DNA of 64,000 nucleotides, from NCBI RefSeq assembly GCF_029504575.1, contig NZ_JAQFII010000001.1, forward strand, positions 3,479,001-3,543,000, given 5' to 3'. This document shows positions 1 through 64,000 of this stretch, in pieces. The notes under the pieces were generated by a model. It ran no database searches and was not told the DNA's origin. It worked only from the letters and a program-made list of their open reading frames with translations. Both the position numbers and the translations under genes were made by a program. The first letter of the stretch is position 1, and each line of letters starts with the position of its first letter. Origin of the DNA: Streptomyces sp. SPB162. GTDB taxonomy: Bacteria; Actinomycetota; Actinomycetes; Streptomycetales; Streptomycetaceae.

Positions 1-1062
1 GGGTTCCCGCTGCGCTTCGAAATGCCGGGAGAGGACCAGAATCCGCGGGTCGAGGAGACCGCGCGGATCCTGGGCATCGAGGAGATCCTGGACCGCTACC
101 CCGGGCAGCTGTCCGGCGGTGAGCGGCAGCGGGTCGCGATGGGCCGCGCCATCTCGCGGCACCCGTCGGTCTTCCTGATGGACGAGCCGCTGTCGAACCT
201 GGACGCCAAACTGCGCTCGCACCTGCGCGCCGAGATCGCCCGGCTGACCCGCGGAATGGGCGTCACCACCGTGTACGTGACGCACGATCAGGCCGAGGCC
301 ATGTCGCTCGGCGACCGCGTCGCGGTCATGCGCGGCGGAGTGCTGCAGCAGGTCGGAACGCCGCGCGACACCTACCACCTGCCGGTGAACGTGTTCGTCG
401 CCGCGTTCATCGGGACCCCGAGGATCAATCTGCTGCAGGCCACGGTGCTGGCGCCGTTGGGCGGCGGCATGTGGATCGACTTCGGGCGGCAGCGCCTGGG
501 GCTGCCGGAGCCGCTGAGCCTGGACCATCAGATGCTCCGCATCCAGCAGGGCCGCGACATCATCGTCGGACTGCGCTCCGAGGCGGTGCGGATCGCCGCG
601 CCGAGCAACGCGCACGCGGGCGAGGTGGTGCTCAGCGGCATCGTCGAGCACGTGGAGTACCAGGGGCACGAGTGCCTGGTGCACCTGAACACCGGAGCGA
701 AGCCGGCGGTCGTGCCCGAGCTGGAGGCGCCCCGGCTGCCCGCGCAGCGCACCCGTTCCGCGGCGCGGCGGGCGGCAGCGGGGCCCGGCGGTCTCGGCAA
801 GCTGGCGAGGAAGGCCGCCGGGCGGTTCCCCGGGCTGCTGCAGGAGCCCGACACCTCCGGCGCGGTCAAGGTGCTCGACCCGCCGCCGGCCGACCGCGCG
901 GAGCAGCCGACCGGCGACCTGGTGGTCCGCACCGGGCCCGACATCCGGGTCAGGCCCGGGGACCGGGTGCCGCTCCTGGTGGACCTGGCGCATCTGTACG
1001 TCTTCGACAACACCGGCCGCCGGATCTGCCCCGCTCCCGCGGAGCAGCCGCGCCTGGAGTGA
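1..1062 (+). CDS. ABC transporter ATP-binding protein, MalK/UgpC type (5' end outside window)
   Basis: This is the cytoplasmic ATPase of a sugar/glycerol-3-phosphate-type importer. The frame is open from base 1, so the N-terminus with Walker A lies outside the window. The LSGGE signature (from about residue 37 of the visible part), Walker B with VFLMDEP (about 57-63) and the H-loop VTHDQ (about 93-97) are all present. The C-terminal half is the regulatory TOBE/OB region. It contains an odd insertion of about 60 residues, rich in Arg, Ala and Pro (about 245-305), which usual MalK homologues lack. The specific substrate cannot be told because the permease genes are not in the window. No clear terminator follows. 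Confidence 0.9.
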   Translation, partial: GFPLRFEMPGEDQNPRVEETARILGIEEILDRYPGQLSGGERQRVAMGRAISRHPSVFLMDEPLSNLDAKLRSHLRAEIARLTRGMGVTTVYVTHDQAEAMSLGDRVAVMRGGVLQQVGTPRDTYHLPVNVFVAAFIGTPRINLLQATVLAPLGGGMWIDFGRQRLGLPEPLSLDHQMLRIQQGRDIIVGLRSEAVRIAAPSNAHAGEVVLSGIVEHVEYQGHECLVHLNTGAKPAVVPELEAPRLPAQRTRSAARRAAAGPGGLGKLARKAAGRFPGLLQEPDTSGAVKVLDPPPADRAEQPTGDLVVRTGPDIRVRPGDRVPLLVDLAHLYVFDNTGRRICPAPAEQPRLE

Positions 1063-1154
1063 CCGCAAGGCGGGGCGGGGAGCGGCGGCCCGACGGGCGC
1101 GGCGGGCTGGGGCGTCGTATCGTCCCGAAGGGAACCCGTCGAGGAGGAGCCACC

Positions 1155-1208
1155 ATGAGCACGCCCCTGAACGTCACGGCCACCGTCCCCTGCCGAACCA
1201 CCGCCTGA
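1155..1208 (+). CDS. 17-aa leader ORF translationally coupled to glutamate decarboxylase
   Basis: A strong Shine-Dalgarno (GAGGAGGAG at 1141-1149) sits 6 bases before an ATG that opens a 17-codon ORF, MSTPLNVTATVPCRTTA. Its TGA stop overlaps the ATG of the decarboxylase by one base (TGATG). The decarboxylase start has no ribosome binding site of its own, because its upstream bases are the body of this ORF. Translation of the enzyme therefore probably depends on ribosomes finishing the leader. The peptide has no recognisable domain. An alternative is that the leader and enzyme form one protein split by a sequencing indel. Against that, the enzyme start MALHKG matches my recollection of where family members begin. 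Confidence 0.5.
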   Translation: MSTPLNVTATVPCRTTA

Positions 1209-2614
1209 TGGCGCTGCACAAGGGAGCCGGGGACTCCCGTCCGCTCGCGGTCAACCCGTTCTACTACGGCGACGCCGACCCCGCCGGCAGCATGCAGGTC
1301 GCACCGCCCAAGCACCGGCTGCCGGACGGCCCCATGCCGCCGCACACCGCGTACCAGCTGGTCCACGACGAGTTGATGCTCGACGGGAACTCACGGCTCA
1401 ACCTGGCGACGTTCGTCACCACGTGGATGGAGCCGCAGGCCGATGTGCTGATGGCCGAGTGCCGTGACAAGAACATGATCGACAAGGACGAGTACCCGCG
1501 CACCGCGGAGTTGGAGCGGCGCTGCGTGGCGATCCTCGCCGACCTGTGGAACGCGCCTGACCCGACGGCCGTCATCGGCTGTTCGACGACGGGCTCCTCC
1601 GAGGCGTGCATGCTCGCCGGTATGGCCCTCAAGCGGCGCTGGGCGAACCGCAACAAGGACCGCTATCCGGCGACGGCCAGGCCCAATCTGATCATGGGCG
1701 CCAACGTGCAGGTGTGCTGGGAGAAGTTCTGCGCGTTCTGGGAGGTCGAGGCGCGGCTGGTGCCCGTACAGGGCGACCGGCTGCACCTGGACGCCGAGTC
1801 GGCCGTGGCGCTGTGCGACGAGAACACGATCGGCGTAGTCGCCGTGCTCGGATCGACCTTCGACGGATCGTACGAACCGGTCGCGGAGATCTGCGCGGCC
1901 CTCGACGCGCTCCAGGAACGTACCGGCCTGGACGTACCGGTCCATGTGGACGGCGCGTCGGGCGCGATGGTCGCCCCCTTCCTCGACGAGGACCTCGTCT
2001 GGGACTTCCGGCTCCCCCGCGTCGCGTCGATCAACACCTCGGGCCACAAGTACGGGCTGGTCTACCCCGGCGTCGGCTGGGCGCTGTGGCGCGACCGCGA
2101 CGCCCTCCCGGATGAACTGGTCTTCCGCGTCAACTACCTCGGCGGCGACATGCCGACCTTCGCCCTCAACTTCTCCCGGCCGGGCGCGCAGGTCGTGGCG
2201 CAGTACTACACGTTCCTGCGGCTGGGCCGGGACGGCTACCGCACGGTGCAGCAGAGCAGCCGGGACGTGGCGATGTCGCTGGCCTCGCGGATCGAGGCGC
2301 TCGGCGACTTCCGGCTGGTCACCCGGGGCGACCAACTGCCGGTCTTCGCCTTCACCACCAACGACGAGATCAAGAACTACGACGTCTTCGACGTGTCCCG
2401 CCGGCTGCGCGAGCACGGCTGGCTGGTCCCCGCGTACACCTATCCGGCGGACCGCGAGGACCTCGCGGTCCTGCGGGTGGTCTGCCGCAACGGCTTCTCC
2501 GAGGACCTGGCGGACCTCCTCGTCGAGGAACTCTCCCGCCTGCTGCCCGAACTCCGGCGCCAGGACCAGCCGTTGGACCGCCCGACGGAAGTGGCGACGG
2601 CGTTCCACCACTGA
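1208..2614 (+). CDS. gadB: Glutamate decarboxylase
   Basis: This PLP enzyme converts L-glutamate to GABA and CO2, consuming a proton. It serves acid tolerance and the GABA shunt in the cytoplasm. The 468 residues match the usual length. The PLP-binding lysine is K281 in SGHKYG, the cofactor aspartate is D248 in HVDGASG, and the CSTTGSSEA loop that holds the phosphate is visible. The start is the ATG at 1208, coupled to the short upstream ORF. No antiporter gene (gadC) is adjacent. A perfect 20-bp hairpin downstream ends the transcript. Confidence 0.95.
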   Translation: MALHKGAGDSRPLAVNPFYYGDADPAGSMQVAPPKHRLPDGPMPPHTAYQLVHDELMLDGNSRLNLATFVTTWMEPQADVLMAECRDKNMIDKDEYPRTAELERRCVAILADLWNAPDPTAVIGCSTTGSSEACMLAGMALKRRWANRNKDRYPATARPNLIMGANVQVCWEKFCAFWEVEARLVPVQGDRLHLDAESAVALCDENTIGVVAVLGSTFDGSYEPVAEICAALDALQERTGLDVPVHVDGASGAMVAPFLDEDLVWDFRLPRVASINTSGHKYGLVYPGVGWALWRDRDALPDELVFRVNYLGGDMPTFALNFSRPGAQVVAQYYTFLRLGRDGYRTVQQSSRDVAMSLASRIEALGDFRLVTRGDQLPVFAFTTNDEIKNYDVFDVSRRLREHGWLVPAYTYPADREDLAVLRVVCRNGFSEDLADLLVEELSRLLPELRRQDQPLDRPTEVATAFHH

Positions 2615-2623
2615 GGACGCGCG

Positions 2624-2670
2624 CAACGCGTCGGCCGGCCCGGATGTCTTCCGGGCCGGCCGACGCGTTG
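2624..2670. terminator. Bidirectional rho-independent-type terminator
   Basis: Perfect 20-bp inverted repeat (arms 2624-2643 and 2651-2670) around the 7-base loop atgtctt. It lies between the convergent gad and mreB-like genes and can serve both. The U-tract is poor, as is common in Streptomyces. Confidence 0.85.
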
Positions 2671-2680
2671 TCAGCAGCGG

Positions 2681-3710
2681 TTACGCGCTCAGCGGTGCCA
2701 GGGCCATCGGGCGGACGCGGCCCTCGATCATGGCGCCGAGGCCCTGGACCGCGCAGACGTCCGGGCGTTCGGCCAGGGTGACGGGGACGCCGGTGGCGCT
2801 CCGCAGCATGGCGTCGAGGCCGGGCATCAGTCCGCTGCCGACCGCGAGCGTGATGCCCCGGTCGGTGAGGTCGGCGACCAGGTCGGGAGGGCAGCGGCGC
2901 AGGACGGTGCCGATGGCGTCGAGGACCGCGGTGAGCGGGGTGCGCATCGCGTGCCAGACGTCGTCGGTCTCGACGAGGACGGTACGGGCCAGACCGCTGA
3001 CGACATCGCGGCCGTAGACCTCGGTGCTGCCGGGGGCCGCCCCCACGGTGCTGAACACGTGGCGCAGCGGGCGCACGGACTGGCTGGGGAGCATCAGGGC
3101 GTGCCGGCTGCGCAGGTGCTGCACGACCGCGTGGTCGATGGCGTCACTGCCCACCGGCACGATCTCCGCCGCGACGATCGAGCCGAGCGACAGGACCGCG
3201 ATCTGCGTCGTCCGGGCCCCGCACACCACGATCATGGTGGCCTCGGGGTGCTCGACGGGCAGCTCGCAGCCGACCGCCGCGCAGATCAGCGCATCGACGA
3301 GTTCGGACCCTGCGGGCGCCGAGCCCGATGAGCGTCTCGGTCGCCGCCCGCTGCGCGAGCGGGTCGCTGCCGTGCGGCATGCAGACCGCGGCGCGCGCCA
3401 TCGGCGCACGGCGCCAGGACGTGCGCAGCTTGTCGCCGAGGAGGTGCCGCAGCATCCGCTGGGCCATGGCGATGTCGACGACGGTGCCGTTCGACACCGG
3501 CCGCACCACGCGGATGTGCGGCGGGGTACGGCCTTCCATCTGCTCGGCGCGGGCACCGACGGCGATCAGCGAGCCGGTCGTGAGGTCGACGGCGACCACG
3601 CTGGGCTCGTCGACGACCAGGCCGGTGTCCCTCAGGTGGACACGGGTCCTGGCGGCCCCGATGTCGAAGGCGACCGAGCAGCGGCGGAGTTGGTCGAGGG
3701 TCGGGCTCAC
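2681..3710 (-). pseudogene. MreB/Mbl-like actin-fold protein, one-base frameshift
   Basis: This is an actin/Hsp70-fold protein of the MreB family. The N-terminal part (start GTG 3710) has the phosphate-1 loop VAFDIGAARTRVHL. The C-terminal part has the second phosphate loop LAVGSGLMPGLD. The two parts are in different frames: at about 3305-3306 a single extra base separates GLGARRV from ELVDAL, and removing it gives one continuous protein of about 342 residues. No stop interrupts the rest. A sequencing error is as likely as a real lesion. The start overlaps the stop of the upstream membrane protein gene (GTGA), so the two form an operon. This is a short paralogue rather than the housekeeping mreB of an mreBCD cluster. 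Confidence 0.8.
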
Positions 3711-4186
3711 AGCAGCGCCCCCGAGTCGTCGGAGGGGCGGTAGTTGGCGAGGGACCAGATGACGAAGACGTCGATCGCGATCAGCGTCATCGCCCAGATG
3801 GGCTGGTAGGGCATGAACATGAAGTTCGCGACGATGTTCAGCGCGGCCAGCGCGATACCGGTGACCCGCCCCCACGCGGACCCCTTCAGCACGCCGTAGC
3901 CGACGACGACCGCGATGACGCCGAGGATGAGGTGGATCCAGCCCCAGGACGTCAGGTTGAACCGGAAGGCGTAGCCCGGGGTGGAGAGGTACACGTCGTC
4001 CTTGGCGATGGCGACGATGCCCTGGAGGATCGCCAGCACACCGGAGACGGAGAGCATGATCCCGGCGAAGACGGTACCTCCGGCGGCCAGGCCGTTGGCG
4101 GGATGGTCGGCCGGAGGGCGGTCGCCGCTCCAACCTCCCCGGGGGGTGGACGGCGGAGTGGACGCGGTGGGTGAATCCTGGCTCAC
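3707..4186 (-). CDS. DUF7144-type four-helix membrane protein
   Basis: Small integral membrane protein of unknown function, about 159 residues. A polar Pro/Ser-rich N-terminus is followed by about four hydrophobic segments: GGTVFAGIMLSVSGVLAILQ, a WGWIHLILGVIAVVVG segment, VTGIALAALNIVANFMF and MTLIAIDVFVIWSLANY. I chose the GTG at 4186 (SQDSPTAS) because GGGAG lies just upstream. A further in-frame start at 4228 has no such site. It is translationally coupled to the MreB-like gene by a GTGA overlap, which suggests a joint role at the membrane, but no function is known. Confidence 0.75.
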   Translation of the reverse strand: MSQDSPTASTPPSTPRGGWSGDRPPADHPANGLAAGGTVFAGIMLSVSGVLAILQGIVAIAKDDVYLSTPGYAFRFNLTSWGWIHLILGVIAVVVGYGVLKGSAWGRVTGIALAALNIVANFMFMPYQPIWAMTLIAIDVFVIWSLANYRPSDDSGALL

Positions 4187-4389
4187 AACGGGCTCCCGAG
4201 ATCGCGACGACCAGCACGACGGGGTCATTGATCATGATTATCCCGCCTTAAGGACAAAAGGATCAGTTGCCCGGTCCGGTCCCGCCACCGGAGATGGGCC
4301 GTTCGGGGGGCGCGGCCGGAATCCGGCCGCCTGCGGACGCGGATACCCGCCGGGCGACACGGTGAGGCGACGTGATGGGGCACGGCGTG

Positions 4390-4493
4390 GAGGCAGCCCG
4401 GAGGAACTCCTCGACCAGGTGCCTGCGCGCCCTCTCGAAAGCGCCGCCGAGGACGACGTGGCGGTGCTGGTGGCCCGGGTGGTCGCGCCGTGA
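4390..4493 (+). pseudogene. Remnant of a SpoIIE/PP2C-type phosphatase C-terminus
   Basis: The last about 33 codons before the TGA at 4491 read SPEELLDQV and then EDDVAVLVARV. This is the typical closing segment of SpoIIE-type PP2C phosphatases, where an ED/DD pair coordinates metal. Nothing resembling the rest of the domain precedes it in any frame, because upstream is the divergent start region of the DUF7144 gene. I read it as a decayed stump left by a deletion. Confidence 0.5.
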
Positions 4494-5702
4494 TCAGCTG
4501 AAGGGGACGACCGGGGGGCCGGCGAGCGCGGGAGCCGTGGGCAACCCGGTGACCGCGCTTTTGGCGGGGGCGGGGGCCGCGGGGGGCGGGCCCACGACGG
4601 GCTGGAGGCGCACGCCGTGCTCGCGCAACCACGGCACGGGATCGACCGCCGACCCCCACTCGGGCGTCACCCGCACCTCGAAGTGCAGGTGCGGGCCGGT
4701 GGAGTTGCCGGTGCTGCCGGACAGCGCGATCTGCCGGCCCGCCGGAACCCGCTCGCCGACCTTGACCTGCATCAGCGACAGGTGCGCGTACTGCGAGAAG
4801 TACCCGTTCCCGTGCGCCAGGACGATCTGGTTGCCGAACCCGTCGCCGCAGGTCGCCCGGACGACCGTGCCGGCACCGATCGCCCGTACGGCGGTGCCTT
4901 CCGGCACGGCGAAGTCCTGGCCGGTGTGCCGGTTCGCCCAGTGGTCGCCGGCCGCGTCGAAACCCGCGGACAGGGCGTAGCGGTCGACGGGCGCGATCCA
5001 GGCCGCGTGTGCCGGGGCGCCGGTGCCGGGCGCCGGCATCTCCTCGGGGATGGCGTTCGCGCACTCCTGCGGGGAGGCCAGCCGGGCGGATCTGGCGGCC
5101 TCCAGCCGCCGCAGCAGCTCGCCGGCCCGCCGCAGCTTGGCCGTGATCTCCTTCCGCAACCCGGCCGCGCGCGCGGTCTGCTCGTCCAGGTCCTCGAGCG
5201 CCCGGTCGGCCGCGGCCCTGTCCCGTCGCAACCGCGTGGTCGTCGACTCCACGGTGCTGAGCAGGGCCGCCACCGCCTCGTCACCCTTGCGCAACCGGCC
5301 CATCTGGTCGAGGAGATCCTCCGGGGCCGCGGAGAGCATCAGCGCGGCGGTGGCCGGCAGGCCCGCGGAGCGGTACTGCAGCCGTGCCAGCGCGCCGATG
5401 GTCTCGTGCAGCCCGTCCATCCTGCGCCGGCCGAGCGTGACCGCCCGCCGCAGCCGGACGGCCTTGGCCCGCTGCCGGTCGGCGGCCCGCCGGGCGCCGT
5501 CGTACGCGGTGGTGGCGTCGGCGGCCTGCCGGTAGGTGGCGTCGACCTCGGCGGAGACCTCGCCGTAGCGGTCGTCGGCGCGGGCCTGCCGGCCGCCGTG
5601 GGACGACACCGGCAGGACCGGCAGGACCGTCAGCAGCCCGGCGCAGATCAGCACGGTGAGTGACCTGACGGCCGACCCGCGGACGGAGGCGGTACCTGGC
5701 AT
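4494..5702 (-). CDS. M23 (LytM) peptidoglycan endopeptidase, secreted
   Basis: Exported zinc metallopeptidase that cleaves peptidoglycan cross-bridges. Residues 1-42 form a signal peptide ending near ARADD. Residues about 45-210 are heptad-rich, a long coiled coil as in EnvC/NlpD-type hydrolases and their activators. The LytM domain (about 235-365) shows HTGQDF and HLHFEVR, which supply the zinc-binding His and Asp and the catalytic His. A Pro/Ala tail closes the 402 residues. The gene stands alone, end to end with a phosphatase remnant on the other strand. Confidence 0.92.
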   Translation of the reverse strand: MPGTASVRGSAVRSLTVLICAGLLTVLPVLPVSSHGGRQARADDRYGEVSAEVDATYRQAADATTAYDGARRAADRQRAKAVRLRRAVTLGRRRMDGLHETIGALARLQYRSAGLPATAALMLSAAPEDLLDQMGRLRKGDEAVAALLSTVESTTTRLRRDRAAADRALEDLDEQTARAAGLRKEITAKLRRAGELLRRLEAARSARLASPQECANAIPEEMPAPGTGAPAHAAWIAPVDRYALSAGFDAAGDHWANRHTGQDFAVPEGTAVRAIGAGTVVRATCGDGFGNQIVLAHGNGYFSQYAHLSLMQVKVGERVPAGRQIALSGSTGNSTGPHLHFEVRVTPEWGSAVDPVPWLREHGVRLQPVVGPPPAAPAPAKSAVTGLPTAPALAGPPVVPFS

Positions 5703-5921
5703 CGGAGGATCATCGCGCCACGCCCGCCACCCGCGCGTTCAGGACACGCCGCGGGCTGCGGCTCTCCGCCGTTCGGCCCTACCGTGAAGGCGCGCGACCG
5801 AGGATGGTCACTTTCCGTGGTCGCGACCGACAGACTGATCTCTCCGTGACCGCCACCGGATCCCGGGACGGTCTCCCGGCGGCGGTCACGGTCCAGTCGT
5901 CCGTCCCGCGGCCCCCGCGCG

Positions 5922-6137
5922 CTATTCGGCGTCGTCCAGCCGGAATCCGACCTTCAGCCCCACCTGGTAGTGCTCCACCTCGCCGTCCACGATGTGGCCG
6001 CGCATCTGGGTGATCTCGAACCAGTCGAGACCGCGGAGAGTCTGCGACGCCCGGTGGATCCCGTTGCGGATCGCGGCGTCGATGCCTTCGTGCGAGGTGC
6101 CCACGATCTCGGTCACCCGGTACGTGCGGTCGGTCAT
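5922..6137 (-). CDS. Dodecin family flavin-binding protein
   Basis: Small protein of 71 residues that assembles into hollow dodecamers storing FMN/riboflavin, coenzyme A or related ligands. It shows the family pattern: VTEIVGTSHEGIDAAIRNGI, the flavin-stacking W in LRGLDWFEITQMRG, and a closing YQVGLKVGFRL strand. Length is typical. Start is the ATG at 6137. A longer reading frame continues upstream in the same frame but has no homology and no start site. Confidence 0.93.
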   Translation of the reverse strand: MTDRTYRVTEIVGTSHEGIDAAIRNGIHRASQTLRGLDWFEITQMRGHIVDGEVEHYQVGLKVGFRLDDAE

Positions 6138-6311
6138 GGCGTTCTCCCGGCGTAGTGGGTCGGCTTGGTGCATGGCGGGACCGGTGTGCGGAACGCGTCC
6201 CTCCGTCCACGGTGCCCGAGGGGCCACCGATCCGCATTCCGATCCGCATTCGCGCAAAACCGGACATAAGCTCATGTACCCGACCGTCTTCCGCCGGAGG
6301 AGAGGAAGCGC

Positions 6312-7394
6312 GTGGACCGCCTGTCCGGCCCCTGGCCCCTCCCCGTCCGCTGCATCCCGGCGGCCATCCTTCTGACGGGCGTCTCCTTCGACCTCCTCAC
6401 CCCGATCGACTACCACGGCGGGCCGCTGCTCGCCGTGTCCTGCGTGGCGGCGGGGGTGACGCTCTCGTTCCGGTCCACCCTGCTCCACTCCGTCGTCGCC
6501 CTCGGGGCGATGGTCGGGCTGACGGTGGGGCACGGGTCCTTCGGCCACGTCCTGGGTGCCGCCGAGATCGCCAACGTGCTGCTGGCGGGCATGATCGGCC
6601 TCGGGGTGAACCGGCTGATCGCCCGCTACGGCCGCAGCCTGGCCACCGTGCGGTCGGTGGCGGAGGCCGCCCAGCGCGCGATCCTGCCCACCCCGCCGGA
6701 ACGGATCGGCCCGCTGGACATCGCGGTCCGCTACCGCGCCGCGCAGAGCGAGGCGCGGATCGGCGGCGACGTCTACGCCGTAGAAGACACCCCGTACGGG
6801 ACTCGGCTGCTGATCGGCGACGTGCGGGGCAAGGGGCTGGGCGCGGTCGCGGCGGTGTCGGTCGTGCTCGGCGCCTTCCGGGAAGCCGCCGAGTGGGCGT
6901 CCGACCTGCCGGAACTGGCCGGCCGGCTGGAGCACGCCCTGATCCGCGAGGGGGTCCGCCGGTCCGGCGAGGACCAGACGGAAGGCTTCACGACGGCGCT
7001 CGTCGCCGAGTTCTCCGCGGACTGCCGCACGCTGCGGCTGCTCAACCGCGGCCACCCGGCCCCTTATCTGCTGGTCGGCGGCGTGGTCCTGGCCCTGGAC
7101 GCCGTAGAGCCGGACCTGCCGCTCGGGATGGGCCGGCTCAACGGCCACCGCTCGGCGCCCGACACGCACGCGCTGCCGCCCGGCGGCAGCCTGCTCCTGA
7201 TCACCGACGGGGTGACGGAGGCCCGCGACAGCGCCGGGATGTTCTACGACCCCGCCGTACGGCTGGCGGGCCGCGGGCCGTTCCGGGGCCCGCGTGAGGT
7301 GATCGACGCCCTGGTGAGCGACGTCGAGGAGTGGACCGGCGGCAGCGGTACGGACGACATGGCCGTGCTCGCCGTCACCTACCACTCCCCCTGA
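6312..7394 (+). CDS. Membrane-bound SpoIIE-type PP2C serine phosphatase
   Basis: 360-residue protein phosphatase of the RsbU/SpoIIE class, which dephosphorylates anti-anti-sigma factors in partner-switching pathways. Residues about 1-100 contain four or so membrane helices. Residues about 120-360 are the PP2C domain, with GGD(V)Y at the first metal site, LLIGDVRGKG at the second, and GTDDMAVLAV at the end. An anti-anti-sigma or kinase partner is not adjacent. The start ATG 6312 follows GGAGGAG. The upstream gap (6138-6311) carries two direct copies of GATCCGCATTC with no gene. Confidence 0.92.
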   Translation: MDRLSGPWPLPVRCIPAAILLTGVSFDLLTPIDYHGGPLLAVSCVAAGVTLSFRSTLLHSVVALGAMVGLTVGHGSFGHVLGAAEIANVLLAGMIGLGVNRLIARYGRSLATVRSVAEAAQRAILPTPPERIGPLDIAVRYRAAQSEARIGGDVYAVEDTPYGTRLLIGDVRGKGLGAVAAVSVVLGAFREAAEWASDLPELAGRLEHALIREGVRRSGEDQTEGFTTALVAEFSADCRTLRLLNRGHPAPYLLVGGVVLALDAVEPDLPLGMGRLNGHRSAPDTHALPPGGSLLLITDGVTEARDSAGMFYDPAVRLAGRGPFRGPREVIDALVSDVEEWTGGSGTDDMAVLAVTYHSP

Positions 7395-7419
7395 CCGCGC
7401 CGCGGGTTGCTCCGGGCGG

Positions 7420-8512
7420 TCACACGTCGAGCGTGATCCTGCCGCCGTCGGCCGTCGCCCGGGAGACGCAGACCAGCATGTTCGCGTCCGATCGGCGGGC
7501 CGCCGCGCTGCCCGCGTGGGCGACCTCGCCCGCGAGGACCGGGAGCCGGCAGGTGCCGCAGAAGCCCTGGCGGCAGGAGTAGCCGGTCTCCGGGCGCTGT
7601 TCGGCCAGGACGGAGAGGGCGGTCCGGTTCGCGGGCACCGGGAGGACCGGTCCGTCCGAGCCGAGTTGCAGCTCGAAGGGGGTGCCGTCGACGACCGGGG
7701 GCCGCCGCGAACCGCTCGAAGTGCAGCCCGCCGGCGCCGGTCGCGTCGAACGCGTCGCGCACGGCGGCGATGAGCGGCGGGGGTCCGCAGAAGTACACGG
7801 AGGTGCCCGGTCCCGCTCCGGCCAGCAGCAGTCGGGGCGTGGGGATGCCGTCCGTGTCGTCGGTGCGGACGCTCACCCGGCCGGAACCACCCGCCAGCTG
7901 GGCGATCTCGTCGAGGAAGGGCAGCGACGCGCGGCTGCGGCCCGTGTAGACGAGCCGCCAGTCGACGCCCGCCGCGGCGGCGGCCCGGACCATGGGCAGG
8001 ATCGGGGTGATGCCGATGCCGCCCGCGATGAACAGGCAGGCGCCGCCCGGCGCGTAGGCGAAGGCGTTGCGCGGGCCGTGGGCGCGCAGTTCGGTCCCTT
8101 GCACCAGCGTCTCGTGGATCTCGCGGGAGCCGCCGTCCCCGTCCGCGATGCGCCGCACGGCGATCCGGTACGTGGTCGGGTCGGCGGGGTCGCCGCAGAG
8201 GGAGTATGGGCGGCGGCGTCCCGACGGCAGGTCGAGGTCCAGGTGCGCACCCGGGTGCCAGCCCGGCAGCGGGCCGCCGTCCGCCGCCGCGAACCGCAGG
8301 CTGACGACGTCCTCGGCCTCCCGCCGCACCTCGGTGACGACGAGCCGCAGCGAGCGGTCGACCGGCCGCGGCTCGCGCCGCTTGCGGCGGGCGCTCTGCC
8401 ACAGCAGGAAGGGCGTGACGCGCGCCATCAGGGCGAGGATCGGGTCCGGGCGCGGGTCGGTGGCGCTGCGCGGCGGCGGCGTCCGCAGGTCGTACTCGGT
8501 CTCGGTGCTCAC
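7420..8512 (-). pseudogene. Ferredoxin reductase with C-terminal 2Fe-2S domain, one-base frameshift
   Basis: Electron-transfer flavoprotein of the ferredoxin-NADP reductase family fused to a plant-type ferredoxin. Such proteins feed electrons to oxygenases. The N-terminal part (GTG 8512) has the FAD motif RPYSL and the NAD-binding GGIGITPILPM and YFCGPPP. The ferredoxin part has C-x4-C-x2-C (SCRQGFCGTC) and the last Cys in MLVCVSRA. A one-base surplus in the G5 run at 7697-7701 throws the frame at the domain linker; removing it joins FAAAP to VVDGTPFELQLG. Both halves are otherwise intact, so I suspect an assembly error and a functional gene of about 363 residues. Third gene of a three-gene operon. 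Confidence 0.85.
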
Positions 8513-8549
8513 GTTCGGTCCTTCGATGTCCTTGGACGAGTCCAGCGGA

Positions 8550-9425
8550 TCAGCGGTGGGCGGCGCGCGCGGCGGGCGAGGCCGCGAGATAGGCGACGGC
8601 CTGGGTCGTCGAGCCGTAGTGCGAGGGGTGGTAACCGGGCCGCAGGTAGCCGAAGTACAGCCGCACCAGGCTCGCCGGGCTCGGCAGCACGCCCTTGCGC
8701 GAGGCCCGGAACCAGTCGCGGAAGCGCGGCTTGTCGCGGCCCGGGACGCGCTCGGGGTCGGCGGCCATCAGGTAGCGCAGGCCCCGGACCCACCAGTGGA
8801 CGAGGACGGGGAAGGCCACGGCATGGGCGCGGACCCGGTTGCGGTAGCGGCCGTCGAGGTGGGTGAACAGGTCGTAGGCGACCGCCCGGTGCTCGACCTC
8901 CTCCGCGCCGTGCCAGCGGTACAGGTCGAGGATCCCGGGGTGGTGGTCGCTGCGGTCGATCGCGTCGGCGTTGAGGATCCAGTCGCCGAGGTACGCGGTG
9001 ACGTGCTCGATCGCCGCGATGATCGCGACCCGGTCGATGACCCAGCCCCGCGCCTTCTCCCCGGTCAGGTCGCGGTCGCCGAGCATCGTGCTGAAGAACC
9101 AGCGCAGTTGGGCGGTGTACGGGCGGGTGTCGAAGCCGACCTCCGCGAAGTGCGTCAGGACGGTCTGGTGCGACGCCGAGTGCGTCGCCTCCTGGCCGAT
9201 GAACCCGATGACGTCCTCGCGCAGCCGGTCGTCCCTGATCATCGGGACGGCCTGCTGGAAGACGGTGATGAACCAGTCCTCGCCCTCGGGCAGCAGGATG
9301 TTCAGCACGTTCGCGAAGTGCGTGGTGAACGGGTCGCCGTCGATGTAGTGCATCGGCAGGTCCGTCCAGTCCCACTGGACGTCGCGGGGGGCGAGCACCA
9401 GGTTGTCCGGCTCGGTCGCGGTCAT
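8550..9425 (-). CDS. Metal-dependent hydrolase (PF10118 type)
   Basis: 291-residue protein of the predicted metal-dependent hydrolase family. Ferritin-like helices supply His and Glu ligands: GQEATHSASHQ, AAIEHVTAYL and WHGAEEVEHRAVAYDLF. The fold suggests a di-iron centre, which fits the reductase encoded 37 bases downstream as electron donor. The start ATG at 9425 overlaps the stop of the alpha/beta hydrolase (TAATG), so the two are translationally coupled. Substrate unknown; a lipid or fatty-acid role is only a guess from the context. Confidence 0.85.
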   Translation of the reverse strand: MTATEPDNLVLAPRDVQWDWTDLPMHYIDGDPFTTHFANVLNILLPEGEDWFITVFQQAVPMIRDDRLREDVIGFIGQEATHSASHQTVLTHFAEVGFDTRPYTAQLRWFFSTMLGDRDLTGEKARGWVIDRVAIIAAIEHVTAYLGDWILNADAIDRSDHHPGILDLYRWHGAEEVEHRAVAYDLFTHLDGRYRNRVRAHAVAFPVLVHWWVRGLRYLMAADPERVPGRDKPRFRDWFRASRKGVLPSPASLVRLYFGYLRPGYHPSHYGSTTQAVAYLAASPAARAAHR

Positions 9426-10354
9426 TACCGTCCTGCCTTCCGTGCGGCGGACGGCTCGGGCGCCGCCGCGCCCCGCGTCCGGTCGATGAGCCGCGCGGTG
9501 AACTCCGCGACCAGGTCGGGGCGGAACGCGGGCAGCCAGTGCCCGCCGTCCACGAGGTGGATCTCGGTGTCCGGCGCCCAGTCGGTGATCTCGGTCTGCC
9601 AGGGCACGAGCACGAACAGGTCCCGCCGGGGCGCGAGGACCTGCGCGGGCAGGTCGGCGCGGCGCGGCCGGGGGTGGAGGGTGCGCGGCAGCACGTTGGC
9701 CCGGTAGAGCTTGAGCCCCGCGCGGTTGCGGGACGCCAGTCCCCGGCCGTAACCGGGGGGCGGCTCCCCGGTCTCCAGCCGCCGGACGGCCTTCGTCACC
9801 GCGTCGAGCACGCCGGCCCGGCAGGCGAGCTCCGCGATGCCGGGCAGGTGGAAGAGGCCCACGTACCCGGAGGCGAGCGACTGCCGGGCGAAGTGCCACA
9901 ACCTGCGCGGGCTGGGACGCAGCTGCGCCCGGAACCAGCGTCCCGTGTGGTCCAGGTCCGGTCCCGAGATCGACGTCAGCGACGCGAAGCGGTGGGCGGT
10001 CTCCGGCACGGTCACCGTGTGCCAGCTCTGCACGGAGCCCCAGTCGTGCGCCAGGACGTGCACGGGCGCGTCCGGGCTGACGGCGTCGGCGACGGCGGTG
10101 AGGTCGGCGGCGAGCTGCGGGAGGAGGTAGTCCCGGTTCCGACGCGGTACGTCGGAGGCGCCGGAGCCGCGCACGTCGTACGTCACGACGTGGAAGCGGT
10201 CGGCGAGGTGCCGCACGACCCCGTCCCAGACGCCGTGGTCGTCGGGGAAGCCGTGCACGCACACGACCGTCGGTGCGGTCGGGTTCCCGTGTTCGTGAAC
10301 GGCCAGCCGGACGCCGTCCGAGGCCGTGACCCATCGCTGCGACATGGCGGTCAC
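9425..10354 (-). CDS. Alpha/beta hydrolase
   Basis: 309-residue hydrolase of the epoxide-hydrolase/haloalkane-dehalogenase branch. Oxyanion HGFPDD and the nucleophile elbow LAHDWGS (Asp nucleophile in HDWG rather than GxSxG) point to that branch. The catalytic His is in DGGHWLP. Relatives are often fused to a short-chain dehydrogenase of about 280 residues; this copy has only the hydrolase. First gene of the operon with the metal-dependent hydrolase and ferredoxin reductase. Confidence 0.88.
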   Translation of the reverse strand: MTAMSQRWVTASDGVRLAVHEHGNPTAPTVVCVHGFPDDHGVWDGVVRHLADRFHVVTYDVRGSGASDVPRRNRDYLLPQLAADLTAVADAVSPDAPVHVLAHDWGSVQSWHTVTVPETAHRFASLTSISGPDLDHTGRWFRAQLRPSPRRLWHFARQSLASGYVGLFHLPGIAELACRAGVLDAVTKAVRRLETGEPPPGYGRGLASRNRAGLKLYRANVLPRTLHPRPRRADLPAQVLAPRRDLFVLVPWQTEITDWAPDTEIHLVDGGHWLPAFRPDLVAEFTARLIDRTRGAAAPEPSAARKAGR

Positions 10355-10508
10355 GATGGCAGCTTGTTGACGTTGTGTCTACTAGTGCGCCCACACCTTC
10401 TCCGTGGCCGTTGCCCCATCGAGACGCTTCCGCAATTCCTCCGATGCCTCCGACAGACGTCGGCGTTCGTCACACCTGGAAAGGCCGACGAGTCCGTGGG
10501 GGAATCGC

Positions 10509-12152
10509 ATGAAGCGGTACGAGCAGCATGTGTCCGGAACACGTACGGGAAGCGCTCGCCGGGGCGCCGTCGCGGCGGCCGTCGCGGGCGGGCTGCTGCT
10601 CGCCGGGTGCAGTGGTGGGACCCCCGACGCGTCGCACAACGGCAGTTCCAACAAGGTTCCCGTGCGACCGGCGCCCGCGGCTCCGTACAGCGGGCCGGCG
10701 GCGTCGGCGAACCCGGGCGGTGCGGCCGAGGACAGCTCGGGCAACGGCGACAGTGGTGGCGACGCGAAGAAGCGCGACCAGGCGGCGCCCGGTTACCTGT
10801 CCACCTTCGCGCTGGACGTCGACACCGCCTCGTACGGGTACGCGAGGCGCACCCTGACGGGCGGCGCGCTGCCCGCCCCCGACACCGTGCGCCCGGAGGA
10901 GTTCGTCAACAGCTTCCGGCAGGACTACCCGCAGCCCGAGGGCGACGGATTCTCGGTGACGACCGACGGCGCCCGCATCGACGGCGCCGGCACCGAGAGC
11001 ACGGACGGCGGGGGCCCGGACGGCGGGGGCGGCTGGGCACTGCTGCGTGTCGGGTTGGCCACCCGCTCCGCGCAGAGTGCCGGCCGGGCGCCCGCCGCCA
11101 TGACGTTCGTCGTGGACGTCTCCGGCTCGATGGCCGAGCCCGGCAGGCTCGACCTCGTGAAACAGGCCCTGGGCAGCTCGATCGACTCGCTGCGCCCGGA
11201 GGACTCCCTCGCGATCGTCACCTTCAGCGGCGAGGCGCGGGTGGACCTCCCGATGACGCGGCTGGGGGCCGTCGAGAGCCGCGGCCGCATCCACTCGATC
11301 GTCGACGGACTGGAGCCGCGCGACGAGACCAATCTCGCGGCGGGGGTGCAGGCGGGCTACGACGAGGCGGTCAAAGCCGCGCGGCCCGGCGTCACCAACC
11401 GGGTCGTGCTGCTCTCCGACGGCCTCGCCAACTCCGGGGACACCACCGCCGCCGCCATCCTCGACCGCGTCGGCGCGGCCCGGCGCGACCACGGCGTCAC
11501 CCTGTTCGGGGTCGGCGTGGGCAGCCAGTACGGCGACAAGCTGATGGAACAGCTCGCCGACAAGGGCGACGGGCACACGTCGTACGTGTCGGAGCCCGAG
11601 GCGGCCCGCAAGCTCTTCACCGAGCAACTGCCCGCCAACGTGGACCTCAGGGCCCGCGACGCGAAGGCGCAGGTCGCCTTCGACCCGCGGACCGTCGGCG
11701 CATACCGGCTGATCGGCTTCGAGGACCGGGCGGTCGCCGACGACGACTTCCGCAACGACGCGGTGGACGGCGGCGAGGTCGGCCCCGGACACACCGTCAC
11801 GGCCCTGTACTCGGTCCGCCTCAAGGCGGGGGCATCCGGCCACGTCGCCACCGCCACCGTCCGGTGGCTCGACCCGTCCACCCGCGCTCCCCACGAGCGG
11901 TCCGGCACGGTCGAGGCCTCCGCGCTGACGTCCCCGCTCTGGACCGCCGCCTCCAAGCGCCTCCAAGTCGACGCCGTGGCGGCCTACTTCGCCGACTGGC
12001 TGCACCACCGCCTCCCCTCGGCCCGCCTCCCCGGCGCCCCCGGGATCCCGGCCCTCGCCGAACACGCCTCGACCCTGGCCGGCAGTACCGAGGACCCGGC
12101 CGTCCGGGACCTCTCCCAGGCCGTGTCGCAGGCGCGCCGGCTGACGGGCTGA
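10509..12152 (+). CDS. VWA-domain lipoprotein (YfbK family)
   Basis: 547-residue exported lipoprotein. The signal peptide ends in the lipobox LLAGC (near residue 34). A Ser/Asn/Gly-rich linker precedes the YfbK N-terminal segment, in which FALDVDTASY is visible. The von Willebrand factor A domain carries the MIDAS motif DVSGS, the threonine in DETNLAAG and the aspartate in LLSDGLAN. The C-terminus is the DUF3520-type region. Role unknown; VWA lipoproteins bind partner proteins at the cell surface through a metal ion. The ATG at 10509 was chosen as the residue before the positive stretch of the signal peptide. Convergent with the next gene, 11 bases apart. Confidence 0.88.
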   Translation: MKRYEQHVSGTRTGSARRGAVAAAVAGGLLLAGCSGGTPDASHNGSSNKVPVRPAPAAPYSGPAASANPGGAAEDSSGNGDSGGDAKKRDQAAPGYLSTFALDVDTASYGYARRTLTGGALPAPDTVRPEEFVNSFRQDYPQPEGDGFSVTTDGARIDGAGTESTDGGGPDGGGGWALLRVGLATRSAQSAGRAPAAMTFVVDVSGSMAEPGRLDLVKQALGSSIDSLRPEDSLAIVTFSGEARVDLPMTRLGAVESRGRIHSIVDGLEPRDETNLAAGVQAGYDEAVKAARPGVTNRVVLLSDGLANSGDTTAAAILDRVGAARRDHGVTLFGVGVGSQYGDKLMEQLADKGDGHTSYVSEPEAARKLFTEQLPANVDLRARDAKAQVAFDPRTVGAYRLIGFEDRAVADDDFRNDAVDGGEVGPGHTVTALYSVRLKAGASGHVATATVRWLDPSTRAPHERSGTVEASALTSPLWTAASKRLQVDAVAAYFADWLHHRLPSARLPGAPGIPALAEHASTLAGSTEDPAVRDLSQAVSQARRLTG

Positions 12153-12163
12153 CGAAGACCCCG

Positions 12164-13444
12164 CTACGGGCCGCCGAGAACCGCTCGGTCGGCCGCCGCG
12201 GTGCCGTGCGTCCAGCCCTCGTGGTCACGGCCCTTGAGCCGGTGGGAGGTGGTGGTGGGGAACATGCGGGTGGTGGTGTCACGGACCGCGATATCGCGCG
12301 CGGCGAGCGCGGGCAGCAGGCGCTCCGCCGGGAGGTCGGGGGCGTGGACGGCCTGCTCGGTGGCGTCGGCGAGGCGTTCGCGGATGCGACCCGCGTAGGC
12401 GATGAGGAAGGACTGGCGAAAGTCCTTGGAGAGCGAACCGCCCTTGCGCGCCTTGCCGCCCCGACCCTTGGCTCCGCCCCCCTCGGCCCGCGGGGTGCGC
12501 AGCATGGCGGCGTCCGCCTGGACCAGCAGCGAGGTGTAGAGCAGTTCGACCGCCTCCAGGTCGGGTTCGAAGCCGACGACCGTCGAGAAGCCGAGGTCGC
12601 CCGCCCACACCGCCTGGCAGCGGTTGGCCGCCGCGACGGCGTCGAGCAGCAGCGCCTTGGCGCCCTCGTAGGGCTGGTCGATGCCGATACGGCAGGCGCC
12701 GGGGCCACCGGGGGCGCCCGCGCCCGGATCCGCGGCGATGAGGGCCTCGTCGATGCTGTGCCGGGCCATCAGCTGCTGTGCCTTGGAGGTGAGCGCCTCG
12801 GCCTCCTCGGGAAAGTCGGTGGACTCGGCCTTGGCGAGCAGGGCGCGGATCCGGCCGAGCAGCGGGACCGCGTGGCGGTCGGCCGGGCCGGGCGCCGCCG
12901 TGGGCGCCGTCACCGGGGTGATGCGGGGCAGCCGTCCGAGCAGGCGCAGGAGCTCCAGGACGGAGACGGCGGCGGAGAATCCGTCGAGCCGTTCGCGGCG
13001 GCCGTGGGCGGCGAGGAGCGTGCCGGCGCCGTCCCACGGGCCCGCCGCCCGCAGTTCCGCGAGTTGGGCGGCCCAGCGCGGATCCTTCGACGCGAGGTCC
13101 GCCGGGGCGGTGCGCGCCTCGGCGGTGATCAGGTCGGCGGTGAGGCGGGCGTGCCCGTCGGTGAGCCGGCGGCGCGCGATGCGCACGACGTCGGCGGGCT
13201 GCCAGCCGCGGGTCCAGCAGGACCGGACGAGCCGGTCGGTGACGGCGAGCAGCGCGCTGTTCGCGGCGCCCGGGCCGTCAGGGCCGGAGCCGGCCGCGGC
13301 CAGGGCCGAGGCGCTCAGGTCGACGGCGTCCTCGGCGTCGGCGTCCGCCGCGTTCAGCGCGCCCAGGTAGGCCCGCTCGATCACGTCCCGCACGTCGTTC
13401 TCCGCCACGTCCGCCGTTTCACCCTTCGAGTCGCGCATCGTCAC
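12164..13444 (-). CDS. DUF2786 domain protein
   Basis: 426-residue cytoplasmic protein. The DUF2786 motif is seen at about residues 195-245: IRALLAKAEST, then EEAEALTSKAQQLMARH. The C-terminal half holds the DUF7168-like region with SFLIAYAGRIRERL. Function is unknown; the family is common in actinobacteria and phages. It lies 50 bases behind the M56 peptidase gene on the same strand, so it may share its transcript. The gap has two copies of CGCTCCCACC. Confidence 0.88.
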   Translation of the reverse strand: MTMRDSKGETADVAENDVRDVIERAYLGALNAADADAEDAVDLSASALAAAGSGPDGPGAANSALLAVTDRLVRSCWTRGWQPADVVRIARRRLTDGHARLTADLITAEARTAPADLASKDPRWAAQLAELRAAGPWDGAGTLLAAHGRRERLDGFSAAVSVLELLRLLGRLPRITPVTAPTAAPGPADRHAVPLLGRIRALLAKAESTDFPEEAEALTSKAQQLMARHSIDEALIAADPGAGAPGGPGACRIGIDQPYEGAKALLLDAVAAANRCQAVWAGDLGFSTVVGFEPDLEAVELLYTSLLVQADAAMLRTPRAEGGGAKGRGGKARKGGSLSKDFRQSFLIAYAGRIRERLADATEQAVHAPDLPAERLLPALAARDIAVRDTTTRMFPTTTSHRLKGRDHEGWTHGTAAADRAVLGGP

Positions 13445-13493
13445 CCGCTCCCACCCGCTCCCACCCGGTCAATTCTGCGGGAGGGCCGGCGCG

Positions 13494-14462
13494 CTACTCG
13501 CCCTGGGCGGTCTCCACGCTCTCGTGGAGGTCGGTGGCGGCCTCCACGGCCGCCGCCGCGGAGAGCAGGAGACAGCCGGCGAGGAGGGCGGCCACGAGGC
13601 GCGGCCCACGGGACTGCCGCCGGCCGGTCGGCGGTGCGGCGTGCAGCAGGGCCGCGACGCGGCGCGGCACGGGGCCCGTGGTGGCGCCCAGGGCGGCACT
13701 GGGGCGGGCGGAGCCGACGGTGCGGGACGCGAGGGCGGCGCGGCCCACCGCGCGCGCCGCGAGGCGGCGGTCGCCGACGGCGGACGCGGCGGACTCGTCG
13801 GCCCACCGCTCCAGCGCGTACGAGAGCGGGTCCCGCAGCCCGCGCAGCAGCGGATGGCAGGTGGCGGCGAGCGCGGCGACGACGAGGAAGCGGTGGTGGT
13901 GGCCGGCGAGATGGGCGCGCTCGTGGGCGAGCAGCGCCTCGCGCTCCCCGGGCCGCAGGGCCCGCAGCATGCCCGTGGTGACGACGATCCTGCCGGGGCG
14001 CCCCGGCAGGGCGTACGCGTCGGGTTCGCTGTCCCGCAGGACGGCGAGCTCGCCGGCGGCCCCGCAGGCGCCGGTGGCGGCGCGCGCACGGGCCATCTCG
14101 GCGCGGTAGCGGCGGCCGGTGAGGGTCACCGCCGCCGCGCAGACGGCGAGCAGCAGCGCGGCGACGCAGGCGGCCGGGGCGGTCAGGCCCGCGCCACCGA
14201 GGCCGACGAAGCCGCCGAGCCCGCCGGAACCGGCGCGCAGCAGCGGCAGCGTGAGGTGGCCCAGGGCGGCGACCGGTGGCAGCAGCAGGGCGCCCTGGGC
14301 GGCCAGCAGGACCAGGGCCAGGGTGCTGCTCGCGGCCAGGACCGCGGCCGTACAGGCCAGTAGCCAGGCGGCGCCACGCGGCGCGAGGGAGGCCGCGAGC
14401 CGGCGGGCGACCGGGACCGCGAACAGCGGCATCAGCAGCGGCGGGATCAGGTCGGGGTTCAC
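13494..14462 (-). CDS. M56 (BlaR1/MecR1-like) membrane metallopeptidase
   Basis: 322-residue membrane protease partner of the BlaI repressor. About four membrane segments flank the zinc site HERAHLAGHHH (HExxH), with E in ERWADESA downstream as third ligand. It lacks the extracellular penicillin-binding domain of BlaR1, so the signal is not obviously a beta-lactam. Start GTG 14462 overlaps the stop of blaI (GTGA): a coupled two-gene operon in which the protease is expected to cleave or inactivate the repressor. Confidence 0.9.
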   Translation of the reverse strand: MNPDLIPPLLMPLFAVPVARRLAASLAPRGAAWLLACTAAVLAASSTLALVLLAAQGALLLPPVAALGHLTLPLLRAGSGGLGGFVGLGGAGLTAPAACVAALLLAVCAAAVTLTGRRYRAEMARARAATGACGAAGELAVLRDSEPDAYALPGRPGRIVVTTGMLRALRPGEREALLAHERAHLAGHHHRFLVVAALAATCHPLLRGLRDPLSYALERWADESAASAVGDRRLAARAVGRAALASRTVGSARPSAALGATTGPVPRRVAALLHAAPPTGRRQSRGPRLVAALLAGCLLLSAAAAVEAATDLHESVETAQGE

Positions 14463-14929
14463 CGGGGGCCGCCCGGTCCACGCTCCCCGCCGTGGGCCCG
14501 GACGCCCCGACCCGCTTCCGACTCCTCGACGCCCGGGTCCGCGTCGTCCAGGAGGGCGCCCGGGTCCGCGTCGTCCAGGAGGGCGCGCAGCAGTTGCTCG
14601 TCGTCGGTGCTCAGCTGCGACACGAAGCGGGCCAGCACGGTCTGCCGGTCCTCCTCCTTGTCCAGCTCGGTGCGCATCCGGCGGGCGGCGAGGCCCGGCG
14701 AGTCCTGGGTCGGGGTGTACGCGTAGCCGCGCCCCGCCCTGGTCCTGGCGACGGCGCCCTTGTCGTGCAGCCGCGCCAGGATGGTGGTGACCGTCGTGCG
14801 GGCGAGGGCACGCCCGAGGTCGCGCTGGACGTCGGCGGGGGTGAGCGGTCCTCCGGCGGCCCACAGCGCCGCCAGGACGCTCGCCTCCAGCTCGCCCGGC
14901 GGGCGGCGCGCCGGATGTGTCTCTGGCAT
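14459..14929 (-). CDS. BlaI/MecI family repressor
   Basis: Winged-helix transcription repressor, 156 residues from ATG 14929. I prefer this start to the ATG at 14944 because GGAAGGGG lies just upstream of it. The DNA-binding helices read LTPADVQRDLG and TTVTTILARLHDKGAV. The C-terminal dimer helix is LLRALLDD, followed by an acidic duplication, DDADPG twice (from a 24-bp direct repeat at about 14537-14584). It controls its own promoter, as shown by two dyads upstream. Proteolysis by the M56 partner should release the operon. Confidence 0.93.
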   Translation of the reverse strand: MPETHPARRPPGELEASVLAALWAAGGPLTPADVQRDLGRALARTTVTTILARLHDKGAVARTRAGRGYAYTPTQDSPGLAARRMRTELDKEEDRQTVLARFVSQLSTDDEQLLRALLDDADPGALLDDADPGVEESEAGRGVRAHGGERGPGGPR

Positions 14930-14951
14930 GAACGCCCCTTCCACCTGATTC

Positions 14952-14988
14952 GTCTACAGTGCTGTAGACCGTCTACGCGACTGTAGTC
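14952..14988. promoter_or_regulatory. Two BlaI-type operator dyads
   Basis: 14952-14969 is GTCTACAG-TG-CTGTAGAC, perfect 8-base arms with the TACA/TGTA core of BlaI/MecI boxes. 14971-14988 is an imperfect second copy (GTCTACGC-GA-CTGTAGTC) in the same spacing. They sit just upstream of blaI and about 55-90 bases before dedA, so dedA may also be controlled. Confidence 0.8.
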
Positions 14989-15043
14989 GGCCGGGTGCGG
15001 CGCTGCTCGCCCCCGCAGCCCATTATGGGAGGGCCCTCCGACA

Positions 15044-15772
15044 ATGCCCCTGCCTCTGGCCACACCCCTGCCGGACGCCGTTTCCCAGGCGGTACCGCTG
15101 GCGGTCAACGTCCTGGACGCCCACGACCTGCTGGCGACCTTCGGCGCGATCGGCATCGCCGTAGTGCTGTTCGCGGAAACCGGCCTGCTGATCGGGTTCT
15201 TCCTGCCCGGCGACTCGCTGCTGTTCACCGCCGGCCTGCTCTGCGTCCCCGGCGCGTCGGACGTGGTGCATCTCTCCCTCTGGCAGGTCCTCGTCGCGGC
15301 GTCCGCCGGGGCGCTGCTCGGTGCGCAGACCGGCTACTGGATCGGCAGGCGGGGCGGTCCGCCGCTGCTCGCCCGGATCCGCAACCCCCACCTGCACGAC
15401 GGCGTCGGGCGCGCCGCCGAGCTGCTGGAGCGGTACGGGCACGCCAAGGCCGTGGTGCTGGCGCGCTTCGTCCCGGTCGTGCGGACCGTGCTCAACCCGA
15501 TGGCGGGCGTGCTGAACGTGCCCGCGCGCACCTTCACCCTCTGGCAGGTCATCGGCGGCCTCGTCTGGTCCGTCGGCCTCGTGCTCGGCGGCTACGCGCT
15601 GGGTTCCTCGGTGCCGCACGTCGACAAGTACCTGCTGCCGATGGTCGCGCTCATCGTGATCATCTCGCTCACGCCGCTCGCACTGGAGCTGTACCGCTCG
15701 CGGAACCGCGTCAAGGCGGCCGGTACGGCGCCCGGTACCGGTACTGGTCCCGACGCGCCGGAGGGCCTGTGA
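15044..15772 (+). CDS. DedA family membrane protein
   Basis: 242-residue membrane protein of the DedA/SNARE-associated family, now linked to undecaprenyl phosphate or phospholipid flipping. Family signatures are E-TG in FAETGLLIGFFLPGDSLLF, then GYWIGRRGG and the arginine motif FVPVVRTVLNPMAG. It is coupled to the PAP2 phosphatase by a GTGA overlap, which suits a lipid-carrier recycling pair: PAP2 dephosphorylates and DedA translocates. The promoter region contains the BlaI dyads. Confidence 0.92.
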   Translation: MPLPLATPLPDAVSQAVPLAVNVLDAHDLLATFGAIGIAVVLFAETGLLIGFFLPGDSLLFTAGLLCVPGASDVVHLSLWQVLVAASAGALLGAQTGYWIGRRGGPPLLARIRNPHLHDGVGRAAELLERYGHAKAVVLARFVPVVRTVLNPMAGVLNVPARTFTLWQVIGGLVWSVGLVLGGYALGSSVPHVDKYLLPMVALIVIISLTPLALELYRSRNRVKAAGTAPGTGTGPDAPEGL

Positions 15773-16356
15773 AACCCGGCATCGACGCGGGCCTCTACTC
15801 CTGGATCACCGATCTCGCCCAACACGCGCCGCGGCCGGTCGACACGCTGATCCAGGTGGGGAGCGACTACGGGCTGGCGCTGTTCGGCGTCCTCATGCTC
15901 GTCGCCTGGTGGCGCGCCCGGCACGGCGACGCGGCCAGGATGGCGACGGCGCTGCTCGTGCCGGTCGCCGTCGTCGTCGCCTACGCCGTCAACGACGGGA
16001 TCAAGATGGTCTTCGACGAGCAGCGGCCGTGCCGGACGCTGCACACCGTCACCGTCGAGGCCTGCCCCGCGCTCGGCGACTGGTCCTTCCCCAGCAACCA
16101 CGCCGCCATCGCCGCCGCTGCCGCCGCCGCGATGCTCGTCACCGACCGGCGGCTCGCGCGCCTCGCGGTCCCCGCCGCGCTGCTGATGGCCGCGTCGCGG
16201 GTCTGGATCGGGGTGCACTACCCGCACGACGTGCTGGTCGGCCTGATCGTCGGCGCCTTGGTCGCCTGGCCGATCACGCGGCACGCCCACCGCGCCGCTC
16301 CGGCCGTCGAGCGGCTACGCGGCACCCGGTTGAAGCCGCTGCTCAGAGCCGCGTAG
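15769..16356 (+). CDS. PAP2 family membrane phosphatase
   Basis: 195-residue integral membrane phosphatase, probably acting on undecaprenyl pyrophosphate or phosphatidate. All three PAP2 motifs are present: K-x6-RP (KMVFDEQRP), PSNH (in the place of PSGH), and SR-x5-H-x3-D (SRVWIGVHYPHD). Starts at the GTG overlapping the dedA stop, so it is read from the same message. Confidence 0.93.
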   Translation: MKPGIDAGLYSWITDLAQHAPRPVDTLIQVGSDYGLALFGVLMLVAWWRARHGDAARMATALLVPVAVVVAYAVNDGIKMVFDEQRPCRTLHTVTVEACPALGDWSFPSNHAAIAAAAAAAMLVTDRRLARLAVPAALLMAASRVWIGVHYPHDVLVGLIVGALVAWPITRHAHRAAPAVERLRGTRLKPLLRAA

Positions 16357-16406
16357 CGGCTGCGGGCGGCCGTCTCGACCTCCGCCCAGCGCGCCGCGGG
16401 GAGCGA

Positions 16407-16619
16407 CTACGGGGCGGGGGTGTGCACCTCGGGTGCCGGGGTGGGCTTGGCGGTCGCCGCGGCGTCATCGGCCTTCAGCGCACGCGCCTCGGACTTCAGG
16501 ATGCGCAGGGACTTGCCCAGACCGCGGGCGGCGTCGGGCAGCTTCTTGGAACCGAACAACATGATCAGAACCAGCGCCACCGTGATCAGGTGCCACGGTT
16601 CCAGCCCGTTTCGCAACAC
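16407..16619 (-). CDS. tatA: Twin-arginine translocase subunit TatA/TatE
   Basis: 70-residue single-pass membrane protein of the Tat export pore. It has one N-terminal helix ([14 protein letters not shown]), the [17 protein letters not shown] amphipathic helix characteristic of TatA, and a short charged tail. The N-terminus carries EPWHL rather than the usual GP/W opening. tatC is not adjacent, so this is an extra copy. Confidence 0.9.
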
Positions 16620-16778
16620 GGGGATCCTCGCTTCGCTTGGAGGTGGCCCAGGGCCCGGGGATGTGTCGGGAGGGCCCGGGGATATGCGTCGACTGTCGCA
16701 TTGTCACCCGGGCGGGTGTCCCATCAGCCCCTGAGCATCCAAAGCATGGGCAAAGGCTGTGCATACACCCGCCTCCAC

Positions 16779-16904
16779 GCACCGGCCTCCATGCACCGGC
16801 CTCCATGCGCCAGCCCCCATGCACCGGCCTCCACGCACCGGCCTCCATGCGCCAGCCCCCATGCGCCGGCCCCCATGCACCAGCCCCCATGCGCCGGCTT
16901 CCGC
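16779..16904. repeat. 14-bp tandem repeat (VNTR), about nine units
   Basis: Eight full units and a ninth degenerate one of GCACCGGCCTCCAT and variants (GCGCCAGCCCCCAT, GCGCCGGCCCCCAT). Units start at 16779, 16793, 16807, 16821, 16835, 16849, 16863, 16877 and 16891. The unit length is not a multiple of three, so every frame stays open, which makes spurious reading frames on both strands. It lies between tatA and the C-terminus of the sigma-linked membrane protein. Confidence 0.92.
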
Positions 16905-16909
16905 ACGCT

Positions 16910-18241
16910 TCAGTCCAGCTTCTTCCAGGCGGGGCTCAGCACCATGGCCCGGAGGCGGTCGATGGTGAACACCGGCGCGGAACGGGTGGCGGGCCGGTGG
17001 TTTCCGCCCGCGTTCAGTTCGGCGAGGACGATCCGCCGGCCGTTGGGGCGCAGGATTTGGGCGATCCACCGCACGGTCCCGCCGCCGCCCCTCTCCGCCG
17101 AACCCTGGGAGACCAGCAGGCGGGTGCCGTCGGCGAGCGTCTCGCCACCCGAGAAGAACTGCAGGTTGTCCGGGTCCTTGGGCGACCAGTACTCCACATT
17201 CACCTCGATCAGCGTCTTGCCGTGCCCGTCGTCCACGGTCACGTGCGCGAAGCCCTCCGAGTCGTCCGCGTCGCTCTGGCGCAGGCCTGCCGGCATCAGC
17301 CCCTTGAGAACGGCACTGATCGCGGGTCCCGGCGTGGTGTGGCTCACTCCGGTCGTGGCGGGGGTGGTGGGAGTGCCGGTGGAATCTCCGGTGGCGGTGG
17401 GTGCCGGCTGGTTCGCCGGGGCCTTGGCCGGCCCGAGGGCGTCGAACACCGGCTTCCAGCGGTTCACGTCCACCAGCGCCGTCAACTGCGCTGCGGTCAG
17501 CGGCGGGTCCGGCCGGGTGTCCGGCGCGCCCTTCTCCGCCGCCGAGTTCCACTCCATGGCCTCGACGACATGGCCGTCGCGGGTGGTCAGGGTGGCCCGC
17601 CAGTTCTTGGTGTCGACCCTGCGGTCCGGGTACTCGTAGCCCTTCAGCAGGACGAGTACGGAACCGTCGGCGAGCACCGAGCGGTCGCACGCGTCGAACT
17701 GCACGTACGCGCGGTCCGGGCACCGGGTGCCGGAATCCGCGCCCTGCCCGGAAGACGCGTGGTTCAGGCTGACGCTGACCAGTCCCGGCCCGTTCCCGTC
17801 GTCGAAGACGACCTCCGCGTACGGGGCGCCGATCAGGTCGCCGCTCCCCTTCGAGCCGCTGCCGCGGCCCTGCTCACCGGTTGTCGCGCCGGGCGGCAGC
17901 GCCGCCTTGAGCAGGTTGATCATGCGCCGCGCGGTGACCCGCTCGCCCGACGCGAGGACGGTGGTCGCCGGTGCGCTCCCCCCGGCCGGCTGGTCGTCGA
18001 CGTGGTGTCCGACCGAACCCGACAACCCGCCCGCCATGAGTCCCCCGACGGCGACCAGCGTGAGGGTGGCCGCACCGCCCGCGACGGCGGCCCTGCGGCG
18101 CAGCCGCAGGACACGGCCACGCGCCGCACCACCGTCCACCAGCGCCCTGTTGTCGGTGGAGAACGTGTCTGCCGCGCCGCGCAGGGCGTGGGAGAGGTCG
18201 TCCTCGAAGGGGTCCGAGGGCGCGAAGGGGTCGAAGGGCAC
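16910..18241 (-). CDS. Membrane-anchored hypothetical protein downstream of SigE-family sigma factor
   Basis: 443 residues from GTG 18241 (start PFDPFAPSDPF). An acidic N-terminal cytoplasmic part of about 45 residues is followed by Arg-rich RLRRRAA and one membrane helix (about 55-75). A long extracytoplasmic part contains two similar halves, each with a segment of the type AxVxVDDGxGxxLxxVxV, separated by a Thr/Pro-rich linker. The topology and the position 65 bases behind the sigma factor are those of a membrane partner (anti-sigma-like). No zinc anti-sigma motif is visible, so the role is inferred. Confidence 0.75.
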   Translation of the reverse strand: MPFDPFAPSDPFEDDLSHALRGAADTFSTDNRALVDGGAARGRVLRLRRRAAVAGGAATLTLVAVGGLMAGGLSGSVGHHVDDQPAGGSAPATTVLASGERVTARRMINLLKAALPPGATTGEQGRGSGSKGSGDLIGAPYAEVVFDDGNGPGLVSVSLNHASSGQGADSGTRCPDRAYVQFDACDRSVLADGSVLVLLKGYEYPDRRVDTKNWRATLTTRDGHVVEAMEWNSAAEKGAPDTRPDPPLTAAQLTALVDVNRWKPVFDALGPAKAPANQPAPTATGDSTGTPTTPATTGVSHTTPGPAISAVLKGLMPAGLRQSDADDSEGFAHVTVDDGHGKTLIEVNVEYWSPKDPDNLQFFSGGETLADGTRLLVSQGSAERGGGGTVRWIAQILRPNGRRIVLAELNAGGNHRPATRSAPVFTIDRLRAMVLSPAWKKLD

Positions 18242-18306
18242 GGGGGTACCACCGTTTCGTAGGGCGTGGGGCGCGGGGGTGGGTGGAGTCGGCCGGGGGC
18301 CCGAGA

Positions 18307-18828
18307 TCAGTTCGCGGCGAATTCGGCGAGGGTGCCGCCGAGCAGTTCGCGCAGCTTCGCCAGCGCCCGGACGGAACGGGTGCGCACGGAGCTGGACGTC
18401 GCTCGCATCACGTAGGCGGTCTCCTCGATGCTTCGGTCCTCCCAGTACCGCAGCACCAGCACCGCGCGGTCCTTGGGCGCCAGCCGGCCGAGCGCGTCGA
18501 GCAGCGTCAGGCGCAGCGTCGAGTCGACGCCCGCTTCGCCCATCACGTCCGGCAGGTCGGCGATCGGACGTTCGCGGTTGCTGCGGCGACGCTGGTGCGA
18601 GAGGAAGACCCGCACCAGGACGGTCTGCGCGTAGCCGGCCGGATTGTCGATCTTGGAGGTCCGACCCCAGACGACATACATCCGGCCGAGGGTCTCCTGG
18701 ACGAGATCCTCGGCGAGGTGCGTGTCGCCACTGGTCAGCAGGCATGCCGAACGGAAGAGATGGCCGGCGCGGTTCGCGGCGAAGTCCAGATACCCGTCCG
18801 CGTACCCGTCCGCGTGCGTCTGCCGCAT
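18307..18828 (-). CDS. SigE-family ECF RNA polymerase sigma factor
   Basis: 173-residue extracytoplasmic-function sigma factor of the actinobacterial SigE family (sigma-70 regions 2 and 4 only). Region 2 covers about 12-75 (AEDLVQETLGRMYVVW). Region 4 covers about 108-160 (LGRLAPKDRAVLVLRYWEDRS and then the recognition helix around SSSVRTRSVRAL). Start ATG 18828. The following membrane protein gene is probably co-transcribed. Confidence 0.93.
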   Translation of the reverse strand: MRQTHADGYADGYLDFAANRAGHLFRSACLLTSGDTHLAEDLVQETLGRMYVVWGRTSKIDNPAGYAQTVLVRVFLSHQRRRSNRERPIADLPDVMGEAGVDSTLRLTLLDALGRLAPKDRAVLVLRYWEDRSIEETAYVMRATSSSVRTRSVRALAKLRELLGGTLAEFAAN

Positions 18829-18932
18829 TCACCCCCCGATCGCCGTGTACACCTCATTGACGCGCCAAGGGTGCCCGAATGTTTCACGGCCTGGGGGACT
18901 TTCCGCGAGCTCCGCTCGCACGTTCCACCGCG

Positions 18933-19466
18933 CTACGCGGCGACCGTGACCGATCCCTGGCCGAGGGCGGGGGCGGGGGCGGCGGCCGACGCGGCGACCG
19001 GGACGGTGGAGGTACCGGCGGCCTTGCCGCCGCCCTTGGCGAAGACGACGACCCGCAGCACGATGAAGCGGCCGACGCCCGCGAGCCCGGAGGCTGAGAG
19101 GTACACGCCCTGCTCCAGCAGCGCGCTCGGGTGCGGGTGTATCGCGTGCAGCACGAGCAGCGCGGCGGTGGTGAACAGGTAGCAGATCGCGGCCGTCAGA
19201 CCGGACTTGACGTGGTCGCCCAGCCGGGCCCGCCCGGCCCGGAAGGTGAAGCGGCCGTGCAACTCGGTGGCCAGCAGGGTCGAGGCGACGGTCACCAGCG
19301 CGTTGGCGAGCACCAGGGGCAGCGAGCCCGTCAGGAGCAGCAGGACGGCGCTGGACAGCAACCCCACGCCCCCGCCGCACACGACGAACCGCACGAAGGC
19401 CGCTACCGGCCCCGTCCCGCCGCTCGGGTGGTCGGTGCTCCGCTCGATGCTCCCCGTGGTCTCCAT
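18933..19466 (-). CDS. GtrA family membrane protein
   Basis: 177-residue four-helix membrane protein of the GtrA/DPMS family, which helps flip polyprenyl-linked sugars for cell-surface polysaccharides. Helices are FVRFVVCGGGVGLLSSAVLL, LVLANALVTVASTLLATELH, LTAAICYLFTTAALLVLHAI and LSASGLAGVGRFIVLRVVVF. An Ala/Pro tail follows. No glycosyltransferase is next to it. Start ATG 19466. Confidence 0.9.
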   Translation of the reverse strand: METTGSIERSTDHPSGGTGPVAAFVRFVVCGGGVGLLSSAVLLLLTGSLPLVLANALVTVASTLLATELHGRFTFRAGRARLGDHVKSGLTAAICYLFTTAALLVLHAIHPHPSALLEQGVYLSASGLAGVGRFIVLRVVVFAKGGGKAAGTSTVPVAASAAAPAPALGQGSVTVAA

Positions 19467-19489
19467 GTCCCCTAGGGTCCCGTATCCCA

Positions 19490-19537
19490 CTGACAGCGCG
19501 CTGACTTCCACTGACCGGTCACTGACCGCCCGCTGAC
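19490..19537. promoter_or_regulatory. Five CTGAC direct repeats with 10-11 bp spacing
   Basis: CTGAC begins at 19490, 19501, 19511, 19522 and 19533, i.e. on one face of the helix. The middle contains the perfect palindrome TGACCGGTCA (19512-19521). The array lies between the divergent gtrA and GNAT genes, as expected for a cooperative response-regulator site. The regulator is not known. Confidence 0.55.
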
Positions 19538-19585
19538 ACGGTGCCCGCCGAGCTGTCACGATGGGTGTGATCGCAGGAGGAATGC

Positions 19586-20134
19586 ATGACAGAGGTGTTT
19601 CTACGGCGTCTGAGCCGGTGGCAGGCAGAGGCGCAGAGGGAGGCCTTCGCGGACCTCTACGTCGAGTCCTACCGCGGCGTTCAGGGCGAAGAGTTCCACA
19701 GCCGGCAGGTTTTTCTGCGGCGTTTCGCGGAGCACGTGCAGCATCCCGGGTTCGACATGACGATCGCCGGCGACCCGGGGCTCGTGGGGTTCGCATACGG
19801 CTTTCCTCCCGATCGCGACGGCGAGTGGTGGCAGGGGTTCGTCGGCGGGGTCCCGCAGGAGTTGGAGGAGCACACCGCCTCCGGGCAGGTCTTCGCCGTC
19901 GTCGAGCTGCTCGTCCTCCCCACCCACCGCCGCCTCGGGGTCGCCGGCCGGCTGCAGGACATGCTGCTGTCGCGCAGCGACGCGGCCGTGGCGTCCGTGC
20001 TGGTCGAGACGCCGAACGTGCCGGCGCTGGCCGCGTACCGGGAGTGGGGCTGGTCGAAGAACGGCGAAGTCCGCCGCCGGCAGGACCACATGTTGTCGGT
20101 GCTGGAATCGTGGGGCCGCAGCCTCGCGGACTAG
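19586..20134 (+). CDS. GNAT family N-acetyltransferase
   Basis: 182-residue acetyltransferase of the GNAT fold. Motif A, which holds acetyl-CoA, is seen as VVELLVLPTHRRLGVAGRL (R/Q-x-x-G-x-G/A type), and the closing strand contains Y-REWGW. The acceptor is unknown. RBS GGAGGA before ATG 19586. Confidence 0.9.
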   Translation: MTEVFLRRLSRWQAEAQREAFADLYVESYRGVQGEEFHSRQVFLRRFAEHVQHPGFDMTIAGDPGLVGFAYGFPPDRDGEWWQGFVGGVPQELEEHTASGQVFAVVELLVLPTHRRLGVAGRLQDMLLSRSDAAVASVLVETPNVPALAAYREWGWSKNGEVRRRQDHMLSVLESWGRSLAD

Positions 20135-20156
20135 CGGAGCCGCGGCCGTGGCGTGA

Positions 20157-21135
20157 TCACGGCAGCAGCAGCGTCTTCCCGACGACGTCCCGCGCCTCCA
20201 TCGCCCGGTGCGCGTCGGCGGCGCACTCCAGCGGGAACGTCTGCCCGATGACGGGCCTGATCCGTCCCGCCGCGGCCTCCGCCAGCGCGCTCCGCAGCAG
20301 CCGTCGGGGCGGCGTCGGGCGCGAACTGCACCTGCTCGATGCCGCGCAGGGTCACCTCGCGCCGGCGCGCGTCCTCCGCGTCGATGGGCGCGAACCCACC
20401 CGCGGCGGCACCGTGCGCGGAGAACTGCCCACCGGCGGCGGTCATTTCGAACGCGGCCCGTCCGATCCCCCCGCCGACGCCGTCGTAGACCATGTCGGGT
20501 CCCGCGCCGCCGGTCGCCTCGCGCACCCGCTCCTCCCAGCCCGGCAGCGAGTAGTCGACGACGGCGTGGGCGCCCAGCTCCGCCAGCAGGTCCAGCTTCC
20601 GCCGGCCCCGGGCGGCGGCCACGACGCGTTCCCCGGCCGCCAGCGCCAACTGCACCATGAGGATGCCCAGCCCGCCGCCGGCCCCGGTGACCAGCACCCA
20701 CTCCCCCGGCTTCGTGCGGGCGCCGTCGGCCAGGCCCAGCGCGGTGGTGCCGTCGTGCACCAGGGCGGCGGCCTCGCGCGACCCGAGCCCGTCGGGTACG
20801 GCGACCAGCGCGTCGGCGGCCACCAGAGCCCGTTCGGCGTACCCGCCGCGGTCACCGACACGGGCCGCGACGGCCCGGCCGATCCAGCCGGAACGGACCC
20901 CCTCGCCCACGGACAGCACCCGTCCGGCGACCGCGCCGCCCGGCACGTACGGCGGCCGCACCGGTACGAAGTCCCGGGCCAGGCCCGCGCGGATCCGCGC
21001 CTCGAAGAGGATCACGTCGGCCGCCTCGACCCCCACGACCACCTCGCCGGGACCGGCCACCGGATCCGGCAACGACACCGCCACCAGAACCTCGGGCCCC
21101 CCGAACCGCGTCACCTGTACCGCGCGCACACCCAT
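20157..21135 (-). pseudogene. Zinc-binding dehydrogenase / quinone oxidoreductase, one-base frameshift
   Basis: MDR-superfamily NADPH:quinone reductase of the Zn-independent type. The N-terminal GroES fold (TRFGGPEVL) and the Rossmann motif VLVTGAGGGLGILMVQLA are seen. Near the C-terminus the frame breaks in the G4 run at 20306-20309; adding one base continues with RRLLRSALAEAAAGRI and ends TLLLP at 20157. The reconstructed protein has about 326 residues, the usual length. I take this as a probable base-calling deletion rather than true decay. Confidence 0.82.
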
Positions 21136-21210
21136 CACTCCCCGTGGTCGCCACTTGCTGCTTCGTCCACGAGGAAGTCTCGGAGTTGAACCAAGGTTCA
21201 TGTCAAGGAG

Positions 21211-21460
21211 GGAGCGCTCCCGGCGCCGTCGAGGTGCGCGAACTCGGCCGCGTTGAGGATGATGTCGCCTGCCGCGGCCGAGTCGCGGACCGTCCCGGGC
21301 CTGCCGGCGCCCGGGGTGGGCACGACGACGGGGGATTTCGCCGGCAGCCACGCGAGCATGATCCGCTGCGCACTCACCCCGCGGTCTCGCGCGACCTCGT
21401 GGAACGCGGCGAAGGGCGTGGCGGGAGCGCGGGCCACCGCCCCTCGGCGGTGGCGCCTGG
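21211..21460 (-). pseudogene. Aldo/keto reductase C-terminal remnant
   Basis: About 80 codons read VARDRGVSAQRIMLAWLPAKSP, then VVVPTPGAGRP, TVRDSAAAGDI and LNAAEFAHLD. This is the NADP-binding end of an aldo/keto reductase. The first 230 or so residues (TIM barrel with the catalytic Tyr/Lys) are missing, and the upstream DNA is unrelated. A decayed fragment. Confidence 0.7.
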
Positions 21461-21654
21461 CAGCCACTCCGTACCGGCGGAGAACCGGAAACCAGGTCGG
21501 TGGCGCGCGAGTTGTCCCTCGCGCTAGTAGCGGTCGAAAGAGAACGGCGACATGCCGTCGCCCCCTCCCGCTACACGCCGTCGCCCCCTCGCGCACGACG
21601 GAAGACCGGGCGCTCGGCCCCGACCCGCGCCGCGACCAGCCCGCTCAACTCCTA

Positions 21655-21854
21655 GGCCGTGTCTGACACATCCCGCCTGGCCCGGGACGCCTGGCACGCG
21701 CGCTCTCCCCCAGCTACCGCTGGGAGGAGCCCCCAGTTGTCGGGCCCGCCCCAGTACGTCCAGTACAGGGGCGACCCTCCGCCGTGCGATCGCACGCACC
21801 AGACGCCCCAGGCCCCGCCCTCCGGGCGGACGCCGGTATGGGTCAGACACGGCC
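21655..21854. mobile_element. 200-bp MITE with 13-bp perfect terminal inverted repeats
   Basis: Ends are GGCCGTGTCTGAC (21655-21667) and its exact complement (21842-21854), each flanked by TA within CTAG. There is no coding capacity. The ends share GGCCnTGTCTGA with the IS5-type element at 28976-30071, so a transposase of that family could mobilise it. Confidence 0.75.
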
Positions 21855-21931
21855 TAGACGCCCAGCTCACCGTGGGAGTTCGCGTTGACGGCCCCGGTCA
21901 TCACCCCGATCGACCGCTGTGGGGCGAACGC

Positions 21932-22201
21932 TCAGGTGTCGGTGGAGCGCCAGGCGTCCGCGCCCGCCTGGGAGGCGGCGTGCGAGGCCACCTTCGCATG
22001 TCGCAGGGCGCGGACCGCGAGTTCGGCCGGCGCCACCTCCATACGACGGACGTATCCCCGCCCGGCGTTCAGCAGCGTGACGCCGATCATGACCGTCCCG
22101 GCCAGTCCCAGCACCGCCGCGACGCCCGTGACGGCCACGCCCACCGTGAGCATCCGCGTGTCGATGTCGATTCCGTGCGCAGTCATCCGATTGATCGCCA
22201 T
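21932..22201 (-). CDS. Small conserved membrane protein, unknown function
   Basis: 89 residues. One or two hydrophobic stretches (TVGVAVTGVAAVLGLAGTVMIGV) are followed by an Arg-containing helix and an Ala-rich tail. The sequence has the look of a conserved Streptomyces small protein. I used ATG 22201; a second start at 22186 (MTAHGIDID) is equally possible and neither has a clear ribosome binding site. Confidence 0.65.
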   Translation of the reverse strand: MAINRMTAHGIDIDTRMLTVGVAVTGVAAVLGLAGTVMIGVTLLNAGRGYVRRMEVAPAELAVRALRHAKVASHAASQAGADAWRSTDT

Positions 22202-22378
22202 ACACCCAGCCTGAGCGCCCGAGCCGTCTTCCGCACCCCGGCAGGACCGTCCGGGACCCTGATCCGCCGACCACAGCGCTCTGACAACTTCTTCACAGGT
22301 GCCTGCCAGCCTGTCGATCATGCCGGCTGTCGCACGGCGGCCGCCGGACGCGGCGTCCGCCGCACGCGACAGCCGCTC

Positions 22379-22560
22379 CGACCCCGATCAGCCCGTACTC
22401 GGGTCGGCCGGTACACCTCCGATCGGCTTGTACCCAGGCCGGCCGGTACTCCGACCGACCTGTACCCCGACCGGCCGGTACTCCGACCGACCGGTACTCC
22501 GATCAGCCCGTACACCGATCAGCCCCTACTCCGATCGGCCCCTACTCCCGATCGCCCCGT
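22379..22560. repeat. Degenerate 16-18 bp tandem repeats upstream of the surface-protein gene
   Basis: About ten imperfect copies of a unit such as CCGACCGGTACTCCGA, beginning with CCGATCAGCCCGTACTC and ending at CCGATCG. The cluster fills most of the 390-bp gap before the gene at 22593 and leaves little room for an ordinary promoter except inside it. Confidence 0.75.
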
Positions 22561-22592
22561 GGCCCGATCGACCGTCAACGGAAGGCCCCACC

Positions 22593-22991
22593 ATGTCCTA
22601 CCTCCGCACCTTGCGCACCGCCGCCGTCACCGCGTTCATCGCCGGCACGGTGCTGCTCCCGGCCACCGGAGCGTTCGCGGCCGACGCGAGCGCCAAGCCG
22701 GCCCCCACCCCCACCTCCGCCCCCTCGGCGGCCCCGGCGACCGACGCCCCCCGGCCGGCCCCGTCCGCCACCGCCTCGGTCGGATCCCGGACCCCCGAGC
22801 AGGCCCCCACCCCCACCGCGAAGCCCGGCGTGAAGACGCCGCGCGGCGGCGTCGCCGCAGGCGAGCAGCCGGCCGCGAGCACGGGCGGCACGAGCACCGC
22901 GACCATCGCCGGCTCCGCCGCCGCGGCCGCCGCGCTCGCGGGCGCCGGTTTCGTCATCGTGCGCCGCCGGACGGCGCGGCACGACGGCTGA
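22593..22991 (+). CDS. Secreted Pro/Ala-rich, C-terminally membrane-anchored protein
   Basis: 132 residues. A signal peptide (1-30, ending GAFAA) is followed by about 60 residues of Ala, Pro, Thr and Ser with no domain. The C-terminal helix AAAAALAGAGFVIV is followed by RRRTAR. This is the layout of a sorted surface protein, but no LPxTG-like motif is visible. The gene lies 66 bases before a class F sortase, with a hairpin between them. RBS GGAAGG. Confidence 0.75.
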   Translation: MSYLRTLRTAAVTAFIAGTVLLPATGAFAADASAKPAPTPTSAPSAAPATDAPRPAPSATASVGSRTPEQAPTPTAKPGVKTPRGGVAAGEQPAASTGGTSTATIAGSAAAAAALAGAGFVIVRRRTARHDG

Positions 22992-23004
22992 CCTCTCGAT
23001 CCAC

Positions 23005-23036
23005 GCGGTGCGCCGCCCGGACGGGCGGCGCACCGC
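23005..23036. terminator. Terminator hairpin between surface protein and sortase
   Basis: Arms 23005-23019 (GCGGTGCGCCGCCCG) and 23022-23036 are complementary over 15 bases with almost no loop. Likely ends or attenuates the first transcript. Confidence 0.7.
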
Positions 23037-23057
23037 TTCGCGCGTCAAAGGAGACTC

Positions 23058-23687
23058 ATGGCCCGCATCCAGCACCCGGCGCGCGCGCTGCGAGCACCAC
23101 TCGTCGCGCTGGCCCTCACCACCCTCACCACCCTGACCGCCTGCTCGGCCGGCTCCCCCTCGGCGGCCACCGCAACCACGCCCGCCGCCACCGCCACCAC
23201 CGGCACGGCGGTCCCGCCTCCCGCGACGGCACCCACCTCACCCGGGGACCCCACCCGTGTGGCCATCCCCTCCCTCGGCGTGGACAGCTCCCTCCTGCGG
23301 CTCGGCCTCAACGCCGACGAGACCGTACAAGTCCCGCCGTCGGAGCAGGGCATGACCGCGGGCTGGTACGTGAACAGCGCCGTACCCGGCGAGCGCGGCG
23401 CCTCCGTCGTCATCGGCCACAACAACACGCGTTACGGCAAGGCCGTCTTCCACGATCTCGGAAAGATCAAAAAAGGCGCCGACATCGCCATCCGCGGCGC
23501 CGACGGCAAGATCACCCACTTCACGGTGACCACCACCCAGACGGTCAGCAAGAAGTCCTTCCCCACCCAGCAGGTCTACGCCCCCACCCCGGCCCCGACC
23601 CTCCGCCTGATCACCTGCGACGGCTCGATCGACGCCCAGGGCCACCCCGTCGACAACCTGATCGTCTACGCGACCCTGACGACCTGA
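23058..23687 (+). CDS. Class F sortase
   Basis: 209-residue sortase of the actinobacterial class F. The catalytic His is H121 in VVIGHNNT and the catalytic Cys is C187 in RLITCDG. The arginine usually found near the last strand is not at its expected place (HPVDNLIVYA). The N-terminus has a lipobox-like TLTAC (C29), so it may be a lipoprotein, unusual for a sortase. RBS AAAGGAG before ATG 23058. Probable partner is the anchored protein just upstream. Confidence 0.88.
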   Translation: MARIQHPARALRAPLVALALTTLTTLTACSAGSPSAATATTPAATATTGTAVPPPATAPTSPGDPTRVAIPSLGVDSSLLRLGLNADETVQVPPSEQGMTAGWYVNSAVPGERGASVVIGHNNTRYGKAVFHDLGKIKKGADIAIRGADGKITHFTVTTTQTVSKKSFPTQQVYAPTPAPTLRLITCDGSIDAQGHPVDNLIVYATLTT

Positions 23688-23710
23688 CCCCGCGACCGCG
23701 CGGAACGAGC

Positions 23711-23750
23711 GCGCCCCCTCGGACCCGTTCTCCCGGGTCCGAGGGGGCGC
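23711..23750. terminator. Terminator after sortase
   Basis: Perfect 17-bp stem (23711-23727 and 23734-23750) with loop ttctcc, followed by ttcc. Serves the sortase and possibly the convergent gene. Confidence 0.85.
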
Positions 23751-23779
23751 TTCCGCTCATTCCGGGGCCAGGCCGGATA

Positions 23780-24082
23780 TCAGCAGTGCTTGACGGAACC
23801 CGATTTGAGAGCCAGGTGTCCGTTGTAAATCCACCCGAGGTTCTCCACGCGGGTCCACTGATTCCCATAACTGTTGATGGTGTAGCACCAGGCATTAAGG
23901 TCGCGCCCCGGCACCACACTGGCCGTCGCGGTACATTCCGACGCCGGCTCCTTGAACGCCGTCGCACCACCCACGACAACGACGACCCCGTTGGACTTGT
24001 CAGTCGCCGACACGTGATCGCAGGCCCCCTGAGCCGATGCGCTCGCAGTACCCACATTCACCGCGATACCGGCGCGATGCAC
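23780..24082 (-). CDS. Putative small secreted cysteine-containing protein
   Basis: 100 residues. The N-terminus RAGIAVNVGTASASAQGA resembles a short signal peptide. The mature part has four cysteines (CDHVSA, SECTAT, WCYTI, KHC) and the sequence WIYNGHLAL, similar to small bacterial SH3-like secreted proteins. The start (GTG 24082) is uncertain because an in-frame GTG lies 18 bases upstream. GC is lower than in neighbouring core genes. It is the last chromosomal gene before the tRNA junction. Confidence 0.6.
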   Translation of the reverse strand: MHRAGIAVNVGTASASAQGACDHVSATDKSNGVVVVVGGATAFKEPASECTATASVVPGRDLNAWCYTINSYGNQWTRVENLGWIYNGHLALKSGSVKHC

Positions 24083-24245
24083 TTTCCGCGCAGAAAAACA
24101 CCGTCGGAATACAACGATGCCCCGTTCAACGGATTACCCCGGCCGAGCCACCCCGCCCGTCCGAAGCATCGATGCCCCACCAACGCGCCACGCAGGGCAT
24201 CGCCAACCGACCCCAGCCGAACCCCAGGGCCACCGGAAACACGAA

Positions 24246-24274
24246 ACCCCAGGTCAGTTTCCTGACCTGGGGTT
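24246..24274. terminator. tRNA terminator hairpin
   Basis: CCCCAGGTCAG at 24246-24256 pairs with CTGACCTGGGG downstream, giving a stem of about 12 bp with a short loop. It sits just beyond the CCA end of the tRNA fragment, where the terminator of an intact tRNA gene would be. Confidence 0.75.
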
Positions 24275-24279
24275 CCCCA

Positions 24280-24331
24280 TGGGGCCGCCTTCGGGATTCG
24301 AACCCGAGACCTACGCATTACGAGACCGTGA
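24280..24331 (-). other. att site: 3' half of tRNA-Thr(CGU)
   Basis: Read on the minus strand, this is the anticodon loop CTCGTAA (anticodon CGU), the 3' anticodon stem, the T arm around GGTTCGAAT, the 3' acceptor strand AGGCGGC and the CCA end (24282-24280). The 5' half is missing: the bases before the loop (ACGGT) no longer pair with TGCGT. This displaced 3' end plus terminator is the usual scar of a tyrosine-recombinase element. The element lies to the right, and the intact tRNA should be at its other end. Confidence 0.8.
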
Positions 24332-24497
24332 GCGATCATGCCGCCGGATGGCGCGTGATGCCGTCAGGTGATGTCGCGCCTGATCAGAGCACACGCGAAG
24401 AGTTGACCCCTGCTACATCGTGATGCACCGTCCAAAGGCATCCGGCCACCGGCTGGCCACCGGGATGGTCACCACCGGTGGCCAGACACCGCATCAA

Positions 24498-26218
24498 GGA
24501 GGCGTCGCGAATTTACGGGTTGCTTCCAGGGCTTGGGCTCGTTGATGTGGTATGGGCCGTTTCGATGAGTTGATCAGTCCGTTGCGTGCGAAGTTCGAGG
24601 CGGTGACCCCGCATCTCAACGAGCGGCAGTGTCGTCTGCTGTACGCGGCGGAAGCGAGGCAGCTCGGACATGGCGGGATCGCGGTGGTGGCCAGGGCCGC
24701 GGGGGTTTCCACGGGGTGCGTCAGTCGGGGGCCTGGTCGAGTTGGAGGACGATGCCGAGCCCGATGGCCGGGTACGTCGACGAGGTGCGGGGCGTCCCGC
24801 GCTGGTGGCGAAGGACCCGGGGCTCCGGCCTGCACTGCTGGCGTTGGTTGAGGACAGCACGCAAGGTGACCCGATAGGGCCGTTGACCTGGACCACGAAG
24901 TCGCTGCGGCATCTGGCCACCGAGCTCGCCGCTCAGGGCCGCACGGTGGGTCGGGACGTGATCGCCGCATTGTTGAAGGAGGCGGGCTTCAGCCTGCGGA
25001 GCAACGCAAAGGTCCTGGCAGGCAGCGGCCACCGCGACCGCGACGCCCAGTTCCACCACCTCAACGACAAGGTGCGCCAGTTCCTCGACGCCGGCGACCC
25101 CGTGATCAGCGTGGACACGAAGAAGAAGGAACAGATCGGGCTGTTCGCGCAAGGAGGGCGGGAATGGGCACCGCCCGGCAGGCCGGTGAAGGTCCTCGAT
25201 CACGACTTCCCCTCCCAGGCGGTCGGCACCGCGATCCCGTACGGCATCTACGACGTCGGACGCAACACCGGCTACGTCGTGGTGGGCACCGACCATGACA
25301 CCGCCGCGTTCGCGGTGGCCGCCCTGCGCCGCTGGTGGAAGGAGGAGGGTCGCGCGGCCTACCCGAACGCGCGCCGCCTGTTGATCACTGCCGACGGTGG
25401 CGGCTCCAACAGTTCCCGGGCCAGGGCATGGAAAGCGAACCTCGCCGCTCTGGCCACCGAGACCGGCCTTCAGATCAGTGTGTGTCACCTGCCTCCCGGC
25501 ACGTCGAAATGGAACAAAGTGGAGCATCGTCTGTTCTCGTTCATCTCGATGAACTGGCGGGCACGCCCTCTGACCAGCTACGAAGTTGCCCTGAACCTCA
25601 TCGCGGCCACCACCACGAGCACCGGGCTGAGCGTGAATGCCCGCCTGGACGAGGGCACCTACCCCATCGGTATCGAGATCGACGCCCAGCACGCCGCCGC
25701 GCTCACCATCACCCCCGACAGCTTCCACGGCGAGTGGAACTACACGATCCCGCCCCAGGCCGGCGTCCCCGCCGTGCCCCTCCAGCCACCCACACGCCGG
25801 GCCCACCCCCGTCACGCCCACACCTTCGACACCACCATGGCAACCCACCCCGTACTGACCGGGATGACCCGACACGCACTCGATCAACTCACCACAGAAG
25901 TACGCACGTTGATCGATCAAGTGCCCACCGGCCAGCGCCCCCGCCACCGCAAACTCGCCGTGGAAAGCATGATCTGGGCCGCCGTCCTCGATCAGCGCGG
26001 GCTGCCCTGCTCACTGACCGCCCACCTCTTCCGCATCGGCGAGAACCAGATGCGCACCCTGATCAAGCAGATCCGGCCCCTGCTCCAGCAACACGGCCAC
26101 CACGCAGAACCACTGCCCATCCGACTCGTCGACCCCAGCGAACTTGCCGCCTATGTCATGCACGCAACATCAATGACAGGCTGACGTGACACGCTCCATC
26201 AATTAATCGACGCCCCCC
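24498..26218 (+). mobile_element. ISAzo13-type insertion sequence
   Basis: About 1.7 kb. Imperfect ends match as GG-GGCGTCG-n-AATT on both sides (left from 24498, right complement ending 26218). The transposase fills the element. Confidence 0.75.
24552..26184 (+). pseudogene. ISAzo13 family transposase, one-base frameshift
   Basis: DDE transposase. The first 60 codons (start ATG 24552) encode the HTH part and run into VSTGCVSRG. The remaining about 480 codons continue in another frame from LVELEDDAEPD. The shift is one extra base in the G5 run at 24727-24731. Catalytic-region landmarks include VISVDTKKKE, LLITADGGGSNSSR and WNKVEHRLFS. Either the copy is dead or the run was miscalled; the rest is intact. 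Confidence 0.85.
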
Positions 26219-26332
26219 AATGGGGTTGTCAGAGTGCGGTACGTGATCTTCTGTCCGGCTTGTGATCACTCGATGGGGTGACGGTGGGGCATCATCGCCG
26301 GTCAGGCGTTCGGGATTCGCTTGGGTGGCGGG

Positions 26333-27163
26333 ATGAGTGATCGCAAGTCGTACTCGAGTGATGTCTCCGACGAGCAGTGGGCCCTGGTCGAGCCTGTGGT
26401 CACGGCGTGGAAGGCCGCGCATCCGTCGGTCAGTGGCCACCAGGGCAGATATGCGATGCGGGAGATCGTGAACGCGATCCTGTACCAGAATCGCAGCGGC
26501 TGCCAGTGGGACCTGCTGCCCCACGACCTGCCGCCCGCCGGTGCGGTGAAGTACTACTTCTACAAGTGGCGCGACGACGGCACCGATCAGACCATCCACG
26601 ACCTGATGCGGTGGCAACTGCGGGAGAAGAAGCGGCGATTAGCCGACCCGAGCCTCATCATCATGGACACCCAGAGCATCCGTGTGGCCGTCGGCGTCCC
26701 GGTCGCCACGACCGGCAAGGACGCGGCGAAACGGGTGCCGGGGCGCAAAAGATGCCTGGCCGTGGACGTATTGGGTCTCGTCGTCGAGGCTGTCGTCCTG
26801 CCGGCGTCCGCGCACGACAACGCCGCCGGCATCGCGCTGCTGGACGGTGTTGCCGCCCAGATGGACACCGTGAAGAAGGCCCTGGTCGACCAGGGGTTCA
26901 AGAAGGCCGTCGTCGACCACGGCAAGCAGTACGGCATCGACGTCGAGATCGTTGAGCGCAACCCGGCCGACAAGGGCTTCGTCCCGCAGGCCAAGCGGTG
27001 GATCGTGGAGCAGACGAACGGGATCCTGATGTTCTCCCGCCGCCTGGTCCGTGACTACGAGCACCGGCTCGCCACCTCGCGCTCTCGCGTCTTCTGGGCG
27101 ATGACCTCCGTCATGGCCCGCCGGCTCACCGGCGCCACCCTGCCCTCCTGGAGGGCCGCATGA
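26333..27163 (+). CDS. IS5 family transposase
   Basis: 276-residue DDE transposase of the IS5/IS4 class. The N-terminal DUF4096-like segment (SDEQWALVEPVV) precedes the catalytic domain with first Asp in LIIMDTQSI, second in AVVDHGKQY, and the Glu in the RRWIVEQTNGILM motif. Apparently intact. It contains a rare TTA leucine codon near 26639. Coupled to the passenger gene by an ATGA overlap. Confidence 0.9.
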   Translation: MSDRKSYSSDVSDEQWALVEPVVTAWKAAHPSVSGHQGRYAMREIVNAILYQNRSGCQWDLLPHDLPPAGAVKYYFYKWRDDGTDQTIHDLMRWQLREKKRRLADPSLIIMDTQSIRVAVGVPVATTGKDAAKRVPGRKRCLAVDVLGLVVEAVVLPASAHDNAAGIALLDGVAAQMDTVKKALVDQGFKKAVVDHGKQYGIDVEIVERNPADKGFVPQAKRWIVEQTNGILMFSRRLVRDYEHRLATSRSRVFWAMTSVMARRLTGATLPSWRAA

Positions 27164-27582
27164 GCGACAATCCGCAGGTCAGAGACGTCCTTGCATACCT
27201 CGAGGCCCGGGAGGCCGAACTCGGTGAGCGGGCCGGGCAGCTCCGCGTGTCCATCGAGGACCTCACCGCCCGCCTCGGCGAACTCGACGCGGAGACCGAG
27301 AACCTGCGCATCACCCGCAAGACCCTCCTGAACATCCCGGCCCCGGAGCCCGCCGACGATCCGCCGCGGCCCGAGGCCCCGGACCACCCCGCCTACCAGC
27401 AGATTCTCGCGGCCTTCACCGACACCGGCCATCCGATGCGGGCCCGGGACCTGTGCGAGGCACTCGACCTGCCGATCCTCCCGAAGAACACCGAAGGCAT
27501 CCGGTCCAAGCTGAAACGCCTGGTCACACGAGGCATTCTCACCGAACCCGAACCCGGCCTGTTCGCTCAGCCCCGCACCTGA
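27160..27582 (+). CDS. IS5-associated passenger protein, coiled coil plus winged helix
   Basis: 140 residues. About 10-60 form a heptad-rich coiled coil (ARLGELDAETENLRITRKTLL). About 80-135 look like a winged-helix domain: AYQQILAAFTDTG, MRARDLCEALDL, then a wing ending FAQPRT. It overlaps the transposase stop by ATGA and lies inside the inverted repeats, so it moves with the IS. A role in regulating transposition or target choice is a guess. Confidence 0.75.
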   Translation: MSDNPQVRDVLAYLEAREAELGERAGQLRVSIEDLTARLGELDAETENLRITRKTLLNIPAPEPADDPPRPEAPDHPAYQQILAAFTDTGHPMRARDLCEALDLPILPKNTEGIRSKLKRLVTRGILTEPEPGLFAQPRT

Positions 27583-27663
27583 CTACCAGTCCGACCCGCC
27601 GACCAGGACTCCTCACCCAACCCCAAGCACCAACCGGACATCAGGTCACGTACCGCACTCTCA

Positions 27664-28595
27664 GACTCCTACACACCGCACCAGGCACTTCTCCTCCGGC
27701 AAGACCCGTACCTGCTTGTGCTACTGCCAGCAGGAGCGGCGGGCGAGACAAGGGTCATCCAGGTAGGAACGCCCCAGGGATCCGGGGCGACTATCAGACG
27801 TTTTGGCAGGCCGTGATCCGGGCCCTCGCGTTGTGCGGATACACGCTGATGCGGCTGCGGCTGACGGTTCAGCCGTGGGAGGCGTTGGGCGAGGTGCCGG
27901 ATCCTGCCCTGGATGGTGGGATGGCTGCAGCGAAGGCGGAAGGCTGGGGGCTGCGGCAGATCGGCGCGCAGGCGGTTGCGCTCTGATCGCGTTCTGTCGG
28001 ACCGTGCGCGCGGCGGCGAAGCATCACGAGGCGGGTGCCGGGATGGAGCCAGAAGCATGCCCTTCTCGACGAGAAACAGTCGCTCGGGGTGCCCGTGCCG
28101 ACGCCAGATAGGAGCTCGATCCCCGGGAGGCGTAGGCCGAGGGTCGCCGACCGGGAGACCGGTGCCACGCTTTGACGGTCGAAACCGTGGTCAAGACCAT
28201 CACGGGCTGCAGCGGCACGACCATGACGCCGTCGCGCGCTCCGCAACTTCTGGCGGAATATGCGCCACGCGTTCAGGCGGCAAGGATGCGTACGAGGTCG
28301 AGTTCCACGCCAGCATCCCGTGCCTGCTTCAGGGCGACTTGGTTGAGGTGGCGGCCGCAAGCGTGGAACCAGTTTCGGTCCAGAGAGTCGCCTTTCCATC
28401 GGACCCTCCAGATCGGCCACGCTCGGCAGCCATGCGGCACCCCACCCTCGCAACTCGGGCGAAGACTCATTGGATCCCCTTGTCCGTGGTCAGAGGCAAT
28501 TAATGTTTAACAACAATGGCAAAGCCCGCCTTTCTTGTCAATCCATCTACACAGGTGAGTGCTAGGTTCTGTTAAACAAAAATCGAAGGGGCGTC
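27664..28595. other. Gene-poor stretch between insertion sequences
   Basis: About 0.9 kb with no convincing gene. An open stretch on + (about 27800-27986) ends AAKAEGWGLRQIG and reads like the tail of a lost protein. A 65-codon frame on - (28273-28470, containing RWKGDSLDRNWFH) has no start signal or family. Probably debris from insertions into the end of the element. This is where an integrase gene could once have been. Confidence 0.45.
28505..28577. promoter_or_regulatory. AT-rich promoter region with GTTTAAC/GTTAAAC inverted half-sites
   Basis: GTTTAAC at 28505-28511 and its complement GTTAAAC at 28571-28577 bracket the region before the ribbon-helix-helix gene. Likely autoregulatory operators, inferred only from position and symmetry. 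Confidence 0.4.
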
Positions 28596-28781
28596 ATGGT
28601 CGGCAGGCCACGCACAGGACAGACGAAGGTCATGGGCTTCCGCCCGCCCAAGCAGCTCCGCGAGGAGTTCGAAGCGCTCGCCGCGAGCGAGAAGCGCAGC
28701 CCGTCCGACGCGCTGATCGAGGCTATGCACGACTGGATTGCAAAGAAGCGCCGCGAGCGTCAGACCGTCAAGAAGGAATAG
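28596..28781 (+). CDS. Ribbon-helix-helix (CopG-like) regulator
   Basis: 61 residues. The beta strand TKVMGFRPP is followed by two helices, LREEFEALAASEK and SPSDALIEAMHDWIAKK, as in Arc/CopG proteins, which bind DNA as dimers. RBS AAGGGG before ATG 28596. No toxin gene follows, so a plasmid-type copy or transfer regulator is as likely as an antitoxin. Confidence 0.75.
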   Translation: MVGRPRTGQTKVMGFRPPKQLREEFEALAASEKRSPSDALIEAMHDWIAKKRRERQTVKKE

Positions 28782-28975
28782 CCGGCGCGGTTCGACTACC
28801 GGCGCACAAGAGCGAAGCAGTGGAACTGACCGAACAGGACGTCAGCCAGGTTGTGGCTGTCCACCTGGGGTGACGGCAGCAGCACCGGGGCAGCCACTGC
28901 ACAACTTCGTGGGACCGGCCCCGGCTGGTTCGGGATCACGCAGCTCATCCGTTGAGCTTCCTCGAAGAGCTTCTA

Positions 28976-30071
28976 GGTCCTGTCTGAGATTCAGATCATG
29001 AGTTAGGTGGATCGCCTGCGTGCGGAGGCTCGGTCTTGATAGGTCATGAGTCATGGCGCGAGGCGATCTCACCGATGAGCAGTGGTCCCTGGTTGAACCC
29101 CATCTCCCGTATGCCGCGGTCGGGCCCATCCCCGACCTGCGGAAGTACTTCAACGCGGCGATGTGGCGGTTCCGCACCGGGAGTCCCTGGCGTGATCTGC
29201 CGACTGAGTTTGGGCCCTGGCAGAGTGCGTACGACCGCTTCCGGATCTGGGCGAAGCGGGGCACCTTCCAGCAGGTGATGGAAGCGATGATCGCCGAGGC
29301 CGCCGCCCGTGACCAGGTCGACATGGGTCTGGTCAGCGTGGACTCGGCAACCTCCCGTGCTCACCACCATGCCGCCGGGATGGTCCTCGATCCCGAGCAG
29401 CTGGCGGCCCTTGAGGCCGCCGCCGAAGCGGAAAAGGGGGCGGCAAGGAGGGACAACAGCCGCAGGACGGACAAGGTGACGCCCAAGGCGAAGACGAGGC
29501 GCGCACCGAGCGGCGACGGATCCGCAGACGGCGCCGGGCCCGGTTGAAAGCCGCTGCACTGGGACGTTCCCGAGGCGGACTGACCAGCAAGATCCATGTT
29601 GCGGCCGATCGCCGGTGCCGACCGCTGGTGTTCGTCCTCACCCCCGGACAGGCTGGTGACAGCCCGCAGTTCACCGCGGTCCTCAAGCGGATTAAGGTCC
29701 GCGGCCCCCGCCGGACGCCCCCGGACCCGGCCGGATGCCGTGGCCGGGGACAAGGCGTACTCCTCCCGGAAGAACCGCCGCTACCTGCGCATACGCGGGA
29801 TCAAGGCGGTCATTCCGGAGAAGGCCGACCAAGCCGCGAACCGCAAGAAGCGCGGCAGCGCCGGCGGCCGACCCGTTTCCCACGACGCCGAGCTGTACAA
29901 GGACCGCAACACCGTGGAGCGCTGTATCAACCGGCTCCGCAACTGGCGTGGCATCGCGACCCGCTATGACAAAACCCCGCAGAGCTACGAAGCCGGACTC
30001 CACCTCTGCGGCGCGATGCTCTGGATTCGCAGCATCACACCGCACTCATGATCCGAATCCCAGACAGCGCC
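28976..30071 (+). mobile_element. IS5-type insertion sequence (1,096 bp)
   Basis: Terminal repeats of about 28 bp begin GGTCCTGTCTGAGATTC (left) and GGCGCTGTCTGGGATTC (right, on the complement) and end in GATCATGAGT. TA flanks on both sides are the probable target duplication. It lies 59 bases before the Dnd-associated methyltransferase. Confidence 0.88.
29053..30051 (+). pseudogene. IS5-type transposase read in two frames
   Basis: The frame from 29053 has the N-terminal domain (LTDEQWSLVEPHLP) and the first catalytic Asp in GLVSVDSATS. The second block, GRSRGGLTSKIHV, is in the -1 frame, and the third, PDAVAGDKAYSS through the RNTVERCINRLRNWR motif, is back in the first. The first change could be programmed: A-AAG-GGG at 29433-29439 is a good -1 slip site and such slippage is known for IS5-family members. 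The second change is undone by removing one base from the C5 run at 29705-29709 and looks like an error or lesion. Confidence 0.8.
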
Positions 30072-30130
30072 TAGCTCTGGAGCAGCCACCGCTACCCTCG
30101 TTTGTCACCAAGTTGTGCGAGGGCGTGAGC

Positions 30131-31570
30131 ATGGTAGAGAAGGCTTGGAGCAGTGACCGCAGACTGACTGCGATCAGTCGAGCGGGCCTCTCGGTGCCGG
30201 CCAGGCAGGCGATGATCGACAAACAGCTGGCCCCCGGGCGCACGGTCCTTGACTACGGCTGTGGCCGAGGCGGCGACGTACGCGCCCTCCAGCAGCTGGA
30301 CGTTCAGATCGCCGGATGGGACCCGTTCTACCAACCCGGCACCGCGCTGGAGTCAGCAGACGTTGTGCTCCTCACCTACGTACTCAACGTCATCGAAGAC
30401 CCACACGAGCGACGCAATGCGTTAAAGGAAGCGTGGGACCTTGCTGGCAAAGTGCTCGTCGCTTCTGCGCGACTGACGTGGGAGAAGCCGAAGGTCAAGG
30501 GAGAGGCGTTCGGTGACGGGCTACTCACCAGTCGGCGAACATTCCAACACCTCTATGCAACAGGCGAACTACGTTCGTACGTTGAGGCCGAAACTGGCGT
30601 GCGGACGGTCTCTGCGGCACCCGGGATTGTCTACGCATTCAAAGATGAGCGGGAACGGCTTCGCTACCTTGCTCAGCGCATCATCCCCGACGCGGAGTGG
30701 CTTGCCTCCGATGACACGACTTCAGCGATCGCTGCGGTTGTGGATCATGCTGAACGGCGAGGCCGCCTACCGCGCATGGAAGAAGTCCCCCAGCCGATGG
30801 CCGAGCTACTCGGCCACCTGCGCCCAAACGAGGTCCGCCGGCTCGTTCGCGACTCCGCCAACCACGCCAAGATGCAACAGGGCTCCAAGCGGACGACGCT
30901 GAACACGCTGCTCTTTCTCGCCGTCGAACTCTTCAACGGCCGCTGCCCGTTCAGCAGCCTCCCGCTCAGCATCCAATTCGACGTCCGGGCATTCTTCGCC
31001 TCATACAAGGAGGCCTGCCAGCGATCCGATCGGCTGCTGCTCAAGCTGCGCGACGACGCATACATCCGCGGGGCCATGAACGCTTCAGCAGTCGGAAAGC
31101 TGACGCCGTCCGCGTTGTACGTACACCGCCGGGCTCTCGACCGCATGCCCACAGTGCTACGCCTCTACGAGCACTGTGCCTCGATCGCAGCCGGCCGCCC
31201 TCAAGCATGGACTCTCGCCAAGCTGCATCATCAGGGCCGGGCAGTGAGCTGGCTGGACTATCCGGACTTCGACCGCGATCCGCACCCCCGTATCCTGTCC
31301 TCCTACCAGGTGCAACTAAGAACTCTCGACACGTCCCACACTTCCTACGCCGACGCCAAGAACCGACCGCTGCTCCACCGTAAGCACGAGTTCCTCAGCC
31401 ACGACGATCCGGATGCGGATCGGTACAGGCGCTTGACAGCCGCAGAGGTGAGGGCGGGGCTGTACGAGCACCCTCACCTCATCGGCACAGAGGAGGGGTG
31501 GGAAGCAGAGCTCATCCGCTGCTGCCGCGCTCTTCGAGGGCATCGGCTGGTGCGCCGACCGTCAGGTTGA
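30131..31570 (+). CDS. DNA phosphorothioation-associated putative methyltransferase
   Basis: 479-residue protein of the family that accompanies dnd clusters. The SAM-binding Rossmann motif VLDYGCGRGGDVRAL is at about residues 40-55, followed by an acidic loop DVVLLTYVLNVIEDP. A long C-terminal helical part is specific to this family. The methylated target is unknown. Leu98 is encoded by TTA (30422-30424), so bldA tRNA would be needed for translation in Streptomyces. It faces dndA, 4 bases between the two stops. Confidence 0.9.
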   Translation: MVEKAWSSDRRLTAISRAGLSVPARQAMIDKQLAPGRTVLDYGCGRGGDVRALQQLDVQIAGWDPFYQPGTALESADVVLLTYVLNVIEDPHERRNALKEAWDLAGKVLVASARLTWEKPKVKGEAFGDGLLTSRRTFQHLYATGELRSYVEAETGVRTVSAAPGIVYAFKDERERLRYLAQRIIPDAEWLASDDTTSAIAAVVDHAERRGRLPRMEEVPQPMAELLGHLRPNEVRRLVRDSANHAKMQQGSKRTTLNTLLFLAVELFNGRCPFSSLPLSIQFDVRAFFASYKEACQRSDRLLLKLRDDAYIRGAMNASAVGKLTPSALYVHRRALDRMPTVLRLYEHCASIAAGRPQAWTLAKLHHQGRAVSWLDYPDFDRDPHPRILSSYQVQLRTLDTSHTSYADAKNRPLLHRKHEFLSHDDPDADRYRRLTAAEVRAGLYEHPHLIGTEEGWEAELIRCCRALRGHRLVRRPSG

Positions 31571-31574
31571 AGTG

Positions 31575-32714
31575 TCAGACGGAGTCAGGCTGCATCCTCG
31601 CGATTCGGGCCGCCAGTTCCTCCACATCAAGGTCGACTGCTTGGCTCGGGAACCAGGACAGCCGGAGCCCATTCTCGGCCACCTCCTCGGGCAGCCCCAT
31701 CGCAGTGAGAACATGGCTAGGGGTGTACGACGCGCTCGTGCACGCAGAGCCTGTCGCGACAGCTACCTGCTGCTTCAGCATGACGATGAGCGCTTCAGCG
31801 TCCACACCGTCGAAGGACAGGTTGAGGATGTGTGGAACGGCATGATCCTGGTCCCCGTTGATCCGGAATCGCGTCTTCGCGAGGGCCTCCAGAAGCCGGT
31901 AGCGGAGGCTCTCCGCGTTCCTACTCCACTCAGCATGGCCCTTCTCGAAGATCTTCGCTGCTTCAGCAAGTCCCATGATCAACGGCACCGGCAAAGTCCC
32001 CGGCCGCAGCTTACGTTCCTGACCGCCACCAAACATGATCGGCTGCAGCGGCAGCCTCTCCCAGCCCCGGCGGCGCATAACCAACATCCCCACACCCTTG
32101 GGAGCTCCGATCTTGTGGCCGCTGACGCTCATCATGTCGATCGGTGCGGTCAGATCGTGAGGGACCTTCCCGTATCCCTGCGCTGCATCCACATGCAGGT
32201 ATGTCGGGGTCTCCCTCAGAAGCTCAGCAAGTTCGGCCACCGGCTGGACGACACCCGTCTCGTTGTTCACGTGCATCAGTGACACAAGGAGCGTGTCCGG
32301 ACGCAGACGCTCCTTCACTGCCTCGAGAGAGACCCGACCCGACGAGCCTGGCTTGATGAATTCGACCTCGAAACCGCGAGACTGCAGGTGCTCCAGGGGC
32401 TCGATCACCGCCTTGTGCTCGATTGCCGAGGTGATGATGTGACGCCGACCACTCTGCTCTCCGTGGGGGGCAAGGCCAAGCAAGGCGATGTTGTTGCTCT
32501 CGGTTGCCCCACTGGTGAAGATCAACTCGTCTGGTTCGGCACGTACGGTGCCGGCGAGGTACTCCCGCGCCTGTTGCACCGCACGCTTCGCGCGGGTCCC
32601 GTACTCGTGCGTTCGGGACCCCGCGTTACCAAAGTCCTCAGTCATCCAGTGCATCACCACGTCGGCCACACGTGGGTCCACACGCGTCGTCGCCGCAACA
32701 TCGAGATAGGTCAC
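31575..32714 (-). CDS. dndA: Cysteine desulfurase DndA
   Basis: 379-residue PLP enzyme that takes sulfur from L-cysteine as a persulfide for DNA phosphorothioation and assembles the Fe-S cluster of DndC. Lys201 in SGHKIG binds PLP. Cys325 in ATGSACTS is the persulfide carrier. I used GTG 32714 (MTYLDVAATT) since that matches the family start; GTGs a few codons upstream are in frame. It is divergent from dndB across an 80-bp regulatory gap, the arrangement I recall for the classical Streptomyces dnd locus. Confidence 0.95.
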   Translation of the reverse strand: MTYLDVAATTRVDPRVADVVMHWMTEDFGNAGSRTHEYGTRAKRAVQQAREYLAGTVRAEPDELIFTSGATESNNIALLGLAPHGEQSGRRHIITSAIEHKAVIEPLEHLQSRGFEVEFIKPGSSGRVSLEAVKERLRPDTLLVSLMHVNNETGVVQPVAELAELLRETPTYLHVDAAQGYGKVPHDLTAPIDMMSVSGHKIGAPKGVGMLVMRRRGWERLPLQPIMFGGGQERKLRPGTLPVPLIMGLAEAAKIFEKGHAEWSRNAESLRYRLLEALAKTRFRINGDQDHAVPHILNLSFDGVDAEALIVMLKQQVAVATGSACTSASYTPSHVLTAMGLPEEVAENGLRLSWFPSQAVDLDVEELAARIARMQPDSV

Positions 32715-32757
32715 CACGAGTCCCACCACACCTCTGCACGCTAATTGGGCACATCCT

Positions 32758-32779
32758 GTACGTCATTTACCTGACGTAC
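32758..32779. promoter_or_regulatory. dndA/dndB intergenic palindrome
   Basis: GTACGTCA (32758-32765), six bases, then TGACGTAC (32772-32779): perfect 8-base arms. It is centred between the divergent starts of dndA and dndB, with a possible -10 (GATACC) just after. DndB is a known repressor of dnd genes in Salmonella and was reported there to use TACG...CGTA-type palindromes; the spacing here differs slightly. Confidence 0.75.
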
Positions 32780-32794
32780 GATACCGTTGCGCGT

Positions 32795-33922
32795 GTGGGA
32801 TCATCCTCTTCGCAGCTCGCTGACACCGCCACCTCCGCTGGCTTCGACTACATCTTTCCGGCCATCCGGGGCGTACAGGCGGGGCGCGAGTTCTACGTGT
32901 CCATGTGCCCCTTGCGCCTCATCCCGAAAATCTTCCTCTTCGACGAGGACGAACTGGGGCCAGAGGTTCGTGCCCAGCGCACCCTGAACAAGGGGCGCCT
33001 CCCCGCGCTTACTCGCTACATCGTTGAGAATCCGGACGACTACGTCTTCAGCGCGCTCACCGCATCCGTCGATGGAGAGATGCACTTCGAGAGCATCTCC
33101 GACTCCGGCATGGGGATGCGCGCCGGCCAGGTCCGCATCCCCATGGCCGCTCGCTTCTTGATCAACGACGGGCAGCATCGGCGCGCAGCCATCGAGCAGG
33201 CGCTGAAGGAGAATCCCGACCTCGGCGAGGAGACGATCGCCGTCGTGTTCTTCCATGACGCTGGACTCGCCCGCTGCCAGCAAATGTTCGCGGACCTCAA
33301 CCGGCATGCCGTGCGTCCACAGCGTTCAATTGGCGTTCTGTACGACCACCGCGATGAACTAGCCATCATGACCCGTTTCTTGGCCATGACGTCCCCAGTC
33401 TTCAAGGGGCACATCGACTTGGAAAACAGCAACCTCGCTCAACGTTCACGCAGGCTCTTCACTCTCAGCGCCCTCTGCTCTGCCACCCAGTCGCTTCTCC
33501 AGGGACTGGACGTCGAGAAGGACAAGGCCCAACAGCTGGCCGAAAAATACTGGGAGGCAGTCGACGCAGTCGTGCCCGAGTGGGGGATGGTGCGGCGCCG
33601 CGAGCTCGTAGCTCGGGAGGCACGCAAGGACTATATCCACAGCCACGGGATCGCCTTGCATGCCCTCGGGCGGATCGGTAATTCACTCCTGCGCAACTCC
33701 GACTCTCCCAAGGTGTGGCAATCGAAGCTGAAGCCCTTGACTTCGGTTGACTGGTCACGCACAAACCCGGACTGGGAAGGTCGCGCGATGATCGGCGGTC
33801 GCGTGTCGAAGAGCCATCAGAACTTGACCCTGACTGTGAACTACCTGCGTCATCACATGAAGCTCGAGCTCAGTCCGGAAGAGCAGCGTGTAGAGGACGC
33901 ATACCTGCAAGGAGTTTCATGA
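32795..33922 (+). CDS. dndB: DndB, DGQHR-domain transcription regulator of the dnd operon
   Basis: 375 residues. The DGQHR motif (in FLINDGQHRRAA, about residue 125) is the family hallmark. DndB is not needed for sulfur insertion itself; in studied systems it represses dnd transcription and its loss alters modification frequency. Start GTG 32795 lies 16 bases after the palindrome and has no clear ribosome binding site, so the message may be near-leaderless. Stop overlaps dndC (ATGA). Confidence 0.9.
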   Translation: MGSSSSQLADTATSAGFDYIFPAIRGVQAGREFYVSMCPLRLIPKIFLFDEDELGPEVRAQRTLNKGRLPALTRYIVENPDDYVFSALTASVDGEMHFESISDSGMGMRAGQVRIPMAARFLINDGQHRRAAIEQALKENPDLGEETIAVVFFHDAGLARCQQMFADLNRHAVRPQRSIGVLYDHRDELAIMTRFLAMTSPVFKGHIDLENSNLAQRSRRLFTLSALCSATQSLLQGLDVEKDKAQQLAEKYWEAVDAVVPEWGMVRRRELVAREARKDYIHSHGIALHALGRIGNSLLRNSDSPKVWQSKLKPLTSVDWSRTNPDWEGRAMIGGRVSKSHQNLTLTVNYLRHHMKLELSPEEQRVEDAYLQGVS

Positions 33923-35412
33923 GCACCCCAAAGCCGACGGCGCCCTTCCAGGGCAAGGTCCTCGCTGAAGTGGTCAGTGAACTCACGGCAGAAATCCGTG
34001 AGCTCTATACAGCTGACGAAGTGCCTTGGGTCATCGGTTACAGCGGTGGCAAGGACTCCACTGCCGTGCTGCAACTCGTCTGGCTGGCCCTTCAGGGGCT
34101 GCCGGCTGAGCAGCGCACCAAACCAGTGCATGTGATCAGCACGGACACACTTGTCGAAAATCCCGTCGTGGCTGCCTGGGTCACTCAGTCTCTCGACACC
34201 ATGGGGAAGGCTGCGTCGGAGCAGCAGCTCCCCATCGAGCCGCACCGACTGATTCCGGAGGTCAAGGACACCTTCTGGGTAAATCTCATCGGCCGCGGTT
34301 ACCCAGCCCCTCGCCCCAAGTTCCGTTGGTGCACAGAGCGATTGAAAATCAAGCCGTCGAATGCGTTCATCCGCCGCGTCGTACGGCGTCACGGGGAGGC
34401 GATCCTCGTTCTCGGTATTCGAAAGACGGAGAGCCAGGCACGCGCCCGGTCAATGGAGAAGCACGAGAAGCGCCGGGTTCGGGACCGCCTCTCGCCCAAC
34501 GGGAACCTGCCGAACTCACTCGTCTACAGCCCCATCGAAGCGTGGGGTACTGATGAGGTGTGGATGTTCCTGATGCAGTACTCCAACGCGTGGGGACATC
34601 GGAACAAGGATCTACTGACCATGTACCAGGGTGCCTCTGAGGACTCCGAGTGCCCTCTGGTTGTGGACGACACCACCCCTACCTGCGGTGACAGCCGCTT
34701 CGGGTGCTGGACCTGCACTCTCGTGGACAAGGACAAGTCCATGACTGCCATGATCCGCAACGACGAGGAGAAGGAGTGGATGCGGCCCCTGCTCGATCTC
34801 CGCAATGAGCTCGACGATGTGTCCAAGGAACGGGAGACCAGGGACTTCCGCCGTATGAACGGTAGTGTCCAGCTCTTCAACGACGGCGTCATCCACGGGC
34901 CCTACACGCAAGAAGCGCGACAGACATGGCTCAGGAAGCTTCTTGAAGCGCAGACTCTCGTGAGGCGGATCGCCCCAGAGAGCGTACGTGGCATCGAGTT
35001 GATCACGATGGAGGAGCTGCACGAGATCCGCCGCATCTGGGTCTTCGACAAGCACGAGGTCGAGGACACGTTGCCAGCAATCTATGAGAAGGCCACGGGT
35101 GAGACGTTCCCGGGGCGGCCCCTCGATGAGCAGCTTGTCCTTGGGGCGGAGGAGATTGACCTCCTCAAGGAAGTATGCGATGGCGACGATATCCACTTCA
35201 CGATGACTCGTGAACTTCTCGCGGTCGAGCGGCAGCATCGAACGATGACTCGACGCTCGGGACTGTTCAAGGAGCTGGAGAAGACCATCAAGAAGGGCTT
35301 CTACGAGAACGAGGATGATGCCCTGGCGTTCGCGAAGCGTAAGCGGGAGATGCGTGAGACCGCCCCGACCTATCTGACGCTGAACGAAGAGATTACTGAT
35401 GCACCTTCATAA
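33919..35412 (+). CDS. dndC: DndC, Fe-S ATP pyrophosphatase of phosphorothioation
   Basis: 497-residue member of the PAPS-reductase/adenine-nucleotide alpha hydrolase group. The PP-loop SGGKDS is at residues 42-47. Cysteines for a 4Fe-4S cluster lie in RWCTERL, SECPLV, TCGDSRFGCWTC. It activates the DNA backbone phosphate with ATP before sulfur transfer. Coupled upstream to dndB and overlapping dndD by 14 bases. Confidence 0.95.
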   Translation: MSTPKPTAPFQGKVLAEVVSELTAEIRELYTADEVPWVIGYSGGKDSTAVLQLVWLALQGLPAEQRTKPVHVISTDTLVENPVVAAWVTQSLDTMGKAASEQQLPIEPHRLIPEVKDTFWVNLIGRGYPAPRPKFRWCTERLKIKPSNAFIRRVVRRHGEAILVLGIRKTESQARARSMEKHEKRRVRDRLSPNGNLPNSLVYSPIEAWGTDEVWMFLMQYSNAWGHRNKDLLTMYQGASEDSECPLVVDDTTPTCGDSRFGCWTCTLVDKDKSMTAMIRNDEEKEWMRPLLDLRNELDDVSKERETRDFRRMNGSVQLFNDGVIHGPYTQEARQTWLRKLLEAQTLVRRIAPESVRGIELITMEELHEIRRIWVFDKHEVEDTLPAIYEKATGETFPGRPLDEQLVLGAEEIDLLKEVCDGDDIHFTMTRELLAVERQHRTMTRRSGLFKELEKTIKKGFYENEDDALAFAKRKREMRETAPTYLTLNEEITDAPS

Positions 35413-37390
35413 CATCGAACTCCGCGACTTTGGCGCCTACCGCGGCAAGCAGTCCCTTGATCTGAGAGTTCAACCGGGGCGGCCGATCATCCTGATCGGT
35501 GGCCTCAACGGATGCGGCAAGACGACCTTGCTCGACGCCATCCAGCTGGTTCTCTATGGTCCGAGGGCACGCTGCAGCGGTCGGGGGAGTCGCTCATACG
35601 ACTCCTACCTGCGCGAAAGCATCAATCGTAAGGCGGACGCTGCCGAGGGCTCGGAGATCGCTCTGGAGTTCTCCGTGGTCGTGGATGGCCACGAGAGGCA
35701 TTACCGCGTAGTCAGGAGCTGGCGTCTGAGCGGCAAGCAGCTCAAGGAGCACTTGAACGTCCTTGTCGACGGCCAGTATGACCGGATTCTCAGCGATGGC
35801 TGGCCGGATCACGTCGAGGACATCCTCCCGCTAGAGGTGGCCTCACTTTTCTTCTTTGACGGGGAAAAGGTTGAGTCTCTCGCGGACCCCGAGCGTGCAG
35901 CCGCCGTGATCGAGTCCGCAGTCCATTCCCTCCTGGGCGTGAACACGGTTGAGCAACTCCGCACTGATCTCCTGGCGCTACAGCGCCGACAGCGGTTGTC
36001 CAACGAGGACCAGGCCCTCATCGACCAGATCCGAGCCCAGGAAGCCGAGCACGAAGCGGCGACGGTGTACGTCGCGGACCTCACTCAGACGCTCGGCAGC
36101 ACACGGTCCAGGTGCGATCGCCTGCAGGTTCGCCTTAACAAGGTAGAGAAGTCATTCATGCGGGCAGGCGGGAAGCTCTTCGAGCGGCAGAAGGAGCTGG
36201 AAGGTGATCGAGCAGCCGTGGCCGATCGCCTCACGTCAGAGCGCCAGGCCCTGCGCTCTCTTGCTCAAGGTCCTCTTCCTCTCCTCATGCTCCCGCAGCA
36301 GCTTGCCACGCTCCGGGACCAGGCAGAGCGCGAGAAGGAAGCTGACGATGCCACCCGAGTCGTCGGCGTTCTAGAAGAGCGCGATGCCTGGCTCCTTGAC
36401 CAACTTCCTGCGTCCGTTCCGGCTGCTGCCCGCACGGCCTTGAAGCGGAAAATGACCGCTGACCGCAACAAGCGCGAGAGTTCAGCCGAGCTCAAGCACA
36501 GCCTTGACCTGCCCCCGGACATGCTCCAGCAACTCTCGGCGCTGAATGAAGCACTCACCCGAGACGCGTCCCGCGCGCGAGAGCTCCTCAGAGAGTCTGC
36601 AGGCACAGCCGATCAGCTTGACACCGCCGATCGCCTCCTAGCGAGTATTCCAGACCAGGGGCTCATCAAGGACCTTGTCGAAGAGCGCAGCGAGGCCATG
36701 GATGCGCTCGCAGTAGCCAAGGATGAACTCAGGCGCGGTGAAGAACAGTTGGCGGAGGCGAGGGGCCGACGCGATCGGATTGCCGCCGACCTGGAACGAG
36801 CACAGCAGAAGCGGATTAAGACGCTGATCGAGGTCGAGGAGCTGGAGCGCATCGTGACCTATGCCGACAAGGCACGGGACACACTGGAGAAGTTTGGCGC
36901 TGCTCTGCTGCGGCGGCACATCAGCCGTCTGGAAGTTGCCGTCCTTCAGAGCTTCAAGGCATTGATGCGCAAGACTGGCCTCATCCACGACCTGCGGATC
37001 GACACGGATAAGTTCAACCTCACTCTTGCGGACTCGGACGGAGAGGCCATCGACCCCGCACGACTCAGCGCCGGCGAGCGGCAGCTACTGGCCATCTCTC
37101 TGCTCTGGGGTCTGGCCAAGGTTGCCGGTAACCGGCTGCCGAGTGTGATCGACACGCCCCTGGGCCGCCTCGACAGCCGACACCGTCAACATCTGGTTGA
37201 TCGCTACTTCCCCAACGCTGGACGGCAGGTACTCCTGCTGTCCACAGACGAAGAGATCGATGAGAAGCTTCTGGCTCGATTGAAGCCGTCCCTCGCGCAC
37301 ACCTACACCCTTGTTCACGACGACACGACGTTCACCACCACCGTTGAGCCTGGATACTGGTGGACAGCAGGAGTCCCGCATGCCGCTTGA
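35399..37390 (+). CDS. dndD: DndD, SMC/RecN-like ATPase of phosphorothioation
   Basis: 663 residues. Walker A GGLNGCGKTT is at 34-43. Coiled-coil arms occupy about 180-520. The ABC signature LSAGERQLLA (about 556) and Walker B IDTPLGRLD complete the head. DndD is thought to open or nick DNA to expose the phosphate for sulfuration. Overlaps dndC at its start and dndE at its end. Confidence 0.95.
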   Translation: MHLHNIELRDFGAYRGKQSLDLRVQPGRPIILIGGLNGCGKTTLLDAIQLVLYGPRARCSGRGSRSYDSYLRESINRKADAAEGSEIALEFSVVVDGHERHYRVVRSWRLSGKQLKEHLNVLVDGQYDRILSDGWPDHVEDILPLEVASLFFFDGEKVESLADPERAAAVIESAVHSLLGVNTVEQLRTDLLALQRRQRLSNEDQALIDQIRAQEAEHEAATVYVADLTQTLGSTRSRCDRLQVRLNKVEKSFMRAGGKLFERQKELEGDRAAVADRLTSERQALRSLAQGPLPLLMLPQQLATLRDQAEREKEADDATRVVGVLEERDAWLLDQLPASVPAAARTALKRKMTADRNKRESSAELKHSLDLPPDMLQQLSALNEALTRDASRARELLRESAGTADQLDTADRLLASIPDQGLIKDLVEERSEAMDALAVAKDELRRGEEQLAEARGRRDRIAADLERAQQKRIKTLIEVEELERIVTYADKARDTLEKFGAALLRRHISRLEVAVLQSFKALMRKTGLIHDLRIDTDKFNLTLADSDGEAIDPARLSAGERQLLAISLLWGLAKVAGNRLPSVIDTPLGRLDSRHRQHLVDRYFPNAGRQVLLLSTDEEIDEKLLARLKPSLAHTYTLVHDDTTFTTTVEPGYWWTAGVPHAA

Positions 37391-37757
37391 GACGGTTCGC
37401 CTTTCACAAACGGCGAAAGAGCAGCTCATCTGGCTGAAGCGCAACACTGGTCTGACCCAGTGGAATGAGCTGTGCAGGTGGGCACTTGCCCTGTCACTAC
37501 GCGACTCATCCACACCACTGGTCAAGGAAGTCACCACCGACTCCAACGTCGAGATGTCGTGGAAGACGTTCTCCAGTCCCTATGGAGACATCTACCTCGC
37601 TCTCCTCAAGCAGCGGTGCCTGATGGACGGTGAAGAGCTGACGGACGAGGCGATCTCCAGGACGCTCACAGTCCACCTTCACCGCGGTGTCGGCTTCCTG
37701 GCCGGCCGTAGCGATCTGCGTTCCATCGAGCAGCTCGTCTCCACGGCCACAGGGTAG
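37380..37757 (+). CDS. dndE: DndE, nicked-DNA-binding subunit
   Basis: 125 residues of the DndE family, which forms a tetramer that binds nicked double-stranded DNA. Starts PLETVRLSQTAKEQL with a cluster of basic residues (LKRNTG) for DNA binding; ends around RSIEQLV. Overlaps dndD by 11 bases and is the last gene of the operon. Confidence 0.93.
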   Translation: MPLETVRLSQTAKEQLIWLKRNTGLTQWNELCRWALALSLRDSSTPLVKEVTTDSNVEMSWKTFSSPYGDIYLALLKQRCLMDGEELTDEAISRTLTVHLHRGVGFLAGRSDLRSIEQLVSTATG

Positions 37758-37760
37758 CCG

Positions 37761-37832
37761 CCTAGCATGCATGCACGAGGGCCCGCTCTTCCTCCTCGGA
37801 AGAGCGGGCGGCCCTCGTGCATGCATGCTAGG
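37761..37832. terminator. Long hairpin terminator of the dnd operon
   Basis: A 31-bp stem starts CCTAGCATGCATGCACGAGG and closes with its complement; a 3-base bulge (GCC side) and a loop of about 6 bases are the only defects. The outer 22 bp are perfect. It is much longer than a normal terminator. Confidence 0.8.
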
Positions 37833-38117
37833 AACTCCGCCAAAATCCGGCGGCTCCCACCAACTCAGATCTGCGATCAGCCCTGGCTGTAGCACCTCGC
37901 GACAGGGTGAAGAAAACTCCCCAGGCCGCTGCAACAACGAGGACTGCCACCCGACCATTACAGGTGAGGCGCCGTCACATGCCGTTCGTGAAGCGTGGGT
38001 TCGCCCCGCGCTCGCCGGCGTCGTCGAGTATCCTCACAGGACAACCGCACAAGCACTGCTTCACCTTCGGACGCGAGCCACCGTATGGGGCTCGCCGCCA
38101 GACAAGACGGAGCGAAC

Positions 38118-38588
38118 ATGATCAGCCACCCCGTCGAGGGGGCCGTTATTGCGCTGCAACTCCGCGCCCTCGGCACCCGCGATGCCTATCAGCTCGACAG
38201 GATCGACCGCGCACTCGACGAACTTCTGCGCAACCCCTCTGACGAGTCCACGCCTGCGGAGTACCGCGTACGGTCAGCCATGGGTCATGCTTACGAAACG
38301 TTGGAGCGCCGCAAGGCCATCACCCCCTGCGTCGCCCTCGAAGGGGACTACTCCGAACATGGAGTCGTGGACCAGGGCTATCCAGTCGTCGAGTTCCGTG
38401 AGTGGCTCCGCATGGAGCCTGGCATCTCACCAGCCCACCGCGCCGTCCTCCAGGCACTCGCGCAGGGAGATGACGCCGAGATCCTGGCCACTCGACAGGG
38501 GCTGCCAGTGACGCGCATGCGGGAGAGAATCAGTCGTGCACGAAAGAGCGCCCGTCAGCTCTGGACCGCATCGGCGGGAGTAGCGTGA
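38118..38588 (+). CDS. HTH protein with sigma-region-4-like C-terminus
   Basis: 156 residues. The C-terminal 45 (PAHRAVLQALAQGDDAEILA, then LPVTRMRERISRARKSA) have the pattern of sigma-factor region 4, a DNA-recognition helix-turn-helix. The N-terminal 100 residues are mostly helical and unrelated to region 2, so this is not a complete sigma factor. First gene of a coupled operon with a GIY-YIG nuclease and a GHKL ATPase. It may be the regulator or a DNA-recognition part. Family unknown to me. Confidence 0.7.
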   Translation: MISHPVEGAVIALQLRALGTRDAYQLDRIDRALDELLRNPSDESTPAEYRVRSAMGHAYETLERRKAITPCVALEGDYSEHGVVDQGYPVVEFREWLRMEPGISPAHRAVLQALAQGDDAEILATRQGLPVTRMRERISRARKSARQLWTASAGVA

Positions 38589-38977
38589 GGGCCCGACTCG
38601 TGCGTATGAGCCCCTGGCTCATACGGTCGCTCATCCCGGCCCGCGTAGTCGGCACCTACGTGCTCTACACGGCCACGGGTGTGCCCCGCTATGTCGGGCG
38701 CAGTGACACAGACATCCGGCGGCGCCTGCTTCGGCACTGCACCGATCGGACCGGGGCCTACTTCACCTACGACGTGCACCACAACCCCGCGAATGCCTTC
38801 GAGGTGGAGTGCGCTCTATTTCATTCACTCTCACCCCAACTGGCAAACCGCATCCATCCGGATCGCCCCAACTTTCATGAGACCGCTTGTCTCTTCTGCC
38901 TACCCACACGACGAGCAGCACAGAACTTTCGGTGTCTGCCCGAGAATGCCATCCTGAGGAATGAGGCCGCACGATGA
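38585..38977 (+). CDS. GIY-YIG nuclease domain protein
   Basis: 130 residues, all of it one GIY-YIG fold. The GIY strand is TYVLY (24-28) and the YIG strand is RYVG (35-38). Catalytic Arg is among RRRLLRH (45-51), the metal-binding Glu is in AFEVECALFH (E73 or E75), and the conserved Asn is N88 in LANRIHP. All expected active-site residues are present, so it should nick or cut DNA. Starts at a GTG overlapping the HTH gene (GTGA) and overlaps the ATPase (ATGA). Likely effector of the module. Confidence 0.8.
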   Translation: MRARLVRMSPWLIRSLIPARVVGTYVLYTATGVPRYVGRSDTDIRRRLLRHCTDRTGAYFTYDVHHNPANAFEVECALFHSLSPQLANRIHPDRPNFHETACLFCLPTRRAAQNFRCLPENAILRNEAAR

Positions 38978-40716
38978 CGAATCCCATTTTCCTGGCGCCC
39001 GACAATCAGCGTGCCAACATCATCCAAATTGACCGCGCCCTGGAATCAATGCGCGATGCTGGCTTCGACCTCACGGCGGCTATCGGCGAACCGCTAGATA
39101 ACTCGATCCAGGCCGAGGCAACACTGATGCGGGTTCTCCCGCTCTACGGGCCGAAAAAGAAGTCGATCCACAGCTTCATCATCGCTGACAACGGCGTGGG
39201 AATCGATCCGTCGATCATGCACAATGTCCTGTCAATGGGCTACAGCGCCCGCTACAACCAGCGGGATGGTCTAGGTCGCTTCGGGATGGGCCTCAAGCTC
39301 GCCGGGCTCAGCCTGGGTGAACGCATCGACGTCTACAGCAAACGTGCCGGCGACCCCCAGATCCATCACAGTTACATTGACCTTGAGGAGGTACGCGCCG
39401 GCAAGCAGCAGTACATTGCAACCCAGGAGGTCTCGGACTGGCCCGAAGAAGCAGGCAAGCTCATGGTCGGCCGGGATGGACGGCCGCTGGCCTCTGGCAC
39501 TGTGGTCATTTTCGGCAAAGTCGACCGCCTGCAGAGCGGAGGAACCTACGGAACTTCCCTGGATGAGAAGCTCTCGGACCTGCGTAAGTTCATCGCGCGC
39601 GCCTATCGCACCTACATCGACACGGGACGCACTTTCGAGCTTGAGAACAAGGTAGTCACATTGCACGACCCGCTGTTCCTCCGGGACAACCCTCGTATCA
39701 TTTCCAGGTACAAGTCTCAGAAGCTTGACCCTCGTGGCCATCTTATCGAGGAAGGCGACTTGGACGTCGAGGGTCACAAAGTACATGTTGCCGTCGCGCT
39801 GGTTCCGGCAGAATTCCGCCCCTGGAAAGGCGCTGGTGGCGAATGCGACCACCGAGGCGAGGATATCCGAGAGTTCCAGATCAACGCCGAAAATGCGGCT
39901 AGGGTCAGCATTCTGCGCAATGGTCGGGAAATTTACTACGACGTCGTTCCGCGGCTTCTCGACTCAGTAAGCCGTAACGACAAGGTTGGCCGATACATCG
40001 GTATCGAGGTGACCTTCCCGGCCGACCTGGACGACTACTTCCAAGTGCGAAACGTCAAGCGTGGTGCCGAGCCTGTGACGAAGCTTCGCAACCAACTGCA
40101 CGACTGGCTCAAACGCCCGATGTCTCAAGCTCGCATGCAGATTCGCCAGTACTGGGGAGACGTTGAAGCTCGCGAGCGCCTCAGCAAGGGCGAGCACAGC
40201 AGCAGCATGGCCGTAGCAGAGCGCACGGATCCCAGCCTCCCCCGGGGTCTTGCAGGCCGGGACGTCACGGCAGAGCAGGAAGAGGAGGTTGTCCAGCACG
40301 CGGCGGAAGACATGGGTCTGAGCCCCGAGACAGACGCGACCAAGATCGCTGAGCTCCGAGAGCAGATCCGTACCAAGCCCATCACACTGCTTGACGGTAG
40401 CTGGCCCGGTAAGGAGTTCCTTGAGGTCCATCACCTCAACGGCAAGTCGGTTGTGAAGTTCAACCACCGGCATTCGTTCTTCCGCGATGTGTATGGACCG
40501 CTCAAGAAGATCGCCGACGATGGCGCCGAGGGCATGAGTCCGGAGGACGTCCTCGACCTGGCACGCCGAGCCGAGGCTGCGATCGACCTCCTGTTCATGG
40601 GCTACGCGCGTGCCGAAGCCCAGCACCCTAGCCCCGACGAGCAGTACAGCGAACTGCGCACCTACTGGGGCATGTTCACCGGTGCCATGCTCAAGGAAGA
40701 GCTGAAGGACGAGTGA
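38974..40716 (+). CDS. GHKL (MORC/HSP90-like) ATPase
   Basis: 580 residues. The Bergerat ATP-binding fold is clear: N box GEPLDNSIQAEA (E39, N43), G1 box ADNGVGID (72-78) and G2 box GLGRFGMGLK (99-108). The following transducer part resembles MORC and MutL-type ATPases. The C-terminal 200 residues contain an acidic, helical region with no known domain. GHKL ATPases of this kind work as ATP-gated DNA clamps in defence systems. Third gene of the coupled operon, placed to control the GIY-YIG nuclease. Confidence 0.85.
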   Translation: MTNPIFLAPDNQRANIIQIDRALESMRDAGFDLTAAIGEPLDNSIQAEATLMRVLPLYGPKKKSIHSFIIADNGVGIDPSIMHNVLSMGYSARYNQRDGLGRFGMGLKLAGLSLGERIDVYSKRAGDPQIHHSYIDLEEVRAGKQQYIATQEVSDWPEEAGKLMVGRDGRPLASGTVVIFGKVDRLQSGGTYGTSLDEKLSDLRKFIARAYRTYIDTGRTFELENKVVTLHDPLFLRDNPRIISRYKSQKLDPRGHLIEEGDLDVEGHKVHVAVALVPAEFRPWKGAGGECDHRGEDIREFQINAENAARVSILRNGREIYYDVVPRLLDSVSRNDKVGRYIGIEVTFPADLDDYFQVRNVKRGAEPVTKLRNQLHDWLKRPMSQARMQIRQYWGDVEARERLSKGEHSSSMAVAERTDPSLPRGLAGRDVTAEQEEEVVQHAAEDMGLSPETDATKIAELREQIRTKPITLLDGSWPGKEFLEVHHLNGKSVVKFNHRHSFFRDVYGPLKKIADDGAEGMSPEDVLDLARRAEAAIDLLFMGYARAEAQHPSPDEQYSELRTYWGMFTGAMLKEELKDE

Positions 40717-40725
40717 TTTGCGGTT

Positions 40726-40752
40726 CGCGCCGGGGCGCAGTTCCCCGGCGCG
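40726..40752. terminator. Terminator after the GHKL ATPase gene
   Basis: CGCGCCGGGG (40726-40735) pairs with CCCCGGCGCG (40743-40752), loop of 7. Separates the three-gene operon from the DGQHR gene, which therefore has its own promoter in 40753-40936. Confidence 0.75.
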
Positions 40753-40936
40753 GTCGCGCTAAATCAAGCCGCTGTGGCTCGTTTTGCCAGCCGCAACAGC
40801 ATCAATTGCTGTATCGAGCCCCATAAGAACCTCGTGACCTGCAAGATGTCGTCAGAAGACTTGACGTCACCCCATCGCGATCGGGCAGCCGAAGCTGCCG
40901 ACGCGCAACTGGTACAGCGTAGGAAGGCAGTGAAGA

Positions 40937-43105
40937 ATGTTCGGCTCGGGTAGCAGGCTCACGTTCCGTGATTACGTGCAGGGGACGTGGGGCAGCTTCG
41001 ACACTCCTGCGGGACGAGTCGACTACATCATGACGAAGGCGCGTCTCGGCGGTGAAGCAGACACGCCAGAGCGTCAACTCACCAAGAGCCTCGCTCCCGT
41101 CCGCGAAGTCATGGACGCCGGCGACCTGGACTTCAACCAGCTTCTCCAGCGCGACCTCGACGATCACCGCGTGGCGGTTAACCTGATCCCCTACCTGCTC
41201 AAACCTCAGACGACAGGCCCCGCCTTCTTCCCTCCGATCGTGGCCGTTCTGCTTCCCTTCCGTAGCAAACGACCCACCTCCTTCCCAGCGCTCGGGGAGC
41301 TGGCGTCTGTCAATGCCGACGAGGCCAGCTGGCAGGAGCAACGTGCAGGCAGCGCCTTCCAAGTCCATCGCCTACTCGCCTCCGACGGACAGCCGCACGG
41401 TGCGAACGTGGGCAAACTATGGTGGAACCGTTCTGAGTCGAGCCTGGTTGTCCTTGACGGCCAGCACCGCGCAATGGCTCTCCTTGCAATTGAGCGCACT
41501 CTGACCAACTCATGGCAGGACACGTCTGCGGTCAAATACCGCTCCTTCTACGAGCATCAGGTCCGGCGAGTGCTGGAGCAGCACGGCGCCGGTGAGCCCG
41601 ACCTCTCGAAGGTGGAGGTCCCGGTCACCGTGTGCTGGTTCCCGGAGCAGACCGGAGAAGGTTCCCGGCCTCACGAAGCTGCCCGAAAGCTCTTTGTTGA
41701 CGTCAACAAGGAGGCCCGGCCCCCTAGCGAGTCCCGCATCATCTTGCTCTCAGATGCTGAACTCTCCAATGTTCTTACTCGGAGCATGCTCAGCGAGCTT
41801 CGAAGCCGCAGCGACGAATCTTACCTTCCCCTTTACGCCGTGGAGTACGACAACCCCGAAGTCAACAGCCACAGGCCTGCGCGGTGGTCGGTCCTTACAA
41901 ACATCAACCTTCTCAAGATGGCCGTGAACCGCTGCATCTTCGGTCCCTCGAAGTACCTCACCAACGTCGCACAAGGCATCTCGGGGAAAGAGAGCGAACT
42001 GCAGCGCGATGAGTTCATGCGCAACCAGCTCGACCTCGCAACCCTTTTCGAAAGGTACTTCGAGGACGGCGGCATTCCCTTCGATCGGGACACTCTCGGG
42101 GACAAACAGTTCCCTCTCGGTAGGATGGAGGCAATCAGCGCACGATTCAAGGAGACGTGGGGCAGGGCAATCCTGACACTGCTCTCTAAGACCACGCCCT
42201 ATGCAGCACATGCCAGTGCCTTGACCAAGCTCAAGGACGACTGGCATGTCGCCGATACCTTTGCGGCGCTGGCTCACGATGCTCTGTTTGGTGGCGTGGG
42301 AGTTTTCTGGACGCTCCGAGACAGCCACGATCACTACCTGGAGCACAGAGATAACACTGAGCGCCGGCTACCCAAATCGGACGTCATCCGGGCCTGGGAG
42401 GCACTCAAGGGGAAAGAGGAAGACTTCGATCAATACCGTGCTCAGGAGTATCTGGCGTCGACTCGCCCTGAACGCGTCAAGCGTTGCAAGGATGCCTACA
42501 ACGTGCTCAACACCCACGCGTGCCAACTCGGGCTTGTTATGACGATGGGCTCACTGTGGGAAATGCGGAAATCGCAGCCGGGCGGCGTGGATCTACAGGA
42601 TCTTCCAGCCTTCGCTGAATCTCTCGTAGACGCCTGGAACTCATTCTTCCAAATCGAGCACAGCCGCGCACGTGACCGAAAAGCCGCCTTCAACAAGACC
42701 GGCATCACAAACCCGATCAATCAGATCGGGAACATGGAGTCAGCTCAGGCTGTCTACTTTCGCTATTTCTGGATGCAGGCGTTGGCGGTTTCCACGGCAT
42801 GGTCGCACGTGGCCTCGTGGGTACCGGACCGTGGCGAGTTCGACAGGAAGCTCGGCGAGGCCCGGCGCATGTACCTGGATCTATGCATTAAGCAGCAGCT
42901 CAGAGCCCTGAAGACGAACCAACCGACAGCGAAGGATGAAGATCTCCGCCCTGTTGCGGAGAAACACGCGAATACTGCACTGAAGAAGGCTCTCAAGGAC
43001 TGGTTTTCCGTGTCGGACAACGACTTCGATGCCTGGCTCAGCCAGCCGATCCGCCGCAGTAAACAGGGGGAACTTAGCCTCGATGACGCGGTAGCTGGAT
43101 CGTAG
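40937..43105 (+). CDS. Large DGQHR-domain protein (DndB-like motif)
   Basis: 722 residues. SSLVVLDGQHRAMALLAI (about 168-185) carries the DGQHR motif shared with DndB, and LFVDVNKEARPP follows as in that family. The rest (about 230-700) is helical with no domain I recognise. At twice the size of DndB, it is not a simple duplicate. Position behind dndBCDE and the nuclease/ATPase operon suggests a sensor or regulator for the same system. Start ATG 40937 after GGAAGG. Confidence 0.75.
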   Translation: MFGSGSRLTFRDYVQGTWGSFDTPAGRVDYIMTKARLGGEADTPERQLTKSLAPVREVMDAGDLDFNQLLQRDLDDHRVAVNLIPYLLKPQTTGPAFFPPIVAVLLPFRSKRPTSFPALGELASVNADEASWQEQRAGSAFQVHRLLASDGQPHGANVGKLWWNRSESSLVVLDGQHRAMALLAIERTLTNSWQDTSAVKYRSFYEHQVRRVLEQHGAGEPDLSKVEVPVTVCWFPEQTGEGSRPHEAARKLFVDVNKEARPPSESRIILLSDAELSNVLTRSMLSELRSRSDESYLPLYAVEYDNPEVNSHRPARWSVLTNINLLKMAVNRCIFGPSKYLTNVAQGISGKESELQRDEFMRNQLDLATLFERYFEDGGIPFDRDTLGDKQFPLGRMEAISARFKETWGRAILTLLSKTTPYAAHASALTKLKDDWHVADTFAALAHDALFGGVGVFWTLRDSHDHYLEHRDNTERRLPKSDVIRAWEALKGKEEDFDQYRAQEYLASTRPERVKRCKDAYNVLNTHACQLGLVMTMGSLWEMRKSQPGGVDLQDLPAFAESLVDAWNSFFQIEHSRARDRKAAFNKTGITNPINQIGNMESAQAVYFRYFWMQALAVSTAWSHVASWVPDRGEFDRKLGEARRMYLDLCIKQQLRALKTNQPTAKDEDLRPVAEKHANTALKKALKDWFSVSDNDFDAWLSQPIRRSKQGELSLDDAVAGS

Positions 43106-43367
43106 CGGACCTCTACGAAACCGGAGAAAACACAGGTGCGGTGGTTTACGATCGGCGCTGTTCTGCCGGGGCGGTGATCACGGCATCTACGCTGATCTCC
43201 GGGATACTGGTGCACCGCTGCTGGGTTACCGTCGATGCTGTCGACCAGTCAAAGGTATGAGCATAGGTCACTACGAAACTCATAGCGGCCACTGGCACTT
43301 TCGCCCCGGCCACGGAATATTCGCGGGCCGCCGTCGATTGTCTCTCCTGTAGTGATCGCGGGAGGGG

Positions 43368-44310
43368 ATGTCGGTGATTGACCTAAAGTTGTTTCGGCTG
43401 GATGCCGCTGGCCGGGACATCGAGCTTCGGAGTTCAACGGTGGCCCTGGAGGTGGAGCTGCAACGCCGCGTCGAGACTGGGATGGAGTCCATGCTCGGGA
43501 TCCGCTTCCTGGCTTCGGAGTACCCGACGGGACCGTGGCACCGGGGGCGGATCGACACGTTGGGGTTGGACGAGAACGGCGCCCCGGTGGTGATCGAGAT
43601 GAAGAAGGGCTCCGACAGCGGGGTGCTGTCGCAGGCCGTGTCGTACCTGTCCTGGCTGGAGTCGGCGCACCACGAGTTCGAGGCGCTCGTGCGGAAGGTG
43701 CTGGGCGCGGAGGCTGCCGGGTCGATCGACTGGCGTCGACCGCGGATGGTCTGCATCGCGGCTAGCTTCTCCCACCACGACCGTGTGGCCGTGCAGCGAC
43801 TGCCCGAGCGGATCGATCTGGTGCGCTACCGGATCTTCGAGGGCGGCCTGCTGAGCTTGCTGCTCGTCGACTCCTCGCCCGGCTTCCCGACCGCCGCTTC
43901 CTCCCGGCGAACTCGGGTGCGGGAGACCACGGTCGACGTCGCGGCGGCGGTCCCTGTGGCTCCTTCGCCGACGGATGCCGGCCTGGTACCGCAGTGCCTG
44001 CGGGACCTGTACGCGGAGGTGGACGACGCGCTCACGGCATGGGGCGAGGTCGAGGTGGCACCGCTGCGCCACTACATCGCCTACCGGCGGCTGGTGAACG
44101 TAGCAACGGTGATCTTCCGCCCCAAGCACGAGGCGATCCTGGTCTATCTCAGACTCGACCCGGACACGGTCGAGTTGGAGGAGGGCTACACCCGGGACAT
44201 GCGCGGCATCGGGCACCTCGGGACCGGGGACCTGGAGGTACGCCTCGCTTCGGCAGCCGACCTGGAGAAGGCGGCCCCCGTTGATCCGGCGGGCCTTCGA
44301 GGCGGCTTGA
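43368..44310 (+). CDS. DUF91/NucS-like plus DUF5655 domain protein, frameshift near the end
   Basis: About 314 residues after correction. The N-terminal 150 residues contain the restriction-like fold: IDTLGLDENGAPVVIEMKK (D then E-x-K) and QAVSYLSWL. The C-terminal 110 residues match the DUF5655 pattern (VNVATVIFRPKHEAILVYLRL). The frame as given runs on into the opposite gene; removing one base from the C5 run at 44275-44279 gives PLIRRAFEAA and a stop at 44310, just before a terminator. DNA-binding or nuclease function is inferred from the NucS-like motif. Confidence 0.78.
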
Positions 44311-44319
44311 CGCAAACAG

Positions 44320-44363
44320 AAGGGCGGCTGGAGCATCGGTTACTCGATACTCCAGCCGCCCTT
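44320..44363. terminator. Bidirectional terminator
   Basis: AAGGGCGGCTGGAG (44320-44333) pairs perfectly with CTCCAGCCGCCCTT (44350-44363), then a T. Lies between the convergent DUF5655 and methyltransferase genes and supports the corrected end of the former. Confidence 0.85.
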
Positions 44364-44406
44364 TGGCGTCTGCGGGGCGCGGACCCCGGGCTCCCCGCTC
44401 TCATGC

Positions 44407-45153
44407 TCACACCTCCGGACCGGCCAGCTCGAAGTCGTCCTTCGTCAGTTCGGCGCGCAGCCGCTCCTCGGCGACATCGGCGTAGTGCGCGGACAGCTCG
44501 ACGCCCACGAAACGGCGTCCCTCGCGCAGGGCCGCGACCCCCGTGGAGCCGCTGCCGGTGAACGGATCGAGCACGGTGCCGCCCTCGGGGCAGACCTGGA
44601 CGAGCTGCTGCATCACCTCGACCGGCTTCTGGGTGATGTGGACACGGCCCTTGCGGGGCTGGGAGGCGATGTAGTGCCCCGGCAGGTAGAGGTCGCGGGT
44701 GTTGTCGAGGGAGCCCTTGACGCCCCAGACGATGAACTCCGAGTCCTGCTTCGGCCCGCCCTTGCGGGGCCGGCTGGAGGGCTTGATCCACGGGATGGTG
44801 CCACTCCAGGTCCACCCGGCCATCTGCAGGGCGTCCGAGGTGGTCGGTTCCTGGCGCCAGTCGGTGAAGACCATGGCGACCGCGTGCTCGGTCGAGGCCC
44901 GGTACGCCTCGGTGAGCAGTTCGGTCAGCCAGGATCGGTAGGAACGCTGGTCGCGGTTCTCTCCGGGGAAGTTCTGCAGGTCGTGCGCACTGTTGCTGGT
45001 GACGTACTTGGCTCGCGCGGTGCGACCCGTGCGGTCCGAGCTGGTACGTCCGCCGGAGTTGTACGGCGGGTCTGTGATGACGGCGTTGACGCTCTCGTCC
45101 GGGAGGGTCTTCAGCACGGTGAGGGCATCGCCTCGGTGCAGCGTGTAGCTCAT
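44407..45153 (-). CDS. Site-specific DNA methyltransferase (beta type, N4-cytosine/N6-adenine)
   Basis: 248 residues. Catalytic motif IV ITDPPYNSGG (about 26-35) comes before the SAM-binding DPFTGSGSTGVAAL (about 190-205), the order of beta-class enzymes. TQKPVEVMQQLV is the usual motif X helix. No restriction enzyme lies beside it, so it is either an orphan or protects the element during transfer. Recognition sequence cannot be read from the protein. Confidence 0.92.
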   Translation of the reverse strand: MSYTLHRGDALTVLKTLPDESVNAVITDPPYNSGGRTSSDRTGRTARAKYVTSNSAHDLQNFPGENRDQRSYRSWLTELLTEAYRASTEHAVAMVFTDWRQEPTTSDALQMAGWTWSGTIPWIKPSSRPRKGGPKQDSEFIVWGVKGSLDNTRDLYLPGHYIASQPRKGRVHITQKPVEVMQQLVQVCPEGGTVLDPFTGSGSTGVAALREGRRFVGVELSAHYADVAEERLRAELTKDDFELAGPEV

Positions 45154-45648
45154 GTGCGGGGCCTCTTTCAGGGCACGGTGGGACTGAACCCGCTCCGGAC
45201 GTCGCTCAACAGCGGTCGTTTCGAGCGGGGTTGCGCCGGACGTTAACCGCGAATTCCGGCCGCACCTAACGAGCCGTGTCTCTGTCCGGGGCCGGGCCCG
45301 AGAGCCGTTTGGTGCGGCCGGATTCCCGGTCTACTGTCTCGCCATGTCACCGGGGCAGAGCAACGCTCCACCCCTGCTGACCTGTGCTTATCCGTGTTGT
45401 CTCGTCCGAATGGGCAGCACGGCGGGCCCGTTAGCCCTTCGTCCGAAAAGCCGTGAGGAGAACCGGTGCTCTGCCTGAGATTACGAGCGCGGCTGGCTGC
45501 CGCGCTTGACCCAAAACCGGCGTCTGGGAGCTACCAACTCCCCTGACCCGGGCTCGCCCTGAGAGGCGGATTCACATCGGTGCGGTGCCGACGGCTTTGC
45601 ACGAGAAGTCGGCACCGCGCCTCCTACGAACCACGAGGAGCCGCTGCG
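45154..45648. other. 495-bp intergenic region before the transfer operon
   Basis: No convincing protein gene. It holds an 11-bp inverted repeat (CCGGCCGCACC at 45256-45266, complement 45311-45321) enclosing 44 bases, plus the promoters for the methyltransferase (-) and the transfer operon (+). Candidate regulatory or oriT sequence; see findings. Confidence 0.5.
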
Positions 45649-45735
45649 ATGCAGCATGCCCTGACACCCCCACGCCCCGACCCAACACCGCTGTCCGTCG
45701 GCCACCGCCGAACCGGTGAACGGCAGCGGCGATGA
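45649..45735 (+). CDS. 28-aa ORF coupled to the transfer operon
   Basis: ATG 45649 has a good RBS (GAGGAG) and its TGA (45733-45735) overlaps the ATG of the NlpC/P60 gene (ATGA). The peptide MQHALTPPRPDPTPLSVG and its basic tail have no family. The main gene has only a weak site (GGCAGCGG) of its own, so the short ORF probably drives its translation. Confidence 0.5.
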   Translation: MQHALTPPRPDPTPLSVGHRRTGERQRR

Positions 45736-46877
45736 AGAAGACCACCGGAGCCGTCGTCGGTCTCTTCGCATCCGGCCCGCTGCTGCTGGCCGTTCCCATC
45801 CTCGCCATCGGTGCGGGTTCGGCTTCGGCCTCCTGCTCGACCGGCGGTGCACAGTCTGTGGATACCGCTGCCGTTGCTTCACAGGTGAAGGCCATCCTGG
45901 ACGGTGGCGACAAGGGCGCGGTCTCCGTCGCGGGGCTTGATGACCCTGCCGACCAGGTCCCCAACGCCAAGACGATCCAGGCCACCGGCGTCGCGATGAA
46001 CATTCCGGCCCGGGGGCAAGTCGTGGCCCTGGCAACCGCGCTACAGGAAAGCGGCCTGCGGAACCTGACCTACGGCGACCGCGATTCGCTGGGACTGTTC
46101 CAGCAGCGGCCGTCGCAGGGATGGGGCACGGCGAACGAGATCCTCGATCCGGTGCACTCCTCGACCAAGTTCTACGAGGGGCTGCAGAAGGTCTCGGGCT
46201 GGCAGTCCCTGTCCGTCACCCAGGCCGCTCAGGCCGTACAGAGGTCGGGCTTCCCGGAGGCGTATGCCAAATGGGAGCCGCTGGCCACCGCCTTGCAGAA
46301 GGCCATCGCCCCCCTGCTGTCGAAGTCCGGCGGCGGGTCGCCGAGCCCGTCTCCGTCTGGCTCTGCTGCCACCGAGACCGCTCCGTCCGATACCGCGGGC
46401 GGTTGTACGGCCGGCGGGGACGGAACCGACTTCGGGACCATCCCTCCGGGCGCGGTGCCTGCCGAGTACAAGATCCCAGCCGATGCTCCGGCGAAGGTCC
46501 AGACGGCGATTCGCTGGGCCCTCGGCCAGCTCAAGACGCCGTACCAGTGGGGCGGGAGCTGCACCGACTCCCACGGGCCCGACCCCATGGGCCGGTGCGA
46601 CTGCTCCTCTCTCATGCAGCAGGCGTACAAGGCCGCCGGAGTCACCCTGACGCGCACCACGTACACGCAGGTCAAGGAGGGCAAGGCGACGTCGGCCGAT
46701 GCCCTCAAGCCGGGTGACCTCGTCTTCACCGAGGGAACGGCCGAAGTCCCCGAGCACGTCGGGATGTTCATCGGCCAGGGCCTGATCGTCAACGCCCCGC
46801 ACACCGGTGACGTGGTGCGTATCGCGACGCTCGCGTCCTGGAAGTCGCAGATTCTCGCGGCCCGCCGAGTCGTCTGA
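45732..46877 (+). CDS. NlpC/P60 cell-wall hydrolase of the transfer apparatus
   Basis: 381 residues, secreted. A signal peptide (1-34) ends near SASASC. The N-terminal half (about 45-195) resembles a lysozyme-like segment with ALQESGLRNL and DSLGLFQQRPSQGWG. The C-terminal C40 domain (about 260-381) has Cys in RCDCSSLMQQAY, His in EHVGMFIG and a third polar residue in NAPHTGD. A two-domain wall-opening enzyme at the start of a type IV-like conjugation operon, equivalent to VirB1. Confidence 0.9.
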   Translation: MKKTTGAVVGLFASGPLLLAVPILAIGAGSASASCSTGGAQSVDTAAVASQVKAILDGGDKGAVSVAGLDDPADQVPNAKTIQATGVAMNIPARGQVVALATALQESGLRNLTYGDRDSLGLFQQRPSQGWGTANEILDPVHSSTKFYEGLQKVSGWQSLSVTQAAQAVQRSGFPEAYAKWEPLATALQKAIAPLLSKSGGGSPSPSPSGSAATETAPSDTAGGCTAGGDGTDFGTIPPGAVPAEYKIPADAPAKVQTAIRWALGQLKTPYQWGGSCTDSHGPDPMGRCDCSSLMQQAYKAAGVTLTRTTYTQVKEGKATSADALKPGDLVFTEGTAEVPEHVGMFIGQGLIVNAPHTGDVVRIATLASWKSQILAARRVV

Positions 46878-46963
46878 CCGGCCCTTCTCCCTCCCCCTTC
46901 TTCACGCACCGCCGCTCCGCCCTCTCGGGCTTCAGCGTGCAATAAATAGAACTGGAGTTCGTA

Positions 46964-47272
46964 ATGTATCTCGCCGACAAGGTCATCCAGCTCGCCTACG
47001 ACCCCGGGATCAAGCCGAACGAGGGCGGGCTTCCTGGCCTCGCCGTCCTCAAGCAGGTGATGGGCTCGATCAACCTCTTCGGGATCATCGCCGTGGTCGG
47101 TGCGCTCGCCGTCAGCGCGGGCGTGTGGGCGTGGGGCCACCACTCTGGTGGCCACCAGGCCGAGGCCAACGGCAAGAAGGGTGTGCTGGTCAGCGCTGGT
47201 GCGGCCCTTCTGCTGGGCGCCGCAAACGGCGTGGTCGCGTTCTTCAGCACGCTGGGGACGCAGGTCCACTGA
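46964..47272 (+). CDS. DUF6112 family membrane protein (pilin-like)
   Basis: 102 residues with two hydrophobic helices (INLFGIIAVVGALAVSAGVW and KGVLVSAGAALLLGAANGVV) separated by a short charged loop. Size and topology are like VirB2/TrbC pilins, and it sits where such a gene would be. RBS CTGGAG. Its stop overlaps the next start (TGATG). Confidence 0.82.
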   Translation: MYLADKVIQLAYDPGIKPNEGGLPGLAVLKQVMGSINLFGIIAVVGALAVSAGVWAWGHHSGGHQAEANGKKGVLVSAGAALLLGAANGVVAFFSTLGTQVH

Positions 47273-47961
47273 TGCCCTCCCACTCCTCGAACCCCGGCGG
47301 CGCATCTCGCGTGCGCCGCCGGGCGCTGCTCGGCACTGCCGTTCTGGTGGTGCTCGTCGCCCTCGCCGGCCTGGCTGCCTACCTCACCCGCGACGGCAGG
47401 GGCTCCTCCAAAGCTGAAACCCCACCCGCGAGTTCGCCTTCTCCTTCCTCGTCGGCCACTTCGCCGTCCGGATCGTCCTCGCCGAGGTCGCGCCCTCACT
47501 CCCTCCCGACTCCACCGGGCACCCACGATCCGATCGCGTTCGGGAAGGCAGCCGCCGAAGCGTTGTGGTCGTACGACACCCGTGCGTACTCCCAGGCAGA
47601 GCTGCTGACCGCCCTGCATGGGTGGCTGACCACCGAGACCAAGTACGCCGATCCCGCCTCGGTCGACGCGATCGTTCCCTCGCCCGTGCTGTGGAAGGAA
47701 ATGGCCGCCAACGGCCAGTTCGCCACCGCCAAGGTCAACGAGGGGCACTTCCCGGACTCGTTCACCCAGGCCCTTCAGGCGAATCCCGGAACGATCACGC
47801 AGGCGTACGTATATGCCGTGACCGTCTCCGGCAAGCAGTCGATCGCTTGGAAGGGCTCGCCTGCCGGTGGTGCGGAGAACCGCGTCACCACCCTCGCGGT
47901 CCAGTGCCGCCCTTCCCACCCGTGTGCCCTGGCCGGCGTCATGCCGTCCGTCGCGCCCTGA
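47272..47961 (+). CDS. Membrane-anchored conjugation protein (TcpC/VirB8-like position)
   Basis: 229 residues. One N-terminal helix (LLGTAVLVVLVALAGLAAYL) is followed by a Ser/Pro linker and an extracytoplasmic domain of about 140 residues (HDPIAFGKAAAEALWSYD...). Such an NTF2-like outer part is typical of VirB8/TcpC. Homology is not obvious from the sequence alone, so the name rests on topology and context. Confidence 0.7.
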   Translation: MPSHSSNPGGASRVRRRALLGTAVLVVLVALAGLAAYLTRDGRGSSKAETPPASSPSPSSSATSPSGSSSPRSRPHSLPTPPGTHDPIAFGKAAAEALWSYDTRAYSQAELLTALHGWLTTETKYADPASVDAIVPSPVLWKEMAANGQFATAKVNEGHFPDSFTQALQANPGTITQAYVYAVTVSGKQSIAWKGSPAGGAENRVTTLAVQCRPSHPCALAGVMPSVAP

Positions 47962-47988
47962 CCACCAACCCAGAAAGGAGGTATCGCC

Positions 47989-49377
47989 ATGGGAGTCTGC
48001 GACTTTCCGCTGATGGACAAGGTGTGCGGTGCTGTCGACTTCGCCACCAACCCCGCCGGGGCCGTCACCGACGGCATCGGAGCGTGGATCGCGAAGTCGG
48101 CGGGCGAATTGGCCGCCAGCGCCGCTGATCTCGCTGCGAAGGCCGTCAACCAGACCACCGCCATCGATCTCAACGCCGGATGGTTCCGGGACAACTACGA
48201 ACTTCTGCTGCCCATCGGGCTCGCGTTGACCGTCGGCACGTTCTGCATCCAGTTGATGTTCGCGGCCTGGCTGCGAGATGAACGCGCCCTCGCTCAGGCA
48301 GCCATCGGCACTATGACCGGCATCCTCTTCAGCTTCTGCGCCATCGCCTTCACGACCGTCGCCATCACCGTGGTCGACGCCCTGTCCGACGGCCTGTTCC
48401 AAGCAGCGAACAGCTCAGTCGACGATGCGATCCGCCGTGTGGTGAAGGTCAACGAACTGGGGGCGATGTACGGCCTCGGCTGGGGAGTCCCAGCCATGGT
48501 CGCCCTAGGATGCGCGATCGGCGCGTTCATGTACTGGGGCGTCATGGTCGCCCGCAAGGTCGGCGTCCTGGTGCTGGTCGCTCTCGCCGTCTTCGCCGGA
48601 GCTGGCGGAGGCTGGGAGGTCGCCAAGCGGTGGCGACGTGGCTGGATCGAGGCCACCGCCACCCTGGTCGTCTCGAAACTCCTGATGACCGTGGTCTTCC
48701 TCATCGGCGTCTCAGCGATGGGCAAGTCGGATGCCCACGACGGCATGGCCGCGCTGTCCGACGCGATGGCAGGCATCGTCGTGATGGTGCTGGTCCTGCT
48801 GTGCCCGTACGCCACGTACAAGTTCGTCCACTGGGCCAGCGACGGCGGGGGCCACGACGACCTGCACCGCACCGGCGTCGCGGGCATGGCGGTCGCCGCT
48901 GGAGCTGCCAAGACTGCGGGCAGTCTGGCGATGCGGGCCAGCAGCGGTGCACCGGCACCGCAGGGGCCGAGCCAGGTCCCCGGCGCGGGCAGCGACGGCG
49001 TTGCCTCCGGCATCAGCCCCTCCGGCGGCACCCTCAGCAAGGAGGGCATCGACTCCGGACCGCCCAAGCCGCAGACCAGCTTCCGGTACGGCGAAGACCC
49101 GAACGCCTCCGGCGACAAGGGTCGGGCCCTGATCCAGCGCCCCGGTATCCCGCCGCTCATCAACCGACCCGACGAGGGCGAATCGGGAGGCGCCGAAGGA
49201 GAAGCGGGCGGCCAGTTCGTTGCCGCTCAGGCTGGAGGCGGCAACATGACCCGCGCTGGCGCCGCGCCGCCGCCGGCCCCCGCTGCAGCGCCGCCGTCCT
49301 CCACGGGGCCTTCGGCAACCGGTTCCCCGACACCGACGAACTGGGTGTATCCCAGCCAGTCGCCGTCGGATTCCTGA
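47989..49377 (+). CDS. SCO6881 family membrane protein (VirB6-like)
   Basis: 462 residues. About six membrane segments lie between 65 and 280 (LLLPIGLALTVGTFCIQLMF, then ILFSFCAIAFTTVAITVV, and so on). The C-terminal about 170 residues are polar, Pro/Gly/Ala-rich and probably cytoplasmic. The layout matches the SCO6881 family of Streptomyces transfer regions and VirB6 channel components. RBS AAAGGAGG. Confidence 0.85.
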   Translation: MGVCDFPLMDKVCGAVDFATNPAGAVTDGIGAWIAKSAGELAASAADLAAKAVNQTTAIDLNAGWFRDNYELLLPIGLALTVGTFCIQLMFAAWLRDERALAQAAIGTMTGILFSFCAIAFTTVAITVVDALSDGLFQAANSSVDDAIRRVVKVNELGAMYGLGWGVPAMVALGCAIGAFMYWGVMVARKVGVLVLVALAVFAGAGGGWEVAKRWRRGWIEATATLVVSKLLMTVVFLIGVSAMGKSDAHDGMAALSDAMAGIVVMVLVLLCPYATYKFVHWASDGGGHDDLHRTGVAGMAVAAGAAKTAGSLAMRASSGAPAPQGPSQVPGAGSDGVASGISPSGGTLSKEGIDSGPPKPQTSFRYGEDPNASGDKGRALIQRPGIPPLINRPDEGESGGAEGEAGGQFVAAQAGGGNMTRAGAAPPPAPAAAPPSSTGPSATGSPTPTNWVYPSQSPSDS

Positions 49378-49520
49378 CACATCACATCCGGGGGCGGGCT
49401 GTTACGGCAGCCCGCCCCCCGCGCCCCGCGCAACCGATCCCCAGAAACGAGCCCCGCCATGACCTCCAGAAGAGCGTCGCGCGCCCCGCCCCCGCCCGCT
49501 CCCACCGTCTGGAACCCACC

Positions 49521-50993
49521 ATGTCCAACAAGCACCAGGCCGAAGCCACCACGGCCAGCGTCAAATTTCCTCACCGCTCGCGGCGCGGCATCCTGCTCGG
49601 CCTGACAGCCTCGCAGTTGATCGTCGTCAGCCTCACCGGTCTTCTTCTGCTCGCCGTGATCCTCACCCGCGGCGTGGTCGGCGCCCTCGAACTCATCCCG
49701 GTCTGGGCGGCCATCGCCCTCCTCGTGTTCGTCCGCTACCGGGGCCGCGCCCTGGCCGACTGGGCTCCGATCGTCACCCGGTACGCCCTGCGCCGCATGC
49801 GGGGCCAGTTGGTCTGGCTCACCCGGCCTTCCCGCCGCCCGATCCGCGAAGGTCTGCTTCACCTGCCCGGCACAGCGGCGAGCCTGCGCGTGGTCACCGC
49901 TCCCGACCGTCGATACGGCGCGGTCCACAACCCCCACACCGGCACCCTGACCGCCGTCGTCAAGGTCTCCTCCCGCGCCTACGCGCTGCTCGACCCGGGC
50001 ACCCAGAACGCCAACGTCAACGGATGGGGACGTGCGCTGGCCGCACTCGCCCGCACGGGCCAGGTCGCCCGGATCCAGGTGATCGAGCGCACCGTTCCGG
50101 ACTCCGGCGACGCGCTGCGCCGGTACTGGGAGGAGCACGGCCAGCCCCACGCCCCCATGGCGGGTGCGATCTACAGCGAGCTGATCCAGAGCGCCGGCCC
50201 TGCTGCTGCACCGCACGAGGCGTACGTCGCGGTATCCCTGGACGCCAAGGCCGCACGACGGCTGATCAACCAGGCCGGTGGCGGCCTCACCGGATCCTTC
50301 AGTGTCCTGGCACAGCTCACCTCGACCTTCGATCAGGCCGCGCGAACGGCCGGACTCAACCCCACCGGCTGGCTCACCGCCCGCGAGATCGCGGCCGTCG
50401 TGCGCACCGCGTACGACCCCAAGGCCCTTGCAACGCTTGACCGTTGGTCCACGGCAGGGCATCCCGAGGCTGATCCTGCTGCTGCTGGTCCGGTCGTGGT
50501 GGTCGAGAAGGCCGACCACATCGCGACCGACTCGGCCGTGCACGCCACGTACTGGGTGGAGAACTGGCCCCGCACCGAAACGTCGGCCGGCTTCCTGCAC
50601 CAGCTCCTGTTCACCGCCGGGGTCCGGCGCACGCTGTCACTGTCGTACGAGCCGAAGGGGCTGGACGCAGCCCTGCGCGACGTCCAGCGGAAGAAGTCCA
50701 GCGTGATCGCCGACGCTGCCGAGCGAGCCCGGCGGGGCCAGGTCGACTCCGAGGCGGACTCGATCGAGTACCAGGACATCAAGTCCCGGGAGCGCCAGCT
50801 CATCGCGGGCCACGCGGATGTCGCCCTGACCGGGCTGCTGACCGTCTCGGCCGACTCGGAGGACGAACTCCGCTCCGCCTGCGCGGTTGTGGAGACCGCG
50901 GCCGTCGGCGCCCAGCTCGACCTCCGGCCGCTCACCTGGCAGCAGGCCGAAGCGTTCACGGTCGCCGCCATGCCGCTCGCCCTCGCCGCCTGA
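49521..50993 (+). CDS. SCO6880 family protein
   Basis: 490 residues. Two N-terminal helices (SQLIVVSLTGLLLLAVILT and LELIPVWAAIALLVFV) are followed by a large cytoplasmic domain that resembles the N-terminal part of VirB4 proteins (SCO6880/PrgI-like). No Walker motifs; the ATPase is the gene at 51507, so the VirB4 function seems to be split over two genes. Start ATG 49521. Confidence 0.85.
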   Translation: MSNKHQAEATTASVKFPHRSRRGILLGLTASQLIVVSLTGLLLLAVILTRGVVGALELIPVWAAIALLVFVRYRGRALADWAPIVTRYALRRMRGQLVWLTRPSRRPIREGLLHLPGTAASLRVVTAPDRRYGAVHNPHTGTLTAVVKVSSRAYALLDPGTQNANVNGWGRALAALARTGQVARIQVIERTVPDSGDALRRYWEEHGQPHAPMAGAIYSELIQSAGPAAAPHEAYVAVSLDAKAARRLINQAGGGLTGSFSVLAQLTSTFDQAARTAGLNPTGWLTAREIAAVVRTAYDPKALATLDRWSTAGHPEADPAAAGPVVVVEKADHIATDSAVHATYWVENWPRTETSAGFLHQLLFTAGVRRTLSLSYEPKGLDAALRDVQRKKSSVIADAAERARRGQVDSEADSIEYQDIKSRERQLIAGHADVALTGLLTVSADSEDELRSACAVVETAAVGAQLDLRPLTWQQAEAFTVAAMPLALAA

Positions 50994-51027
50994 TGCCGGC
51001 CCTCCCTCCCCCTGAAAGAGCACCCCC

Positions 51028-51480
51028 ATGTCCCGCACCGCCAGCCCGCCCGCGCAGGACTTCGTGCCCTTCGCCACCGCCGCGCTCGACTTCCACTGCT
51101 CGCTCAACATTCCGGGCGGCCCCCTTGTCACCACCCGGGCCGAACTGGACACCCTGCACGCCCACCTCGTCTCGCTGCACGGCCTGCTCGACGCGCATGC
51201 CGCCCGCACCGGCCAGCTCGTGCCGGTCGAAGGCGACCAGCTTCGCGCCACCCGCACCCGGATCTGGCAGGCCGCCGATCACATCCACGCCGCGTACCAC
51301 GCAGCACCCCGGCCGGACTCCGGCGAGGTGCCTGACCGCGAGGGATGCCAGGCGGGCCTGCCCGAGGGGGCACCGGAGCTGACCATCTGCCAGCGCCACC
51401 AGCGCACTGCGCATCTGGTGCGCCGCCGCACCACCCCGGCCGACCTGCACTCGCCCTTCACGGGCCTCGTCCGCCGCTGA
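51028..51480 (+). CDS. DUF6238-type hypothetical protein
   Basis: 150 residues, helical (DFVPFATAALDFHCSLNIP, then LDTLHAHLVSLHGLLDAHA). It lies between SCO6880 and the VirB4-like ATPase in every-gene-forward order, 34 bases after the former. Function unknown. Confidence 0.72.
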   Translation: MSRTASPPAQDFVPFATAALDFHCSLNIPGGPLVTTRAELDTLHAHLVSLHGLLDAHAARTGQLVPVEGDQLRATRTRIWQAADHIHAAYHAAPRPDSGEVPDREGCQAGLPEGAPELTICQRHQRTAHLVRRRTTPADLHSPFTGLVRR

Positions 51481-51506
51481 CCCGCCTTCCGTCTGGAGAA
51501 ACGTTC

Positions 51507-53012
51507 ATGCCCCGCACCCGCGCCAGCGCCTCCCACCTGTTCGTCCCCCGCAAGGCATCACGCGCCGAGCAGCGTGCCGCCCGCGAAGGCTTCGCCGAGG
51601 CCCGCCGCCAGGCCCGCCACGCCGGAGCCCCGCCAAAGCGCCGCGCCGAGGAGCACCTCGACCCGGAACTGCGGCCGATCTACCCGCCCTCCGGACGCCC
51701 CGGTCCCTCCTCGGCTCGGGGCGGCAAGCTCAGCCTCCCCTCCCACCGCATGACCACCGCAACTGTCAGCGGCGCCTATCCGTTTCTCGCCGAGGGCGGC
51801 CTGGGCGCCGAGGGGATCTTCATCGGCCGTGACGTGCACGCGGAGGCGGCGTTCTGCTACGACCCGTTCTCGCTGTACAGCAGCGGGCGGATCGAGGGCT
51901 TCACCAATCCGAACGCCGTCCTGGCCGGGATCATCGGCATGGGCAAGTCCGCGCTGGCCAAGTCGATAGCCACCCGGGCGATTGCCCACGGCTACCGCAT
52001 CTACGTGCCCTGCGATCCCAAGGGAGAGTGGACGGCCGTCGCCCAGGCCCTCGGCGGCTACAGCATCGCGCTCGGGCCGGGGCTTCCGGGTCGGCTGAAC
52101 CCTTTGGATGCTCCGGCCCGGCCCGCTTCGGTGAGCGAGGGCGACTGGTCGACCGAGGTCCGCAAGCGCCGCCTCCTGCTCCTGGCGGCCCTGGCGCGCA
52201 CCGTGCTGAAGCGCGATCTCCTGCCGATGGAACACACCGCCCTGGACCTCGCTCTCGACCTGGTGGTCGCCGAGGCCGACGCCGGGGGCACGGTGCCGCT
52301 GCTCGGCGAGATCGCGCACGCCCTCGGCTCGCCCGAGCGCCTCGACCGGGCCCTCGGCGACCAGGCCGGACACATGGGACCGGCCGCACAGGACCTCGCG
52401 CACGCCCTTCGCCGACTGGTCCACGGCGATCTGAGCGGCATGTTCGACGCCCCCTCGACGGTGGCCTTCGACCCGACCACGCCGATGCTGTCCATCGACC
52501 TTTCCCGCCTCGGCGGCTCCGGTGACGACACCGCCTTGGTGCTGGCAATGACCTGCGCGTCGGCGTGGATGGAGTCCGCGCTCGCCGACCCGGACGGAGG
52601 CAGGCGCTGGGTGATCTACGACGAGGCGTGGCGGGTGATGCGGCACGTCGGCCTGCTGGAGCGCATGCAGTCGCAGTGGAAGCTCTCTCGCGGGCTTGGC
52701 ATCGCGAACCTGATGGTCATCCACCGCCTCAGCGACTTGCTCAGCGCAGGCGATGCCGGCTCGCGCGGCCGGGTGCTGGCCGAGGGCCTGCTGGCCGACT
52801 GCTCCACCCGCATCATCTACCGGCAGGAACCCGACCAGCTCGCTGCTGCCGCTTCGCTGCTCGGCCTGACCGGCGTCGAGACCCAGGCGGTGTCCGCCCT
52901 GACCAAGGGCCGGGGCCTGTGGAAGGTCGCGGGCCGGAGCTTCATCACCCAGCACATCCTGCACCCCGCCGAGCGAGAGCTGTTCGACACCGACGCCCGA
53001 ATGTCGGCCTAG
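51507..53012 (+). CDS. VirB4-like conjugation ATPase
   Basis: 501 residues. Walker A IIGMGKSALAKS (about 142-153) and Walker B RWVIYDEAWRVM (about 368-379) are clear. The motif RRLSDL (in VIHRLSDLLSAGD) and the closing GRGLWKVAGRS are those of the HerA/VirB4 group. It powers substrate transfer or pilus assembly at the membrane. Start ATG 51507 after CTGGAG. Stop lies inside a hairpin. Confidence 0.9.
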   Translation: MPRTRASASHLFVPRKASRAEQRAAREGFAEARRQARHAGAPPKRRAEEHLDPELRPIYPPSGRPGPSSARGGKLSLPSHRMTTATVSGAYPFLAEGGLGAEGIFIGRDVHAEAAFCYDPFSLYSSGRIEGFTNPNAVLAGIIGMGKSALAKSIATRAIAHGYRIYVPCDPKGEWTAVAQALGGYSIALGPGLPGRLNPLDAPARPASVSEGDWSTEVRKRRLLLLAALARTVLKRDLLPMEHTALDLALDLVVAEADAGGTVPLLGEIAHALGSPERLDRALGDQAGHMGPAAQDLAHALRRLVHGDLSGMFDAPSTVAFDPTTPMLSIDLSRLGGSGDDTALVLAMTCASAWMESALADPDGGRRWVIYDEAWRVMRHVGLLERMQSQWKLSRGLGIANLMVIHRLSDLLSAGDAGSRGRVLAEGLLADCSTRIIYRQEPDQLAAAASLLGLTGVETQAVSALTKGRGLWKVAGRSFITQHILHPAERELFDTDARMSA

Positions 53013-53044
53013 CTCAACTGGCCTATAGATAAAGAGAGTTGAGC
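53012..53044. promoter_or_regulatory. Hairpin over the start region of the next gene
   Basis: GCTCAACT (53012-53019) and AGTTGAGC (53037-53044) form a perfect 8-bp stem. The right arm ends one base before the ATG at 53046 and the Shine-Dalgarno (AAAGAGAG) is in or beside it. Could restrict translation of the downstream gene. Confidence 0.55.
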
Positions 53045-53045
53045 A

Positions 53046-53516
53046 ATGTCGTCAACCGTACCGCGACCAGACCTCCGAGGCTACGGGGGAGGCGCCGCCT
53101 CGGGCCTGAGCCCGCGCACCGCGGCATCGGCCAGCAACTGGATCGACCGCCTTGCCGCCGCCCATCCCGAGGAGTTCGCCGGGCTGTTCCACGAGGCACT
53201 CACGGACGACCTTGGCGCGGTGGCCCGGCTGCACCAGCTCCTCGAAACCGCTTCGGAGTGGTGCCGCACACACGAAGCCCGTGACAGCGCCTCCGAGTTG
53301 GACGCCCTGGCGGAACGCCTGACCGATCTTGGCGAGGAGCTGCACCTCGTGGGGGAGGGCCTGGACGACGAGATCCACTCCCGCTCCCGACGACCGGCAG
53401 CGGCGGCTCGCGTCTCCCCGGCCGTGGCACTCAGCGGGCTTCCCGGCGATCGGCAAATCCCGGCCCCTGCCCCCATCCCGCCCTCCGCCGTCCGCGCACT
53501 GCCGCGCTCGCGATGA
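53046..53516 (+). CDS. Hypothetical protein in transfer operon
   Basis: 156 residues. An N-terminal part (SASNWIDRLAAAHPEEFAGLF) and a helical middle (SASELDALAERLTDLGEELHLVGEGLDDEI) are followed by a Pro/Ala tail. No family recognised. Directly behind the VirB4-like gene, start close to a hairpin. Confidence 0.65.
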   Translation: MSSTVPRPDLRGYGGGAASGLSPRTAASASNWIDRLAAAHPEEFAGLFHEALTDDLGAVARLHQLLETASEWCRTHEARDSASELDALAERLTDLGEELHLVGEGLDDEIHSRSRRPAAAARVSPAVALSGLPGDRQIPAPAPIPPSAVRALPRSR

Positions 53517-53553
53517 GCAAAGGCACAAGCACACGAAGCAAGAAGGATCTACC

Positions 53554-54240
53554 GTGCCCGAAATATCCGCACCCCATGAAGACCAGCCATCCTCGACCTC
53601 CGATCACCTGGCGTGGCGCCAGCACATCCCGGCCCTGGCTGCTGCCGCCGCCGGCATCCGCCAGGCGTCCGACGACTGGGATGCGGTCTCGGATTCCTTC
53701 TGCGACCGCGACGGCTGGCCCATCGATGACGGCTACGACGACGGCAAGGTGAAACGTGACGCCGAAGCGTGGAAACACGTGGAGGTCTTCCTCGCTCACG
53801 GCCCCGAGGTACTGGCTGGTGTGCGGGCCGCCGCCGTCGGTGCCGACTACGTCGAGGGGCCGATCAGCGAGGACCTCCGGCGGCTGCGCGGCATCGACAC
53901 CAACCTGGAACGAGCAGGCCAGATCCGGCACGAGTGGGATGACGTGTTGGCGCTCATGGACGCCTCGCAACCCGGTTCGCGAGAGCTGTACGTGAGCCGC
54001 GCGGAGGAGATCCGCAACGCCGACGGATGGCACTACGCGGACGAATTGTCATACCAAGGTCCGGCGCTCGCGCGGGCTGGCGACTACTTGGTCCGGCGGG
54101 CGGACACCGACCAGTCTCCGCAGACCGAACGCACTCAGGTAGCCCTCGCACGGTCCTCACCGGGCAACCGCAGCACTCCTGCTGCTTCGCCTCCTGCACC
54201 GCCCGCTCCGAATCTGCCTCCCGCTCATCGTTCTCGCTGA
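53554..54240 (+). CDS. Hypothetical acidic protein in transfer operon
   Basis: 228 residues from GTG 53554, with AGAAGGA six bases upstream. Acidic N-terminal stretch DDGYDDGKVKRDAEAWKHV, then a helical domain with two Tyr/Trp-containing repeats, and a Pro/Ala tail that looks unstructured. Such proteins lie between core genes of actinobacterial transfer regions. No function assigned. Confidence 0.65.
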   Translation: MPEISAPHEDQPSSTSDHLAWRQHIPALAAAAAGIRQASDDWDAVSDSFCDRDGWPIDDGYDDGKVKRDAEAWKHVEVFLAHGPEVLAGVRAAAVGADYVEGPISEDLRRLRGIDTNLERAGQIRHEWDDVLALMDASQPGSRELYVSRAEEIRNADGWHYADELSYQGPALARAGDYLVRRADTDQSPQTERTQVALARSSPGNRSTPAASPPAPPAPNLPPAHRSR

Positions 54241-54374
54241 CGCCGCTAACACAGAGTTCCGGCGACGCCAAACCGGCCAATCTCCGGATCCTCGTGGAAC
54301 ACCAATACTTCTGCCGTCCCACGGTCTGCGGCTCGCGCCGTCGGCTGCTGGGGCGCCGGGCCAAGGAGAGGTCC

Positions 54375-54956
54375 ATGCAATCCGACCAGCCTTTGGTCTC
54401 CCTCAAAAGCGAGAGCACTCGCATCACCGCGCGCGCCAGCGATCCTCCGCCGCGTTTCACAGCGGCATCCGTGGAACGGGAGCACGGGTACGGGCACGTC
54501 ACCGATCCCCTTCGGCAGCGCGGCCTGGAGTGCACCGTCGAGTACGGCCTCAGCGACTACATCGTCCACGTCGGGCTGCCCGACGGTAGTTCGCTGATCA
54601 TCTCGCCACCCCAGGAGCCGTCCACCGAGCATCCACCCGGGCATCCGGAGAGCTGGTTGGTGACCCGTGGGCATCCTGACGACTCCGCAATCCACGAAGT
54701 GATCTACGACTCGGAGCCGGACGGCCCCCACGCGCGACACGGCGGCAACGTTCCAAGTCTGCTCGCCGCGATCGACTCGCTCCTTGATCAGCTCGGCGTG
54801 ACTCCGCGGGCGGGCGCTGCCTCACCACGAGCGAGTGCCGCTCGCGCACTCTCGCCAACAGCCCAGCGCACGACGCCGACACCACAGCCAGCCGCGTCGG
54901 CCATACGCCCGGCGCTGCCACCCGTTCGTCGCTCCTCGTCTGTACCCGGTCGCTGA
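54375..54956 (+). CDS. Hypothetical protein in transfer operon
   Basis: 193 residues. The central part (YIVHVGLPDGSSLIISPP and SWLVTRGHP) is a predicted beta domain, flanked by polar tails. RBS AAGGAGAGG before ATG 54375. The 134-bp gap before it has no gene. Not recognised. Confidence 0.65.
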   Translation: MQSDQPLVSLKSESTRITARASDPPPRFTAASVEREHGYGHVTDPLRQRGLECTVEYGLSDYIVHVGLPDGSSLIISPPQEPSTEHPPGHPESWLVTRGHPDDSAIHEVIYDSEPDGPHARHGGNVPSLLAAIDSLLDQLGVTPRAGAASPRASAARALSPTAQRTTPTPQPAASAIRPALPPVRRSSSVPGR

Positions 54957-55053
54957 CCGCTTCCCGCCTCGGAGTCCGCCATGGCCCACCCCACCAGAAC
55001 CATCCCGACCCTCGACCGCGCCGGCCCCCGAGCTTCCACCGGATGGATCTGCT

Positions 55054-55824
55054 ATGCCCACCCACTACGACTCGCTCCCCGACATCGCAGTCGGCCGCCA
55101 CCCCGACTACGGCATCGTCGCCGCGAACCCGAAGCAACTCGCCGCAAGCACATGGATGTTGAAGGGCTTCGACTTTCACCCCGTCCCGGACCAGCCGACG
55201 CTGTACGCACTGGCCGACCAGCAGCGTGACGGACAGGGTCGCGCCACCCGGGCCGTCGCGCTGCTACGTAAGGCCGGCTACCAAGTTGACGTGGATGCCG
55301 CGTTCGACCCCTCGCTGGCCTCCGGTGCGGCTCCGGCCCGTGAGCGCCCTCTACGCATAGATCCCGACGTCGCCTTCGCCGAGCATCCGCGTCTAGGCAT
55401 CGTCGCGGCCACCAACGACCACTCCTCTGCGCTCGGCGGCCGACTCATCCTGGAGGAACACGGCTGGCGACTGAACCCGGACCTGGACATCTACACGCTG
55501 CCGATCACCTCCGACCGCAGCGAAGCCCTGGAAAAGGTCGCCAGCGCCACGATGACGATGCACCGATCCGACCTCCAGGTCGCGGTGCAGCCACGTCTCG
55601 CCCAGGACGTAACAGCCCGCCGCCCTCCTGCACCCGCGCCACCCGCACGCCACGAGCGCAGCCAGGGCTTGGCCACGCACAAGTTCCCCATCAGCGCTGC
55701 CGCGCTCGCCGCCAGCCCAGCCCGCGCCGGCCTCCCGGGCAAGGCGCCGGTTCCCGCTCCCGCCGCGTCCGCTCCGGCGGCCCGGCCGGTAGACCCGCGC
55801 ATCGCCTTCTCCCGCAATCGCTGA
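55054..55824 (+). CDS. Hypothetical protein with duplicated about 80-residue domain
   Basis: 256 residues. Two copies of one domain: first DIAVGRHPDYGIVAANPK, second DVAFAEHPRLGIVAATND, each closing with YAL/YTL. An Ala/Pro tail follows. The repeat suggests a ligand-binding or packing fold, but no family is known to me. Start ATG 55054. Confidence 0.65.
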   Translation: MPTHYDSLPDIAVGRHPDYGIVAANPKQLAASTWMLKGFDFHPVPDQPTLYALADQQRDGQGRATRAVALLRKAGYQVDVDAAFDPSLASGAAPARERPLRIDPDVAFAEHPRLGIVAATNDHSSALGGRLILEEHGWRLNPDLDIYTLPITSDRSEALEKVASATMTMHRSDLQVAVQPRLAQDVTARRPPAPAPPARHERSQGLATHKFPISAAALAASPARAGLPGKAPVPAPAASAPAARPVDPRIAFSRNR

Positions 55825-55902
55825 CCCCTAAAAGCTCCGGGCCCTCCTCGCCTTCGCCCAGCACCCCACCGCTTTCCCGCCAACACCGATAGGAGTTCCG
55901 CC

Positions 55903-56284
55903 GTGCCCGACGCACCAGCAGAGCCGTTCATGCCGATCCGGCACACCATCACCGGGGAGATCACCACCACCGGCTACAACGCCGCCGCCCGGCGAATCCT
56001 GCTCCAGGACGGCTTCGAAGAGACGCCCGGCTGCGCCTGCCGAGCGACGGAACCCGGTGCGGAGCGGACGCACGGGCCTGCTCGCCAGCCGACGAGCTGC
56101 TCGTCGCCGGTCATCCCCTGCCGCTGGACCGCGCCCTCGGTCGGCCGGTGAGCGCCGACGGTACGCCTCGGTTGGCCCGGTCGCCGATGTCGGCACAGTC
56201 CGTGATCCGCTCCGAGACCGACCAGCCCCTCCAGCCCACGCCAACCCCGCCCGCCGCCCTACGTGTTGAAGGAGCCTCGTTGTG
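55903..56284 (+). pseudogene. Hypothetical protein, probably one gene split by a one-base indel
   Basis: Starts at GTG 55903 after AGGAG. The first 42 codons (FMPIRHTITGEITTTGYNAA..) are in one frame. From about 56026-56028 (a CCC run) the coding-like frame moves on: RLRLPSDGTRCGADARA, then ELLVAGHPLPLDRALG, and ends TGA at 56282-56284, overlapping the next start (GTGA). Adding one C joins the two. In the frame as given the product is 82 residues with an uninformative tail. Confidence 0.5.
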
Positions 56285-57487
56285 ACCACACCCGGACCGC
56301 CTACCAGTCCAGCGCGCACCAAGGGCGGCGAACTACGGGCCAAGGTGGCCCGTCTGCTGGCCGACCGGCCGGCAGATGCGCTCACCATCGGGGGCATGGC
56401 CAGGCAGCTGGGCCACTCCCACGGCGCCGTCCGCAACGCCGCCCTCACCCTGGTGCGACGCGGCGAGGCCGACCAAAGCGGAACCGGACAACCGGAGTTC
56501 CGCGCGAACGCGAAGACTGCCGCAGCCGCGCAGACCGCTGTGATCAGCCCACCGGGCACCCACGCTCCCCGCGCTCAGGCGGCCATGGCCCGCACGACCA
56601 TTACCGCAGCGGCCACGCCGAAGCAGACCGGCCCGATCCGCCGCGCGGGGGGCCAGCTCTACCACCCCCGGGAGCTGGCCGATCTGCCCGATGTCGAGGC
56701 GTTGAACCGTCTGCGCGACGCCGACGTGCCGGTGCTGCTCTACGGCCCTCCGGGCACCGGCAAGACGTCGCTGGTGGAGGCGGCGTTCCCGGACCTGCTC
56801 ACCGTCGCCGGGGACGGCGACACCACGGTCGGCGACTTGATCGGCGAGTACACGCAGGCTGACAGCGGGGGTTACGTCTTCCAGTACGGTCCGCTGGTCA
56901 CCGCGATGACCGAGGGCCGTGCCCTGCTGATCGACGATGCCACCTTGATCTCGCCGAAGGTGTTGGCGGCGCTGTATCCCGCGATGGACGGGCGCAGGCA
57001 GATCCAGGTCAAGGCCCACAAGGGCGAGACCATCAAGGCCGAGCCGGGCTTCTATGTGGTGGCGGGCCACAATCCCGGCGTCCACGGGGCGGTGTTGACG
57101 GAGGCGCTGTCGTCCCGGTTCAGCGTGCAGATCCAGATCGGCACGGACTATGACCTCGCCCTGGCCTTGAGGATCGATGCCCGGGTGGTCCGGGTCGCCC
57201 GGCACCTCGCCCGCCAGGTCGAACTCGGCGAGCTGGGCTGGGCCCCCCAACTGCGGGAGCTGCTCAGCTACCAGAAGACCGAGGCCGTCCTGGGGACCAA
57301 TGCCGCGCTCGCGAACCTGGTCGGCATCGCTCCTGTGGAGGATCGCGACGCCGTCGCCGACGCCGTCATCAAGACTGTCGGCGTCAAGAAGATCGCACCC
57401 CTCACCCTCGGCAAGCAGCTCCCCGCCTCGGCCGTCCGGCAGCCCCCGGGCAGCACCGGCTCCGCACAGCAGGGCCGCTCGCGATGA
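56282..57487 (+). CDS. MoxR-type AAA+ ATPase with N-terminal winged helix
   Basis: 401 residues. About 15-65 form a winged-helix/HTH (ALTIGGMARQLGHSHGAVRN). The AAA+ domain is at about 125-390: Walker A YGPPGTGKTS (154-163), Walker B ALLIDDATL (215-223), and the GHNPG sensor. MoxR ATPases act with a VWA partner as chaperones or regulators. The partner is the next gene, overlapped by ATGA. An added DNA-binding part is unusual for MoxR. Confidence 0.85.
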   Translation: MTTPGPPTSPARTKGGELRAKVARLLADRPADALTIGGMARQLGHSHGAVRNAALTLVRRGEADQSGTGQPEFRANAKTAAAAQTAVISPPGTHAPRAQAAMARTTITAAATPKQTGPIRRAGGQLYHPRELADLPDVEALNRLRDADVPVLLYGPPGTGKTSLVEAAFPDLLTVAGDGDTTVGDLIGEYTQADSGGYVFQYGPLVTAMTEGRALLIDDATLISPKVLAALYPAMDGRRQIQVKAHKGETIKAEPGFYVVAGHNPGVHGAVLTEALSSRFSVQIQIGTDYDLALALRIDARVVRVARHLARQVELGELGWAPQLRELLSYQKTEAVLGTNAALANLVGIAPVEDRDAVADAVIKTVGVKKIAPLTLGKQLPASAVRQPPGSTGSAQQGRSR

Positions 57488-59283
57488 GCGCCCACCACCA
57501 CGTCCAGTCCCCCGCCGTCACGCCGGACGTCGACGCCGACCTCGCGCGCTGGGACGACGACGGCGCCCCGCCCGCGCAGCCCCGCACCTCCCCGGCCGCA
57601 TGGCTGCGCGTGGGTGCCGAACTCGGCGACCGGCTGGTCGCCCTCTCCGGCCGCCAGGACCTCCTCGTCACCTGCCGCCCCGGCACGCGCAGCGGCGCAC
57701 CGGCCGCGTTCTTCCCCGCTCTGGGCGAGGTCGAGTTCGACGCCGCCCTGTTCGCCCCGCTGAAGCCCCACGAGATCCATCCGCGGATCGTGGGCGACGA
57801 GGAGCGGTATCCCGCCGCCTGGGGCGTGTTCGTACACGAGGCCGCGCACGCGGCCCACTCCGTGTGGACACAGCCTGCCGGAGCGGACCCCCGTGTCGTC
57901 GAGGCCGCGCTCCTGCTGGAGGAGAGCCGTGTCGAAGGCGCACACCTGATCACGCGGCCCACGGACCGCACGTACCTGCGTACCAGTGCCCGAACCCTGG
58001 TCATGCCCGACATCGCCCACCCCACCCTTCAGGGCATCGAGCACGCCGCCGGCGTGGCGGCCCTGATCCTCGGCCGCCGTGACGTCGGCATCCTGGACGC
58101 CGGCGAGACCCGGGCCGTCGCCGACCTGTGCGAAAAGGTGCTGGGCGCAGACCTGCTGGACAACCTCACCCGCATCTGGACCGCAGCCCACCAGTGCCCC
58201 GACCACGACGCCACGACCATGCTCGCGCACGGTCAAGAATGGTGCGACGCTCTGGACGCCGCTGCCCCCGCCCTGCCCGTGCCGGAGAACCTCACCGATC
58301 TGCTGTCCGGCGCCGTGGGGGTCGTCATGGACAGCACGGCCGCCACTGACGCCGCCGACCTCGCGGCACAGGCCGCAGCGGCCAACGCCGTGGCCGCGCA
58401 GTCCAAGGCGCAGACTCAGGACCGCGCCCAGCGGGCCGGCCAGCGACGTCAAGCCGCCGCCACCGCCAAGTCGGTCTTCAACGCCCGTGGCACCACCGTC
58501 ACCCCCGACGGCACACCGGCGCCCTACGGCAACCCGGTCACCGGCACCCGCAGGCCCACCGCCGCCGAACAGAGTGCCGCCGCGCGCCTGAGCCGTGCGC
58601 TGCGTGCCGCCGCCTACCGCGAGCGGACCGAGGAGCGGACCACCAGCCCCACCCCGCCCGGCCGCCTCAACATGCGCGCGGCCCTCGCCCGCGACGCCCA
58701 GCGCGCGGCCGGGTCGGTCCCCACCGCGGAACCGTTCACACACACCCGCCGCCGCAACTCCCCCACCCCGCCGCTGCGTGTGGGTATCGCCGTCGATGTC
58801 TCCGGCTCCATGCGCGCCGCCTGCGCGCCCGTCGCGTCCGCTGCCTGGATCGTGGCCCGCGCAGCAGCCCTGACCGACCCCGACTCCCTCACCGCCACCA
58901 TCGCCTACGACCAGCACCTGACCGCGTTGACCCGACCCACCCACCGAGCACCAGAGCGCGTGACGACGTTCGATGCCAACGGCGGCCACCACAACCTCGG
59001 CGACGCCATCGACGCACTCGACCACGGCCTCGAACTCAGCCGCCCCGGCGCTGGCCGCCTCCTCGTGATCGTCACCGACGCCCATTACGGCAGCGACGAA
59101 ACCGCTGCGGCCGTCACCCGCGTCAAGCAGCTCACGACCGCCGGCTGCGCCGTACTCCAGCTCACCGTCACCGCGGAGTCCCGCCACTTGCCGGGGACCA
59201 CCTTGCTGCACCTGACCCAGCCCTCCAGCGCTCCCGCCGCCATCGCCACGGCGGCCACAAACGCCATTCGCAGGACGCGCTGA
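57484..59283 (+). CDS. VWA-domain protein with HExxH motif, MoxR partner
   Basis: 599 residues. An HEAAH motif (118-122) with a downstream Glu in LLEESRVEG suggests a metallopeptidase in the N-terminal half. A basic, Ala-rich linker follows. The C-terminal VWA domain (about 433-590) has MIDAS DVSGS (438-442), and a later aspartate in VTDAHYG. The pair MoxR/VWA is well known as a two-protein machine (CobS/CobT-like). Here it sits in a conjugation cluster. Confidence 0.85.
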   Translation: MSAHHHVQSPAVTPDVDADLARWDDDGAPPAQPRTSPAAWLRVGAELGDRLVALSGRQDLLVTCRPGTRSGAPAAFFPALGEVEFDAALFAPLKPHEIHPRIVGDEERYPAAWGVFVHEAAHAAHSVWTQPAGADPRVVEAALLLEESRVEGAHLITRPTDRTYLRTSARTLVMPDIAHPTLQGIEHAAGVAALILGRRDVGILDAGETRAVADLCEKVLGADLLDNLTRIWTAAHQCPDHDATTMLAHGQEWCDALDAAAPALPVPENLTDLLSGAVGVVMDSTAATDAADLAAQAAAANAVAAQSKAQTQDRAQRAGQRRQAAATAKSVFNARGTTVTPDGTPAPYGNPVTGTRRPTAAEQSAAARLSRALRAAAYRERTEERTTSPTPPGRLNMRAALARDAQRAAGSVPTAEPFTHTRRRNSPTPPLRVGIAVDVSGSMRAACAPVASAAWIVARAAALTDPDSLTATIAYDQHLTALTRPTHRAPERVTTFDANGGHHNLGDAIDALDHGLELSRPGAGRLLVIVTDAHYGSDETAAAVTRVKQLTTAGCAVLQLTVTAESRHLPGTTLLHLTQPSSAPAAIATAATNAIRRTR

Positions 59284-59356
59284 GACGACGCAGAAGGCGG
59301 AAGCGTCCCCGAGACCACCGCCAAGCAGTCCAGACCACCTCCGTCCGCCGCATGAA

Positions 59357-59375
59357 TCGTGCATCTGATGCACGA
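59357..59375. promoter_or_regulatory. Palindrome TCGTGCAT-ctg-ATGCACGA
   Basis: Perfect 8-base arms, 54 bases before the gene at 59429 and following the VWA gene. Possible operator for the second half of the transfer region; no regulator identified. Confidence 0.5.
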
Positions 59376-59428
59376 CCCTCCGCAGCGACGCAGGCCACCA
59401 CCCCAACCGCCAACGAAAGGCACTCGAT

Positions 59429-59983
59429 ATGAAGCCCCAGACCAGCAGCCCGACCTCGAACGTAACGCCCATCAAACGGAATTCCCCGGGGGTGGCGACC
59501 ATCTGGCAGATCACTTACTCCTGCGGCCACTCGGCCGAGCGCGACCTGTCCGACCGCGCAGCCGACCGTCGCGCGGGCTTCGCCGAGTGGCTCGCCAAGC
59601 AGGAGTGCACGGATTGCTGGCGGACAGCGAAGGAGGACGACGAGCAGGACAAGGCCGCTTGGCTGGAGGCCAAGCGGGCCGAAGAGCAGGCCGAATCCGA
59701 AGCCTGGTCTCAGCAGTACCGGATGCCTCCTCTGGAGGGGACCGAGCGAGCGGTCGCCTGGGGTGTGCGCTGTCGCCACCAGGTCCTGGCGGCTGCCTAC
59801 ACCGCCCTGGTCCTCGAAGGCGAGACCAGCGAGACGGAGTGGGAGGAGATCGAGGCAGCCGCTCGCGCCATCACCCGTGCCGGGTGGTGGATCGACCAGC
59901 GCTCCTCCGAGCCCGACGACCTCACGGAACTGCTCCAGGCAGCCACCGAAGCCGACCGGCCGACCGAGAACCCCCACTTCTGA
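59429..59983 (+). CDS. Hypothetical protein with zinc-ribbon-like cysteines
   Basis: 184 residues. YSCGHSAERD and CTDCW give a C-G-H...C-x2-C set, probably a small zinc site, followed by a charged helix (EEDEQDKAAWLEAKRAEE type) and a conserved-looking C-terminus (TEWEEIEAAARAITRAGWW). RBS AAAGG. No family recognised. Confidence 0.68.
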   Translation: MKPQTSSPTSNVTPIKRNSPGVATIWQITYSCGHSAERDLSDRAADRRAGFAEWLAKQECTDCWRTAKEDDEQDKAAWLEAKRAEEQAESEAWSQQYRMPPLEGTERAVAWGVRCRHQVLAAAYTALVLEGETSETEWEEIEAAARAITRAGWWIDQRSSEPDDLTELLQAATEADRPTENPHF

Positions 59984-59989
59984 CCGCAC

Positions 59990-60013
59990 GGTGCCCCGCC
60001 TCGGCGGGGCACC
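59990..60013. terminator. Terminator-like hairpin
   Basis: GGTGCCCCGCC (59990-60000) and GGCGGGGCACC (60003-60013) form an 11-bp stem. Followed by the next gene 30 bases on, so it may be an attenuator rather than a full stop. Confidence 0.65.
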
Positions 60014-60042
60014 GGCTCCTATTTCAAGGACCTTGATACCCC

Positions 60043-60552
60043 ATGCCCGAGTACCCCCTGCGCTGCGATGTCCGGCGTACCGAGAGCACCACGGACCTCC
60101 TCGGCCAACTCCACCGCAGCGAGCCCGGTTTTGCCCCCTACCTCCTCACCGCCTGGTCCTCGGAACTGACCGCCCAGGAGACCGTCGTCCTCCCGCACCT
60201 GGCTCTGCTGCTCGACGAACCCGTCGCGCTGCGGAAACCGCGGACCGGGCACACCGCGTCCCAGCGACTCACCTGGCACTGCGCCATTCGCAACACCACC
60301 GACGTGGAACTCGACGACGGCGACTGGTTCGAGCTGACGCGCGAGGTTCTCGACGCCACCGGCATAGAGCCGGACGCCGATCCGGCGGCCTGCCGGTGGG
60401 TGGCCATGCGTAACCGGGCCAACGGGCTCGACATCGTCGCGACCGTCATCCGCCAGGACGGCCGCTGGGCCCGGTTGCACAACGACGCCTACTTCGCCCG
60501 CGCCGCCTGCGCGAATTTCACCTACGACCACGGCCTCGACACCCCGGGATGA
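60043..60552 (+). CDS. Relaxase-like domain protein (short paralogue)
   Basis: 169 residues. The C-terminal part has ATGIEPDADPAACRWVAMRN and VATVIRQDGRWARLHND, which match VTGVAPEGDPDACRWIAMRN and VATLAREDG in the relaxase-like protein downstream. The N-terminal half lacks the rest of that protein. It may be an accessory or a degenerate duplicate. Confidence 0.7.
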   Translation: MPEYPLRCDVRRTESTTDLLGQLHRSEPGFAPYLLTAWSSELTAQETVVLPHLALLLDEPVALRKPRTGHTASQRLTWHCAIRNTTDVELDDGDWFELTREVLDATGIEPDADPAACRWVAMRNRANGLDIVATVIRQDGRWARLHNDAYFARAACANFTYDHGLDTPG

Positions 60553-60667
60553 GCGGTGGCTTCTACCGGCAATCTCCGGCCTCGCCAAATCGCGAATCCT
60601 GCGGATCCTCTCCCTGACAGCCCGGAGACCGGGCTCCTGTTCGCCACTCCCCTTCGAGGTAGCCGCC

Positions 60668-61945
60668 GTGATCGCCCACCTGCAGCGCGCCAGCAACACC
60701 GCTGGCCTGCTCTCGTACCTTTACGGGCCGGGCGAGCGCGGTAGTCACACCAGTCCCCGGCTGATCGCGGGCGACGGCCACGGAGCCCCGATCGACCTGC
60801 TCGCCGAAACCGGCTCGCCGCCCTACTTGGCCAGCGCCCTCGACGCTCCCGTGGAACGTCTCGGGGTCCGCGCTCCCGAACAGCCGGTATGGATCTGCTC
60901 GGTCCGCTCCGACCCTGGCCGACCGGACCTCACCGACTCCCAATGGGCCACGGTCGCCCGCCGCCTCGTGGCCGTTACCGGTGTCGCTCCAGAAGGCGAT
61001 CCAGATGCCTGCCGGTGGATCGCTATGCGCAACCAGCCTCGGCAGGTGCACGTCGTGGCCACCCTCGCTCGTGAGGACGGCAGCCTCCACAACGGCTACC
61101 GAGATGCCTTCCGCCTCCAAACGGAGTGCCGCCGAATCGCCGCCGAGCTGGGTCACCTGCACACCACGCCAGAACCGATATCCCGAGCCCCGGAGACCAA
61201 CGTGCCCGCCCCCTCCATCACCATCACCGCCGAGCCCAGCGGGAGCGTCTCGGCGAAGGGCGCCAGCGACGACCTTTCCGCCACGCTCCTCAAGCACGCC
61301 GGCTTCCAGCAGATCGAGGACTGGTACGGCCGACGCCATCGCCTGCCCACCACGACCCCGGCCGTCGACCGCGCGGCCATCGCCACCCACGCGGCCGAGA
61401 TGCTTCGGGCCGCCCGCTACGGAGTCGACCTCGACCCCTCCCTCGACTCCGGCCGCACGGCCACCCCGGCAAACCCGCTCGGGCCCTACATCGCCGGAGC
61501 AGAACTCCTCCGGCTCACCGACCAGATCAGGTCTGCCGAGAACGGTGACGACCTTCGACGGGCAGTCGACCACCTCCTCCACCCCGAACACGGCGCGCTG
61601 GAGCGTGTGCGGGAGGCGCTGGAGGCGGCAAGCGAGCAGATCACGGACCTCGACGACGAGGCATATCAACTCGCCGACCGGTTTGGGTTCGCTGCTGAGT
61701 TCGTCAGCTCGGCGCAGTCGGAACTCCACGACTCGGAGGTCGAGTTGCTCGGCGTCGGCCGTACACAGGAGCCGCAGGCCGAGGCACGGAAGCAGTTTCC
61801 GAGGCTCCCCGACCCCCGAGCCGCCGCTCTCGCCACTTCGCCCGCAGCGGCTAAGGCCAAGGTCTCCTCGGCCTTCGGTGGTGGGGCATCAGATACCAGC
61901 GCGGCTGTGCGCCCCTCACAGGCCCCCGGCCCTCGGGCGCGGTGA
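60668..61945 (+). CDS. Relaxase/mobilization nuclease-like protein
   Basis: 425 residues from GTG 60668. The N-terminus IAHLQRASNTAGLLSYLYGP and the block DPDACRWIAMRNQPRQVHVV resemble relaxases of Streptomyces mobile elements, with the HVVATL strand as in MOB enzymes. A classical three-His motif is not obvious. The C-terminal half is helical with a Pro/Ala tail. It should nick oriT and lead DNA transfer. Stop overlaps the MFS gene start (GTGA). Confidence 0.72.
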   Translation: MIAHLQRASNTAGLLSYLYGPGERGSHTSPRLIAGDGHGAPIDLLAETGSPPYLASALDAPVERLGVRAPEQPVWICSVRSDPGRPDLTDSQWATVARRLVAVTGVAPEGDPDACRWIAMRNQPRQVHVVATLAREDGSLHNGYRDAFRLQTECRRIAAELGHLHTTPEPISRAPETNVPAPSITITAEPSGSVSAKGASDDLSATLLKHAGFQQIEDWYGRRHRLPTTTPAVDRAAIATHAAEMLRAARYGVDLDPSLDSGRTATPANPLGPYIAGAELLRLTDQIRSAENGDDLRRAVDHLLHPEHGALERVREALEAASEQITDLDDEAYQLADRFGFAAEFVSSAQSELHDSEVELLGVGRTQEPQAEARKQFPRLPDPRAAALATSPAAAKAKVSSAFGGGASDTSAAVRPSQAPGPRAR

Positions 61946-63210
61946 CCCAGATGATCTCAACCGCTCCCGTCGCCGGGCTGCCACGCACCTATCTCATGCG
62001 GGCCACCGACGCTCTGGCCAGCGCAACGGCCACCTACGCCGTCCCGCTCTTGGTCCTGGTCACCACCGGCTCCACCGCCTTGACCGGCCTTGCCTTCCTC
62101 CTCGAATGGGCACCTCGGCTGGCGGCCTTCTCCTTCGCCGGATCGATGGTCGACCGGTGGGGTGCCGGCCGTGTCTTCCGGATGTCCAACCTGGTGCGCA
62201 CTGCCGTGGTCGCCCTGGCCGGTGCCGTGCTGTTTGTCCTGCCCGGCACCGGGACGATGACAACGAGTGTTGTCCTGACTTTCGGTGCTGTCTCCGGGCT
62301 GCTCGCGGAGGTCTCCTTCGTCGCGATGGAGACGCTCGGTGCTGAAGCCAGCCGCCGGTTGGGCAACGAGGCCCACCGGGTACAGGCCGCGCAGACCGGG
62401 ATCGACCAGTGCGCGATGCTCGTCGGTCCGCTCTTGGGCGGCCTACTGCTTCTCGCCGGCCCGACGTTGCTCCTGACCGCGGTCGCCCTGTTGGCTCTGA
62501 CCGCTGCCGCGACTGCATCCAGCGCTGGAGGCGTCCCGGGGCACAGGTCAGCGCCCAGCAGTCTCTTGACCGGGTGGGCAACCCTGCGCCGCACCCCAGC
62601 CCTCGCGTGGTTGGTCGGCGGCCTGGCCGCCTCCAACTTGGCCACGGGCGTACTGCAGGCCGCCGCCCCGATCACCGTCATCCACCACTTCCACTACTCC
62701 ACCGCCGCCGTCGGCTCGGTCTGGAGCGCGGCAGCAGTTGCCTCGTTGATTGCCGTGTGGACCAGTCGCCGTGCGATCGATCGCTTCGGTATCTGGCCGG
62801 TCGGCGCGGTGACGGCTGCCGTTTCGACGGCGGCGTGTCTGGCGACCGCCCTCGCGCCGAGCTTCGCCACGTACACCGTGGCGGTGGCGGCGGTCATGGC
62901 TGGCGAAGGCGCGATGACCGTCGTCCTGCGAACCCTGCGGTCCCGCCTCATCCCGGCGCAGGCGTTCGGCTCCACCCTGGCGGTGACGATCATCCTGGTG
63001 CTGCTTCCGCTTCCGCTGGCCGGAGTCCTGATCGCGCTCGTGCCCCCTGCTGACATTCCGCACCTGCTCCTGGCGTGCGCCGCTCTCCAGGGCCTGGCGC
63101 TGACCGCGTGCTTCGCCGGTCTGCGACGGCACCGCGCCGCCTGCGACCTCTCCGAGCCGCAGGTTCCTGCACTCCACAAGGAGCCCGCCCCAGCGCCGGA
63201 TGCCGTGTGA
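61942..63210 (+). CDS. MFS transporter
   Basis: 422 residues with about twelve membrane helices, a major-facilitator drug-export-type protein. The loop SMVDRWGAGRVFRM between helices 2 and 3 is the usual motif A region (D-R-x-G-R type). I used the GTG at 61942 coupled to the relaxase stop; ATG 61951 is an alternative. Next to an ATP-grasp enzyme, so it may export or protect against a peptide-like product. Confidence 0.88.
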   Translation: MTQMISTAPVAGLPRTYLMRATDALASATATYAVPLLVLVTTGSTALTGLAFLLEWAPRLAAFSFAGSMVDRWGAGRVFRMSNLVRTAVVALAGAVLFVLPGTGTMTTSVVLTFGAVSGLLAEVSFVAMETLGAEASRRLGNEAHRVQAAQTGIDQCAMLVGPLLGGLLLLAGPTLLLTAVALLALTAAATASSAGGVPGHRSAPSSLLTGWATLRRTPALAWLVGGLAASNLATGVLQAAAPITVIHHFHYSTAAVGSVWSAAAVASLIAVWTSRRAIDRFGIWPVGAVTAAVSTAACLATALAPSFATYTVAVAAVMAGEGAMTVVLRTLRSRLIPAQAFGSTLAVTIILVLLPLPLAGVLIALVPPADIPHLLLACAALQGLALTACFAGLRRHRAACDLSEPQVPALHKEPAPAPDAV

Positions 63211-63280
63211 ACGGTCGCTGAGCGCCCCAATGCACCTTGTCCTTCCTCCTCTTCCCACCACCACCTCACGGAGGCTCTCC

Positions 63281-64000
63281 ATGTCCCGAACCACTCGCCC
63301 GCTGCTGATCGTCGTCGGCGGCACGGATCCCGTCTATCGCGGCTACTGCGTCGAGCAGGTCGCCGCCGCATACCCGATCGCGCTGATCGACACCAAGCCG
63401 CCTTCCTGGCAGCAGCACCTGGTGGTCGACCACGAGGTCGCCGACACCCACGACCCGGAGGCCGTGGTCGCTGCCGGCCTGGCCCTGGCAGCTCGTCACT
63501 CCATCGCCGGAGTCGTCACCTGGGACGAGTACACGCTCGTGCCCACCGCTGAACTCGCCGCCCGTCTGAACGTGCCCGGGAACAGCGCTGCGGCGATGAC
63601 TGCCTGCCGGGACAAGGCGACCAGCCGCCGCCTGTTCGACGAGCACAACGTGCCTTCGGCCACGTCCACCCGCGTCGACAACCTGACGGCGGCGGAAACA
63701 GCCGCGCTCCGCACCGGCTTCCCGGTCGTCCTCAAGCCTTCCTCCCATGCCGCCAGCATCGGCGTGGTCCGCGTCGATACGCCCGAGGAACTGCCCTCCG
63801 CCTGGGAGTTCGCTGCCGCCGGGGCCGGTGAGCAAGGCCCGGAAGGCAGCGGTGTGCTGGTCGAGGAGTACCTGTCCGGCCCGGAGATATCGGTGGAGTG
63901 CGTCACTCAGCACGGCATCACCACCGCCCTGGCCGTGACCCGCAAGGAGGTCGCCTTCCCTCCGTACTTCGAGGAAGTCGGCCACACCGTGAGTGCCGGC
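63281..64000 (+). CDS. ATP-grasp domain protein (3' end outside window)
   Basis: 240 codons are visible with no stop. SRTTRPLLIVVGGTDPVYRG opens a pre-ATP-grasp fold. RLNVPGNSAAAMTACRDKATSRRLF leads in, PVVLKPSSHAASIGV is the ATP-binding lysine loop, and VEEYLSGPEISVE continues the grasp. Relatives are carboxylate-amine ligases such as carbamoyl-phosphate synthase-like and dipeptide ligases. It is likely the cargo enzyme working with the MFS exporter. RBS GGAGG at ATG 63281. Confidence 0.85.
   Translation, partial: MSRTTRPLLIVVGGTDPVYRGYCVEQVAAAYPIALIDTKPPSWQQHLVVDHEVADTHDPEAVVAAGLALAARHSIAGVVTWDEYTLVPTAELAARLNVPGNSAAAMTACRDKATSRRLFDEHNVPSATSTRVDNLTAAETAALRTGFPVVLKPSSHAASIGVVRVDTPEELPSAWEFAAAGAGEQGPEGSGVLVEEYLSGPEISVECVTQHGITTALAVTRKEVAFPPYFEEVGHTVSAG

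Follow-up and report, generated by a model that had tools for sequence, protein, structure and literature searches.

A putative 99.8-kb T4SS-type integrative and conjugative element in a tRNA-Thr(CGT) gene of Streptomyces sp. SPB162

A 64,000-nucleotide stretch of the Streptomyces sp. SPB162 genome (contig NZ_JAQFII010000001.1, here C1, positions 3,479,001 to 3,543,000; hereafter “the window”) carries the left part of a very probable T4SS-type integrative and conjugative element (ICE), 99.8 kb long, which occupies a tRNA-Thr(CGT) gene in a Streptomyces-type chromosome. This assignment draws on a single assembly for the element itself, with mobility read from sequence. The 99.8 kb of DNA most likely arrived by bacterial conjugation.

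Boundaries of the element

A first-pass annotation of the window had proposed that half a tRNA-Thr gene at 24280-24331 marks the left edge of a large integrative element. A tRNA-Thr(CGT) 3' half (CTCGTAATGCGTAGGTCTCGGGTTCGAATCCCGAAGGCGGC) is indeed present, although its exact extent is narrower, namely 41 bp at window positions 24284-24324 on the minus strand. It retains everything 3' of the anticodon loop up to the last acceptor-stem base, as had been described, and also includes the loop itself (CTCGTAA, anticodon CGT). The 5' side is unpaired, again as described, with no tRNA called at the site by ARAGORN, and an Rfam search of the region returned chance matches only, leaving the half tRNA unrecognised. 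A 30-bp hairpin follows on its 3' side. The ends of the element comprise the following features (window positions unless prefixed C1).

24245-24274, minus strand: original tRNA terminator hairpin, which stayed with the displaced half; it is found again behind the intact tRNA of the relative G033
24284-24324, minus strand: left att repeat, the displaced tRNA-Thr(CGT) 3' half; perfect direct repeat of C1:3603050-3603090
24325-24497, no strand: left inner end (attP left arm), in which the motif CATGATCGCTC abuts the half tRNA
24325-64000, no strand: window portion of the element (its left 39.7 kb), which lies between the 41-bp repeats and runs on beyond the window to C1:3603049
C1:3600819-3602432: tyrosine integrase of 537 aa, 617 bp from the right repeat (PF00589, E 6e-17)

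The window has a single copy of the 28-base core of the half tRNA (none in any of 100 shuffles), which places the other att copy outside it, as the first-pass annotation had stated. Genome-wide there is exactly one other copy, at C1:3603050-3603077 on the same strand. Identity around this second copy spans exactly 41 bp, rather than the roughly 45 bases predicted, in the same orientation, and falls inside an intact tRNA-Thr(CGT) called by ARAGORN at C1:3603048-3603122. The predicted neighbours of the right-hand copy, an intact tRNA-Thr and an integrase (~0.6 kb away), are thus both in place. The two repeats are 99,766 bp apart, the intact tRNA being the right one, and an element expected to exceed 39.6 kb measures 99.8 kb. 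The sharp change in content noted at the half tRNA is also visible in base composition, GC being 67.8% inside the element vs 73.1% on both flanks.

Direct repeats at both ends (attL and attR) and an integrase at one of them are as expected of a T4SS-type ICE. The integrase gene is intact and contains the motifs FRGTRRGE (R), HDLR, LGH (GH) and Y. A small gene beside it (gene calls throughout came from a simple codon-usage script) looks helix-turn-helix-like by eye and matches no Pfam family over cut-off. On the left, the motif CATGATCGCTC beside the half tRNA is common to SPB162 and to a related element in genome G005, and the first 139 bp of the left arm are 72% identical to DNA adjoining a half tRNA on plasmid NZ_CP108391. 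On this 616-kb linear Streptomyces plasmid (NZ_CP108391.1), the half tRNA-Thr and its element-like left arm lie at ~15001-15175, and no intact tRNA was found in the 30 kb read around it.

An empty site in a related genome

The uninterrupted site expected of such an insertion is present in the relative G033, where both SPB162 flanks adjoin around one intact tRNA-Thr. The flanks are collinear, with ~3 kb of strain-specific DNA separating the sortase gene from the tRNA. Upstream of the 41-bp sequence in G033, 60 bp are 95% identical to the SPB162 right side, and downstream of it 75 bp are 77% identical to the SPB162 left side (57% at most in shuffles). Swapping the two sides gives identities at or close to those of shuffled sequence. 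In G033 a single contiguous sequence thus joins the region upstream of the SPB162 intact tRNA, the 41-bp repeat sequence and the terminator that lies beside the SPB162 half tRNA. Since the upstream part matches the right side and the downstream part the left, the left half tRNA with its terminator is the displaced original chromosomal 3' end, and the 3' end of the intact right tRNA, with its different terminator, came from the element. The uninterrupted G033 site supports the earlier proposal that the displaced 3' end arose when an element brought its own copy of the tRNA end. Neither of the two observations that the first-pass annotation held would contradict it was made: the intact tRNA does lie in direct repeat with the half, and the element-free G033 carries the same terminator behind an intact tRNA instead of a half one.

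Conjugation genes

Beyond its ends, the element contains a set of genes consistent with conjugative transfer.

44407-45153, minus strand: DNA methyltransferase, the first backbone gene shared with related elements (PF01555, E 1.8e-29)
45732-53012, plus strand: conjugation genes, comprising an NlpC/P60 lytic enzyme, DUF6112, VirB6/TrbL-like, PrgI/SCO6880-family and VirB4-like ATPase genes
C1:3544921-3546204, right of the window: VirD4/TraG-type coupling protein (PF12696, E 6e-35; PF02534, E 3e-20)

The genes at 45732-53012 are collinear in the related elements of genomes G005 and G010, with 73-96% protein identity, and the DNA methyltransferase is 84% and 91% identical in these two elements, respectively. 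The T4SS genes expected of this class are represented by the VirB4-like protein, which matches the CD1110 family with E 2e-18, under that model's cut-off, and by its PrgI/SCO6880 and VirB6-like neighbours. Because both the VirB4- and VirB6-like matches fall below the cut-offs of curated family models, the assignment of the T4SS apparatus relies in part on gene order and synteny. To the VirD4-type coupling protein can be added a relaxase with a MobA/VirD2 nuclease domain (PF03432, E 1e-9) and an adjoining MobC gene (PF05713); DnaB-N, WhiB and DUF2637 proteins are also encoded to the right of the window. An FtsK/SpoIIIE-type TraB was searched for across the genome, and none of its 12 matches lies between C1:3503284 and 3603090. 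Membership in the AICE class was rejected on this basis, since no FtsK/TraB-type translocase gene is found inside the element. Elsewhere in the same genome, relatives of the relaxase (C1:3712131, 3754522 and 4094758) and of the VirB4-like protein (C1:1129143) suggest other conjugative or mobilizable elements.

Cargo genes and insertion sequences

Between the left end and the conjugation genes lies a cargo zone, and further putative cargo is located near the right end.

24498-26218, plus strand: insertion sequence with an ISAz013-type DDE transposase (PF07592, E 3e-125)
31575-32669, minus strand: dndA cysteine desulfurase (NCBIfam TIGR03235, 519 bits vs cut-off 480)
32795-37757, plus strand: dndB, dndC, dndD and dndE, DNA phosphorothioation genes
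38974-43105, plus strand: HATPase (MzaB-like) gene and a gene for a 722-aa DGQHR/DndB-like protein, both weak family matches
C1:3575096-3587827 (~96096-108827 on the window scale, outside the window but inside the element): probable nucleoside-antibiotic cluster

The dnd phosphorothioation system is represented by dndA together with dndB-E. DndB was identified by PF14072 (E 1.5e-137) and DndC, DndD and DndE by PADLOC, DndD also by TIGR03185; the DndE match is modest. No dndFGH restriction genes were matched among the genes searched. The HATPase and DGQHR/DndB-like genes sit downstream of dndBCDE, where dndFGH would be, and are possibly an alternative restriction partner. By description, Streptomyces lividans likewise carries dnd phosphorothioation genes on a large genomic island.

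The probable nucleoside-antibiotic cluster encodes a CMP-5-hydroxymethylase-like enzyme (best PDB match, 5b6d), a TobZ/GdmN-like O-carbamoyltransferase, a glycosyltransferase, a methyltransferase and an epimerase, along with a 616-aa protein that matched nothing in Pfam or the PDB. Another row of genes near the right end (C1:3593957-3599689) includes radical SAM, arylmalonate-decarboxylase-like, HhH-GPD, PfkB, nucleoside deoxyribosyltransferase-like, dNK-like and MazG-like genes.

The insertion sequence at the left end has a 99.9% identical direct copy 53 kb away (C1:3556949-3558668), and the dnd zone, together with much of the conjugation region, lies between the two copies. The other IS pair is inverted, with copies at C1:3507973 and 3573024. 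Repeats of this kind raise the question of whether the element is now an immobile remnant, i.e., a former ICE no longer able to leave or transfer. Two internal pairs that are 99.8-99.9% identical could cause deletions or inversions, such rearrangement and the copies themselves could have disabled the element, and some predicted genes are short. We nonetheless consider loss of mobility unlikely, if well within the range of plausible outcomes, as the genes for the integrase, the relaxase, the coupling protein and the VirB4-like protein are all open and match their relatives over almost their full length, and both att repeats are perfect.

Related elements and reuse of the tRNA-Thr site

The SPB162 backbone (C1:3523407-3566407) and right-end genes are collinear with the elements of G005 and G010. 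The G005 element (C2:4942932-5038349) encodes an integrase 83% identical to that of SPB162, located beside tRNA-Thr(TGT), and the 3' half of this tRNA is repeated 95.4 kb away. The two elements hence share a collinear backbone, an att architecture and the motif beside the half tRNA, but differ in that the G005 element uses the TGT isoacceptor and is without the dnd genes and nucleoside cluster. The idea that an integrase this similar would mark the same target was accordingly discarded. A sortase gene close to the far end of the G005 element resembles the one left of the SPB162 half tRNA (68% identity over 68% of its length) and was treated as a paralogue. For G010, the integrase gene adjoins a tRNA-Met gene and no left-end repeat was found on its contig; the collinear element probably sits at tRNA-Met.

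More distant integrases are found beside tRNA-Thr(CGT) in G005, G012 and G026 (57-59% identical), at 1.7-2.4 kb from it in G008 and G009 (68-69%), and, with internal stops, at 3.2 kb in G019 (59%), while further related integrases lie at tRNA-Lys, tRNA-Arg and tRNA-Asn/Met. The anticodon loops targeted by the two 83%-identical integrases, CTCGTAA vs CTTGTAA, are one base apart, and a minor alteration of the integrase may therefore be enough to send the element to another target. Moreover, as each element brings its own replacement terminator, the 3' end and terminator of the tRNA gene may be repeatedly replaced by mobile DNA. We advance only tentatively the combined proposal, that ICEs with the same backbone switch between tRNA-Thr isoacceptors in this way and repeatedly replace the tRNA 3' end and terminator.

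Across 34 congeners, with copies counted over assemblies as they stand, fragmentation included, at least two copies of the tRNA 3' end were found in 24 (up to 13 copies), one in 7 and none in 3. The extra ends in 24/34 genomes identify tRNA-Thr(CGT) as a heavily reused insertion hotspot, and also mean that a half tRNA alone does not prove a particular element. Although the half tRNA is genuine and the prediction built on it was borne out, with halves this common in relatives the half by itself was weaker evidence than the first-pass annotation had assumed. The highest copy numbers were in G010 (13) and G028 (11), with 4 each in G009, G012, G018, G029 and G031; several copies occur in a row in G012, G028 and G029, and some halves lie far from the intact tRNA (1.9 Mb in G024; 2-3 Mb in G031).

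Such reuse, including the rows of tRNA ends, speaks for an alternative in which at least two elements inserted successively at the same tRNA and later fused, so that the 99.8 kb would not be one unit. The left IS/dnd zone and the right nucleoside cluster, both absent from the related elements, could be read in the same direction. We regard this accretion as improbable, however, because no third copy of the tRNA end is found inside the element, even with 3 mismatches allowed in the 28-bp core, and because the backbone and right-end genes keep the order seen in G005 and G010. A last alternative, that the SPB162 half is an orphan, an old decay product unconnected to the neighbouring genes, draws on the distant halves of G024 and G031. 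It is hardly credible given the perfect 41-bp repeat, an integrase at the opposite end of the element and the precise empty site seen in G033.

Proposed integration and transfer

Taken as a single ICE, the element would have integrated by recombination, catalysed by its tyrosine integrase, between the chromosomal gene and a 41-bp attP copy of the tRNA 3' half. The crossover probably took place in the anticodon loop, the starting point of the repeat in the SPB162 element and in that of G005. Comparison with G033 shows that integration rebuilt the right-end tRNA using the 3' half and terminator of the element, and pushed the original 3' half and terminator to the left end. From the gene content, excision would be carried out by the integrase, probably with the product of the adjoining helix-turn-helix gene, and form a circle; the relaxase would then nick this circle, and a single strand would reach a recipient by way of the coupling protein and T4SS.

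Comparison with known elements

T4SS-type ICEs are less often described in Streptomyces than AICEs. The two classes are set apart in actinobacteria by Ghinet et al. (PMC3218068), AICEs moving double-stranded DNA with one FtsK-like TraB. Like the SPB162 element, many AICEs (e.g., pSAM2 and SLP1) enter tRNA genes by a tyrosine integrase in Streptomyces, but they encode an FtsK-like TraB, and the SPB162 element has none. A closer counterpart is ICE01 of Streptomyces sp. RLB1-8 and RLB3-5, a T4SS-type ICE that sits in tRNA-Thr between 93-nt repeats and whose excision was demonstrated by PCR (Choufa et al., PMC9513070). Compared by description, both have a chromosomal tRNA-Thr site, a relaxase, coupling protein, VirB4, integrase and terminal direct repeats, and both are large (ICEs/IMEs in PMC9513070 span 86.0-99.7 kb), the direct repeat being 93 nt in ICE01 vs 41 bp here. 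That study also reported accretion at shared sites and differing elements at one site (PMC9513070). As described, then, the SPB162 element closely resembles ICE01 of RLB1-8: it is a T4SS-type ICE, and its insertion site is one used often. It is also the same in all essentials as the tRNA-gene islands delimited by Islander, for which a regenerated tRNA gene at one end and a displaced fragment at the other give the island end points (PMC4383910).

The 99.8-kb element is clearly a further case of a known kind of mobile element, newly delimited. Its value, useful though unsurprising, lies in precise boundaries with an empty site in one relative, and in two related elements at other tRNA genes. In addition, tRNA-Thr(CGT) emerges as a heavily reused docking site. 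Its cargo of DNA phosphorothioation genes and a probable nucleoside-antibiotic cluster suggests a route by which such genes may enter and leave Streptomyces chromosomes.
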